A program made the translations under genes and the position numbers. 64,000 bases of DNA from Crambe crambe (taxonomy: Eukaryota; Porifera; Demospongiae; Poecilosclerida; Crambeidae): the NCBI GenBank assembly GCA_963924555.1, contig OZ004588.1, positions 1,922,001 to 1,986,000 on the forward strand, in the 5' to 3' direction. Shown piece by piece: positions 1 through 64,000 of this stretch. Below the pieces are notes generated by a model. That model was not told the DNA's origin and ran no database searches. It saw only the letters and a program-made list of their open reading frames with translations. Position 1 is the first letter of the stretch. Each line of letters starts with the position of its first letter.

Positions 1-536
1 TTAGTGTTGTGTGTACCAACTGATCCTGTTATGTGTTTCATTATGCACACTATCACATGTTAATTTCCTCTGGATACCACATATGTACATGCATGCACTC
101 GACTAATAGCTGTGTGGCAATAGCATACCATGCGCATTATAAACTAATTTCTTATGATTATTTTTTGGTAGAGTCGTACTATGTCTAGTATTGGACTTTA
201 GACTGAAGTCCTGGTAAAGGGTCCCTATGGGTATGTTAACCATGTGGTCATTACTTGGGGGAATGATAATACTCTTGAGAGTGGGTCCACACCTATTATC
301 ATGTGCATGCAGCTGTATGTGGAACTGTCTTTCCATGGCTCAAAAAGGTAACAGTATGCCACCTTTTTCATTCCAGTGAAGTCAATATATTTTCACATTT
401 TCTATCACCATTATCATCCACAATCCTGTTGCTACGTAATAATCCCCCCAGGAGAAGTGTATGTCCCAATATTGTGTGTGTAAAATTATCTTGTGGTGAA
501 TTAGTTCTTTATTCCTCTGGCATATGCAGCAACATT

Positions 537-614
537 ACAAACTACTATTCCTACTTCATTCCTAGGCCTCCTAATTTCAATAGTGAAGTTACTGAAGTAG
601 GAATAGTAGTTTGT
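537..614. repeat. Foldback hairpin
   Basis: ACAAACTACTATTCCTACTTCA is repeated in inverted form at the right end. The core ACTATTCCTACTTCA also occurs in the large palindrome at 42,498-42,936. Confidence 0.65.
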
Positions 615-1008
615 AGCACAATTAATTCAGCGAGCGAATGGAGCGAGTGAGCTGACTCTCAAGTCATGACTCATTGAAATTGTAAATATATAATAAATTA
701 TATGTACGTGTACACTCCAAAATCCCCCAGGCAATGTATGTCCGGGTGGGTTGTATGGTACATGTCCTGAATTAGTAGCACTGTGCGTGCAAAATACTCC
801 GTGTGAGTGTGTGTGGAGTCACTGACAGTGAGTGGATTGTGGATATGAACTGATGGTACGTACACGGGCACTCTTTAGAGTTGTTTGGGTAAAGAAAGGT
901 TACATTCATATGCTGTACAATTTAGAAGATGCCAAACACCCCCACCCCACCCCCTCCACATTTTGTTTCGTTCTAGATAATCACTGTATGTTGTGTATGC
1001 AATTACAG

Positions 1009-1079
1009 AATGAGATGATGAAGTCCTCAAGGAAGAGGAGCAGTCGTAATGGTCCCTCTAAAAGAACAAACCCTTACAG
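1009..1079 (+). other. Microexon-like repeat, copy 1
   Basis: 71 bp bounded by acceptor TATGCAATTACAG and donor TTACAG|GTAATC. Only one frame is open, encoding a Ser/Arg/Lys-rich peptide (NEMMKSSRKRSSRN...). Length is not a multiple of three. Confidence 0.55.
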
Positions 1080-1997
1080 GTAATCATCAATCCTTCTCAC
1101 CTATGTAATAGTTTCTTTAAGATCCATTTGATCCTATAAGAGGTATGCATATGTGGTAAAATGATGTGGCAGCAAGCAACCCTTACTTGGTTATCACATG
1201 TGATTTCCTTTTAATGTGGTCTTTTAGAGCATTCACCTTCTCCCCCTTCTCATACATACATACTTACGTAGAAATGTAAAGCTTGTTATTAACTTTTTCA
1301 GAAACACTCTATACTGTTACTCACAAATCACTATGCAATTTGATACAGATTCAGAAGTACTGCAGCAATCCACATCACCATCCAGCCATGCATCTCTTCC
1401 AACTTGTCCTGCAATGCACACTTCACAAGGTTAGCTAGCTAGTTTTAATTTTTTTAAAAGCAAAAGAAATGGATCAAAATTAGCTATAGCTCTCTGGCCT
1501 AGTCACAACTTGAATAATGAAATCTGTGAGAGCGTCCTACATTACGTCACTCTTGTCTAGCTACATCTATAAATGAAAGGCTGGGATAACATTACTATAA
1601 TCAGGTCATGATCATTAGTACTTCATGGTCTTCTGTCATTTAATTCTACAGTGTCTTGCCCTCCTCCAAACATGACTGACTTCCGTGTTTCCCCCTACAA
1701 GACTCAAATAATATGAACTTAACCACAGAAATCGGAGCAAAGTACCTTGAATTTGGAACATTCCTCCTGGAAGACCAGACTGGTGCACAAATCAGTGCCT
1801 TTGAGGTGGAACTCTGTAGGAAAAAGCATCAACTATCGTGTGTTTCAAGAATGGCTACATGGGAAGGGAAAGCAAGATTCTGTGCTGGAAGATATTGGAC
1901 TAAATGAACTTGCTAAATCTATAAGAGGTGTTAAACTATAGAATTATAATTCTATGTGAGATTTATCTGCTATTCATAAGTTACCCAAGTGTCATTT

Positions 1998-2092
1998 TGC
2001 GCATGCGCATTGATGGGCATTATTTGAAACGAAGCTTCAATGCACTTTGCGGAACTGTGGCTAGAAAGTTCGTGTTCTTGCCTTTGGACCTG
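1998..2092 (+). promoter_or_regulatory. NRF1-like palindrome and 5' exon, copy A
   Basis: TGCGCATGCGCA at 1998-2009 is the NRF1 consensus, followed by GGGCATTATTT and, at 2092, an exon end CCTTTGGACCTG|GTAAGCAA. The same order recurs at 38,369 and 59,010, suggesting a promoter with first exon. Promoter activity is inferred. Confidence 0.5.
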
Positions 2093-3395
2093 GTAAGCAA
2101 TGTATCAGTGATAGCTAGCGCCAATGATCCACCCATCATGGAGCTGAAATGCATGTTTGTTGATGGAATCAGCGTTTGAACACTATGATAGTTAAAATTC
2201 TAGTGACATGATTTTACCAAAAGACTAGCTAGAGCATGATTAAGTTATCTGCACCCTGTGCTGACATTAAATGTCTCTCCCTTCCTCCCTAAACATGGAT
2301 CCCTTCACCATTTGAATGTCTAGGAACCTACCTCCAATGGCCAACTCCTTTCCCTGATGAACAAGTATCAGAAGTTTCTTAAGAGTTGGAGAGATCTATG
2401 TGAGATCACTAGTCAAGACTCATTTATGGACAAACAGGTATGTGCAGTACATTAATGAAGGACTCTCTCAATCTCCCTGTCTGATATGTATAAAACAGTA
2501 CGTCTTCAAATGCCTCCTCCTATGTATTGTCCCATCTCACTTTATTCCTAGCATGGATAATCCCGAGATCGAATCCTGAGCACCTCATAATCATGGCCTA
2601 CCACTCATGATCATTCAGACTTTCTAATGATAAGACCCTTTACCCACTTTGGCCTAGTTAAAGTAGTAGAATTTGACTTCAACTGGATGAGGTTGAGGTT
2701 GTATTTAAACTTCATGTGATATGTTCATTTTCTGTTTTACCTTTTGTTCTCTGGTATCAAGCCATGTGGTATGTGGGTGTGCTAGAGTGTGAACATAAAG
2801 CCTTTTCCATATGACATCTGATTCTTATCTTTCCAGCTCTGTAGTTTTCCATCGATAAATGGCTGATTTCAGAAATTCTGACTTGGACTACAGCACGTAT
2901 TGAATAGCATTGTTAGCCTAAGTGCTGGAAAAAGTCTACACACCTTATTGATTTATATGGAACCATCGAAGGTCCTTCCTCTGTATACAGAAGCATCAGA
3001 GTCTCTCAATGTTATCTTTAGACAGAGTAGCAATACATCATGTGTTAACTGACAAGCCAATATTTTTACATGTTGGATTCAAGATCATGACTAAATGGTT
3101 ACTTAGCTTACCCTGGCAACCTAGCTTAACCTGACTGAGGGGTTTGTGCACTGAGATTAATTAGGTAGTGAGTTGGACAGTGTATGAACAGTTTTCTGAG
3201 AATTGCCAGGTAACCTTTTATGCATAATATTGCTGATTATTGTCCATGGATTCATTATCCTTACAGTGTATACCTCCTCACCTCTATTAGAAATGATGTG
3301 GGAGATTCCCCTCTCCCCTCTCAACACAATACTGCATTTCCATGAGATCACTGAAGCACTGATGTTCGTATACATTGCAGATGGAGTTTTTGACG

Positions 3396-3396
<1 letters not shown>

Positions 3397-3428
<32 letters not shown>
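3397..3428. repeat. CA microsatellite
   Basis: About 16 AC units, in the C/A-rich position upstream of the microexon. Confidence 0.95.
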
Positions 3429-3430
<2 letters not shown>

Positions 3431-3496
3431 CCTCCACACTTTTTCCTTTTTTTCATTGTTCTAACTAATCACTGTATGTTGTGTATGCAATTATAG

Positions 3497-3554
3497 AATG
3501 AGATGATGAAGAGGAGAAGTCAAATTGGTCCTCTAAGAGACCAAACCCTTACAG
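3497..3554 (+). other. Microexon-like repeat, copy 2
   Basis: 58 bp with a 13-bp deletion relative to the 71-bp form. Acceptor is TTATAG, donor TTACAG|GTAACC. A CA microsatellite lies 70 bp upstream, where other copies also have C/A-rich runs. Confidence 0.5.
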
Positions 3555-5361
3555 GTAACCATCAATCCTTCTCACCTTTGCAAGTTGAATCCAAACATCC
3601 CTTACTTGGTCACTTTCCTTTGATATGTAATTTCCTTTTGATGTGATTTGAGCATTCATATTGTATTTCCCCCTGCTCAAGCCTCTTAGTGATTGTATGT
3701 ACTAGCATGTGTGTGGATTCATGTCCTCTATGCCTCCATGGTTGCCAGTGCTAAGGTGTTGATATATATGCCACCTATGTGCATTTTCATAGGTATGTAT
3801 AATCGGTACGTCTTCTGATTGCCCCTCCTCCCCCTATATATTGTACCATCTCACTTTGTGATTAAGATTTCATAGACCTGAATACCTCATAGCCCACCAC
3901 TGTCAATCTAGATATAGATCAATGGTATATTTTGAGATTGAGTATTCTTTAGTGTTTAGACCCTTTACCAATTTAGCCTAGTTAATTGTAGTAGTCGTTT
4001 ATGACTTTGTAAAACCTTATGGATTATTGTAATAATCAACTTTGGTATATAAAGTCCTAACCTCACACCTCTGTACTGGTATCGGTTTCTTGTACCATTG
4101 AGCTGAATGTCTGGGTCCCCTTCCTCCTTACTGAACAAGTTGTGGGTATACCATCTGTGCAGATCTGATATGATAATGATGCCTTTGACAATCCAAACTG
4201 AGGAATGTCTGAAGAGCATGGACTACCTCTACATCAATATCTCTAAGCCAACCAACTGTTTATTAATTAAGCTTAAGATATCTGTCTGCATGGGGAGCAT
4301 TATAGTACACATGTAACAGAAACTGCTTTCCTTTTTTAATCTCCCAAAGTTTTGTCATGCTGTACCTGTTAGTTCACTCAAATGTTGCCTAAGAACATAT
4401 GTAATGTGATGTGCTTTATATAGAAATGATCCACACGCACTTTTGTGTAGGTGCCATAGTCCATTCAGAAAAGAGGACATCTGTTGCTCACACAGATTAT
4501 GTACGTATGTACGTATGCATATGGAGGGTGTCACATGTTTGTCACATGCACACTATACTCGAGCTTTACTGTGGTATGCAGAGAGAGGTAGCTACCACTG
4601 CACATTTGAAAAATGCTACCTTGGACTATCACATACTGCAGCATAAGTTCATAGCATTGTTAGCCTGAGTGGTGTTACAGCTGGGTTGGGTATGGGCAGA
4701 CAATGTGGATGAGTACACATAACTCCTTGCTTGTCAAAGTCTATATACCTTGCAGATTTATATGGAACTATCAGAGGTCCTTCCTCTGGATTGAGTCTCA
4801 AAATGTCACAGTACAATACATGTATTAACTGACAAACCAATGTTTAGTACATGTGGATCAAGAGTGATGACTAAGTGTTTGATTGGTTACTAGCTTACCC
4901 TAGCAACCTAGCTTAACCTAGAATGGTGACTGTGGGGTTTTGAGTAGTGGGTTGGACTTATCAAGTATGTGTATCAACAGTTTCCTCAGAGTTGCCAGGT
5001 AACATTTATGCATGATAATTATTATGTTGTTATTTAGCAATGTGTCCATGGACCTTACAGTGTACATCCTCTCCCCCTCCACCCCTACAAGTTATTCCTG
5101 TAAATTATCACTGGTTTACATACACTACTTCATCAGTTGAAAATTCCGGCCAAGTTTCAAAGATCTGGAGTTGTGAGAGATTCCCCTCCCCTCTCAACAC
5201 AATACACATAATGTGTTGCATTTCCATGAGATCACTGAAGCACTGATGTTTGTATGCATTGCAGATAGAGCTGTTTTTTATGAACACTTCTCCTCCACAC
5301 TTCTTTTTTTTTCTTTTTCATTGTTCTAACTAATCACTGTATGTTGTGTGTGCAATTACAG

Positions 5362-5422
5362 AATGAGATGATGAAGTCCTCAAGAAAGAGTAACAGTCTT
5401 AATCGTCCCCAAACTCTTACAG
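5362..5422 (+). other. Microexon-like repeat, copy 3
   Basis: 61 bp, acceptor AATTACAG, donor TTACAG|GTAACC. Belongs to the segment duplicated at 43,896-45,180. Confidence 0.5.
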
Positions 5423-7145
5423 GTAACCATCAATCCCTTTCATATTTTGTCTGTTAGATTCAAGCAGCCCTCACTTGGTCACTTTCCTTTCAAATGTGAT
5501 TTCCTTTTGGTGTGGTTTTTAACATCAATATTGTATTTCAACCACCTCCCCCCCACCCCACCACCACCACCACCACCACCACCCACCACCATGCAAGTGT
5601 CTTTGTGATTGTATGTACTGGAATGTGTGTGAATTTATGTCCTCTATGTCTTCCCTTTAGAAGGTGCTAGTGTTGATGTGTGTCAGTGCATCCCTTTTTC
5701 ATAGGTACTTATATTCAGTAAGTCTTCTGATTGCCCCTTCCATCCCCTTGTTTATGGTCCCATCTCACTTGTCCCTCTCATGGATAATGCTGAGAGAGAG
5801 TTTGTTGACCTGAACACCTCATGGCCCACCACTGTCAATATAGACATAGATTGAGACTTTCTAGTGTTGCCCATTTTAACCTAGTTGATATTGTACAATC
5901 ATTCTGAACTTAAATTCCTTACCAATTATTCTAAATGTAATTATTCTTGAACCGTGAGAGTTGAAGCCAAACCACCAAATTATCCATCCACATGGAAATC
6001 TGTGCATCATAACTATGTTTAGCTTCCCCATGTTGCTTCTGACATCAGCTAATTCCTCTCTTCCTTGATAGTTCTTATACCGTCTGAATGTCTGGTAACC
6101 TACCCCCATACACAATTCAACTCCCTCCACCCCTTCCTCCCTGCTGAACAAGTTGGACTCTCTGATTAGTACATCTTCTAATTGCCCCTCCCTCCCCTTT
6201 ATATTCAGTTTGTCCCTAGCATGGAAGATGCTGATGGAGTTAGTAGATGTGAACACCTCATGGCCCACCACTGTCATTCTATTCTGTACATATGACTTTC
6301 TAATGTTGAGACCCTTTACCCAGCTAATGTGTATAGAGTGGCAGTACGGGAACTTGACTTTGAATGTTGAGGTGTCTCTCCAGAGTGGTTGTAGCACTTT
6401 CAGTCAATATGATTGTTCCTTTCTGTTTCATAATGGCTCCCTTTCTATTATCGAGCCAGTATGTTTTTTAGGCTGAGAATGAATTTATTTTAGGAGGGTG
6501 TGCTCTAATATGAATCCATGCATAGTCCGAGCATGTTTCAACTAACCTTAATTAAACCCAGAAAGTGCTCACGGGAATGTAGAACCTTGAGTATTAGATG
6601 CTCTGTGTGCCCCCCAGATCAAGTTTTACTCTGGGGCTATCACATGTTTAACACACACACACTCTATAGGGTTTCATACGAATCTTCCAAAAAGGGGGGA
6701 ACCACTTGAAGCCCATCTCCCTTCAAAATAATTCATAGCAAAGCCATTAAGAGACCACCTCTATTTAAAGACTACATTTTCCACTGTATAGCTACATGAA
6801 TTCTTATCACCACATCATCTCAAGAGAGAATGCAAGTATCAGACATCATGCAATAAGCTTCAGTCCCAAGTTGTACGTATCAATGGGGCATACAGACAAT
6901 ACACTTATTAACCCCTTGCTTGGTAAAGTCTTGATGAAGTACGTATGGTGGGCATTATTATGTGACAGTATCAGGTAGAAATCCTTAAATCATGCTTTTA
7001 ATAATGAAACTGTCACAAGCTTTGTCATTTAAGGTATTATTTGTGGTGTGGATGACCTTACTTGGTCACTTTCCTTCCACATGTGATTTTCTTTTGATAT
7101 TGTTTTTGAGCATTGATATTGTATTTCAACCTCTCTCTCTCTCTT

Positions 7146-7182
7146 CCCCCCCCCCCCCCCCCCCCCCCCCTCCCCCCCCCCC
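7146..7182. repeat. Poly-C tract
   Basis: 36 C with one T. Similar C runs are at 8196-8218, 9566-9586, 28962-28984, 39076-39099 and 45994-46014, and a G run is at 30383-30400. Confidence 0.95.
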
Positions 7183-7993
7183 ACCTCTGTGAGGTCGTAA
7201 TGAACTATATATGTACCAACATGTGGAATCATGTCCTCTATGCCTCTTTTCCAGCTTCCCCCTTTAGAATACAGAAGGTATCAATATGCCAACTTTACAT
7301 CCCAGTCAGAGGTATATATAATCAATACGTCTTCTGATTGCCCCTCCCTCCCCCTATAATGCTGTCCCATCTCACTTCATCCCCTGCATGCATGGATAGT
7401 GTCTATGCAGAGTTTGTAGACCTGAACACCTCATGGCTGGCCGGCCCACCCCTGTCATCTGGATGACTATATTCTGCACTTGTGACTTTCTAAAGTTTGC
7501 CCACTATAGCCCTAACTTGCTAAGGAAATGGAGTGGTATATCCTCATAATAGCACTTTCAGTCAATATGAGTTTCTGTTTCAATATGAATCCCTTTCTAT
7601 TGTCCTGTATCAAACCATATTAGTTGAGCTTAGCCTAGGAGGGAGTGTGTAGGCCGAGCATGTTTAATATCAGCCTGTCCGTCATGAATCACAAAATCAT
7701 TCTGTTTCAGCTGTCATGCAATGTAAGTAAAATTATCAATTTTAGACCTAGTCAGCTGATTAAGATCTTTAAGTAAGCACCGTGTGTGTTCCAGACAGAT
7801 CCTGTTATTCCATAGAAGACTGCAAACTGAATAAAGTGTGTGATATTATCTGATAAGCAACTCTGAGACGTTGCATTTTTCAGTAAAATTGTATGCTCTT
7901 TGTATATATAGAACCTTCCTCCATTTAAAGATCAGACATGTGTGTTAGTGAACTGGAAGAGGTTAGAATCTCTTCCAGAATTGCATGCTCAGC

Positions 7994-8166
7994 TGTGGAT
8001 TGCAGTGATCTTGCAACATGAAATTCAGAACACCAAACCAAAATTTACATAGCTTCCTTTTAAGTAGCCCAACTTTAAAGCCACAATTAAGTCCTTTTAA
8101 AGGAGGCTATGTAAATTTTCGGTTTGGTGTTCTGAATTTCATGTTGCAAGATCACTGCAATCCACA
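7994..8166. mobile_element. Foldback MITE-like element
   Basis: Inverted arms of about 60 bp start TGTGGATTGCAGTGATC and end GATCACTGCAATCCACA. The related segment at about 63,500 lacks it, so it was inserted into a repeat-unit copy. Confidence 0.75.
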
Positions 8167-8282
8167 TTTACAAATCAGTTTTTTGGCCAAACACACCCCC
8201 CCCCCCCCCCCCCCCCCCACCACCTCCACAATTTTTTTTCATTGTTCTAACTAATCACTGTATGTTGTGTATGCAATTACAG

Positions 8283-8353
8283 AATGAGATGATGAAGTCC
8301 TCAAGGAGGAGGAGCACTCGTAATCGTCCCTCTAAGAGACCAAACCCTTACAG
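8283..8353 (+). other. Microexon-like repeat, copy 4
   Basis: 71 bp, acceptor AATTACAG, donor TTACAG|GTAACC, nearly identical to the copy at 40,020. Confidence 0.55.
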
Positions 8354-10449
8354 GTAACCATCAATCCTTCTCACCTTATGATGCTTGTACTGTGTTTCTT
8401 TAAGGTCCATAAAGGAATTCCTTTTTGATGTGGTTTTTTTAGAGCATTGTTATTGTATTTCAATCACCTTCCCTCCCTACAAGCCTCTTTGTGTACTATA
8501 ATGTGGAATCATGCTCTTATCCTGCCTTTTTAGAAGGTGCCAGTACATTAAGTTTTCCAAGTCTCAATACGCCATCTTTTTCCATCGTAAACGAAGTGTT
8601 GATATGCCACCCCTCCCATGCTGTTCAACCTTCTATACATTTCCTACTAACTCCTTCATATCCAGCAACATCCTGTTGTCACATAATTATGTTAATATCC
8701 CATGCAGGAGAAATGCTACTGTGTCAGGACTCACAATAACTGTCAGTCACAGGACATTTATCCGGTCATTTTCTGCCTTTGTCTGACCAATTTTTCTATT
8801 ATAGTAAAACTGGTATTAGATAATCATGTGTGGACAATAATGTAGTGTTACTGTGAGTCCTGTTGTGTGTGTGTCCTACTAGTTGTCCAACTGTCACTTG
8901 CACTTATAATAACACCAACCACTTCACAGTACAGCTTTTCCACTGAGTGTGCACAAGTACATCACAACTAGAGAATTACTTTTTCTCCTTGCTCTTGGAG
9001 CAGAACAACAAAGTGAAGAGCACAATTTGTTGAATCTGTTTTTCTGCCAGTGAGTTGTGTACTGGTTATACTCAAGCCCTTGTAAGACCTGGTAGCACAC
9101 CACTTAAAGGCCGTCAATTAGAAGTACTATCCTGGCTCTGTTCCTCTGACATAATGTAATTGGTCTATTCTGAACTGGTGAGATTACTTTTCCATAGGTG
9201 ATTGCTCCAACCACGTCATAATGAAGGGGGAGACCCCCTAAATTAGTGTTGTGTGTACTAACTGATCCTGTTATGTGTTTCATTATGCACACTATCACAT
9301 GTTAATTTCCTCTGGATACCACATATGTACATGCATGCACATCCACTGTGTGGCAATAGCATATCATGCACATTAGAAACTAATTTCTTAATTTTTTTGG
9401 TGGTCCTGTTGTTGCATAATAATGCCCCAGGAGAAGTGTATATCCCAGTACTGTGTGTGTGTGTTGTGGTGCAAATTTCTTTCTATACTTGATTTTCTTT
9501 CATGTATGATATATTTTTGATGTGTTTCATAATATTGAAAAGGAATTTTAACTCTTTTCTTCTCTCCCCCCCCCCCCCCCCCCCCCAATTAGTAGTTATA
9601 TAACTATTTTGCACTCGTGACTTTCTAATATTGAGACCCTTTACCCACTTCAGCATAGAGTCGATAATTATGAGCATTCACTTTCTATTTCAATGTGGAG
9701 CCCTTTCTATTATCATGTATCAAGCCATATTAATTGAGCTTAGCCTAGGAGGGTGTGTGTAGTCTGAGCATGTTTAAAATAAGTACCTGCCATTGGACAT
9801 TTGGATCAGTGATAGCTTTCAATTGGTAAAGGTCATCCATTGATCCACCCTTGGACGTGTTTTCTTGTAGTTGAAGTGTGTATGATGATAATTATGATGA
9901 TAGTACATTTAACTAGGATACATACCTATAACTTACCTGTTAATATCAACTGTCAGTCATCAATCACAAAATCAGTCTGTTTCGGCTTCCATTTAATGCA
10001 AGTAAAAATTGATAATTGATTATGGACCTATTCAGCTGATTAAGATCTTTATGTAAGCGTGGTGTCATCCATGTGTGAAAGCTTCAGTTCCAGACAGATC
10101 CTGCTATTCCATAGAAGACTGCAAAGCTGAATAAAGTGTATATCTGATAAGCAACTTTTTCCTGCTCTGCAGTTTTCCATACACAATCAGCAGTAAAACT
10201 GTACGCTCTATGTAGAACCTTCCTCCATTGATGTGTGTTAGGAAGTGGTTAGAATGTCTATGTCTGGAGATCTGGGGGTTGGAGATAATGTCTGAGACCC
10301 CCCTCCCCTCAACACAATACGTACACATAATGTGTTGCTGCTATCATTCTTAGTATATACATTTTTTGCCGAACACACCCTCACCCCCCACATTTTTTGT
10401 CTTTTGCATCGTTCTATTTAAATATTGTGTATTGTGTATGCAATTACAG

Positions 10450-10510
10450 AATGAGATATTGAAGTCCTCAAGCAAGAGGATCATCCCTCTAAGAGAACAA
10501 ACCTTTACAG
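10450..10510 (+). other. Microexon-like repeat, copy 5
   Basis: 61 bp, acceptor AATTACAG, donor TTACAG|GTAACC; a 10-bp deletion relative to the 71-bp form. Confidence 0.5.
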
Positions 10511-13008
10511 GTAACCATCAATCCTTCTCATTTTATACTTGTACTGTGTAATAATTTCTTTAAGGTCAATTGGATCCTATAAAGGGTGTGCATGTGTGGC
10601 AAAATGTTGTGTGACAGTTGGCAGCAAGTGACCCTTACTTAGTTACTTTCCTTTCACATGTGATGTGGTTTTTTAGAGCATTGTTATTGTATTTCTATCA
10701 CCTTCTCCTCCTCCTTGAGCCTCTTTGTGGTTGTATGTACTAGCATGTGGAATCATACTCTTATCCTGCTTCCCTTTTAGAAGGTGCCAGTACATAATGT
10801 TTTGTATAGCTCAATTTTCCATGCTAAGCAAGGTGTTGATATGCATGCTGTCCTATATTCAGGTTCACTACTAACTCCTTCATATCCACCAACATCATCC
10901 ACCGTCTCGTTGTCACATAATATTATGTTAATTACATATGTTAATATCCCAGGAGAATGCTTGTCCCAATACTCTGTGTGTATTCTACTGCATCGTAAAT
11001 GTCATAATATCAGTTTGGCTAAATTGTAACCTTAAGATGTGTGTGCAGACCCACATCACCTGTAGGTGTCTGATTGACATGTCCAAATAAGAGCCAGTTG
11101 CTACATACATATGGTGGGCATTATATGTGACAGTCCCAGCCAGCACATTACATTAATCGTTCGCTTTAAAATTACGAAACAGTCCCAAACTTCCCTATCA
11201 GATGGAGTTCGTAGACCTGAGCTCACCAGTGTCATTGACTTTTTGTACCTTTTAAGATTGAGACCCTTTACCCACTGCATGAAATTGACTTCAAATGTTG
11301 ATCCAGAGAAGTTGCCATATTAAAACATAATTTTTCACTTTCTGTTTCACTGTTCTATCACCCATCTACCGTAATATGGTATGAATTCGAACTTGGGTAA
11401 AGAGTAGGGTGTGTTACAATATGGATTCATAATCCAAACATGTTCTGAGTGAGTCTATCTTTCATAAACTACCCCCATATACTTTATATCTTAATATCAG
11501 TTGCCTGTGGAGGGCTGAGTTGCTGCCAATTAAGTTTCCAGTATTTTCAGCATTTAGTAGGACTAGAGCAGTTGCACTAAAGCTAGCCATACCAGCTGTG
11601 TGTATGGACAGGTGGTACCCTTGTACTGGTACTGTTCCATAAGCCTGGGGTATAGAAAAAAGAAGGGCGGGGGCAAAGGAAAAGGCACATCACATACAGT
11701 ACTTCAAGCTGCAATAAATAATAAGTATAATTTAATTTTAAATTATAACTTCTATATTGTCTGTACAGCTTCTAAGAACAGTTTACTGGAACACTTACTG
11801 TTTATTATGATGAACATAAGCAAGCTGAGAATCCAACATCCCACCACTGTCAATTTATGGTATGTTTGGAGATTGACTATTCTGTTTTCGACTTTCTGGT
11901 GTTGAGACCCTTTACCAATTTTTGATAACCTTCTCTTGCTTAAATTCATGTAGTCGTTTGTGACATTATATAATGAACTTTTGTAGCATAATTGCAAACC
12001 ACCAAATTATCCATCCACATGGAAATCTGTGCATCATAATTATGACTTTAGCTTCTCCAGGTTGGAGAAATTTATCTGCACCTCTGTACTGACATCAGTG
12101 TCACATTGATTAATTCCTCTCTCCCTTGATAGGGTCTGAATGTCTGGGATCCTACCCACATGCAAATTCAACTCCCTTTACCCCTTAAGTACGAGTTGCA
12201 TGCATGAAGGAAGGACTCGGTATTGTCGGTACATCTTCTAATTGCCCCTCCCCTATATATTTTCCTATCTCTGTCAGTAGTGGGGTGAATACGAGTTGCT
12301 TGCATGAAGGAAGGACTCTCTCTGATTGGTATAATTGTAATTCCCCCTCCCTCCCCTATATATTCAGTTTGTCCCTAGCATGGAAGTGTTGATGGAGTTA
12401 GTAGATGTGAACACCTCATGGCCCACCACTGTCATTCTATTATGACTTTCTAATGTTGAGACCCTTTACCCAGCTAATGTGTATAGAGTGGCAGTACAGG
12501 AACTTGACTTCAAATGTTAAGGTGTCTCTCCAGAGAAGTTGTAGCACTTTCAGTCGATATGATTGTTTACTTTCTGTTTCATAATGGCTCCCTTTCTATT
12601 ATCAAGCCAGTATGAATTTATTTATGGAAGGTGTGCTCTAATATCAATCCATGCACCCTACACACTTACCAACTCTCCAGCAGTCTGTCATGTTGTGTGT
12701 CGGACTTGTCAAGTATGTGTGGACACATACTGTGTGTGTATTGAACATATAATCAATTCAGTTTTCTATGAGTAGGTTAATATGCCTGTATCCTGTCCAC
12801 CTTCCCCCTTTAGAAGGTGTCAGTACATTACCTTTCCATGGCTCAAAAGGTCCTTTTTCACACCAATAAGGTGTGGATAAATCAACCCCTTTCCATGCTG
12901 AAGACAGAACCCTGCCTCAATACATCTTCACATTTTCTACGCACTCCTTCATATCATCCATCATCCTGTTGTTACCTAATAATGCCCAAGGAGAAGTGAA
13001 TGTCCCAG

Positions 13009-13011
<3 letters not shown>

Positions 13012-13051
<40 letters not shown>
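13012..13051. repeat. GT microsatellite
   Basis: About 20 TG units, following AGTACTG; the shorter TGTGTGTG at the same place in other copies (near 9,457) shows expansion here. Confidence 0.95.
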
Positions 13052-13053
<2 letters not shown>

Positions 13054-14132
13054 AGGGGGTTGTTTAAGCAGAAACAAAAAATGAAAATAAAAAATATAAC
13101 TTTGGAAATGATCTTGTCCACTGCACTGCTGATTGGGACCAAGTTACAGCCTATTTATATAGTAAAGCCTAATACTCCCATTGATCTGAGTTAGTCAGCA
13201 TTTGATACCAGTCATCAGGGGAGATCCCAATTCGATCAACACTAAACCATGGGTTTCGGTCCCATTAATCTCCCGACCCATTGGCTAGCTCCCGGAAAGG
13301 GAGGGACCACTCCCACTAATGGAGTCCGGTAGCATCAATGATTAGAAAGCCTAAGAAGCTGTTTGTGTGTGTGTGTGAGGATTTTTAAGAGAAAATAAAA
13401 AGAAATTAACATTTTATGCAACATTTTATGCAAAGGATTAAGTATGTGTACCGCCCATATGCAACACAGTTGTCACATGACATCATAACGTTTGGGTTAA
13501 TGATGTCATTAACTTATGTTTCAAGTATTCCAATCAACTTTTTTCCTGATTATGTATTCATATATGCTGAATGTGCATGATATGAGATAATGTCGAACAT
13601 AACCATGAAGACCCTTCCTCTGGTTATGAACTGTCTCTGATTGCTCCTCTCCCTCCCCCTATATATTGTACCATCTCTACCATGGATAATATTGAGAGTT
13701 CGTAGACCTGAGCACTTCATGCCCCCCTGTCATTCTAGACAGTTGATATCAACTTGATGTTGAGACCCTTTACCCACTTCAACTTTAATGTGTATAGAGT
13801 GGTAAAATGTTGAGGTGTGTATCCAGAGAGATTGTGATATTAGTTGATATGATTGTTTATTTTCTGTTCCTGTATGGGGTTTTTGAATAGACCATTGGAA
13901 AGCTTTTAAATCATTTCTGGTGGTTTTAAGTGGGATCTATAAGAATCGAATTATTGATCATGAATCATAATATTAATTATCACATAGTTGGTTAATGCCC
14001 TCAGCCTCAGAGTTCCACATAGGACGGTTATAATGACCTCAAGCTTTGCCCTCAGTTACCATAATAAAGTGGTTCAATGACTGTTGTATAATGTACATAC
14101 ATATGAAGTGTTTCCCTCTGTTTTCCATGTAG

Positions 14133-14703
14133 ATGCTTCAGCTTAAGGAATGCAAAGACAATGGAGCACTAACATTCTGTGGTGATCTGCAAACTCAGAA
14201 CTGGATGCTGTTTGTTTTGTTGACTCCACCTCCTCTCCCCTCCTCTCCCCTGATGTGACACCCACAGAGATTGCGTCCCCCCATGAAGGGATCCAGCTGC
14301 TCCTTATTTAAGACCACTTTCACTCACTATCGGATTCTGAAGGTATGCAGAAAAGTTCCTTTCTTATTCTGCACAGTTTCCTGTTTTGGTTACTTTGGAC
14401 ATGTGTCTTTTGAATATTTGACCTTGATGTGGTTAATGGAATGTTAATTACCCTTTGATGGATGAGATGATCCCTACATAACACTCCCAATCACTATGAC
14501 CTAAACCTATGGGGTGTCCCTGTAATTAGTCCATGAATGACCTTTTGACCTTTCCAATGTACATAGGAGAGGGAACAGAAGTGGACGTCATCGATGTATT
14601 CTCACCAGAGTCTGAAGATGACACGTCAGAAACACTTCTGCCAGCCCGTACAGTGATGACTACAGGGCCACACCCACTTATGTCTCACCTTTCATCTTTT
14701 TAA
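14133..14703 (+). other. 3' part of the repeat unit, copy 1
   Basis: Exon-like pieces are a start at 14133 after CCATGTAG (ATGCTTCAGC), 14268-14342 (after CACAG; donor AAG|GTATGC) and a last exon 14567-14703 after ACATAG. The last exon is Ser/Glu-rich (ESEDDTSETLL), has a TTGPHPLMS motif and stops with TAA. Collinear with 18,700-19,334 and 57,890-58,560. Confidence 0.4.
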
Positions 14704-14829
14704 ACTATTATGTGTACATATTAATATGTGTATGTTGGGTTGAGAGAGTTCAGTATCATTGTTGGTCATGTGATCAGTTGTATCATCATTCTTGATAATA
14801 TCCTCCACTCCTAGGCTGTTAATCAATTT

Positions 14830-15060
14830 TGCGCATGGGCATTGTGATTTTAGGGGGTGGGGCAGGCTTGTTGCATGGTGGGCATTATTTGCATCAGTGA
14901 TAGCACATGCATTGAATATTCTGACCGAGAGATCTGTTTGAAGATCGAGATGGAGACAGCTTGCTTGTTGAGTGTCTGCAGTCGGCGACGAGGTTTCATT
15001 CATTCAGATGGAAGTGTTCTGCATTAATAACTGGCATCTGTGTAAGTACCTGCAGCCTTT
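14830..15060 (+). promoter_or_regulatory. Degenerate NRF1-like/5' exon module, copy D
   Basis: TGCGCATGGGCA (one mismatch), then GGTGGGCATTATTTG; the later part has CAGCCTTTGGACATTTAGGTTAAC, in which the donor is lost. Probably a dead copy. Confidence 0.4.
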
Positions 15061-16509
15061 GGACATTTAGGTTAACAAGTCTTGAATCAGTGATAGCGTC
15101 CAACTTGTAAACATCATCCATTGATCCACCCATCTTTAGCAAAAGACATGTTTCACCTGTAGGTGTCTGATTGACATGTCCAAATAAGAGCCAGTTGCTA
15201 CATACATATGGTGGGCATTATATGTGACAGTCCCAGTCAGCACATTAGATTATTCATTTCTCAAATCATGCTTTATAATTATGAAACAGTCCAAAACTTC
15301 TGTCATATATAATGGTTGTCCTGTCTCACCTTGTCCCTAGCATGGATTGTGTTGAGAGGATTGTAGACCTGAGCACCACCCTGTTATTATAGATGGTTGA
15401 CATTGACAAGTCCTTTACCCAATGTACGTAGTACTTTCTAAATGTTGACACCCTTTACCCACTTCAATTTAGCAAGAAATTGACTTTTTTCACTTTTTGT
15501 TTCACTATGGTCCCCTTTCTATCATCCAACTATTAACCCATAAATATATTGTATGAATTTGATTGTATTGAGCAAAGAGGAGAATATGGATTCATAATCT
15601 GAGCATGTTACTGAAGACCTTTCACCCAGTGCTCACTCGTTCTGAGTGAGTCCGTCTTTCATAAACTACTCTGTATAGTTTTTGAATACTGGTTGCCTAT
15701 GGAGAGCTGAGTTGCTGTTAAGTTTGCCAGTATTTTACATTTTAAGTTGGTGAGTATTAAGACTAGAGCAGTTGCACTAAATCTACGTAGCCATACCAGC
15801 TGTGTGTATGGACAGGTGGTACCATCGTACTGGTACTGGCAAGCTGTGGACTGCTCCAAGCCCTTCAGTGTTCCATAAGACCAGGTAGCACTGGCACACT
15901 ACTTAAAGACCTTCAATTAGAAATACTGTCCTGGCTTTGTTCCTCTGACATAATGTATTCAGAACTGGTGGGATTACCTTTCCACAGCAGATTGCTCCAA
16001 CCACATCATAATGAAGGGGGAGACCCCCTAAATTAGTGTTGTGTGTACTAACTGATCCTGTTATGTGTTTCATTATGCACACTATCACATGTTAATTTCC
16101 TCTGGATACCACATATGTACATGCATGCACATCCACTGGCTTGACTAATATCTGTGTGGCAATAGCATACCATGCGCATAATTTCTTATGATCCAGGGAC
16201 TGATTTTTTGGTAGAGTTGTACTATGTCTAGTATTGGACTTTAGACTGAAGTCCAGGTAAAGGGTCCCTATGGGTATGTCAACCATGTGGTCATTACTTG
16301 GGGGAATGATAATACTCTTGAGAGTATTTGCATTGGGAGCATTTAATTTTATATTCCATACAACATGTGATATATTAATAACTCACAATCTTCTAGAGAA
16401 GAGTAGTTGGGTCTATACATACTAGTATGAGTTACATGATTGCTTGGTGGGTGTGGTTTATTTGATTGACTCCACCTCCTCTCCCCTCCCCCTTATACGA
16501 TACCAACAG

Positions 16510-16583
16510 AGACTGCCTCCCCTGATGAAGTGATCCAGCTGGAACAACACTATCTTCACCCAAGGATTCTTGATCAACTGATG
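16510..16583 (+). other. Exon-like module AGACTGCC...ATG|GTACGT
   Basis: 74 bp after CCAACAG, donor GATG|GTACGT. Open frame ETASPDEVIQLEQHYLHPR, the best-kept coding form of this exon. A donor-side remnant is at 862-900. Confidence 0.45.
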
Positions 16584-17334
16584 GTACGTACTTTAGAGTT
16601 ATTTGGGTACAGAAAGTTCCATTTGTATTCTGTGCAATTACCTCCATATCTGAATATTCCATCTTATGTGGTTAATGGATTGGTGAGGTATTTACCTCAG
16701 CCTGTTTTGATTCCAGGGCCTTCCCTCACACCTCCCAATCACTATGGCTTATATGTTAATTGATTATGGCCCTTAGTGGATTGACCCTTTGACCATCTCA
16801 TTTTATCACTGGCATGGATAAGTGACACGTGGGTAGTGTTGGGAGGTGGTTTATAGACCTGAGCATCTCATTGTTATTCTAAATGACACTTGTGTGTACG
16901 TATCATTCTAATGTTGAAACCCTTTACCCACTCTAGTTCAGGTGTCTAGGTTATTATATTAGCACTTTCAGTCAATATGATTATTCATTTTCTGTTTCGG
17001 TATGGTCCCCTTTATAAGACATGAGCTTACCTTTGATAGAGATTTGAGAAGGGTATGCTATCCACAATCCAAGCATGTAATTGTTAGTGATTGTCTTTTT
17101 GGTTTTCAGACTGAACCATGTGAATTACAAGTGTTTTTATGGTAACTGTTGTCAAGTGAAGTAAATCCATAATGGACCTTGCAGTTTTTATTCTCTATCC
17201 ATATGTAATCAATGGTCTTCAAATTGTATGCTCTATATAGAACAGGGATTCATGTGGATGGGTGGGTGTATGATAAGGTCTCCCCTCCTAAAATTGCTTT
17301 AGTGGTGTTGTTTAAGAAGTAATTCTACAACCTA

Positions 17335-17337
<3 letters not shown>

Positions 17338-17401
<64 letters not shown>
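17338..17401. repeat. CT microsatellite
   Basis: About 32 TC units followed by CAACCT repeats. Confidence 0.95.
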
Positions 17402-17405
<4 letters not shown>

Positions 17406-18531
17406 TCAACCTCAACCTCAAAATCCTGTATGAATCCTTGTAAAACTTTCCTCCATTAAAAGATCGGGCAGTAATTTTACGAATTATGTATTCAATGTTT
17501 CTCGAGACAGTCTCAACTGCCCCCATTTAGTTTGTCTCTTTGTGTGTGCTGTATTCTGATTATGTTGCCTATTATTCCTGAGTATGTATTCATATGTGCT
17601 GGGAGTGCATGATAATGAGATAATGTCGAGCAAAACCCTTCCTCCTGTCTCTGATTGCTCCTCCCCCTCCCCCTATATATTGTACCATCTCACTTTGTCC
17701 CTAGCATGGATAATGTTGAGTTTGTAGACCTGAACACCTCATGGCCCACCCCTGTTGTTTTAGACAGTTAACATGTACTCGATGTTGAGACCCTTTACCC
17801 ACTTTACCTAGTTAATGTGTATAGAGTGGTGAAGTGTGTATCCAGAAGTTGTCATATTAGTTGATATGATTGTTTATTTTCAGTTTCATTATGGTCCCTT
17901 TTATTATGTATGGGGTTTTTGACCATATAGTCATGCACTACTGTCTCTACTTCCACTACAGACTTCACTATAGTCTTATAGTGAAGTCCCTTGATGTGGA
18001 TCATTGCTTCCATCAGTAACAAATGATAATGGAAGCAATTTCCTCTGAGAATGCATTTAAAAAAAGATGAAACTTGAAAGTACAACTACCATGACTTCCC
18101 ACATTTTACGTCCTATAAAAGTAGCACTCTGCACATACATCCCATTCATGTCACTGTTAACAAAAATAACACTCGATGTTATTCTTCAGCTTCTATGGTA
18201 TACGGATGGATACACATAGTACATTCAAACCCAATCACATGACCAATTGTACCTAATCACATGATTGGATTGCAATACAATGTCCTATGCCTTTGAAGTG
18301 GCTACAGGACAATAGCAGTTGTCTAGAGATTTGGTCAGATAAAAGATATTGACCAGGAAACAGTGAACCCTGACACACTATGTACTAATTACTATAAGAC
18401 TATGGCATCCATAATATGCTTTGAAGTTTCTACCTTAATGAGGTCTCTAATGAGGTCTTTAAAATAGGGATAAATGACCAATATCTGTCTGGGCTCCATA
18501 AGCACCAGCTTCGACTCATTTTATAGTGTCA

Positions 18532-18626
18532 TTGGGTTTCTTGTGTTTTTAAAAGAATGTAGTGATATCAAATAATTATTATTCATGATCAAATAATTAC
18601 ATTCTTTAAAACCACCAGAAACCCAA
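18532..18626. repeat. Imperfect inverted repeat
   Basis: TTGGGTTTCTTGTG..AAAAGAATGTA pairs with TACATTCTTT..CCAGAAACCCAA around an AT-rich centre. Two smaller hairpins lie at 17,965-17,990 and 18,003-18,040. Confidence 0.5.
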
Positions 18627-18819
18627 CAAGACTGCTGAAGGTTTGACAGTATCATTGAGTCTACATTATACTGTAAGTGCCGAGTTCCACTGTTTTAGGA
18701 CCTTCTAATTGTCATTATAATGACCTCAAGCTTTGCCCTCAGTCACCATAATAAAGTGGTTCAATGACTGTTGTATGATGTACATACATATGAAGTGTTT
18801 CCCTCTGTTTTCCATGTAG

Positions 18820-19334
18820 ATGCTTCAGCTTAAGGAATGTAAAGACAATGGGGCACACATTCTGTGGTGATCTGCAAACTCGTAGAACTGGGTGTTGTTT
18901 GTTTTGTTGACTCCACCTCCTCTCCCCTCCCTCTGATACAATACCCACAGAGACTGCCTCCCCAATGAAGCTGTTGATGGATGAGATGATCCCTACATAA
19001 CGCTCCCAATCACTGACCTAAACCTATGGGGTGTGAATAGGTGTCCCTGTAGTTAGTCCATGAATGACCTTTTGACCTTTCCAATGGTGCATAGGAGAGG
19101 GAACAGAAAAGACGAATGTGAAGTTTGTCACAAGAGTCTGAAGGAGAAGACACTTCAGAAAGTGATGGAGGTTCCACATCCACGAGTCTGACTACAGGAC
19201 CATACCCACTTATGTCTCGCCTTTTGTTTTTGAAGTGTATCATCTTTAATTCTATTATGTGTGTGTATGTATATTGGGTTAAGAGAGTTCAGTATCATTG
19301 TTGGTCATGTGACCAGTTGAGTCATCATTCCTGA
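18820..19334 (+). other. 3' part of the repeat unit, copy 2
   Basis: Same pieces: a start after CCATGTAG at 18819, an AGACTGCCTCCCC segment after CACAG near 18,951, and a last exon from 19095 with ESEGEDTSESDGGSTS and TTGPYPLMS. The middle exon is truncated. Confidence 0.4.
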
Positions 19335-19399
19335 TAACACTTCTGTATTTGGCTGTTCCTTCTCCAAGATCTAATTATGTTGGGTGCACATCTTCCCTA

Positions 19400-21184
19400 G
19401 GCCAGAGTAAACCAGTGTTGATATCTGTAGTGAAAAAGGTGAAGAAAAACTCTTGAATGGTTGATCTGAACAGGTCCAGTGCAATACATGATGAATGAGG
19501 TAGATTCATCAGATGGTACAGCTCTACAGTGTGATACATGCAAGTGGGGATGAGGGTCTTTAGACTTCGTAAGACTTGTATTGATGTGCAGTACATATGT
19601 ATGTACCTGAGTTATGAGTCTTTGTTTTGTGAGGGGAAGAGGACTTGGAAGACTTGTCCAGCTGCTCTGAGTCAACATCCTCTATGTGGGTTCACAGGTG
19701 TGCTCCCATCCTGCATGAAATTTCAATGTACATCAAGTCACAGATTGATCCCTCTTCTTCCTTCACTCCCACTTCATACTTATAAGTTGAATGTTGTATT
19801 AAATTTTCATTGAAAATCTATTAATTTTAATAAAATATTTCTCTTAGTAGCTACTAGATCAAGGGTCAGAGGAAATGGTAACTCAGAGTTAATTACATTA
19901 ATTTCTGTCACATTACATTCCACAGTTCAAGTGCTCACCCTTGGTGTGGAGGAAGGACCTAGACTTGAACACAGCTTCCTGTTTAGTGTTTCTTACAACT
20001 CCATTGAAGGAAGGGAGAGATGACTGGGACATCTGCAATAAGTGCAAAAAGGATATTACAGTGATACATGGTACTCATTGTCTTGTCTGACTGTGAAATG
20101 GACTTTTAAGCATGAATCTGCTGATAGAACCCAGAAGTTAACACACAAATGCACTCAGTACAACATTCAAAGAAATATACGTTATTCTTGGCAATGCATT
20201 GATAGGTGAGAGCAGTTCTAGATACAGCACTTAATACCGGGTCATTAAGTGTTACTGGGTATGCTACACATGTACACACATGGGATGTCTAGATAAAGAG
20301 AGGAGATTTTGCTGGGGTAATATTTCCCAATGTACACTAAGAAGGTATAAACCTCAAAAATTAACCCATGAAAATTTGCACCACAGATTTTACATGACAG
20401 AAATCTCTAGTGTTACATGTACATGAGGTTGTCATAAAGGGACTATTTTGTTAGTATTCATAAATCAAGCAAGGTTTTACCCTTTTATTCCATGAGATTT
20501 CCATTCTCACTGAGCTTGCCTTAGGACACCTGGATAGGAAGAATCCTATTAGGAGTGGATTGGACAAATTCAATAAGTGGACCATGGGGCAATTTTCTGG
20601 CACAACTCAATGCCACACTCCCAGAGCTGCAAAGAAACAAAATAGCAGATAAAGAGTATCAAAACATTACATATTTGTGGGTTAGCCTCACTAGGGATTA
20701 GGGATTAGGGACTAGGGCTAGGGCTAGGGCATCAGTACTACATGTAATATAGAGCTTCCAAGCCAGAGAAAAAAAGAACAGATCGGATTAAGGGTCTCTA
20801 TATACACAATCAAACTGGTGGAATGTAAAGACGAGGGAGACAGGACCAATCATCTCTAGGACATAACATGACTGGTAGTTTTTCCCCTTGCTGATCATCT
20901 GGTTATCATGTCTCCATAGCTACATCACCACAAACACTTCATACAACTGCTTGAGAGTTTCATCATACTTACCTGTCCAGAAGACCAGAACTCACTAGAT
21001 GAACTATTAGCTGGCAGGTGAATGCCACAGCCAGCTCAAATACAGGGGAGAGAATCTAGTCAGCATGCAGTATATGCATACCCTTTACCATATAGAGTTT
21101 AGATATGACTACCCTTTACCATATAGAGTTTAGGTATGACTACCCTTAATTTTGGGCGTGGCACCAGGATGTGAAAAGAAAGAC
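19400..21184. other. Intergenic region upstream of ROCO gene
   Basis: No gene recognised. It includes a degenerate GGGATTAGGG/GGGCTAGGG run (20,693-20,735) and a 31-bp tandem duplication containing CCCTTTACCATATAGAGTTT at 21,080-21,135, just before the ROCO start codon. Whether it holds the promoter is not known; no TATA box was convincing. Confidence 0.4.
20693..20735. repeat. Degenerate GGGATTA/GGGCTA run
   Basis: Six short units of GGGATTAGGG and GGGCTAGGG type. It resembles animal telomere repeat TTAGGG only loosely. Confidence 0.5.
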
Positions 21185-21770
21185 ATGGGGAACAAGACGA
21201 ATAAACAGAAGCGTGGGCCCGAGCCCGAGCCAAACTCTTTTCCTTCGAAGTCCGCAGGGAGCGATCTTTCTTCAGATTCCAACCTCCTAACCTGTGAAGT
21301 AAGCCAAAAAAAGACACACAAAGCTGCCTCCTCCCCTCCCCCTCCTGTAAACATTGACATTGGACCTTCCAGGCCAAATAAGGAAAGTGAGCCTTCCCCT
21401 GATGAGTTCTTTGATCTTCCAGACCTTCCTAGCATAGATGCAGGGAGTAAAAGTTTGTCGAGTGGACCAGCATTTAAGACTGAACCGAAGTCAGATCAAT
21501 CTAAGTCTGCAGGGAGTGATCTTCCTTCAGATTCCAGTCCCCTATACATCCCTGAAGCTGCCTCCTCCCCTCCTCATCCTTTGAACATTGATAAATCATC
21601 TGAACTTCCCATGTCAAATAAGGGGAGTGAGCCTCCCTCTGATCATCCAGATCCTCCTCTGGACACTGGGAGTAAGAGCAGACCAGCATTTAAGACTGAG
21701 TCAAGTCCTCCAAAGAAAATATCACGGCAGGAGAGGCGACGAGCAGAAAGGGCGAAACGCAAGTTCAAAG
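21185..21770 (+). CDS. ROCO gene exon 1: disordered N-terminal region
   Basis: Encodes residues 1-195, very rich in Ser, Pro, Asp and Lys with no globular domain. It contains two imperfect repeats of about 70-80 residues. Each begins near KSAGSDL, passes through AASSPP and NID, and ends near GSKS..PAFKTE. The exon finishes with a basic stretch (RQERRRAERAKRKFK) that could be a nuclear-localisation or membrane-binding segment. The donor is AAAG|GTATCT, in phase with exon 2. The protein begins MGNK; Gly at position 2 raises N-myristoylation as a possibility, but this is speculative. A non-ATG frame extends a few codons upstream. That exon 1 belongs to the same transcript rests on phase match and position only. 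Confidence 0.65.
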
Positions 21771-24700
21771 GTATCTAATTACATACTCATACCTGTGACT
21801 TGTCCATAGGAGTACAGAGGGATTGTAATGGCTGTGGTTTATTACTGCTGGAGGGTGTGTCTATGGGTATGAAGTATACATGTGTCTGACCTCCCATGCA
21901 AATTCAAGACAGTTTTGCTAACATGATGCAGCCCAAATCATCAACTTGTCTCACCTTTGCCCCAAAACTAACTTTGCTAAATCGATGGAGTTAGAGGAAA
22001 TGATAAGGTCTTCTTTGTAGCATAAACAGCAGCAAAAGTGCAAACCAATTTAAGTGCTACAATTTTTTATGCCAAATACACCAATATGGACATATCTGTT
22101 AAATTATAGTAAGCCACCACCTATTGCAACCTCTCTATAGGATCTTAGGGTACAGAAATATCATACTGTATATCCGGAAAATATTGGCAGTCATCTTGCT
22201 CAGACATGGATGACTGATGACTCCCCTAGTCATTCCTGGTTGAGTTATAATGACTCCACGTAATCTTTATGGGAGACATTGTATTACTGTCTGCCATTTC
22301 CACACAAGCATTTCAATAGCTGGCTCCTCTTTTACTCTGGTCAAGACAAATACCCTCTACATGTTCTCCCAGTACAACACACAAACTGAAAGCAATCACA
22401 AAAATGCCTTAAGTGGTAGGTAGTGATAGGACTGGTAGGGTGTGACTTCCTTCATGCACTGTGTGATCACCTGCATAAGTGGGGATAAGGTGCCCCCAAA
22501 CTTGTGTGCTGCATTATGGATTGTGATAATTAGCATGGTTAGGGGGCACTGCAATGCACCATCGTCTGGCTGGTAGGTAGGGGAGGGCCTCAACCCCACC
22601 CCTGGATCAAGGGATCCAGCCATGTACTTATTACAAGATGCCACCATGTTGGTATATTGGCGAAGGGTGTGTCTTTGAGTATGAAGTGTCTGCTATTTCA
22701 TAAACCTCATGCAAATACAAGTCAACTCTGACTTCTTTTTAGTGTTAAAACATAATCTAACATACCAGCAACAAGACTCCTAAAGGCAAACTAGTACATT
22801 TCCCCTATACCATGTACACCAATATGGACAAGTCCAACATTATAGAAAACCACACCTATTGCAACCTCTCTATAGGAACTGAGAGGACTGAAATATCATA
22901 CTGTATATATTGCCTGGAATTAATAGGCTCCTGCAGATTATGCTCAAATTTATACACAAGATTCGATTCTCAGATTCTCACTCTAGCCTATTATTCTTTC
23001 AATTGTACCCATTATTCCCAAAGACTCTCTTATACATAGCTATGGCAACAGGGCTGGATTTAGATTATTAAATAGATGGAGTTGCATGACTAGGACTAGG
23101 GCCACACACTGGACCATAGGGGAGGCATAATTATTTGGAGAACCATGTATGTTGGCTTCACTGATAGTTTGCCACATTTTGAGCTTTTAAAGTTTGTGCA
23201 TAAAATTGAATAATCCGAGTAGAGTAGTCTCCTATACCATAGATACATTAATTTTGTGTATGGTGTTACATTCCTGTGGGTTGTTATAAACTAATGGTTT
23301 GTAACCTCAATACATAATCAAACCATGATAATAACATTGAACTGTATGACTATACCAACTATCCCTAATAATGTCTGCATGTAGCAGTTATTTTTGCTGG
23401 CTTCTTCAAGCTTCTTCTTCATGTGAGTACCTGTATCACGGTATATTTTTCACTCCCGAACATCAATCTCGTTCAGCTTCTTGCCCAGGGTATGACAATT
23501 CCACCACCTCTAAATGGCACATGCTTTGTGTGCTGTGTGGTCAGTCATATGCTAGCATTTGTGTAGGTAAGGGATGAAACACCAAAATTGTGAAATCTTT
23601 GAAGTGATACATGCATGGTCACAGGTGTGGAAATCAGTTTTTATGTACTAAGTTATAAAATGTGTGTCCTTGAAAGTGCAAGTCAAAGTACAGTGCAATA
23701 TGGATGTGTCATGTATACATAGACTGTTTCTTACCACTTTGATAATTATTATGAAGTATTATTATTGTCAAAGTAGAGGTATGGTCAAAATTACTGTGCA
23801 CTGTTTTAGGGGGGTTGGGGGGGTGGGGCAACCACCCCTGGCTACAGCCCCAAACATGTGTGGAAAGTCTAAATAGAACTGGTTAATACCCTTTGTGGAT
23901 ATCACCATTTTATCCACCATAATCTCCACTGTGGAGTATGTTGAAGTGTGTTAGGTATGCCAAATGAAACAGCTGTGGGTCCCTTTCCTGTCTATTATAG
24001 CAGCTACTGAGTCAGTTTAGGGAGTCTAAATGTGTGGACTGGATTTTCACCTGCTGAGCAATATGAGTTGATCATATTGATATTTTTTCACTGAGTTGTG
24101 GTTAATATGGGTACATCCCTGTTAATTAGTGTGTCATTGATATTTTGTTTGTAGCTCCTCCACTCAGCTTAAGAAATGTTGTTGCAGTCCTAAACAAACT
24201 TTCGTGGAGCCGTGTTGGTGAAATACTGACAATCCCCCAGACTAAGTTAAATGCTATCAGAGACGAGTGTGATACGGATGAGGAAAGACTTGTAGCCATT
24301 GTTAGGTATTGGTTACTAAATGATGTGAATGCATCCTGGAGGAGACTTATATATGAGCTTGACTGTGACCATTCAGATATAGCAGACAGGATACGGAAGT
24401 ATGCAGAGAAACTAACAGGTTAGTGAGAGCTTCAAACATATTGACATATGTACATGAATAGGTTGCATGTGCAGTTAAAACATTGCTGCTGTTCTGTTCC
24501 ACAGGACTCAGTTGTATTATCTCTAATCTCCATGACGTTTTACATAATTACATAATTATATCTGCTGAGTCAGCTATATCATTGTAACTACTTGACTGCT
24601 GCACATGCTGAGACCCATGCCCAGTTGTTAAGAGTAGAGACTCAAAGTCTGTAGTACATGTAACAAAGTTTAATTTTTTGCTTGTCAATTTCATTGCACT

Positions 24701-27700
24701 ATTACATTCACTCTGACCCTTGAAGTTAATGAGTTATGTATGTAACTCTTTACTGGTATAAAGTAGAGTCTTATAGTAGCCACCATTAGAACCAACATGT
24801 ATATAATCAGCTCTCTGCTGATGTCTGAAATCAGTCTGGAATCAACAAAGTTATACTGTAGTTCCAGAAATTTCCAAGTTGAAATATTTCATATTTTTTA
24901 ATTTTGGAAACATTATATACATCATCCAAAAATTTTCAACAATGAATTGTTATTGCATCAGATGTGCGTGAATTAGAGTTCGACTAGTTACTGCATGTAT
25001 GTATGTAATGGCAGAGTCCGTGGCTGAGTCACAATGTGAGATGGATTCCTGCATCAGAGGCTATCATAAATACAGAGCAATATGGACAGCAGCTATTGGA
25101 GAGTCTCTTTGTTGTATTAGGGGAACCTACTAATACAATAGATCAATACACTGTTGCTGTAATTAGAAGTGGACTAGTTGTTGGACATTTGCCTAAGAAG
25201 ATTTCAAGAGTTTGCTCACTTTTTTTGAGGAGAGGAGGTACCATATATTGTATAGTCACCAACACCAGGAGATATTCCACAGACCTCCCTCAAGGTGGAT
25301 TAGAGATCCCCTGTACTTTGCATTTTGAAGGGATCAATTCTTTGAGAAGACGCTTAAAAAAATGCATGCCCAATCTCAATTCATAATCAGTACTTAAATC
25401 ATTGTTTTCATCTGCTAAAATTATATTATAAAAGTTACTACCGTACAGCGGTTTTTAAAAAAATATTTCGTTACGTAAAGAATTACGTAAAGAATTACGG
25501 TAGTCTTTTATTCGGTATGGTACGATTATTTTAGCGCATGTACAACAATATCTGCGGACTTCGCTTCACAGCTGCTTTTTCACTGGCTTGCATACTATTC
25601 TTTGCCTTCATTTCTTCAGGTATAGCCCTCTTCGCAATCGTGGCGACTTCTTAAGTGATGGAATCTAGCTAGCTAAGAAGAAAGTGGACCAGAAGGTTAT
25701 GTAAGTTACATATATTGCATGCTGTAGTTGAATGTACGAACGTCTACATGTGGCTAAACGGTGGCTTTATATTGGAAATAGAAAAATTTTCGATAGACTG
25801 ATTACTGAAATTACCGAAATTTTATTCCCACCAAGATTATCCCGCTGCAAGGTACACATTAAGTACATCAATCAATCACCGTTCACATCCACTTCTTCTA
25901 TCTCTGAATCTTGCACACCAAGTGCTTTATTGTCAACATCAAGTGCTTGACATATTCCAGCTTCGTTCACTATGAATGACAGATTATCAGCAATGTGCTG
26001 AACTGTCTTGACAAGCCATTCGGCACCAAGTTCTTTCATAGCTGGTAAACATAGGTCAGCAGGTTCCAATCTTGATTCAACTGCTCTGCTATTTGAATAC
26101 CAGTCTTGAAATTTTCGCCGAAGAAAATCCTTTACAGGCTTATTAACAGAGATGTCCACTGGCTGTAATTAATCTGTGGTATTAGCAGGCAACAAACAAA
26201 CATGAATCGAATTCTCTTCAAGAATAGCATTAACACATGGAGTGATTTGACCTTTAAAATTATCCATAATCACAAGGGCAGACTTGTCTTCCCCCAAATT
26301 GTCTCTTTGCTTTTCAACATATGGAATGATTATGGCTTTGATGTATTGAAACATCGTTTCTTCATTTGACCAATGTTTGGGTGAATGTGTAATATCCCAG
26401 TCACTCAGAAATTTGAAATGGGGGTGTTGAATGGGGATGACAACAGTTTGTCTTGACAGTGGAAGTGACATCATTTAGAAATTCAAATGTGAAAAATTGG
26501 CAACACTAAATTTGTTCTTTGTTGTGGTGGCTTTTTAATTGGACAAATTTCATCCACACAAGAAGTGAATTTGCCCATGGTCTGTAGCCACCAAACTCTT
26601 CTAACTTGAACTTGTCATATGCCATCACAATACCTCGAGCAGCAGCAACAACAATACATGCAGATACAACACCTCCAGCTTCTCTCAGTTTCAGCAAATA
26701 TGCTTGCACAACCATTGTCATAGGGTGGAATGTCCCCCGCTTAGAATGACCCGGGGGTCATTTTACCCTAGGGTGAAGTGACCTGGGGTCACTCTAACCT
26801 AGGCTGGAATGACCCCCCTGGGTCACTCAGCCCTAGGGTATATTGACCCCTCTAGGATGTAGTGACCCCCTGGGTCACTTTGCCCTTTGGTATAATGACC
26901 TCTCCCTCCCCGTCTCTACATAGGATGTGGAATTAGACAATCAAATCAATTACTTTGATGAACATCAAAACCACTTGATACTTTTTTTTTCTTCCATGCT
27001 GCTGCTGGTGCTGTGACACATTGCTTATGAAATCACTGAGTCTTGGCATGAGCTGCAACTGATAATCAGTTACAAAAATCTCAAAGGTAATTGCTGCCAA
27101 ACTTGAGCTTTTTTCTGGTTTTTCTGCTGTGGAAATGATGTCAGTGCCGATTTTCTAACAGTTGAAAAGATGCTTCCGAAACTTGTGTAATATATGCAAC
27201 AGAGCTGCCATTACCCTGAATTTTTGTACATTGACGAAACATATATCCAGTGGAGTAGGAATAGGAAATTTATCTGGGGGAGGGGGGCAGGGACAATAAT
27301 AAGTTAATCACAGTAATAGCAACAAAATTCAATCCTTCTGTCATTAAATTGCATTAGCAAGCAGCAGTGAAATTGCTGGCATCACACTGCAATGACATGT
27401 AATTGCTTGGTGCTTGGTCTTACTTTCAATATACTGTTCATATTTGGGGGGGGCAGTGCCTCTCCATCTATAGTATTGGGGGGCAGTGGCCTTCCTGCCC
27501 CCCCCTCTCCCACCATCCTACTCCACTGTCTGATATCATAAATATAGTCTCGCGGGCCAATCCTTTACCAAAATACACTGATATCAACGGAAACTGTTGA
27601 TATTAAATTAGCCAGGGGCTGCTAAAAAAACTGTAAAGAAATATTGTTCTGTGATCATGAAGTGCCGAATACTTATTAGAGCATGCGCAACTCACATGTA

Positions 27701-30700
27701 CACTTTACTTATGTGGGGGTCACTTGACCCTGAGGGGGGTCATTTAACCTTAGATTAGAGTGACCTCCGGGTCACTACACCCTAGGGTAGAATGACTGGG
27801 GGTCACTATACCCTCCAACACCGTATCTAAATAGTCCACCAGCAAAAGTGGCCTACCACGCTTTCTTTCAGGAAGCTCATCCACTCATTATTATCTGTTT
27901 TCCGTTTCTCTCTCACACTTTCAAGGTAGTCCTTGATCGAGATGGTACTACTGTTGATTTTCACCCTCAACTTTCAAGAGAAATGTGCAGCAGCTGCTGA
28001 AACTCCATGCTGACTGCATATCTGCCCATATCAGCACAATCCTTAGGACTATATCTGAATTAATAGAATTGTCATCTTTTTCCTAAGCTAGCTTAGCTAC
28101 CTACGTAAGTATATACTTCATATATGGACCACGTTTTTTCTGTTTCTTAGCTTCACCCATCACTTTGTCCACTTCCTTATTAGCGAGCGCTACTGCCCTC
28201 AAGGTCATAATGTTGGATAAAGATCCACTGGGGCTTGGAAGTCCATCCTTAGCCTTGAAATACTTCCGTAAAGACATGTCTTGAGTATGTCAGAGCAATG
28301 TGTTATCTATATTTCCATAATTTAAATTTTCATATAAATATAATTTCTGGTAAGTAATTTTATTCAGACAATTTAATTTCGGAATACTTTCAACTTCCAA
28401 AAATATTTTAGTTTTGAATTCTTCTGGAACTACAGTAACTAGTATCAATACTCTAAGTGCTGAGTAGATGTTTTCAGAGCTATCTAGATCTTGGGGTTAG
28501 TAGGTGAATGCACTGCACATACAGAAAGAGAGCAAAGAGCATTATAGAAATGCAACAGTCACTAAATTCAGGACAACAAAGAGGTTCTATGTAACTGAAG
28601 TTATTCTGTAATGTATGGAAATGAGTTGTCTCACATAGCCAGCCTCTTGATTACAACACTGAGATCACTAGCATATGTTAGGAAAGGCTATCGTAGAGGT
28701 TTTGTCCATAGGACCAGAAGGGGTGTGATTGAGTGAATTAGACTCTTGCTCTCTAATACAATTTCTTTCTTTTTTCTTGGCTAGCAATAATCATGCAAAA
28801 TGTTAAATTTTAATAATAAGGTCAGTCAGTCCTATTGAAGAGAACTGCAAGAAATGTGAACAAACTACGTATAGTAGTAAGAGACTTGCTGTATTCTATA
28901 TTCTGGGGGAAAGTTTAGTATTATTTTGGACAACATCTAGGGGATGAAATTTCCCCTACGCCCCCCCCCCCCCCCCCCCCCCCCTTATGGTTAGTAAGGG
29001 ACACGAATTAGGTAGTTTGAGGTTTCCATGCTATGGTTAACAGTGACTTCTAAATGTTTGACCTCGTAACTTCCCCTCCAAGTCGAAAATCCTCTTATTT
29101 GTATGCTATGGTACATTATGAAAGAGCCAACTTTGGAAAAGTTGGACCATCCACAGCTACTTTAATTAGGTATTGTGTCTCTGAGAGTTTGAGCTGAGCA
29201 TTTGCATGTGATGATTATTTTACATATACACCATAGAATATGTGGTTCATCATTGGAAGACTGTCAATTCAGCAGATTAGATCCACCCTTACATGCTCTT
29301 ACCTGTACAGAAACTATTATGTGTGTCTATAATTGATTTTGTATTTAAAATCATTGAGTGGGAAATGGGAGTGGTTATGGGAGGAGTATTTTAGTTCCTC
29401 CTCAAAGAAGAATCACATGTTTTCATTTTTTCTAGATTCACCTACTGAGCATACAAAGTCACAAAAATAGCATACAATATGAGTGCATAATTTGTTTACT
29501 GTGCAATGAAGACATGTGAACTTGACGAAACCCATTTCTTACATGTTAGTGATGCAATTCTGCAATCAAGTGAATGGCTACACAAGACATGGAAGTGATG
29601 CTTTTAGCTAAGTAGAACCCTCACCTCCTAAACAGCCTAATTGATCCGTTGATAGCATAAACTTCCCCTCCCCTCCCACATTGATTATTAATTGTATTAT
29701 CCTCACACACAAACATCCCAGCGCCTCACTCTCTATATGGAACCCTCTGCTTGACTAGTACTGTAAATTCTGTGGGTGTGTCTTATCTGAAGTGTTTGTG
29801 TCCTCCCCAGACCCCAGCTTCACCTCTCACAGTTTGCTGGATGCTCTGGATACTGTGGGGGACAGTCACTTGAATTATGTATTTGAGATACCAGGGCCTA
29901 TGTGGAGTGAGATGAAGTCACGCGAAGAGAAGATAAAGTACTACATGGACACTCATCCAAACACTGGATGGAATCACTTGGCTGGGACTCTTCTCTACTT
30001 GGAACAACAGACAGCTCTTAAGAGAGTGAAGGGGAATGTTACAGCTGATAAAGGTAGGTGTGTACATACTAAGTGAGGCAAGGGTGAATATAGTCATGTG
30101 ATTAGTCAACAGTGGATACTCTTATGAATAAATGACTCTCCAAGTTCAGGACTATAAATATGTTTTTCTCACTAGAACACACTCCACCATGTATCCACCA
30201 CTACCAGAGTGTCTACACTCCAAAATACAATTTTTTAAGTCAACCTGATTTTGTTAGGAGTTTTTTTGTGTTTTTTTCTATTTTACACTTAAGTCAAATT
30301 ATGCACTCCTTGTTGAGTGTACATATGGCTAGAGGGTGTGAACCAGGATAGATAAGGTTGTGCATCAGTGTGTGTGTGTGTTGGGGGGGGGGGGGGGGGG
30401 TAACAGCTGAAAGTTTATGGAAGGCATTATTTCATTATTAATAATATAGAAATGTGCAACACAAGTCTTTTTATGTCAAAGCAATTCCCACTATATACAG
30501 TACCTGTCATTCATCTCTTGATGTTAACACTAAGTGCATGCATACACCTCATATTGTCTTTAGAGCATAAACTATAGTAGACTGAAGTAATACATGCTCA
30601 TACTATTTCCATTTGTTCCTGTTACTTGTTGAATGGACTTGTTTTTGTTGCTCAGCTCATGTTTTATTCTCTATGTTCTCTCCCACAGACCCCTCCCTCA

Positions 30701-33700
30701 CCCTCACTAATCTCACTCAGCTGCTGGAGGATGTGAGGCATTTGTTTTATGTGTCTGATTATCTACACATCCCCCTCTCAGTGCGTGTTAGTATAGACAC
30801 ACAACAGTCCAGTGAGTCTGAACGTAGGAAGGCTTATTGGGAGTGGTACCTGAACAACCACCCATGCCCTTCGTGGCGTCACATTGCTAATGCTCTGTAT
30901 ATGAGTAGGGAGCATGGAGTGCTAGAAGTGTTGAAGAGTCGCTACCTTAAAGGTGAGTCTGGTTCTCTGTGATGATTACTGGAATGGTTGATTTGCATGT
31001 GTCCTGTCCCCAACTATGTAAAAACATCATCCTATATGCCACTGTTATTAATTAAATTTCTTCTCTCATAATCGATTGTTGTTGTTATTGTTGTTGTTGT
31101 TGTTGTTGTGATTGTTGTTATTTTTGTTTGTTTTAATTCATTGGGTAGATGATATGAATATCATATATTAGTCATCTGCTATGGAGTACTGGCAGGAAGT
31201 TACATATAAAAATACAATACTCTTTTTGCAGAAATATTATTTTCTGCTGGTTAAGCCACTCTGTTTTTAGGAAAGAAGAATGAAGGAACCATTTGTAATA
31301 GAAAATGGTAGTTCTTATGAAGAGATGCAGTCTTGCTGATATAGCTACTTACATTCAAGAATGAGCCTTCAACAAGAAAACAGTGTTCTAGCATAGCTGT
31401 ACTACTCCACTGACAGTTGATAGAATTCTTTCTCTGCTACCTATCACATGGTTTTATAGGCAGAGCTGTAACAAAATAAGACAAGTACAGCTTGGACATG
31501 AAGCAGGTTGCCGAAATTTGTCAGCTGATTCAACCTGTGCCTAATTGCTTCAGCCAGTTAGCAGATCGAGGTTATAGTGGTTTGACTACTTCAGCTTCAA
31601 GCTTGGATGAGCAGTGCTTCTACATAGCAGAGGATCATCATGGACTCTAACTGAGCTACATTAAACATCTTTACATACTAAGTGCTATATATATTGTGAG
31701 ACGATTGGTCATTTTCCGAGGGCCATATTTGTGTGGATTAACAAATCTACATGAGGTCTTTCCATATGCAAGGTAACTTACCATGACAGTAGCAATAAAT
31801 TTGAAGGCTCTCAATATACTGCTCTGAAAGCCTTGCAAATTGGCGGAAAACAGCTATTGGGCCTCTGAATACCTTCTCATCAAACTATGGAGATTAACTC
31901 ATTAACAGCATTACATAACCACATACCTCAATATCTACAACACATTACAAGCATGCATGACACTTTTACAAGCTATTTGAAATAGGATTACAAGAAGATA
32001 CAAAGACAACAAGATGTCAGTCTAGGTGAATCTGGTTCTCTGATGATTACTGGAATTGTTGATTTGCATGTGAGCCTCCCCAAGGAAGTGTTATTAAAGA
32101 AAGTTTAAATTGGTTCTCTAATAATCGATTGTCGTTATTATTGTTGTTGTTATTATTGTTATTGTGATTGTTATTGTTAATATTTGTTTTGATTCATGGG
32201 GTAAGTTGTAATAATGTCATATATTTGACATCTGCTATGGCTAGAATACTGGCAGGAAGTTGAAGAACTTTTGCTGTTTTGCTACAACAAAAATTAATTA
32301 CCAATTTCCTATGGCCATAAACCAAGGATTTGCTAAATTCATGAATGATTTGCTAAATTCATAAATTCATGAAGAATTCTGAGGCCGATCTATTTATAAT
32401 CCAGCTAAGCCTAAAATCTTGATAGCTTTACTATTTAACGATAGGCAGCTCCGATACTATCTGCTGCTAGGCTAGCAAAGCGTAGTAACACTCGAATTCA
32501 GTGGCAGCTCAATGCCTCTTCTCTTTGTTAGGCCTGGTTGGTCATGTGCTCGTGCATGGTTGTAGCACCAATTCGTCATGGTGATGTATGTATTACCTTG
32601 GACTCACGGATTTCTATGGTCTTGCGATATTTTCGAGTACCAGGCCCTCCACAATCATAATTGAAAAAGAGGGCCGGGGGACAAGGCTAATCATGATAAA
32701 TTTTTTGATTTTGATTTATTTTCAGGGTCATTAAAATTAATCACATGACATTTATTTACCTTGTACAAAATGGAGTAAAAGGTAATTATAAGTATAAGTT
32801 GTAACAAAGAAAATAAACAAATTAAAAGCATGAATTATTATTTAACTAAAATTTCCCAATTTATGGTAGCTACTTACATTCAAGAATGAGCCTTCAACAA
32901 GAGAGCAATGTTCTAGCATAGCTGTACTACTCCACTGACTGTTAAAGATCGATACTCTGCATATCTAATTCATGTTTTTATATCCACATCAACTGAAACT
33001 TTGTTAGCTGATTCCACAGTCTTCTGTGCCTAATTGTTTCAGCCAGTTAACAAACATTGTGGTTATGTTTGACTACTTCAGCTTCAAAGTTGGATGAGCA
33101 GTGCTAGTAGGATGCTATAACTGAGCTACAAGTAAAGCTATTCTGAATAAAGAAGGAAAGTTAGGGATGGCCGTGTGTGGTTCAAAAAGTTCAGCAACAA
33201 GAGAGTGAACTTCATAGGATAGGATAAAATATAAAGGGAGTGAAGTAGGAATAGTTAGCTCATAGTTTGGTAATATTGTTGGTTACTTGACTGAAGTTCA
33301 CTCTCTTAACAGCATTACATAACCACATACCTCAACTACAAGCGCATATGCATGACACTTTTGTAAATTTACAAGCTATTTTACAAGGACTCCAAGATGT
33401 CAGTTTGTGGATCAATGGCATCAACCAGGCCCAAATTTTTGTGAGATAAAATTAGTAAAAAAAGTTTTATGCACTAATTTTCATGAATTCCATGCCCCAC
33501 AAAATTTCGCACTATACGATAATGGAACTTCAGCAGAATTTGCTATAAGAATCAAAGTAGTTTGAACAGAGTCACTTAATATGGAATCCGAGAAAGGCAC
33601 TTTTTCCGCGAAAACTGAATAACTTTTTATATGTTCCACCTGATCGGCTGGATAGTGTGACTACTACCTTTAGGCAAAGTTACCTTCACATATCACATAA

Positions 33701-36700
33701 ATATGATTTGCATTAATCATACCCACCAGACTTCCAGCAAGCAAGTAAATAACCTCTGCCTTCAAGCAACACTGAGTTTTGCTTGATCGACCACATACCC
33801 AGGGTGTAAGTTATGTATGAGCTCACTTTACTTACCTGAGTAGCCAATCACTTAACGAGTGATGAAAGAGTGATGTAGGCTGGAGTACATGACTATAAAA
33901 AGTACGGAAACAAGGTGTACTGCATTTGCTCTGCTAACTGTCACAGAATTGACAAACCCTACATCGCTGCATGGACTGCATTTGTCACTGTGCTCTGCTA
34001 ACTGTCATAAAATTGACATACGCAGTCTGTGCCATCCCTAGCTACTTATCGTACTCTCTCATACTTTACTTAAAAAAAATTTTCAGTATTTTTTAAAATT
34101 CCTGTCAAATTTAAAAATACTAATGAGTCGATATGGTGGGAAAGCACTACATTCATAATAGCATATCTCACCCGAACTATGATGATATGCATGTGTGGCA
34201 GTTGAGGGTAGAAATCAAGCTTCATTCACGCTTTCTACTTTTGAAAAAAAGTTTGAAAGGCAGAAAATTTTATTGTAAAGCATTAGTCATGACAAAAGTA
34301 AACTTTGACTAAAACGTTGGGGTTGTCCCCAGAAAATAAAAGTAGAGCAGTAAATTGTGTCACTGCGCATGCATGTAATTGATCGCGCACAAGATCGTCA
34401 GTCAGTACAGTGCAGTAACCTCGTCCCCAGGCTCTAATATTACAGCTATAGGATAGCTCTCATGTACCAGTTCTTTCTCAGTGTGCGGATGGTGTGTTTG
34501 TTTAGCTGGGACAACCCCACCTAGTACTGAACAAGGAACAGCAGCAAGTTCGTTGGTGAATAGGATGCCTGTATGGAGCAATTCAATCATTGCAAAACAG
34601 AAAGTGGATGATTTTAGAGTGAGACTTCAAACCAAGCTCTAAAGCTATCTATAGTCTCACGAGGGTCTTGGTTCAGCTAGCTAGTGAACGGAGAGAATCC
34701 AGCACAACAGCTATGAGGTAGGCTTTTAAGCTTATGGACTTGGAATAATGAACTAAGCTATTTTCACTACCTCTTCAATACCGTTTTGCAACAACTGAAT
34801 TCAATTGGACACATTGAAGGTTTTCCATCTACAATGAACTTGCTATTACCTCATAGAAAAGAATCACCTCTTCCTTGCATTGATGTATTTGAGCATTTAG
34901 TTGGGCAATAATTTATAAGGTTTGTACGATAAAGCACTAGCTATCGAAATATCAAAATCTCAAACTGCATCTTGGAATCAATTAGCTCTTTGTGGAATCA
35001 GTGCACATAACATTGTGTGATATTATTGTGTGTAAGTGGTTGAACTTTCAATGCTACTACAGTTTGATAAGTAAATGTTTGAGTGGTGTTAGTTTGATAG
35101 AAAGGCACTTTAGGAGTTATCAGGTTTTCTATTTTGGTAACCATTGACTGGCACTGAAGTCAGCAGCTCCAGCTGAAGTGGTACTAGGTAGCTAGCCTGT
35201 GAATGGCTAGCAAACTATTGATTGCTGATTGAATGCATAGCCATTTCTTGACCTTATGTAATAAGGAACTGACTACTACTAACATGATTAGCACTTACTT
35301 TCCTAGGTCCAATGCACTTGGGAGCTAGTGAGCATAAAGAAAGAAGAAAGGAGATTGTTTTACTTATCATTCCACTATTATATCTGGAATATAGTAGAAT
35401 GTCCTTACATGTGCGTGCAAAAAATTAATATGTAGCTAATATCCAAGAAAAAAATAAATTTTCAATTGCGGGATAGTATGCAATGATGTTCTATGTCTGT
35501 TGTGTGTGTGACACATACCAAGTAGAAAAAAATTAAATTTGAGTGGGTGTATTAGTAATATAATTTATACATGCACAGTGATACTCATCTGTTTTTTTGT
35601 TTCATTGACTACCTGTAGGTTCCGCTGAGTCACGTCGACTGTATAACGAAGCAATGAAGCAGGGACGCGTAAAGTCCCAGATCAACAAAGCCCTCCTTTA
35701 TGGGGCTCCAGGAACCGGAAAATCAAGTTCGATCGACCTTTTCGTTGGTAACCCTCCGAGACAAGCCAGAATAAGCACTCCTTTAGCTGCTCGTCCGATT
35801 ACAATGATCCAAATGAGAGTCACCAAGAAGGAGTGGAAAAAACTTCATCCAAAAGAACGGAAAGAAATTCTAGCAAGGGCCATATATGCTCAGCTTCATG
35901 CCAACGATACAAATTCAGGTGAAGATTGTGAGGCATCAGCTAATTCTGGTGAGAGTTCTGATTCTGATGAAATATTAACGACTCCTGAGCATAAAGAAGC
36001 TCGTAGTAAAGAGGATAAGTCGACAAGTGACGTACATCCACGAGTACACCCAGCAACTCCTTCCAGTCCAACATCTGCTAGCAAACCAAAGAAAGGTTCT
36101 CATTCAAAGGAAAAGATTTCACTGCCATCCCTTGGCACACATGATGAACTAACAAAATTATTGGATGAAATTTCCAAATCAGATGATCTTGAAGCTTTAC
36201 CTGTCTTCCGGAAGGTTAAGTTGATCGACTCTGGTGGACAGCCGCAATTTCATGAGGTGTTACCTGTATTTATTCGTCGTATGTCCCTCTACATATTTGT
36301 CTTCAAGCTGTCAGAAGAACTCGCCACCAAGCCCATGGTAGAATATTTTGGGGAGGACGGGAAACGTGTGGGGACACCTTACCGATCAGCTCAGTCCAAT
36401 GAGCAGCTATTGAAGCACTGCCTTCGCACTTTGCATACCCACAGATCGTCTCCCGATACTAAAGGTGAGTGCTCCAAAATTATGATCGTAGGGACCCACA
36501 GGGACGAAGAACACCTGTGCACGACCGAGACACGAGAGGAGAAGAACAAGAAGTTAGAAGAGCTCTTGCTTCCGATGTTCCAAGAGGAAGTCATCTATTA
36601 CAACCTGGCAGAAAATGAGGTGATCTTTCCAGTCAATACCAAAAATCCTGAAGAGCTTGATAAGGATACAGCTAGAGATATCCAAAGTGTAGTCCTAACA

Positions 36701-38155
36701 AAGTGTATGCCTGATCCCATTGATGTGCCCCTTCAGTATTTCTCTTTGGAAATTATCCTTGAAGAAGTCAGCCTTTCTTTAGACAGAGGGGTATTGAGCA
36801 AAGAAGAATGCCTTAGAGCAGCAGATAAGCTTTTCTTTAATGAGCATACACTGGATGCAGCTCTCCAGTTCCTAGATGAAATTTCATCAGTCTTTTATTT
36901 CCCCGAGGTTCTGGATGGTGTTGTATTCACTAACCCTCAAGTCCTTTTGGATAAGGTAACCGAGTTGGTGGAGATTACCTATTGCTTGAGAGAAAAGGTT
37001 GGTGGAAAAGCACTTCGTGCACTCTCTGGAGGCTGGAAGAAGTTTAAAGATCATGGCATTGTTAGCTTAGAGCTTCTGCAAGAGAAAGAGTTTAATAAGC
37101 ATTATGTGCCTGATATCTTTACTCCTGTTGATCTGGTCAAGCTCTTTAAAAAGTTGCTCATCATAGCTGACTTTAGTGCTTCAGAGTACATTATGCCTGC
37201 CCTTCTTCCTGTTCTTGAAACTGAGAAGGTTAATAAATATCGCTTGTCTAACGATTCACTTGTAGCTCCTTTTGCTCTGGACTTCCCACTCGGAGGTCCT
37301 CGTCTTGGTACTTACTGCAGTCTTACTTGCTTTCTTGTCTCTAATGACAATCAGTTTCCTTGTCCTTGGAAAATAGTGTTGCTTCCTCGTTCCAGCACTC
37401 CGGCTTGCCTGAATCGAAACTGCACCCAATTCACGGTGCCAGGTTTCCCTGGCTCTGTCACTCTGATTGACACATTTACACATTTTGAAATACATATGTA
37501 CACTGCTGAAGAAGTGTGTAGCAAGATGTGTTCCTTTGTCTCTCAAGCAATTTTTGCGGGTCTGAAGAAAGCAACAGTCATTCTTGGCTACAACAACTCC
37601 ATCCCATCAAAAGCACTTCTTTGTCCGTGTGATGTTAGTAACCCTCATATTGCCACTTTTAGAGACAGAGTCTGGACCTGCAGTCGAGACTGCAATGTGT
37701 TTGGAGTGCTTACTTCTAGACAATCACTATGGTGTGAACAAGAACATTATTCCTCTACAAATGGTATGTCCATACATACATAAAAACATATACATACATT
37801 CATATATACATACATACATACATACATAGCTACATTAATTCTATCTTCCTTGAATTTGATTGTTTTGCATGCGCATGCAGCTCCATTGGACTTGAAGACT
37901 GTTCGTACTGCTTTGTGGGATGCCAGGTGCAAGTGGTATGACATTGGAGTGGAACTCGACTTGGACACAGCAACTCTTGACTCGATCAACACTACTCACT
38001 GTAAACAAGTGGAGGACTGTTTTCGAGAGATTCTTTCTAAATGGCTTGAGGTGGCAACACCTTGTCCCTCGTGGAAGGCACTGGTTAAAGCCCTGAGGTC
38101 TCCTGCTGTGGACTTTCCTCAAGTAGCCTCTAAGATTGAAAGCAAGTACATTTGA
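21185..38155 (+). CDS. Multi-Death-domain ROCO-family GTPase (spliced, 6 exons)
   Basis: Exons are 21185-21770, 24155-24418, 29811-30053, 30689-30952, 35619-37763 and 37881-38155. All introns are GT-AG and all junctions are phase 1. The lengths sum to 3,777 nt, giving 1,258 residues plus a stop. Domain order is a disordered Ser/Pro/Asp-rich N-terminus (1-195), Death domains (about 196-283, 284-364, 365-452), Roc GTPase (about 465-800), COR (about 815-1065) and a C-terminal Death domain (1168-1258). Roc motifs are the P-loop GAPGTGKSS (481-489), DSGGQ (656-660) and THRD (745-748). ROCO proteins bind and hydrolyse GTP and dimerise through COR; Death domains recruit partners in apoptosis or innate immunity. 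That role is inferred for this protein. The ATG at 21185 has a good context (GACATGG). Exact 5' end, UTRs and any extra or alternative exons are unknown. MFHAS1-like and DAPK-like ROCO proteins are the nearest families I recognise, but no kinase or leucine-rich repeats are visible. Confidence 0.85.
21771..24154 (+). other. ROCO intron 1
   Basis: Non-coding. It contains a diverged internal duplication: about 21,840-22,200 and 22,660-22,930 share a stretch beginning GGGTGTGTCT and another containing TATTGCAACCTCTCTATAGG. The segment 22,390-22,650 is moderately GC-rich with one short minus-strand frame that I do not recognise. No further Death exon was recognised. Confidence 0.6.
24155..24418 (+). 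CDS. ROCO gene exon 2: Death domain 1
   Basis: An 88-codon exon with acceptor GTTTGTAG and donor ACAG|GTTAGT, symmetric phase 1-1. The product has the six-helix Death pattern: WSRVGEIL, a central IRDECDTDEERL segment, VRYWLLN, then SWRRLIYEL and a last helix IADRIRKYAEKL. The Trp in helix 5 (SWRRL) is the family hallmark. The symmetric phase would let the exon be duplicated or skipped without changing frame. Confidence 0.85.
25036..25386 (+). CDS. HIRAN-like domain ORF inside pogo-like element
   Basis: An open frame of 116 codons with no ATG at the 5' end. The listed start is GTG, and the frame stays open to a TAA near 25007, so a start or an upstream exon may be missing. The product contains GEPTNTIDQYTVAVI, GLVVGHLPKKIS, GTIYCIVTNTRRYS and DLPQGGLEIPC. 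The EP.N..D..AVAV...G..VGH.P pattern fits HIRAN domains, which in SWI/SNF-type proteins bind DNA 3' ends. The intact frame contrasts with the broken transposase in the same element. It could be transposon cargo or a fragment of a larger protein. Confidence 0.6.
   Translation: MRWIPASEAIINTEQYGQQLLESLFVVLGEPTNTIDQYTVAVIRSGLVVGHLPKKISRVCSLFLRRGGTIYCIVTNTRRYSTDLPQGGLEIPCTLHFEGINSLRRRLKKCMPNLNS
26722..27816. mobile_element. Nested element with GACCC/GGGTC terminal repeats
   Basis: It interrupts the transposase pseudogene between DYLDT and VVQAYLLKLREAGG. Ends are roughly inverted: AGGGTGGAATGTCCCCC on the left and GGGGGTCACTATACCCT on the right. About 170 bp at the left end and 100 bp at the right consist of reiterated units of about 35 bp built on TGACCCNNGGGTCA. 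No coding potential was seen. Non-autonomous; superfamily unclear. Boundaries are good to a few bases and the target duplication is not clear. Confidence 0.6.
27248..27528. mobile_element. Small inverted-repeat element inside the nested element
   Basis: Starts CAGTGGAGTAGGA and ends TCCTACTCCACTG, perfect 13-bp inverted ends. The interior is G-rich on the left and C-rich on the right, with a repeated GGGGGGCAGTG motif. CAG/CTG ends suggest a short non-autonomous DNA element. Flanking bases give no clear target duplication. Confidence 0.55.
29811..30053 (+). CDS. ROCO gene exon 3: Death domain 2
   Basis: An 81-codon exon with acceptor CCTCCCCAG and donor AAAG|GTAGGT, phase 1-1. It starts DPSFTSHSLLDAL, resembling the start of the next exon (DPSLTLTNLTQLL), which suggests the two came from one another. 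Helix 5 reads NTGWNHLAGTLLYL, keeping the Death-domain Trp. The segment before it (SREEKIKYYMDTHP) matches the helix 4 region of the neighbouring Death exons. Confidence 0.8.
30689..30952 (+). CDS. ROCO gene exon 4: Death domain 3
   Basis: An 88-codon exon with acceptor TCTCCCACAG and donor AAAG|GTGAGT, phase 1-1. The Death signature is seen in YWEWYLNNHPCPSWRHIANA; the same PCPSW motif recurs in the C-terminal Death exon. Sequence just after the donor is duplicated further down the same intron (near 32,021), but no second Death exon was found there. Confidence 0.85.
30953..35618 (+). other. ROCO intron 4 with tandem duplication
   Basis: A long intron without recognisable exons. A segment starting just after the exon 4 donor (about 30,955-32,020) is repeated at about 32,021-33,405. 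Both copies carry GAATCTGGTTCTCT-like sequence, a TTG/ATT triplet run, a TCATATAT..CATCTGCTATGG motif, then TTACATTCAAGAATGAGCC and TTCTAGCATAGCTGTACTAC. The rest, to 35,618, is AT-rich and unremarkable; a 62-codon minus-strand frame near 34,402-34,590 has no support as a gene. Confidence 0.6.
35619..37763 (+). CDS. ROCO gene exon 5: Roc GTPase and COR domains
   Basis: A single 2,145-nt exon of 715 codons, acceptor CTACCTGTAG, donor AATG|GTATGT. It opens GSAESRRLYNEA before the first Met at 35654, so that Met is internal. Roc motifs: G1 GAPGTGKSS, G3 DSGGQPQFHE (the DxGGQ form typical of Roc rather than Ras) and G4 IVGTHRDEE. Between G1 and G3 lie about 165 residues, well above the usual Roc spacing; about 100 of them are Ser/Glu/Lys/Pro-rich and probably disordered. 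The COR part begins near VPLQYFSLEIILEEV and contains AALQFLDEISSVFYFPEV. The last 150 or so residues are Cys-rich and did not match a domain I can name. Confidence 0.9.
37881..38155 (+). CDS. ROCO gene exon 6: C-terminal Death domain and stop
   Basis: Acceptor GCGCATGCAG, then 91 codons and TGA at 38153-38155. It reads LKTVRTALWDARCKWYDIG, followed by a Thr/Asp-rich middle, PCPSWKALVKALRS and a final helix VASKIESKYI. This is a clear Death domain closing the protein. The preceding intron is only 117 bp and contains a run of ACAT repeats. Confidence 0.88.
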
Positions 38156-38368
38156 ACATTAGTTCATTCTTATTCCCTGTTTGCATTTTAACATTGCAAT
38201 TCTATCTCACAATTCTGAAATTTCAATTTATGTATCACTTTCTTGAATTTTTTGTGTTGCAATTGGATTTGAAATAAGATTTTGCACATGTTTGCGCAAC
38301 TGGCATCAGTTTCACGAGTATCATGACCCTCCAAACCAAAAGAATGGATATTGTCGAGAGTATTCCTT

Positions 38369-38494
38369 TGCGCATGCGCATTTATGCAGATTGCAAGTGG
38401 TGGGCATTATTTAGTGTAGTAGAGCAATGTGTCTCCAATTGCGTTGGGCAGTGCTCTGATCATGAAGGCCAGTCTTAAGTCTGCCTTTGGACCG
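38369..38494 (+). promoter_or_regulatory. NRF1-like palindrome and 5' exon, copy B
   Basis: TGCGCATGCGCA at 38369-38380, then GGTGGGCATTATTTAG, then TCTGCCTTTGGACCG|GTAAGC with the donor at 38495. It lies 214 bp after the ROCO stop codon, so it could also affect that locus. Confidence 0.5.
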
Positions 38495-38706
38495 GTAAGC
38501 AACTTGTATCAGTGATGACAGATCATTTAGTGATCCACCCATGCCTATCATAAAGCCAAAGACATGTTTCTTTAAGTTGGTGTGTATTTGGGTTTAACAT
38601 TTGTGATGATGATGCTCTCCCAGGGTGTTATTAAAGTATGTAAAGACTATGGGAGTGACAACCCCTATGCTAGTACTCACTCTAACTGAGCCCCTCTCCC
38701 TTGCAG

Positions 38707-38861
38707 GGTTCCTGCACCATCTGTATGCCTGGGGACCTCCTATATGCCATAACTCCCTCTACCCCTTCATCCCTGAAGAACAAGTCTTTAGTCAGTAGTA
38801 GTTGCTGGAGGCTTTAGAGGTTTCTCTGTGAGATTACTGGTCAGGACTCCCCACATAACAG
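38707..38861 (+). other. Exon-like module ending CAG|GTATGTGCAG
   Basis: 155 bp with acceptor CCTTGCAG and donor AACAG|GTATGTGCAGTAC. A matching donor occurs at 2438 (AAACAG|GTATGTGCAG), with related sequence before it. Related 5' halves, with acceptors of the form TTGATAG, are at about 6,070, 12,130 and 40,920. This copy has in-frame stops in all frames near its end. Confidence 0.4.
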
Positions 38862-39073
38862 GTATGTGCAGTACATCTATTATTAACCCCTCCCTCCCCC
38901 TATTATGTATATCACTTCACCCCTACTATGAGAGAGTTTATAGACCATATGGCCAGAGACCCTTTATAGAGTGACACTGCAGAAACTTGAATTCAAATGT
39001 TGAGGTGTCTATTCAGATTGAGCAGTTGTTACAGTAGATATGATCATTCATTTTTCATTCACTATGCCTCCTC

Positions 39074-39106
<33 letters not shown>

Positions 39107-40019
39107 TCTGTGATCCTTCTGCCTAGTGTCAGTAACTGTGGTGCACCCTCAGGCTCGGACCATTCACAGTCATGTCTTGACAATATATCTTGACCTTCCA
39201 CCATTTTATTATGGCAGACAAAATGGCAAAATGCCCACAGATACTTGAATCAATATTGAGTCATTCATCTGATTGTACATGTGACATTAAAATGTTGTAC
39301 TGTCAGTGTTTGGTTTTTAACTGGAAATTAACAGGTGACTGGATGTTATTTAGAGCACCACACCATTACACATCACCAGGTCATCATTAGCCTGAGTGTT
39401 ATGATGTCATGTGACAGTAGCATATTGGCAGTACACACAAACCCCTTGCTTACCAATGTCTACTCATACGTTACTGTTGCCTTACTGAATATGATGTGAC
39501 CTTAATCAAGTTGTTTAAATGATGTGCGTTCATGATAATTAGGGATTTATGGAAGCATTGAAGGCTGGCTTGGATAGCATCAAAGTCATCTTTATACAAA
39601 TATGCCGGACATCCTTTTGTGTATAATATTAGCAAGTGTGGATTTACAGTGTACACCCTTCCTCTCCCCCTCCACCTCTATAAGTTATTCCTCACTTGTT
39701 TATACTTCCACACCTTTGTTTCAACTGCTGCATGCTTTTCATTTTGTTTTACAGAGTGGAGTTGTGCTTCCCACACAGCTGGTCACTAGATCATTTACTT
39801 TCAGAAAATAGTTTCTGACCATTTGGTAGGTTGGGATATAATGAGCCCCCTCCCCCTTCACCCCCAATACAATAAACTAACATGTTGCATTTCCATGCAA
39901 TCACTGGTAGTAGTAAAGCACTGATGTTAGTATATACAGATAGAGCAAACACACCCCCCACCCCCTCCATACTTCTTTTTGTTCTAGATAATCACTGTAT
40001 GTTGTGTATGCAATTACAG

Positions 40020-40090
40020 AATGAGATGATGAAGTCCTCAAGGAAGAGGAGCAGTCGTAATCGTCCCTCTAAGAGACCAAACCCTTACAG
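40020..40090 (+). other. Microexon-like repeat, copy 6
   Basis: 71 bp, acceptor AATTACAG, donor TTACAG|GTAACC. Best consensus copy; encodes a basic 24-residue stretch ending NPYR. Confidence 0.55.
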
Positions 40091-40391
40091 GTAACCATCA
40101 ATCCTTCTCTGTTGGATCCAAACAGCCCTTACCTGCTTTCACATGTGATTTCCTTTTGATGTGGTTTCAAAACATTATTATTTCAACCACCCCCACCCTC
40201 TGCTCAAGCCTCTTTGTGATCGTGATTGTATGTACTAGCATATGTGTGGATTCATGTCCTCTATGCCTCCCCTTTATAAGCTGCCGGTGCTTTATGTGGA
40301 ATTGCCTCAGAAGGTATAAATATTCATATTGCTTAACAATAAGGTGTTGATATGCCACCTATGTGCAGTGCATCACATTTTCTTAGGTACA

Positions 40392-40529
40392 TACAGTGTT
40401 GCCAGGTTGCTCTCTTAAAAAATCCACAGACAGATAGACATCCATAGACATCCATAGATATTCATAGACATTTTTCTTATCCAAAAATCCACAGATTTTG
40501 GATAAATCCATGAACCTGGCAACACTGTA
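40392..40529. mobile_element. Short inverted-repeat element (CAGTGTTGCCAGG ends)
   Basis: The ends, with flanking TA, read TACAGTGTTGCCAGGTT and AACCTGGCAACACTGTA. Flanks share TACATA, so the duplication is TA or six bases. A paralogous empty site is near 59,808. The interior has a CATAGACATC tandem repeat. Confidence 0.75.
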
Positions 40530-40591
40530 CATATGTCTTCTGATTGCCCCTCCCTCTCTCTATATCTTGTCCCATCGCACTTAGTCCCTAG

Positions 40592-40657
40592 CATGGATAG
40601 TGCTGAGAGAGAGTTCGTAGACCTGAACACCTCATGGCCCACCACTGTCAATCTATG
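40592..40657 (+). other. Exon-like 66-bp module starting CATGGATAG
   Basis: Pyrimidine-rich CCCATCGCACTTAGTCCCTAG acceptor region, then 66 bp, then donor CTATG|GTAAGT. One frame is open (MDSAEREFVDLNTSWPTTV). Related copies are at about 2,550, 3,860, 5,775, 6,220, 7,385, 12,380, 13,680, 15,340, 16,815, 17,705, 41,175, 59,872, 61,840 and 62,315. The peptide core LNTSWPTTV recurs in several. Function unknown. Confidence 0.45.
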
Positions 40658-42497
40658 GTAAGTTTTGAGATTGACTATTCTGTTTTCGACTTTCTGGTGT
40701 TGAGACCCTTTACCCATTTTCGATCTCTTTGAACCTTCTCTTGCTTAAATTCATGTAGTCGTTTGTGACATTACATAATTAAGCATAATTGTAAACCACC
40801 AAATTATCCATCCACATGGAAATCTGTGCATCATAATTATGACTTTAGCTTCTCCATTGAAAAAACTTCCACCTCTGTACTGACATCAGTTTCATATTGA
40901 TTAATTCCTCTTTCCCTTGATAGGGATCTTGTACCATCTGAATGTCTGGGAACCTACCCACATGCAAATTCAACTCCCTTCACCCCTTAAATACGAGTTG
41001 CATGCATGAAGGAAGGAGTCAGGTACATCTTCTAATTGCCCCTCCCCTATCATCTCTATTTATCAGTTGTGAGGTGAATAGGAGTTGCTTGCATGAAGGA
41101 AGGTCTCTCTGTTTGGTATAATTGATACATCTTCTAATTGCTTCTCCCTCCCCTATATATTCAGTTTGTCCCTAGCATGGAAGATGCTGATGGAGTTAGT
41201 AGATGTGAACACCTCATGGTCCACCACTCTCATTCTATTCTGTACGTATGACACTCTAATGTTGAGACCCTTTACCCAGCTGATGTGCATGGAGTGGCAG
41301 TATAGGAACTTGACTTGTTCCTTTCTGTTTCATAATGGCTCCCTTTATCAAGCCAGTATGTTTTTAGGCTGAGAATGAATTTATTTTAGGAGGGTGTGCT
41401 CTAATATGAATCCATGCATAGTCCGAGCATGTTTCAACTGACCTTAATTAAACCCAGAAAGTGCTGAAGTCACGGGAATGTAGAACCTTGAGTATTAGAT
41501 GCTCTGTGTTCCCCCCAGATCAGGTTTTACTCTGGGGCTATCACATGTTTAACACACACACACACACTCTATAGGGTTTCATACGAATCTTCCAAAAAGG
41601 GGGGAACCACTTGAAGCTCCTCTCCCTTCAAAATAATTAGTAGGAAAGCCATTAAGAGACCAACTCTATTTAAAGGCTACATTTCAAGGAACACTACATT
41701 CAGGTTTACAGTACATTGCAACTTGCAAGCTCATAGGGAGTGAATGTGTATCAGATCCAACACAGAGAACAGTACTCTAAATATTGCCCATCACCCGACA
41801 TATCAACCCTTATTTGAGCCAGATCAGTAATAAACAGTCTACCCTATCAAAGTAGACATGAAAATTATTTGAGACAGATGAAAAATTCTAACTTGAGAAT
41901 GATTCTAACACTGCTATGATTACATTAATTTAATAAACATACACTTATATATACAAACATGGGCCATTTATTGTAAAATGTAAGTATCAACCTAAAGTAT
42001 GGACATACATGTTAGAATACATACTGACTATATGTTTGTAGTAAGATAACTTCTGTTCATCTCTCTGAAGGGCCCATAAAAGCCATCTAAACTTCCATGA
42101 CTCTCAACCACCATGGCTATTCTATGCTAAAAAGAGTTACTGTTTACTTACATAGCAGATGGTAAGGTAGAATAAGCCTATCACCATCTGTTGAGAACAA
42201 ACCTACCACCTATAAGGTATCTAGTCTGATGAAAAGCCGAGCTCAAGAGATGTACCTCAGCGGCCATTTTTGATGTCATCATGTAATATAAAAAGTATTG
42301 TAAATGTACGCTAGCTGGCGTATAGACTGTAACCACTTTGGCTGGCTTGTTGATGAGGTGTCTATCCAGAGAGGTATGGCCCCCATTTTGTTTTCTAGTA
42401 TCAAGTCATATGGCAAATTTAAGTTTAGGCTGGGTAGCTTTGATTAGAGGTTTGAGGCAGGTGTAGCTATAATATTTATAGTGTGAACGTAATATAA

Positions 42498-42936
42498 TGA
42501 GCGTAAAAAATTTCTTCGAAATAAAAATGTGAAGTAGGGATGCTATTATAACTGCAGCTTCATTATGAAAATCAAGTACTGCAGCATCGAAGCAGTATGG
42601 CCCAAAAATCTAGCTGGAATATGTATTATAACTGCATGCAAGAGAGTGAATTTAGTGAAGTGACCCTTACCCATCATCAAGTACGAGATACTATTCCTAC
42701 TTCACTCCCTTGGCCCTTGATCATGGGAGTGAAGTAGGAATAGTATCTTGTACTTGATGATGGGTAAGGGTCACTTCACTAAATTCACTCTCTTGCATGC
42801 AGTTATAATACATATTCCAGCTAGATTTTTGGGCCATACTGCTTCGATGCTGCAGTACTTGATTTTCATAATGAAGCTGCAGTTATAATAGCATCCCTAC
42901 TTCACATTTTTATTTCGATGAAATTTTTTACGCTCA
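42498..42936. mobile_element. Large near-perfect palindrome (about 440 bp)
   Basis: Arms of about 210 bp run from TGAGCGTAAAAAATTTC to AAATTTTTTACGCTCA, centred near 42,717, with very few mismatches. No coding content. A recent foldback element or inverted duplication. Confidence 0.8.
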
Positions 42937-45028
42937 CTTGTTTCTATCCTTTTTCTTAGTGCTTGAAGTTGAATGAGGGAGGCTACAGTACAGTACTATA
43001 CAAAGCCAGCTCTACATAAACCTCTTTTGTAGGTACATACAGTGTCTCTGGTTGAAGAATTTGTTTAGCTATTTAAGTTTTGTTGATATAAAACTTTACA
43101 GCAACAGCAATGTAAATGACATGTACACGGCATGGTGAAGTGAGCTGACTACACTACAGTACTGGCTATAATGCTACTATAGGATGAGCATCTGTACTGT
43201 AATTCAGCAAGGAGTGACTGGAACATCATCAGATAATGAATGAAGACCTTGGCTATAGCTAAACTTAAGCTTACGTGGCTCCGCCCATAAGCCCCGCCCC
43301 CTTCAAAATGGCGTAGAAAGATTAGCAGCTGTGTTCCGAGTGCTATCGAATAGTGAAGTAGAGCCTTAGTCAAAACTAATAGCAAAAGATCAGCCTCTAG
43401 GTGCCGCTCTAACAGATGGCCAAAGCAGAATTTTGATGACTATAGCCAGTAAGTCGGTACGTCGATCTTATACATTATTATTATTATTATAAAGAAAAAG
43501 AACGAAAAGTCAATTTTAGAACTCGTTTTTTTCTTATGTTGGCGAATGAATTTTTGGCTTTTGAACATTCTCCTCTCTTCTTTGTAGATATAATAATTCA
43601 CTGTAGCCTTCTGAGAACCTGTAGAGTAAGGATAGAAGAGAAAGAAGAGTTTTTAGTTTATACTGTCCTATGGACTTTGACCTGCCATCCCTACTTAGAG
43701 AGTGCTACCGCACTCTCTGATAGCTATGACATCTGATTCTTATCTTTCCAGCTCTGAGACTCTATTGTAGTTATAGTTTTAACATACACTAAAACAATGT
43801 GCTCTAATGTAGAGCCATCTTCCATTTAAAGATCAGGACAGCATTTTAAGCTTGTCATTTGCCAGCATTTTACCAGTTACACTAAAGCTAGCCATACCAT
43901 CTGTGCTGATCTGACATGATAATGATGCTTTAGACAATCCAAACTGAGGAATATGTGAAGAGCATGGACTACCTCTACATCAATATCTCTAAGCCAACCA
44001 ACTCAAGTGAATGTGGCTGTTAATTATGATATCTGTCTGCATGGGGAGCATTATAGTTCACATGGAACAGAAACTACTTAATCTCCCAAAATTTTGTCAT
44101 GCTGTACCTGTTAGCTCACTCAAATGTTGCCTAAGAACATACGTAATGTGATGTGCTTTATATAGAAATGATCCACACGCACTTTTGTAGGTGCCATAGT
44201 CCATTCAGAAAAGAGGACATCTGTTGCTCACACAGATTATGTACGTACGTACGTATGCATATGGAGGGTGTCACATGTTTGTCACATGCACACTATACTC
44301 AAGTTAGCTTTACTGTGGTATGCAGAGAGAGGTAGCTACCACTGCACATTCGAAAAATGCTACCTTGGACTATCACATACTGCAGAGCATTGTTAGCCTG
44401 ACAGCTGGGTTGGGTATGGGCAGACAATGTGGATGAGTACACATAACTCCTTGCTTGTCAAAGTCTACATACCTTGCAGATTTATGGAACCATCAAAGGT
44501 CCTTCCTCTGGATTGAGTCTCAAAATGTATACATGTATTAACTGACAAACCAATGTTTAGTACATGTGGATCAAGAGTGATGACTAAGTGTTTCATTGGT
44601 TGCTAGCTTACCCTAGCAACTTAGCTTGGTGATTGTGGGGTTTTGAGTAGTGGGTTGGACTTGTCAAGTATGTGTATCAACAGTTTCATCAGAGTTGCCA
44701 GGTAACAATTATGTTTATATTTAGCAATGTGTCCATGGACCTTACAGTGTACATCCTCTCCCCCTCCACCTCTACAAGTTATTCCTGTAAATTATCACTT
44801 GTTTATGTGCACTACTTCATCAGTTAAAAATTCCGCCCAAGTTTCAAAGATCTGGAGTTGTGGGATATTTTCCTCCCCCCTCAACGCAATTGTTGCATTT
44901 CCTGAAGCACTGATGTTTGTATGCATTGCAGATAGAGCTGTTTTTTATGAACACTTCTCCTCCACACTTCTTTTTTTTTCTTTTTCATTGTTCTAACTAA
45001 TCACTGTATGTTGTGTGTGCAATTACAG

Positions 45029-45090
45029 AATGAGATGATGGAAGTCCTCAAGGAAGAAGAACAGTCTTAATCGTCCCCAAACTCTTACAG
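45029..45090 (+). other. Microexon-like repeat, copy 7
   Basis: 62 bp; one inserted G after GATGATG shifts the frame relative to copy 3. Splice sites are kept. Confidence 0.5.
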
Positions 45091-45681
45091 GTAACCATCA
45101 ATCACTTTCATATTTGTCTGTTTGATTCAAGCAGCCCCCACTTAGTCACTTTCCTTTCAAATGTGATTTCCTTTTGGTGTGATTTTGAACCGATATTGAA
45201 TTTATGGCCCTATTCTGTACTGTTGAGACCCTTTACCCAGCTAATGTGTATTGAGTGAACTTGACTTTTATATGTTGAGGCTCCAGAGAGGTTTTAGCAC
45301 TTTCAGTCGATATTTTCTGTTTAACAATGGCTTCCTTTCTAATATCCGGTATTAATCCTGTATTTTTAACTGTATTTTTGGAGAGTGTGCTCTAATATGA
45401 ATCCATGCATCATCCAGGCAGCCTTAAACCCAGGGTAGTTTAAAAAGTGCTGAAGTCACAGGAATGTACTGTGATTATTTAGTGTGGTGATAAGAAAACT
45501 CGTATTTATAATTATTGTGAAACTTGTATGGAACCATCAAAGCAGGTTTTGCAGATAGAAGGATTTGCCATTGGAGTATTAAGTTAGCACCTTGTTTAGC
45601 ACTGGCATATTGAACCAAAGACACTTGACAAGTCCAGCCCACTACTTCACCTCAGCACTCAGCTGAAAGGGAGGATTATCC

Positions 45682-46264
45682 CATAAAAAATAAAATTTTT
45701 TAAACGTCCATATCTTCATTATACTACCCCCTTATAAGCTTGATTTGGGTCTCAAAAGAGAGCTCTCTTTGAATGGTGTACTTAGTTACAACTTTACCCC
45801 CCCCCCCCCCAAATATGGAATACCTGACATGACCTCAGTATTTAAATTTTTTTTAAAATTACCACATACTTAGGAGGCCTTTGATACTCCTATCATAGCT
45901 TCTATGGGCCTAGCTGCTTTGAATGAACAAAGGGATTGTAAATGTGAAAAAAGTGTCATTTGTTTACATCTACCTTCATATGTTTGGAACCATCCCCCCC
46001 CCCCCCCCCCCCCCTTGAAATCCTTCAAAGCAGCTAGGCCCATAGAAGCTATGATAGGAGTATCGAAGGATTCCTAAGTATGCAAGTATTTTATAACCAC
46101 TGAGGTCATATCAGGTTTTCCAGATTTGGGGGGTGGGGGGTGTAAAGTTGTATCTAAGTACACCATTGGAAAGCTCTCAAAGAGAGCTCTCTTTTGAGAC
46201 CTAAATCAAGCTTATAGGGGGTAGCATAATGAAGATATGGACGTTTAAAAAAAAATTTTTTTTA
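45682..46264. mobile_element. Large foldback element with poly-C loops (about 580 bp)
   Basis: Left arm has AAACGTCCATATCTTCATTA and CCTATCATAGCTTCTATGGG; the right arm has their reverse complements. Poly-C or poly-G runs occur at 45,797-45,810, 45,994-46,014 and near 46,130. Arms are diverged by about 10% by eye. Confidence 0.75.
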
Positions 46265-47162
46265 TGGTATAGTCTACCCAATAGGCTGCAGAGTTTTTCA
46301 CAGAACGTGCAGTTGTGCCTAGAACCAGCGACCTTTAAAAAAGGAGTGTCTTATGGTACAACACCAGATAAGGGGTTGATCCTGTGGGTAAAACCAATTG
46401 TGTATAGACAGTAATTCTGTGCAAGTACTCAGAGTACTTATGTTCTATCAGAGAGTGCGGTAGCACTCTCTATGTAGGGATGACTCGGACGGCCGCGCGC
46501 GCCGCCTATAGACTAATACAAAAGTGAAATTCCAGTTCCCCCACTTAGACCTAACAAAAGCTACTGTGAATGATTATCCAGCCTACTAGAGCCTACTACA
46601 ATGTGCAGACCAAGTTTCAGGACCAGGGAGCTTACCGTTTCAGAAATACGGCAAGCAGGTAAATCGCTATATTCTTCTTCTTCTCTATTATTATTATTAT
46701 TATTATTCTTCTTATTATTATTCTTCTTAGACAACCATATCTCTCGAACCACTCAAGCTACAGCTATGATTTCTGGACAAATCCACTCCAAATTCTACGA
46801 ACTACGATCTTTTCTACTCGTTGATCCTCGAAAGAGTCGATGAAAAAGGAGACACTAAGGAGCACAGCACTCGACTAATTCAATTAGGAAGCCATCTTTT
46901 CTATAATACGCATGCGCATGTATTTGATATCCAATTATTCGAAATTATAATATTACTCAGCTGCCTCTAGCTAGCTAGCTAGCTAGGTCCTAGGTATAGG
47001 TACGTATATGTAGCTAGAATAATGATGATGATGATAGACTACTGTATCGACTCGGGGATTTAGATTCAACAAGGTAGACTCTATTTCAGCATCTTCTACC
47101 TCCACCTTGACTCGTTGATAATGATTGGGCTGGTATGCTATTGGAGAACTATTCTTCTTTCA

Positions 47163-47321
47163 TTAACATAAAAACATGATGGATTGTGGCTGCATCCTTG
47201 ACAGACACCATCCCAAGTAAACTCTGAGTGTGGCGGAAGCCGGGAGTGCCAGTAGGGTGGTAGTTTGCCCTTATTAACACCTGGGATTAATTTAATCGGG
47301 ATTAAATTCCGGGAACCACCC
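47163..47321 (-). repeat. Ngaro split direct repeat B, outer copy
   Basis: 159 bp starting TTAACATAAAAACATGATGG on + and ending GGGAACCACCC, matching 47691-47849. This is the 3' end of the element on the coding strand. Confidence 0.9.
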
Positions 47322-47432
47322 TGCATGCTGCTGCACTTCCAGCTTGTCACCCCTAGATGTGCAACCTAGCCTAGGGGGAAGAATGGGAGCCAGCATGTTT
47401 GCCGTACTGCTTAAGGGAGGGCAGTGGGTGGG

Positions 47433-47691
47433 ACGAAGAAAGCTTCAGCCAACTGTCCCACTGTCTCGAGCAGTATATTTGCCAAGAATGCTGAGTTGAG
47501 CGCACATGGTCATAGTTATAGCTTGAGTTGTACGCATGCGTGCGGAGGCCCTGCGCCCTGCGCCACTAATTCCTGTGGCTGTCCGTGCGTTCTAACGCTA
47601 GATAGAGAACCTGTAATCTTGACTCCCGGCCAGATGAGCTTGCCTGCCCCTCTTTATGTTAACTCTGTTTAACTTGATGTTAAACTCCATT
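47433..47691 (-). repeat. Ngaro split direct repeat A, inner copy
   Basis: 259 bp starting ACGAAGAAAGCTTCAGCC on + and ending AAACTCCATT, matching 52561-52819 at a constant offset of 5,128 bp. It abuts repeat B at 47691, sharing one base. Confidence 0.9.
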
Positions 47692-47849
47692 TAACATAAA
47701 AACATGATGGATTGTGGCTGCATCCTTGACAGACACCATCCCAAGTAAACTCTGAGTGTGGCGGAAGCCGGGAGTGCCAGTAGGGTGGTAGTTTGCCCTT
47801 ATTAACACCTGGGATTAATTTAATCGGGATTAAATTCCGGGAACCACCC
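47691..47849 (-). repeat. Ngaro split direct repeat B, inner copy
   Basis: Identical by eye to 47163-47321. It lies directly between the inner A repeat and the end of the internal coding region. Confidence 0.9.
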
Positions 47850-48049
47850 AAGGAGATTCATTTCCTCCCATACGAAAGATTTTTTCTTGACCCTCCCTGG
47901 TGACCTTTCTTCACCTTCGTTACTAATAGCATTATTAGCTTATACCAGCTTGATCAAACCCAGTATCTACGTAAAAGGCACTTAATTAGTTAATTTTATT
48001 ATTATTTTTATTCCTTATTATCTAGTGGGAAGTTGGGGTTAAGTTGAGT

Positions 48050-49006
48050 TCACTTATCTTGGTCCTTAACCAGTGTTCCGGAGATCTTGGCAAGATGCTG
48101 CCTTGGGGTCTTGATATACAGTTGATAGGCTGAACTTTTCCAGCGACCCAGCATCTTGATTGTCGCATCACCTATCCCTTGACGGGCTGCTGTTGTAGCT
48201 GCACCACTCCTGAAGCTGTGTCCAGAGTATGGAGTCGGATCGATACCAACTTCAGTTAGGGCTTGCCGGATTCTCTCAACAAAACGGCTTCTAGTGAGGG
48301 GCTTACCATCCTGGAAGCGGAAGAGGGGGCCGGGACCACTGCCTCTGCGAATCAAGTATGCCAGCATCGCTGACACTGGACACAGCGCCTTGTGAGTTCT
48401 TCCAACGTAGACGTTTACTCCCTGCCGAAAAGGATCAGTTTTTGAAGCCTTTATTCGGATCTGCAGAGACTGTGGGTTGTCAGGGGTGATTATGACGATG
48501 TCGCTGAAGGATAAGTGAACTCCTTTGTCATAGGCCTGGTCATGGGGGATACACACTTCCCCAGAACGGAGGAAGCCAAAGAAACACAGCAGGGCCGCTG
48601 CCCATAGCATTCTTTTATTTAGATCCAAGTTCTTCTCCCATGCTCCCTTGATGGCCATTAGTAATTCCGGGGTAATGGGGAGCCTTTGAGTTCTGGGCCC
48701 CACCTCCTCTGCTTGTTGCCTTTTTATTCCCTTAAGCACTTGCTCCAGCTTTGCCATTTTACTAATGTTAGGGTCCCCTAAGCCCCCGACTAAGTGTAAT
48801 TGTCTAACCCCAGATAAATAGCATTTAATGGATGATGCTCGCAATTTCTGATCAGCTAGGAATGCGGCAAATTGACATAATATAGTCTCAGATGTTGGGG
48901 TAGGGGGGAGGTTGAATCTCTGGCAGAAGGTTAGGTATCGTTTTTGTGCTGAGTTATAGGCTTTCCGGGTGGACAAGGCTATGCCATTTCGAAAATAGTG
49001 CTCCAC
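48050..49006 (-). CDS. Tyrosine recombinase of Ngaro element
   Basis: A 318-codon frame overlapping the RT-RNase H frame by 28 bp in another phase. Its first listed codon is GTG, so translation may need frameshifting, reinitiation or splicing. The catalytic set is visible: Arg147 (FLRSGEV), Lys near 187-189 (IKASKTD), His263 and Arg266 (SGHSFRSGA), Trp289 in the second His position (GRWKSSAY), and Tyr297 (QLYIK) as the probable nucleophile. It integrates circular cDNA by strand exchange, replacing the integrase of LTR elements. Confidence 0.9.
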   Translation of the reverse strand: MEHYFRNGIALSTRKAYNSAQKRYLTFCQRFNLPPTPTSETILCQFAAFLADQKLRASSIKCYLSGVRQLHLVGGLGDPNISKMAKLEQVLKGIKRQQAEEVGPRTQRLPITPELLMAIKGAWEKNLDLNKRMLWAAALLCFFGFLRSGEVCIPHDQAYDKGVHLSFSDIVIITPDNPQSLQIRIKASKTDPFRQGVNVYVGRTHKALCPVSAMLAYLIRRGSGPGPLFRFQDGKPLTRSRFVERIRQALTEVGIDPTPYSGHSFRSGAATTAARQGIGDATIKMLGRWKSSAYQLYIKTPRQHLAKISGTLVKDQDK

Positions 49007-50742
49007 AGACTTGTCCAGTTCCCTGACGTCCAGTCTGGTTTTGATATTAAGAGTAAGTCTAGCAGGGGGGGTGGGATCGGGGAGGCCGACTTGTTTGCCT
49101 GTGGGATAAGAGAGTGAAATAAGTCTACCCTGTCTCTTGAGAGAGCATCTGCTGCCACATTGTTAATCCCTGGGATGTGAGTGGCTGTGAGAAGGAATTG
49201 AAACTTTGCGGTGATGAAGGCCAAGCACCTCATCAAGTGCATTACTTCTTTATCCTTGCTTGAGTTCTGGTTCACAATAGCCACTACTGCTGCATTGTCA
49301 CATTGGACCAGGACTGTTTTCCCCGCCCAATCTTTGCCCCAAGTGGCGGCAGCTATCACTACGGGGATCAATTCCTTTATGGTGATATGCTGGTCTGCTA
49401 TGGGGCTTGCCCACTTGAGTTGGAACCAAACTGACTCCGAATAGGCACCACACCCCCAACTGCCTGACGCATCTGAGGTAACGATCACTTCTGGGGATGC
49501 CGGAATGGTGGCTCTCATCATAGAGATTCCATTCCATGATGCTGCAAATTGAAACCACCACTCAATGTCAGACCGAGCCTCAATGTTCAGACGGATGAAG
49601 TGATCTAGGTGCTTGGTTGCTGTGGATAAATCAATGAGTCTGCGAAGAAATACTCTACCTGACCTGACTGCTTTGCACGCATGTGATAGGGAACCTATCA
49701 GTGATAAAAGCTCCCTCTTTCTGCAAGCTTTTCTCCCTCTCCATGAAGCTAATAGGGATTGAAGATTGGCTAGCTTCTCCTTAGGAAGGCGGATTTCCAG
49801 TGTCACAGAATCCAATTCCAGGCCTAGGAAGTGGATACAGGTAAGGGGGCCCGTACATTTCTCTGTTTCCACTGGAAGGCCCGCCTCCTCACAAGTTTTC
49901 ATCATTGCTGCCATGCTGGCTTGGCATTCGTCACAGCTGGGCCTTCCCACTGTGATGAAGTCATCCAGATAGTAGAACACTATGGTGGCCCCGTTTCTTC
50001 TCATAATCCAATGGAGGGCCTCTGCTAGTGCTGAGAACAGCAGGGGGGCTGAGCGAAGGCCGAAAGGGAGGGTTTTATCAACGAACACTTTCCCTTCCCA
50101 TTGCATACCTAGTAGGAGGCGGTCTGGTGGGAAGACCGGCACATTTCTGTAAGCTTGCCGGATGTCAAGCTTTGCCATCTTGGACCCTTTCCCCAGCCGT
50201 AAGACAGCTGCTATCACCTCGTCTGTGGAAGTGTAACTAATGCTGCTGATATCCTTTGCAATACCGTCATTAACACTGTGGCCCTCTGGGGAAGATAAGT
50301 CCAGGATCAGTCGCCATTTGTTTGGCTTGTTCTTCTTTGGAATTACTCCAAATGGACTACAGTGTACTCCCAATACTTGTGCTTCCTCAATTGAGCCCAC
50401 TTCCTCTATGCGGCCTTGCCTTAGCTCGTCCCTGATGTAGTCTGACACCACCCCTGGGTGACTGCGTGTGGACAGCATATTGCTATTCTTTGCTTTTAAC
50501 CCAACTGAGCCATGTTGGAAGCCAATCTTGAACCCTTGTCTTATGCCCTTTATGACGAGGCGAGCAAATATTTTATCTGGATGGGAGGCTAGCTGCCTTT
50601 CCCAATACTCTGGCTGCAGTGGTGTGGTGATAGTGCTCAGGCTTTCTGGGAGGTTGGCTACTCCTGTTATACTTTGGCATTGGTCTATGGCTGCCAATTT
50701 GCTGCCGAATGGGTGCCCACTTTGCGGTCTGCCTGGAAACAA
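48979..50742 (-). CDS. Reverse transcriptase-RNase H polyprotein (Ngaro type)
   Basis: A 587-codon frame whose first listed codon is TTG, not ATG. A strong pyrimidine tract and TTTCCAG acceptor end at about 50733, so the reading frame probably begins by splicing from an upstream exon; no clear donor was found. RT motifs include KLDIRQAYR (Asp193), LPFGLRSAP and YYLDDF (257-262, catalytic Asp pair). RNase H follows with SDASGSWGCGAY (Asp424), KEL (Glu457), CDNAAVVAIV (Asp482) and VAADALSR (Asp532). All expected catalytic residues are present. The frame ends 28 bp inside the downstream recombinase frame. Confidence 0.9.
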   Translation of the reverse strand: MFPGRPQSGHPFGSKLAAIDQCQSITGVANLPESLSTITTPLQPEYWERQLASHPDKIFARLVIKGIRQGFKIGFQHGSVGLKAKNSNMLSTRSHPGVVSDYIRDELRQGRIEEVGSIEEAQVLGVHCSPFGVIPKKNKPNKWRLILDLSSPEGHSVNDGIAKDISSISYTSTDEVIAAVLRLGKGSKMAKLDIRQAYRNVPVFPPDRLLLGMQWEGKVFVDKTLPFGLRSAPLLFSALAEALHWIMRRNGATIVFYYLDDFITVGRPSCDECQASMAAMMKTCEEAGLPVETEKCTGPLTCIHFLGLELDSVTLEIRLPKEKLANLQSLLASWRGRKACRKRELLSLIGSLSHACKAVRSGRVFLRRLIDLSTATKHLDHFIRLNIEARSDIEWWFQFAASWNGISMMRATIPASPEVIVTSDASGSWGCGAYSESVWFQLKWASPIADQHITIKELIPVVIAAATWGKDWAGKTVLVQCDNAAVVAIVNQNSSKDKEVMHLMRCLAFITAKFQFLLTATHIPGINNVAADALSRDRVDLFHSLIPQANKSASPIPPPLLDLLLISKPDWTSGNWTSLWSTIFEMA

Positions 50743-51083
50743 GGAGACAAGAGTGAGGGTTAAAAGGAAGAGAAAGTATATGGAGAGAAAGGAGCAAAGA
50801 AAGGAGAGGTGTGGCAGAAAAGTGTGACTATTCGGCTGGGGGGAGCAGTTTATATCTACTTTGCCGCCTTTTTGTTGTTGTTGTTGCTGTGTTTTTTTGT
50901 TGTTGTTTTTGTTACTTTTTTTTTTTTTTATTATTTTTTTTTTTTATTATATATTTTTTAATATTACATATGATTATTGACCAAAATACCTAGTTCATAA
51001 TTTGTACTAATCAGATGATTATTATTTCCCCCATCACAGGGGCTGTCCTCTATAATTATATGTTAGGCTAACTGTAGACAATT
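50743..51083 (-). other. Non-coding gap between gag and RT frames
   Basis: T-rich on + (A-rich on the coding strand), with runs of T and TTG repeats around 50,870-50,955. It ends, on the coding strand, in a long pyrimidine tract and CAG at about 50733, consistent with an intron upstream of the RT exon. Confidence 0.5.
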
Positions 51084-52513
51084 TCACTGTTGCAGGGAAG
51101 TTTTATCCTTGCTGTTGCTAGTGGACACATTCGATGGGCACAGCTTCAGGGGGTGACTCCCCCGACACTTTGAGCAGATGTGCATAAATCTGCATCTGGC
51201 ACCAAAGCTGCAATCGCCCCCGTCTGACCGGTTAAACTTGATACATACTGGCTTGTCTGTGGCCGGGGGTCTTGTAGCCTGATACGGGCGTTTGCGAGGG
51301 GGGAGGTAGCTTGCAGGGCAGTTGTCTGTCGAATGATCCAGGCACTGACAGCGCTGGCACCAGCCTTCGGGGCTTTTCGCCATTCCGAGGAAGCATTGGG
51401 AATATATGCTTGGGTCAACTTTCGCCCAGGACTGAGCTGGGGAGCTGGCTGCCTCTATGCGAAAATTTTGATCGTATACGATCCAAGACGGCCATTTGTA
51501 CTTCTTGCTGGCCTTGGCGATCAAGTTCAGATAGGCCATCTTATCCGCTACCTTGTCTGGGTGCTTTTGAGCATGTACTGCCACGTACAAAGCGTAGCAT
51601 TGCAGCCATGTGGATAGGTCGGGAATAAGCTTTTTGGTTTGCAAGAGGTCCTCCGCTTGAACTATGATAAATTGGCCATCCATGCCTTGGTTCAGTGCAC
51701 GCATTTTTCCTTTGGCTGGGGGTAATTCGGAGAAATCGATATACTCTTCTGCCCAGATTTTTTCCACCGTTCTCTTCGGTAGGGCTGCTAGTCCTTGGCC
51801 TGATGGTACCAGAGGGTTTGGCTTTGTTGCCGGCTGATCTTTTCCCCCTGGGGGGTCTGGCTCAATGCTGTTTCCTGCTGCTAGTATGGCCAGTTGCTCT
51901 GGGTCAGGCATGACTCCGAGATCACCATCTGCAGCACAAAGGCAGGATGGTAATTAAGTGCTACTATTTGCTGGCAGGGGTGCTACTTGGGTGCTAATGC
52001 TTGTGGCAGTGACTCACAACTTTTTTTTTTGCTGCCTTACTGCTGTGTTGGTGTGGCTGGGAGTTTTTATTTTCAATTTTTTAACTTTTTTTTTTTTAAA
52101 TTTTTTTTTTAAATTTTTTTTTTTAAATTTATTATTATTATTATTCTGCTTGCTACCTCCCTGTTGCCACTTTTTGTGCTCTGCCCGGTAAGCCCCTTGC
52201 TGGGCCACCTCTAGTATCACCGCTGGTGATTCTATCAGGTAAGAAGCTTGATTGGCCTCCCCTAGCATCACCGCTGGTGATGGCTGTGCCTACAACTGAA
52301 TTAGTTCACACCTTTGAAAGGTGGAGAGAGAGGAGGCTGACTTACCCACTACTTGAACCTACCTTCGTTCGGTGTGGTGGTTGCATTTTCTTGAGTGCCA
52401 TTTGTTCCTGCTATGCGCTGGGTCACTCCTGAGATTATGGCCTCGAGCGTAGCTTGATTGAGCTGGATGGGCGCTCCATTCTCCGCTTCGTTGTCCGTTC
52501 GTTCGGTAGACAT
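51084..52513 (-). CDS. Ngaro gag-like protein (two exons)
   Basis: Exon 1 is 52363-52513 and exon 2 is 51084-51928, joined across a 434-bp intron (donor GAAG|GTAGGT, acceptor GTGCTGCAG). The join is in frame (NE+DGDLG) and gives 331 residues. An alternative start lies at 52633 inside repeat A. The C-terminal third has zinc-binding motifs: CQRCQCLDHSTDNC (CX2CX4HX4C), a CCCH-like segment from CIKFN to CRFMH, and CSKCRGSHPLKLC. Such a cluster is typical of capsid/nucleic-acid-binding gag proteins of DIRS/Ngaro elements. The intron holds T-rich low-complexity DNA. Confidence 0.72.
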
Positions 52514-52560
52514 GTCTGGAGGTCTGGAGGAACAGTTGGTGAGGGGTAATGCTATGGAGC

Positions 52561-52819
52561 ACGAAGAAAGCTTCAGCCAACTGTCCCACTGTCTCGAGCA
52601 GTATATTTGCCAAGAATGCTGAGTTGAGCGCACATGGTCATAGTTATAGCTTGAGTTGTACGCATGCGTGCGGAGGCCCTGCGCCCTGCGCCACTAATTC
52701 CTGTGGCTGTCCGTGCGTTCTAACGCTAGATAGAGAACCTGTAATCTTGACTCCCGGCCAGATGAGCTTGCCTGCCCCTCTTTATGTTAACTCTGTTTAA
52801 CTTGATGTTAAACTCCATT
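52561..52819 (-). repeat. Ngaro split direct repeat A, 5' terminal copy
   Basis: 259 bp matching 47433-47691. On the coding strand this is the 5' end and should hold the promoter; it includes a GC-rich stretch with GTACGCATGCGTGCGG. An open frame entering gag exon 1 begins inside it. Confidence 0.88.
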
Positions 52820-52893
52820 CTGTCCCTGCATACACATAGAAGAATGAACTCTATACATAGCTAAAACCATAAAAGAGAGGAAAAAGACCAGGA

Positions 52894-53184
52894 ACAAGTA
52901 AGGGAAAAAGCATTTCGTGAAATGAAAAAAGATGTAGGGATGACCACTGCTCAAAAAAGTAAGGAAACAAGAAGGATGGAATCTTTGTTCTGTATATCCA
53001 GCCAACAATCCCTACATATACGTACATTACTACACTATAATCTGAAGCTACCCGACGTATATGTAGGGATTGTTGGCTGGATATACAGAACAAAGATTCC
53101 ATCCTTCTTGTTTCCTTACTTTTTTGAGCAGTGGTCATCCCTACATCTTTTTTCATTTCACGAAATGCTTTTTCCCTTACTTGT
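52894..53184. mobile_element. Palindromic foldback element (about 290 bp)
   Basis: Arms of about 120 bp start ACAAGTAAGGGAAAAAGC and end GCTTTTTCCCTTACTTGT. It begins 75 bp beyond the Ngaro 5' terminus. Confidence 0.8.
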
Positions 53185-53441
53185 ACAACATAAAGTAATA
53201 CATGTATTTTCCTTTCACTAATTATCCAGCCAAACAATTAACTCTCAATGGGCCTGGTCCCTGCCACTTTATCTTCCCAAAACTTATATTTTCACACAAC
53301 CATTACCTAGAAGAGTAAATGTTAGGCCAAAATAATTAATTGCGAATTTGATCTACCTTCTTCATCATTTAAGGTTACAATTGTATTTCAAGTAGGAACA
53401 ATATCAGTTTGGCTAAATTTAGTACCTGTTGATAATAGTTT

Positions 53442-54478
53442 CCTTAAAGGGTAGGTGAAATGAAAAAATTATTTCTCAGTTTATTACATTTTTGGGTTGT
53501 TTTGTATGCCTACATTACTGGGAAGAAATATGAGAAGCATTGGTTGAAGTCTCACAGAAAATAGCAGTAGAAGTTGGCCATTTCATTTATATCCTGTTTG
53601 GGGCGGGGCTTACTTGTGATGTCATAGAGGGAATTCATTGTATAATCCCTATTGAAAATAATACAAATGTTGGAGTCTGTATTTCACATAAGGTTTGATA
53701 TTTCCACTCCAAAGTTTGCACTAACAAATGCTAGGGTATGTTAAAGGCTGTAACAAAGTTTAAAGTCCATGCCTCTGATCAAAGGTGAGATATCTTTCAC
53801 TGCATACAAGATATAAAAATAGGCTTTTTGAGCTGATGATCAATCTAGTATGCTGTAGGTAGGGGCTTAAAAGTCTTAGATAGACTTACTGGAGTATGTG
53901 TGAGCTGTCTTAGATATACTGGAACATGTGTGAGCTATACAGCATAAAAGATGATGCCTAGCTAGCTTGTAAGCTTAGTTTGACAGCTAGTAGGTATGAT
54001 GCCTTGTGCTGTATATGTATAACTCACACATGCTCCAGTAAGTCTATCTGAGAATTCTAGCTCCCTACCTACAGCATGACAAGCTGGCCATCAGCTCTGA
54101 GTGCTTGTTTCTACATTTTGAAGTGATTTTTTGAATATCTCACCTTTGGTAACAGGCATGAGCTTCAAATATTGGCATAACTTTTAGCATACTCTAAGAT
54201 TAACTTGTGTAAAGTTTGGAGGGAATACACTGAACCATGTGTGAAATACAGACTCCAGCATTTTTATTATTTTCAATAGGGATTGTACAATGAGTTCCCT
54301 CTATGACATCACAAGTAAGCCCCGCCCAAAACAGGATGTAAATAAAATTGTCAACTTCTACTGCTATTTTCTCAGTGAGATTTCAACCAATGCTTCTCAT
54401 ATTTTTTCCCAGTAATGTAGGCATACAAAACAACCCAAAAATGTAAAAAAAAATTTTCATTTCACCTACCCTTTAAGG
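53442..54478. mobile_element. Long foldback MITE with TTAA at its ends (about 1 kb)
   Basis: Starts CCTTAAAGGGTAGGTGAAAT and ends ATTTCACCTACCCTTTAAGG. Inverted arms extend inward for about 450 bp, including GATGTCATAGAGGGAA / TTCCCTCTATGACATC. TTAA just inside each end would fit a piggyBac-type target site, but TTAA is itself palindromic, so this is tentative. Confidence 0.75.
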
Positions 54479-56206
54479 TGTATGCTTGCATACCCACATC
54501 ATCTGTAGGTGCCTGATTATAGCACATCAAATCACCTGTAGGTGTCTGATTGATATGTCCAAATAAGTGCCAGTTGCTCACACAAGCTACATACAATGGT
54601 GGTCATTATTTGTGAAGCACCTCATGTCCAACCTATACTTGTAATATTGAGACTCTTTACCCACTATAGAAATAGACTTGGATAATGACTTTTACTCAGT
54701 GCTCAATTGTTGTTCTGACTGAGTCTGTCTAATACCGGTTGCCTGTGGAGAGCTTAGTTGCTGCCAAGTTTGCCAGTGTTTAATTTGCCAACAATTTAAG
54801 TTGGTCAGCATTTTGTAGGACTAGAGCAGTTGAGCCACCAGCTCTATGTATGGACAAGTGGTACCATTGTACAAGCTGTGGACTCCTCAAGCCCTCGAGT
54901 GTTCCATAAGGCCTGGTAGCACTTAAAGGCCTTCAGTTAGAAGTACTTTTGGCTCTCTTTCTGTGGCATAATGTAATTGGTCTATTCTGAACTGGTGAAA
55001 TTACTTTTCCACAGCTGATTGCTCCAACCACATCATAATGAAGGGGGAGACCCCTAAATTAGTGTTGTGTGTACTAACTGATCCTGTTATGTGTTTCATT
55101 ATGCACACTATCACATGTTAATTTCCTCTGGATACCACATATGTACATGCATGCACATCCACTGGCTTGCAATAACATACCATGTGCATTATAAACTAAT
55201 TTCTTATGATCCAGGGACTGATTTTTTGGTTGGGTTGTACTATGTCTAGTATTGGACTTTCCAGGAGAAGAAGTGTATGTCCCTATACTGTGTGTGTGTG
55301 TGTTTATGTTGTGGTGCAAATTACTGTCGATTTTCTTTCACATAATTATGTTTTATAATATTGAAAAGGAATTTTAACTACCTTCTCTTCTCATATATAC
55401 ACTCGTGACTTTCTAATGTTGAGACCCTTTACCCATATCCAGAGAGGTTGTCATAGCACTTTCAGTCGATATGAGCATTCACTTTCTGTTTCAATATAAA
55501 TCCCTTTCTATTCTCCTGTATCAAACCATATTAATTGAGCTTAGCCTAGGAGGGTGTGCGTAGTCTGAGCATGTTTAAAATAAGTACCTGCCATTCAATC
55601 AGTGATAGCTTTCAATTGGTAAAGGTCATCCATTGATCCACCCATCTTGGATGTATTTTCTTGTAGTTGAAGTGTGTATGATGATAATTATGATGATAGT
55701 ACATTTAACTAGGATACATACCTATAACTTACCTGTTAATATCAACTGTCAGTCATCAATCACAAAATCAGTCTGTTTCGGCTTCCATTTAAATTGATAA
55801 TTGATTATAGATCTATTCAGCTCTTTATGCATGTGTGAAAGTTTCATTCCAGACAGATCCTGTTATTCCATAGAGCTGAAATTACTGAATGATATCTTAT
55901 AAGCAACTTTTTTATGCTCTGCAGTTTTCCATTCACAATCAGTGGTAAAATTGTATAGAACCTTCCTCAATTGATGTGTGTTAGTGAAGTGGAAGTGGTT
56001 AGAATCTCTATGTCAAAAAATTTCAAAGCATCTGGGGGTCAGAGATAATGTCTGAGATCCCCCTCCCCTCAACACAATACGTACACATAATGTGTTGCTG
56101 CTATCACTTGTAGTATGTATGTTTTTTACCGAACACACCCTCACCCCCCACATTTTTTGCATCGTAGAATCTATTTAAATATTGTATATTGTGAATGCAA
56201 TCACAG

Positions 56207-56258
56207 AATGAGATAAAGGAAGAGGAGCAGTCGTAATCATCCCTCTAAGAGACCAAAG
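56207..56258 (+). other. Microexon-like repeat, copy 8
   Basis: 52 bp, acceptor AATCACAG, donor CAAAG|GTAACC. Shortened at both the GATGATGAAG and CCCTTACAG segments, yet the splice sites remain. Confidence 0.45.
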
Positions 56259-57947
56259 GTAACCATCAATCCTTTTCACCTTATACTTGTACTGTGTAAT
56301 AGTTTCTTTAAAGTCAATTGGATCCCATTGCGTCTTGTGGCAAAAATGATGTGTAAAAGCAGCCCTTACTTAATTACTTTCCTTTCACATGTGATTTCCT
56401 TTTTGATGTGATTTTTTAGAGCATTGTTATTGTATTTCTATCACCTTCTCCTCCTCAAGCCTCTTTGTGCTTGTATGTACTAGCATGTGGAATCATGCAT
56501 TGCTCTTATCCTGCTTCCCTTTTAGAAAGTGCCTTTTGTATGGCTCTATCCATGCTGTCCTATATTCAGGTTCAATACATTTTCTAGTAACTCCTTCATA
56601 TCCACCAACATCATCCACCATCTCGTTGTCACATAACATTAAGTTAATTACATATGTTAATATCCCAGGAGAATGCACTATTCTACTGCATTGTTTAGTT
56701 GTCCAAATGTCACAATATCAGTTTGGCTAAATTGTAGCCTTAAGGGTGTTTGCAATAGCAACGCCCGTGCTTCTATTTCTAGAGTTTGAAAAGGTTGTCC
56801 TGCACTTATACTGCAGCTAGTTGGATAATTTTATAGTCTTATCTTCAGATAGGATCAATCTACACACTATGTATTAGTTATTAAGAGGGGGTGGGGCATG
56901 GTGTGGCTTAAATATCTTAAACCATAAAATTTTGATTACCTCCTACATCTCAGGAATCACTGGTTGGAATCAGCTAATTTTTTGCATGCAGCTTTCATAA
57001 GCCAAGGTGATCAATGTAACAGTTAGTTTTTTTCTATATCTAGCTTAGACTTTTCAAATCACAAGGTTGGGCATGAAAAAATAAGAATAAACAAAAAATT
57101 AATATTGAAATTCAATGTTATGTTGTAGAATACAGATAGAAGGTGTCTGAGAGAAAAAATTATCCAAGTAAGTCCAACAGTTCCTGAGAATTACAGGCAT
57201 TAGCAAAGTTGTTCATAGCACCCACGAAAATTAGGCAATATTTAAAATTTTTGGTGTGTGTGGTAGTGACATGGCTAGGATATTTTGCTTATTGCTGCTC
57301 TAAACAGCTCTGGAGTTATACTTCCCTAGCAACCATGCGTGGGTGGAGGGTTGCCAGCACCCTTAAGGTGTGTTTGTGCAGACCCAAAATCCGAAGTACT
57401 GTCCTGGCTCTGTTCCTCTGGCATAATCAGGGGTGTATAAGGGAGGGCAAGCCTGGGGTATAGAAAAAAGAAGGGGGTGGGGGCGAACGAAAAGTGGATC
57501 TGCATGTGGTATAGATGACCGAGTGGCTACGAGGGGTGTGTGCCCCCTCCTGTGCAGACCATAAAAAAAAAATTTATTTTTGGTGGTTGTACTATGTCTA
57601 GTATTGGACTTTAGACTGAAGTAAAGGGTCCCTATGGGTATGTCAACCATGTGGTCCCATAACTATCACATTTGTACACATTAATACAACATCTTATATA
57701 AAAGTAGCACCCTACGCTGGTGGAAACTATTTTGTCCTGCACTTACTGGGTATGTATTGTTTGATTCTTTATTCATTACTGATGCAGTCACCTAATCCAA
57801 TGTCCTATACAACAGTTCCATTGCACAGAGAATGCCTTTGAAGTGGTTACAGGACAAACATGTCTAGAAATAAATGACTTGATAGTACCTGACACTCTGT
57901 AGTGGTATAATGTACATGTGTGGTATTCCCCTCTGTTTTCTTTACAG

Positions 57948-58522
57948 ATGCTTCAGCTAAAGGAAAACTGAAACATTTCAAACTTGGTTGCTGCTGATTT
58001 TGTTGACTCTACCTCCTCTCCCCTCCTCCCTCAGAGATTGCCTCCTCAATAAAAGGGTCCAGCTGGTCCTTACTGAAGAGCACTTGCACCCATGGATTCT
58101 GGATCAACTAAAGGTACGTACATGGGGACTATTTAGAGTTATTCATGTTCAGAAAGGTTACTATCTTATTTGCACAATTTGGACCCTTCTATATCAATGT
58201 TGTGGTTAATGAGCCTTTGATGTGTGAGATAATCCCCACTCGCTTATATACCTCAGCCTGTTTCAATTCCAGTGTCCTCCCTCACACCTCCCAATCACTA
58301 TGACTTGTAACTATAGGCTGTGAATTGATCAGTCAATAATGACCCTTTGACCTTTGCCCTTTCTAGGAGAGATGAGGGGTAGGTGTATCGTCACAAGAAT
58401 CTGAAAATGACAAAGTCTCTCACTTATGGAGATTGCAACTCTACCAAGAACCAGTGGTGACTGATTAGCCACACCCATGTGGCAACACCCACTTATATTG
58501 TAGTGGGTGTTGTCTTTCATCT
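57948..58522 (+). other. 3' part of the repeat unit, copy 3
   Basis: Pieces are a start at 57948 after TTTACAG, an exon 58035-58113 (after CCTCAG; donor AAAG|GTACGT), and a last-exon relative from 58367 (after TTCTAG) with SQESEND-like coding that then diverges. Confidence 0.4.
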
Positions 58523-59009
58523 TTTATAAAATATATCCATTATTTTGTATGAGAGTTCAGTATCATTATTTGATGTGACCAGTTGATACTTCATTGTCAA
58601 ATTAATACTACACAATATCTAATACTTACACAAAAAGTTACAATAAAGTCAAAAATAGCACTCCAGCAAGTCCAATGCAGTTCAATTTCAATGTGGTATG
58701 AATTCATCAGATGGTGTGGCAGAACAGATTTATTAGGCTGAATGTAAAAGGTCATCACCCTCAGTCGAATTGGATATCAGGTTATGTAGAAGCTCTATAG
58801 TGTGATTCATGCAAGATAACACTTTTATTGTCTGGAGATGATGATCTGATAGCACTTTTGAATGAACGAGCCAGAATGATAATACTGTACAGCAGCAGGT
58901 ATTCCTTGATTCTATGCTTTTCGTGTGGATCTTCCATTTATTATGCAGGAAGTATGTTATTTATGACTGTACAATTCAATATACATGTATATTATTGCCA
59001 GGAGCAGTT

Positions 59010-59182
59010 TGCGCATGCGCATTTTTTGCAACCGGTTGCAAAGTGGCGGGCATTATTTAGCGTAGTAGACTGCGGAGTTTTCCTGAGGAGTGACTGTCGT
59101 CAACCCAATTGAACGATCGCGTAGGGCAGTGCTGTGAATAAGAAAACTAGTCTTGAGTCTTTGTGTACCTGCCTTTGGATCG
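59010..59182 (+). promoter_or_regulatory. NRF1-like palindrome and 5' exon, copy C
   Basis: TGCGCATGCGCA at 59010-59021, GCGGGCATTATTTAGCG, then CTGCCTTTGGATCG|GTAAGCAA with the donor at 59183. The spacing between palindrome and donor varies among copies (83 to 161 bp). Confidence 0.5.
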
Positions 59183-59451
59183 GTAAGCAATGAAAACTCT
59201 TGCTTCAGTGATAGCAGATCCACCCATCATAGAGCCATAGATAATCTATGATGTAGGAGATTCACCTCCCCATCCCCTCTCAACACAATACACATAATTT
59301 GTTGCATTTTTGAGATCACTGAAGCACTGATGTTCGCATGGATTGCAGATAGAGCTGTTTTTGACGAAAATACCTCTCACCCCCTCCACTCTTCTTTTTT
59401 TTCTTTTTCATTGTTCTAACTAATCACTGTATGTTGTGTATGCAATTACAG

Positions 59452-59523
59452 AATGAGATGATGGAAGTCCTCAAGGAAGAGGAACAGTCGTTATCGTCCC
59501 TCTAAAATACCAAACTCTTATAG
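59452..59523 (+). other. Microexon-like repeat, copy 9
   Basis: 72 bp, with the inserted G also seen in copy 7, so it reads in a different frame (MMEVLKEEEQS) and meets a stop. Donor is TTATAG|GTAACC. Confidence 0.5.
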
Positions 59524-59956
59524 GTAACCATCAATCCTTTTCATATTTGTCTGTTTGATCTTACTCGGTTACTTTCCTTTCACATGTGATTTCCTTTTGA
59601 TGTGGTTTTGAGCATTTCTATTGTACTTTCCCTCCCCCCCAAGCCTCTTTGTGATTGTATGTACTAGCATGTGTGTGGATTCATGTCCTCTATGTCCCTT
59701 CCCCTTTAGAATGTTGCTGGTGCTTTTTGTGTAACTGGCTCAGGAGGAATGAATATGGCAAGCTGGACAACAAGGTGTTGATATGGTGCAATCCATCACA
59801 TTTTCATAGGTACATATAATCAGTACGTCTTCTGATTGCCCCTCCCTCCCTATCATCTCATTTCGTCCCTAGAGTGGATAGTGGTGAGAGAGTTCATGGA
59901 CCTGAACACCTCATGGCCCACCACTGTCAATCTATGGTGTGTTTTGATATTGACTA

Positions 59957-60274
59957 CAGTAGAACCTCGTTTATCCGTACCTCGATTATCTGGAACCTCG
60001 ATTATCCAAATTCAGAATTCAACCAGCCACGCCCCCATTTTCACTTAATTAGAACATCAGCTGTTAGCGATCAGGTAGCTTTTGTTGTTGTTGCTTGTCT
60101 TGCTGGCTAGTGGTTGGCTTTTGCTAAACAGAAGAGAGTAGTGTGACTGTTAATGAGAAGGTGGCAACTGGTAAGCAGCTAGTAAAAGCTTACTACTACT
60201 TCAGTTATCCGCACTATTTCAACAGGAAACAAATTTCTGAGGACAAAGCTGTTCGGATAACTGAGGTTCTACTG
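59957..60274. mobile_element. Pogo/Tigger-type MITE (CAGTAGAACCTC ends, TA flanks)
   Basis: Starts CAGTAGAACCTCGTTTATCC and ends GGATAACTGAGGTTCTACTG, with TA on both sides (59955-59956, 60275-60276). The end sequence is of the Tigger/pogo kind. Unoccupied paralogous sites are near 40,673 and 11,875. No transposase; non-autonomous. Confidence 0.85.
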
Positions 60275-62069
60275 TATGACTTTCTAGTCTTGAGACCCAT
60301 TTGATATACTTGATATTGTACAATCGTTCTATTGCTTGTGAATTCATGTAGTCGTTTGTGACTGTGTCAATCTTTACCTTATTCTTATAGTATGGATAGT
60401 ATTGAGGGAGACTTTATAGACCACATGGCCTATCACTGCCAGACCCTTTATAGAGTGACAGTGCAGAAACTTGAATTCCAATGTTGAAGTGGCTATTCAG
60501 ATTGAGTGGTTGTATGATTATTCATTTTCTGTTCACTATGCCCCCCTTTCTGTCATCCTTCTACCTAGTGTCAGTAACTGTGCCCTCGGACTCAGACCTT
60601 TCACAATTTTTCAATGTGTCCTACTATAATGTCCTGATAATGTATTTTGACCTGCCACCCTTAAATGGCAAAATGCCCAGTACTGGGATTAATATTGGGG
60701 ATCATTCATCTGATTGTACATGTGATGTACATTAAAAAGTTGTACTTTTAGTGGTTGGAATTTGACTGGAAATTAACGGGTGACTGGATGTTATTTGGAG
60801 CACTATTGGTATAGAGGTGTATGGAGTATGTACCACCATTACCCATCACCAGGTTGGGATGTCATGTGACAGCTGGGTTGCATATTAGCCATCGTCTACA
60901 CAGAGTACACACTGTTGTCTTATAATGTGATGTGAACTTACAATGAAGCTGTTTGCTCATTGGGTGTGCATCATAATGAGATAGTGCTGAGCATCAGATT
61001 TGAGAGTCTTGAAATGTAGATATTTTATTAACAGGACTCAATACATGTATTAAGACCACCTTCCATGCATTCTCAAGCCAGTGTTGTAGGTACATGTTGA
61101 ATGCATTACCAAAAGAAATGACTAAGTTCTTTCATAGAGGTTAGTGGACCAGTGTGTGTGTGTGTGTGGATGCATACAATGCCCTCTCAAGTTCCCCTTC
61201 ACCACCAAAGACCAACCACAATCACAGTAACAGGTTCTTTGGTCTTTGCAGGTGTTAGGGAGTTGCTATGACTTCATAGTTTGCTAGTCCATGCTTTTTG
61301 AATGGTCATTATTAACCTTACATATGTGTGATCAACTCTTAAGTACATTGTACGAGTAGGGTAATAGGACAGGCATCCTTTTGATTCATTTTTATCCTTA
61401 CAGTGCACACCCCCTCCACCTCTATAAGTTATTCCTGACTCGTTTACACTCCTTCATCAGTGCATACCTTTGTTTCATGCACCTTTGTTTCATGCTGCTT
61501 TATTGCATGCTGCTCATTTTGTTTAGTTTTAGACAAAGTGGAACTGTGTCACTCTCCCATTCTCTACCTCCAGAATTTACTAACAATTGTATACACAGCT
61601 GGTCACTAGATCGTTACCTTCTAAAGAAAATGTCAAGTTTCCAAGCATCTGATAGATCTGGGGGTTAGAGAAGATGTGGGAGATCCCACTCTCCCTCCCC
61701 TCTCAACACAATACACATAATGTGTTGCATTTCCATAAGATCACTGAAGCACTGATGTTTATAGATAGAGCTGTTTTTGATGAACACACACACACCCCAC
61801 CCTCTCCCTATATATTGTACCATCTCACTTGTCTCTAGCATGGATAGTACTGATTGATGGAGAGTTTGTAGACCTGAGCACCTCATGGCCAACCAGATGA
61901 CTATTCTGCACTTGTGAGTTTTAATGTTGAGACCCTTTACCCACTCTAGCCTGGCTAGAGAGGTTAGCATTTTCAGTCAATATGAACATTCACTTTCTGT
62001 TTCAATATGGATCCCTTTCTATTGTCCTGTATCAGTTGATTTAGCCTGTGTGTGTGTAGTTTGTAGTAT

Positions 62070-62150
62070 ACTGAAGAACCATGGAGTATACTGAATACTG
62101 AACAACCATGGAGTAGTATACTGAATACTGAACAACCATTGAGTAATGTT
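62070..62150. repeat. Short tandem repeat (ACTGAAxAACCATGGAGTATA)
   Basis: Three imperfect units of about 25-30 bp containing ATACTGAA and GAACAACCATGGAGTA. Confidence 0.75.
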
Positions 62151-63205
62151 GACCTTGTCACCTTTATCTGTTGGATTCAAGCAATATGATGCGATATCCT
62201 CTAGAAGGTGTGTGGAACTGGCCCAAAAGGTATCTTTTTCAATGAGGTATGCCTCATATCCTCCCAGTTTAGTATGTCTTCTGATTGTCCCTATATATTG
62301 TGCCATCTCTTAACATGCATAGTGCTGAGTAGTTTATAAACCTGAGCACTTCATGGCCCACCACTCATTCTAGAGATGATTTGGACTTGTGACTTTCTAA
62401 TGTTGAGACCCTTTACCCACTCTGGCCTAGCTAATGTATATAGAGTGGCATATCCAGAGTTTGTCATGTTAACACTTTCAGTTGATATGATAATTCATTT
62501 TCTGTTTCAATATGGATTCCTTTCTATTGTCCTGTATCAAACCATATCAGTTGAGTTTAGCCCTAGGAGGGTGTGCATAGTCCAGTGATAGCTTCCGAAG
62601 GTCATCCATTGATCCACCCATCTTGGAGCAAAAGACGTGTTTTCTTGGAGTTAAAGTGTATGATGATAATTATGATGATAGTACATTTAACTAGGAGATT
62701 GCAAAGCTGAATAAAGTGTATGATATCTGATAAGCTTTTTCTACTCTGAAGTTTTCCATACTAAATATATACAGTCCATGAACAACCATGGAGTACATTG
62801 ATCCATCAAAATACAAAGCCTCTGCTACTACTTCCACTTCACTAACACACATGCCTGACAGGTTTCAGTAATTGGTTGGGGGAATTTCAATCAAAGGGGG
62901 ATCTCCCCCTTCCCCCCTGCGCTGTATGAAACCCTGCCTGATACCATCATATGTAGCAAGAGCAACCAATGATTCACAGAAATTTTTTTCCTATTATTTC
63001 TTCACTAAAATGCTTCTCACTCAACTGCTGGCATTGAGATTCAACCCAAATCTATGCCAGCATGATTTGGATGTCCCTATCTCAAGTTTCCCTTTGTAAG
63101 TCCCCTCTGTAACTTAACCTATGACTCCAGTAACCAGTGTTTATTTGCCCTCTGTTGATTTCACCTCCCCTGAGCTAACATTCTTAGTCAACAGTCGGCA
63201 CTTAG

Positions 63206-63278
<73 letters not shown>
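63206..63278. repeat. CT microsatellite
   Basis: About 36 CT units. Confidence 0.95.
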
Positions 63279-63281
<3 letters not shown>

Positions 63282-63715
63282 TCACTCTCCCCTTCCCTGA
63301 ATTTCAAAAAATAATTAAAAAATCGAGTAAGTGTTTGCTATGGTTCTATTTAGTGTTCTCTGCATTGTGACATATAACAATAACTGTGCATATGTGTCAT
63401 CAATGCTCTGTACTGTTTTTGTTAGTAGGCTAAGCAGCTGAAACATCTCTGAATATTGTCCAGAAATTGTTAGAATCTCCTCCAGAATTGTATGCTCAGC
63501 TGGTCACTACATTGTTCTTAAAAAGTTTGGGGTTGGAGATAACGTGGGAGATCCCTCCCCTCCCCTCAACACAATACGTACACATAATGTGTTGCTGCTA
63601 TCACTAGTAGTTGATGTTTTATACGGTTTTACAAACACACCCCCACCACACCCCCACCACACCCCCTCCACGTATTGTTCTAACTAATCACTGTATGTTG
63701 TGTATGCAATTACAG

Positions 63716-63786
63716 AATGAGATGATGAAGTCCTCAAGGAAGAGGAGCAGTCGTAATCATCGCTCTAAGAGACTAAACCCTTTGAG
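63716..63786 (+). other. Microexon-like repeat, copy 10
   Basis: 71 bp, acceptor AATTACAG, donor TTTGAG|GTAACC. Upstream are CCCCCACCACAC repeats in place of the CA run. Confidence 0.5.
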
Positions 63787-64000
63787 GTAACCATCAATCC
63801 TTCTCACCTTATACTTGTGCTGTGTAATAGTTTCTTTAAGGTCAATTGGATCCTATAAAGGGTGTGCATGTATGGCAAAATGTGTGACAGCTGGCAGCAA
63901 GTGACCCTTACTTGGTTATCACATGTGATTTCCTTTTTGATGTGGTTTTTTAGAGCATTGTTATTGTATTTCAATCACCTTCCCCTCCTCGAGCCTCTTT

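What the first reader, a model, noticed from the sequence alone, without database searches (positions are those of the whole stretch)
21185..38155. ROCO GTPase with four Death domains
Six phase-compatible exons assemble into a 1,258-residue protein: three Death domains before Roc-COR and one after. Known animal ROCO proteins (LRRK, MFHAS1, DAPK1) have at most one Death domain and usually leucine-rich repeats or a kinase. An array of Death domains on a GTPase switch would make a multivalent signalling scaffold, possibly in sponge immune or apoptotic pathways. The domains and phases are seen; the role is inferred.
Basis: partly seen in the sequence, partly recalled or inferred. Interest (0 to 1): 0.78.

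Follow-up and report, generated by a model that had tools for sequence, protein, structure and literature searches.

The report
Shuffled Death-domain GTPase repertoire in a sponge
This sponge gene encodes a GTPase switch carrying four cell-death-type domains, and it is one of dozens of tandem copies whose front domains are mixed between copies and changing fast, the pattern expected of a recognition repertoire and not of a single scaffold.

Summary
Six exons (21185-38155, +) with GT-AG borders, all phase 1, give 1,258 aa: low-complexity N-terminus, three Death domains, Roc-COR GTPase, fourth Death domain. Exon 2 passes Pfam Death; exons 4 and 6 are weak; exon 3 never matches Pfam and is Death only by profile homology. 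Roc-COR is divergent but aligns by profile with Pfam-confirmed ROCO proteins. Contig lengths identify the sponge Crambe crambe.

Sixteen compact relatives have under 1 kb between exon 4 and Roc-COR. Between exons the distance matrices are uncorrelated (r about 0; neighbouring Roc-COR blocks up to 0.94), so exons have been reassorted among units. Roc-COR and the C-terminal Death domain, which comes in two types, are conserved; the three N-terminal Death domains carry sites with omega 5-9 at overlapping positions, though a tree-free test is weaker. Best reading: a germline-diversified recognition family using Death-domain surfaces; function inferred.

The parts
21185..21770 (+). Exon 1: start codon and low-complexity, S/P/D-rich N-terminus ending ...RQERRRAERAKRKFK
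   Evidence: Donor GT, phase 1; similar first exon in L040 (1e-9), L041 (6e-20) and, weakly, L042 (3e-5), not found in L039 (filters for low complexity were off, so these E-values are generous); ATGGGGAA start shared with the C17 copy L040. No Pfam match
24155..24418 (+). Exon 2: Death domain 1, variable class
   Evidence: Pfam Death 23.5 bits, above the cut-off; 26 of 26 homologues match Death; M2a vs M1a LRT 165, omega2 5.6
29811..30053 (+). Exon 3: Death domain 2 (divergent, shortened), variable class
   Evidence: Pfam Death in 0 of 34 homologues; profile homology to exon 4 (3e-15) and exon 2 (6e-8); LRT 202, omega2 9.1
30689..30952 (+). Exon 4: Death domain 3, most variable surface
   Evidence: 3 of 27 homologues match Pfam Death, best 8.4e-6; profile homology to exon 2; LRT 293, omega2 9.4
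35619..37763 (+). Exon 5: Roc-COR GTPase (715 aa)
   Evidence: G1 GAPGTGKSS 35702-35728, G3 DSGG 36227-36238, G4 THRD 36494-36505; all invariant in the 19 family members aligned except P31 of G1; Pfam Roc 18.1 bits, below the cut-off of 27; hhalign 3.3e-43 to nine ROCO frames chosen from COR-A matches above the cut-off
37881..38155 (+). Exon 6: C-terminal Death domain, type A, with stop codon
   Evidence: Pfam Death 17.2 bits, below the cut-off; open frame from exon 5 runs on into it in six relatives; type A in 10 of 30 array units with held sequence, type B in 20 of 30
25872..26474 (-). Transposase remnant inside intron 2 (not part of the gene)
   Evidence: DDE_1 22.4 bits (cut-off 22) on 26169-26474; 25872-26168 itself has no Pfam match
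1689..1935 (+). Broken type-B C-terminal Death exon, probably left over from a neighbouring unit
   Evidence: tblastn 69% and 52% identity in two pieces

Best explanation
A germline-diversified family of ROCO GTPases in the sponge Crambe crambe. Each gene carries three N-terminal Death domains on separate phase-1 exons, a conserved Roc-COR GTPase, and a conserved C-terminal Death domain of one of two types. Proposed working: variable N-terminal Death-domain faces bind partners chosen by the copy (a microbial or symbiont-exposed host factor, or another Death-domain protein); binding favours GTP-dependent rearrangement or dimerisation of Roc-COR; the type A or type B Death domain then recruits one of two conserved downstream adaptor or caspase pathways. 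Diversity is made by tandem duplication, exchange of exons between units through the long introns, and selection for new residues at a few surface positions. Shown from sequence: architecture, array, reassortment, contrast in selection. Inferred: GTP switching, partners, immune role, surface position of the selected residues.
For: Gene model and conserved order. Array of 37 units, 35 on +, median spacing 55 kb; 37 distinct exon 2-3-4 combinations in 37 units, one of which lacks exons 3 and 4 among the scored matches. Reassortment: Mantel r between exons -0.08 to 0.04 over 28 units, against 0.85 and 0.71 within exons 2 and 3 and 0.94 between neighbouring 88-codon Roc-COR blocks; on dN the between-exon values are -0.10 to 0.10, exon 3 vs 4 at p = 0.05. 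This copy's exons 2-4 are 100, 99 and 100% identical to the unit at C11:2.38-2.40 Mb, while its Roc-COR is 91% to that unit and 98% to two others; inside intron 4 identity to that unit falls from 98% to 80% at about 33,300. Selection: median dN/dS 0.24 (Roc-COR), 0.19 and 0.31 (C-terminal types A and B), 0.65, 0.78 and 1.59 (exons 2, 3, 4); M2a beats M1a by LRT 165, 202 and 293 in exons 2, 3 and 4, and by 0.0 in five of six controls (types A and B, Roc-COR parts 1, 2, 4) and 12.2 in the sixth (part 3). Selected positions coincide: exon 2 with 4, 7 of 10 (P = 0.0002); exon 3 with 4, 3 of 5 (P = 0.04); exon 2 with 3, 4 of the 5 exon-3 sites (P = 0.0004) (register; with one fixed shift for exon 2, 6 of 10, P = 0.002).
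Against: No expression, polymorphism or function data. A tree-free codon bootstrap gives exon 4 a ratio of 1.37 (0.86-2.23, P = 0.09) and exons 2 and 3 ratios of 0.71 and 0.81; the significant 2.12 (1.16-4.09) for exon 4 residues 17-37 and 72-76 used a segment picked after seeing the alignment. Site models assume one tree per exon, and the halves of exon 4 are uncorrelated (r = 0.05), so recombination may inflate them. My fitting program is not PAML; a first run of the controls with looser settings gave 35.7 for Roc-COR part 4 by optimiser failure, mended to 0.0; Roc-COR part 3 stays at 12.2 (p = 0.002, 3 sites). Four of the 62 Roc-COR relatives have stops inside the match, two of them in the C11 array. 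A profile of this family alone finds no Roc-COR structure in the PDB.
Confidence: 0.55

Rival explanations
1. Self-recognition: each unit's Death domains bind only their own kind, so the family gives many insulated homotypic channels or an allorecognition system, not pathogen sensing.
For: Death domains usually pair homotypically (general knowledge, recalled); variation sits at overlapping positions in all three N-terminal domains; sponges are named among animals with allo-incompatibility (PMC8195603, passage read).
Against: Selection of this kind is equally expected of pathogen pressure; no polymorphism data; exons 2, 3 and 4 of one unit do not co-vary, which matching between them within one protein would require.
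Confidence: 0.2
2. Arms race with microbial Death-fold decoys or enzymes that attack Death domains: the variable faces are escape surfaces and the family is a target, not a sensor.
For: Same sequence data: variable N-terminal domains, conserved switch and C-terminus.
Against: Does not by itself explain dozens of maintained units; no such effector was looked for or identified here.
Confidence: 0.12
3. Ordinary gene-family expansion with relaxed constraint and gene conversion; the N-terminal Death domains are merely under little selection.
For: Overall ratios for exons 2 and 3 are below 1 and exon 4 is not significant in the tree-free test.
Against: 0 stops in 119 exons and intact splice sites in nearly all; omega2 of 5-9 at clustered, coinciding sites; five of six controls flat.
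Confidence: 0.1
4. Two genes or an artefact: exons 1-4 form a separate Death-domain gene, or the array is an assembly error.
For: Intron 4 is 4.7 kb here and exon 4 lies up to 12 kb from Roc-COR in other units; no RNA was seen.
Against: 16 compact relatives with 195-756 bp between exon 4 and Roc-COR, same order in 61 of 62; the assembly note reports HiFi plus Hi-C, QV 58.1 (PMC12166358, passages read).
Confidence: 0.03

Closest known systems
Brown-algal LRR-ROCO genes (PMC11378527; abstract, one section and passages read)
   Same: Expanded ROCO family in which a variable N-terminal module on single same-phase exons is shuffled and positively selected; read there as candidate immune receptors
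   Different: There 72-bp LRR exons in phase 2, 9-47 genes per species; here whole Death domains in phase 1, a fixed order of three, a conserved C-terminal Death domain of two types, 37 units in one array; unrelated lineage
Trichoplax Roc-COR proteins with Death or CARD domains (PMC4104024, passages read)
   Same: Animal Roc-COR joined to Death-fold domains; at least 17 ROCO genes
   Different: No repeated Death array, exon reassortment or selection in the passages read; not compared by sequence here
DAPK1 (third Roco group, PMC6337361, passages read)
   Same: Roc-COR followed by a C-terminal Death domain, no LRRs
   Different: DAPK1 has an N-terminal kinase; no kinase match in the six exon frames here, and the introns of the compact C17 copy (53-623 bp) are too short for one
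Amphimedon TRADD-N expansions with 1-3 Death-like domains (PMC8195603, one section and passages read)
   Same: Sponge lineage-specific expansion with one to three N-terminal Death-like domains and a variable rest
   Different: Followed by TRADD-N; Roc-COR is not in the list of partner domains in the section read
Sponge NLRs with Death domains (NLRD; PMC12909245, listing and passages read)
   Same: Death domain on a nucleotide switch, expanded in sponges
   Different: DEATH-NACHT-LRR architecture, not Roc-COR with several Death domains

Membership tests
ROCO (Roc-COR) family | Roc G-domain with G1, G3 and THxD G4 motifs (motif names recalled) | tested here: met
   GAPGTGKSS, DSGG, THRD; invariant in the 19 of 62 members aligned, except P31. 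Pfam Roc only 18.1 bits, below the cut-off; 27 of 32 in the wider set match Roc at E up to 0.1
ROCO (Roc-COR) family | COR domain directly after Roc | tested here: met
   Profile-profile 3.3e-43 over 621 columns with nine frames picked from COR-A matches above the cut-off; 16 of 32 in the wider set, so at least 3 of the 19 family members, match COR-A at E up to 0.1. Against: no COR-A match in the window protein; none of the 62 relatives is among the 150 COR-A matches listed, a capped list
ROCO (Roc-COR) family | Similarity to solved Roc-COR structures | tested here: inconclusive
   Profile with the Pfam-confirmed relatives hits LRRK2, 8.4e-15; family-only profile finds no Roc-COR; single sequence finds none
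ROCO (Roc-COR) family | GTP binding, hydrolysis, dimerisation | not testable with these tools
   Needs purified protein
Death domain | Match to Pfam Death (exon 2) | tested here: met
   23.5 bits, 26 of 26 homologues at E up to 0.1; weak PDB match to FADD, 0.0079
Death domain | Match to Pfam Death (exons 3, 4, 6) | tested here: inconclusive
   0 of 34, 3 of 27, and 17.2 bits below the cut-off; exons 3 and 4 homologous to exon 2 by profile; PDB search with exon 4 found no Death structure
Death domain | Six-helix fold | not tested
DAPK1 group | N-terminal kinase | tested here: not met
   No kinase match in the six exon frames at E up to 10
LRRK/MFHAS1 groups | LRRs before Roc | tested here: not met
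   No LRR match in the six exon frames at E up to 10; Death exons in that place

The most novel reading that the evidence does not exclude
An anticipatory recognition system of a non-bilaterian animal in which specificity is carried by surfaces of Death domains, normally the constant signalling part of immunity, diversified by exchange of single-domain exons across a megabase array and read out by a GTPase with one of two fixed Death-domain outputs; possibly differing between individuals and used for self/non-self discrimination.
Probability: 0.35. Interest if true: 0.92.

Novelty: new variant of a known kind. Interest (0 to 1): 0.77.

Why it matters
Death domains are usually treated as conserved signalling adaptors; here the receptor-like part seems to be the Death domains. 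If confirmed, it gives sponges a large, chromosomally mapped, combinatorial recognition family, parallel to the shuffled LRR-ROCO genes of brown algae, and makes self/non-self and symbiont recognition in sponges testable by sequencing one array in many individuals.

Tried and rejected
Considered and rejected: a chance assembly of unrelated exons (order kept in 61 of 62 relatives); separate genes (compact relatives); membership in DAPK1, LRRK or MFHAS1 groups (no kinase or LRR); use of the Pfam Roc list as a ROCO count (PF08477 also rings in ordinary bacteria among the controls and matches small GTPases; the list was not used). Led nowhere: Rfam and tRNA scans of the window (0 matches); PDB search with exon 5 alone and with exon 4 (no Death structure). 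PDB search with exon 6 mostly returned trimeric coiled-coil constructs (best 0.0012), which I take as chance, with FADD at 0.11; exon 3 was not searched against the PDB. Exon 1 was not compared across the C11 array. Arrays on C15, C10 and C5 were not tested for reassortment or selection.

Rows dropped before counts: the order table was typed from 62 of 62 Roc-COR, 78 of 111 exon-2, 79 of 80 exon-3, 76 of 123 exon-4 and 50 of 150 exon-6 matches (counts checked); weak or cross-matching rows at the tail were left out. The searches themselves are capped (62 scored of 603 candidates for exon 5). In one search one Roc-COR (unit 3842176, broken frame) was dropped, leaving 29 of the 30 held of 37; the between-exon comparisons use the 28 units with all four regions held. 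Pair medians of dN/dS use only pairs with dS 0.02-1.0 (15 pairs for type A, 92 for type B, 398-635 for the others). The first control fits used one start and looser settings; they were repeated with several starts.
Full report
What is there. The six exons reported at 21185-38155 exist. Borders are 21185-21770, 24155-24418, 29811-30053, 30689-30952, 35619-37763 and 37881-38155; all introns are GT-AG and phase 1, and the translation is 1,258 aa. Exon 2 passes the Pfam Death cut-off; exon 6 and the Roc part of exon 5 are below theirs; exons 3 and 4 of this copy match no Death model.

Organism. Contig lengths of G000 agree with the chromosome table of Crambe crambe odCraCram1.1 (PMC12166358, passages read): for example C1 9,566,324 with 9.57 Mb, C10 8,732,411 with 8.73, C11 7,656,483 with 7.66, C21 5,671,324 with 5.67. 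Of the 16 long contigs whose length I saw, 15 agree to the second decimal and one does not (C8, 9,167,999, against 9.18). G000 has 143.14 Mb in 119 contigs and the paper 143.20 Mb in 124 scaffolds, so it is this assembly or a close version. C11 is then chromosome 8. The identification rests on lengths only.

The family. Searching the whole genome with exon 5 gave 62 scored relatives out of 603 candidates (a lower bound), 37 of them between 1.59 and 3.85 Mb of C11 and 82-100% identical; 4 of the 62 have stops inside the match, 2 of these in the C11 array. With exons 2, 3, 4 and 6 as queries, 61 of the 62 have exons 2-3-4 collinear upstream; the exception is C11:3722829, with exon 2 but no scored exon 3 or 4. 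One unit (C11:3482603-3497548) has the order 2-3-4-3-4-Roc-COR. Sixteen relatives, on C1, C5, C8, C10, C15, C17 and C21, are compact, with 195-756 bp between exon 4 and Roc-COR. Of four compact copies fetched (L039-L042), the C17 copy takes 5.1 kb from its start codon to its last Death exon, with introns of 53-623 bp; its exon 3 lacks a recognisable 5' end and its exon 6 ends differently, so it may be damaged, and the C10 copy L039 has a stop in Roc-COR and no exon 1 match. The C1 copy L042 has a type-B-like C-terminal Death frame. In the C11 array 119 exon copies have no stop and nearly all have the exact splice sites.

Death and Roc-COR identity. Homologues of exon 2 match Pfam Death in 26 of 26 cases, of exon 4 in 3 of 27, of exon 3 in 0 of 34, at E up to 0.1. 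Profiles link the three (E-values for a single comparison). Exon 5 carries G1, G3 and THxD G4 motifs. The profile of 19 family members aligns over 621 columns at 3.3e-43 with nine other open frames of the same genome, all picked from COR-A matches above the cut-off. Scanned singly as whole frames, three of these nine pass COR-A; a relative on C9 is just below (34 bits, cut-off 35.3). In the wider set of 32, 16 match COR-A at E up to 0.1, so at least 3 of the 19 family members do. Results against: this family alone does not reach any Roc-COR structure; only the profile that also holds the Pfam-confirmed relatives reaches LRRK2 (8.4e-15). I therefore file it as a divergent ROCO protein.

Two outputs. 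In the 30 array units whose downstream DNA is held, the C-terminal Death exon is type A in 10 and type B in 20. The window copy is type A; a broken type-B exon lies at 1689-1935. Over 28 units, type is associated with distance in the last quarter of Roc-COR (P = 0.024, one of seven regions tested) and not with exons 2-4 or the other quarters.

Reassortment. Over 28 units with all regions held, nucleotide distances of exons 2, 3, 4 and Roc-COR are mutually uncorrelated (r -0.08 to 0.04, p at least 0.24); on dN r is -0.10 to 0.10, with exon 3 against 4 at p = 0.05. Controls: within exon 2, 0.85; within exon 3, 0.71; halves of exon 4, 0.05; halves of Roc-COR, 0.18; neighbouring 88-codon Roc-COR blocks from 0.94 down to 0.16, falling with distance to about 0. 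So Roc-COR too is recombinant along its length, and exon 4 is uninformative as its own control, because of recombination or because its 3' half hardly varies. Similarity is not related to position in the array (r -0.03 to 0.12). The window copy illustrates it: exons 2-4 come closest to the unit at 2.38-2.40 Mb (100, 99, 100%), Roc-COR to the units at 2.575 and 1.635 Mb (98%; 91% to the former). In intron 4, identity to the units at 2.39, 2.69 and 3.71 Mb is 96-98% up to window position about 33,300 and 79-80% after it; from about 34,020 to exon 5 the best match (96%) is the unit at 3.59 Mb. The break at 34,020 is shared by many units and may be an indel.

Selection. Pairwise medians of dN/dS: Roc-COR 0.24, type A 0.19, type B 0.31, exon 2 0.65, exon 3 0.78, exon 4 1.59. 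Site models (own program, FastTree trees, 35 sequences each): M2a over M1a by 165 (exon 2, omega2 5.6), 202 (exon 3, 9.1) and 293 (exon 4, 9.4), the same with several starting points. Controls with several starts: 0.0 for type A (7 sequences), type B (19) and Roc-COR parts 1, 2 and 4 (28), and 12.2 (p = 0.002, 3 sites) for part 3; a first, looser run had given 35.7 for part 4. A tree-free bootstrap is weaker: exon 4 ratio 1.37, P = 0.09; exon 2 0.71, exon 3 0.81, Roc-COR 0.27. Sites called positive lie at matching places of the three domains (P = 0.0002, 0.04, 0.0004, register from hhalign; an earlier count with one fixed shift gave 0.002 for the first). By alignment with FADD and recalled Death-fold helices these fall on helix 2, the 2-3 loop, the start of helix 3, the 3-4 loop and the 5-6 loop; without a model this mapping is inference.

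Working. Shown: a conserved switch and conserved output domain joined to three reassorted, fast-changing Death domains, in dozens of tandem copies of which most are open. Inferred: the variable faces choose partners, GTP controls assembly, types A and B lead to two pathways, and the whole serves recognition of microbes or of self. I put 0.55 on the recognition-repertoire reading and 0.2 on homotypic self-recognition.

Known relatives and novelty. Brown-algal ROCO genes show exon shuffling and positive selection of LRR exons (PMC11378527; abstract, section and passages). Trichoplax has Roc-COR with Death and CARD domains (PMC4104024, passages). Amphimedon has 357 TRADD-N proteins, most types with 1-3 Death-like domains (PMC8195603, one section and passages). 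In the titles and abstract starts listed by the eight paper searches I saw no report of this family or of hypervariable Death domains on a GTPase; the lists are capped and the library holds open-licence papers only. The wider genome also has at least 149 COR-A matches above the cut-off (150 scored of 339 candidates), more than the 9-47 ROCO genes that the algal paper gives for brown algae.

Noticed in passing
G000, whole genome: At least 149 COR-A (PF16095) matches above the cut-off, with arrays on C1 8.1-9.4 Mb, C3 7.5-7.8 Mb, C5 5.7-6.3 Mb, C11 7.1-7.3 Mb, C8 and C9: a very large ROCO expansion beyond the family described.
   Followed up: partly
G000:C9:4.3-5.0 Mb: A related array with exon-2-like and exon-4-like Death exons and Roc-COR frames whose COR is close to or above the Pfam cut-off; a possible bridge between this family and canonical ROCO.
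   Followed up: partly
window 48053-51953, -: Retroelement with reverse transcriptase (RVT_1) and tyrosine recombinase (Phage_integrase) frames, DIRS-like by recall; a neighbouring frame has a CCCH zinc-finger match just under the cut-off.
   Followed up: no
window 25009-25383, +: Open frame in intron 2 with a sub-threshold HIRAN match (18.7 bits, cut-off 24.7), about 800 bp from a DDE_1 transposase remnant on the other strand.
   Followed up: no
window 32020-32075: Near-repeat, inside intron 4, of the sequence that follows the exon 4 donor at 30953 (read by eye).
   Followed up: no
G000:C11:3482603-3497548: Unit with two exon 3-4 pairs before Roc-COR, possibly six Death domains or a fused unit.
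   Followed up: no
window 26740-26900 and 27710-27820: Short degenerate repeats of the type TGACCC...CTAGGG within intron 2 (read by eye).
   Followed up: no
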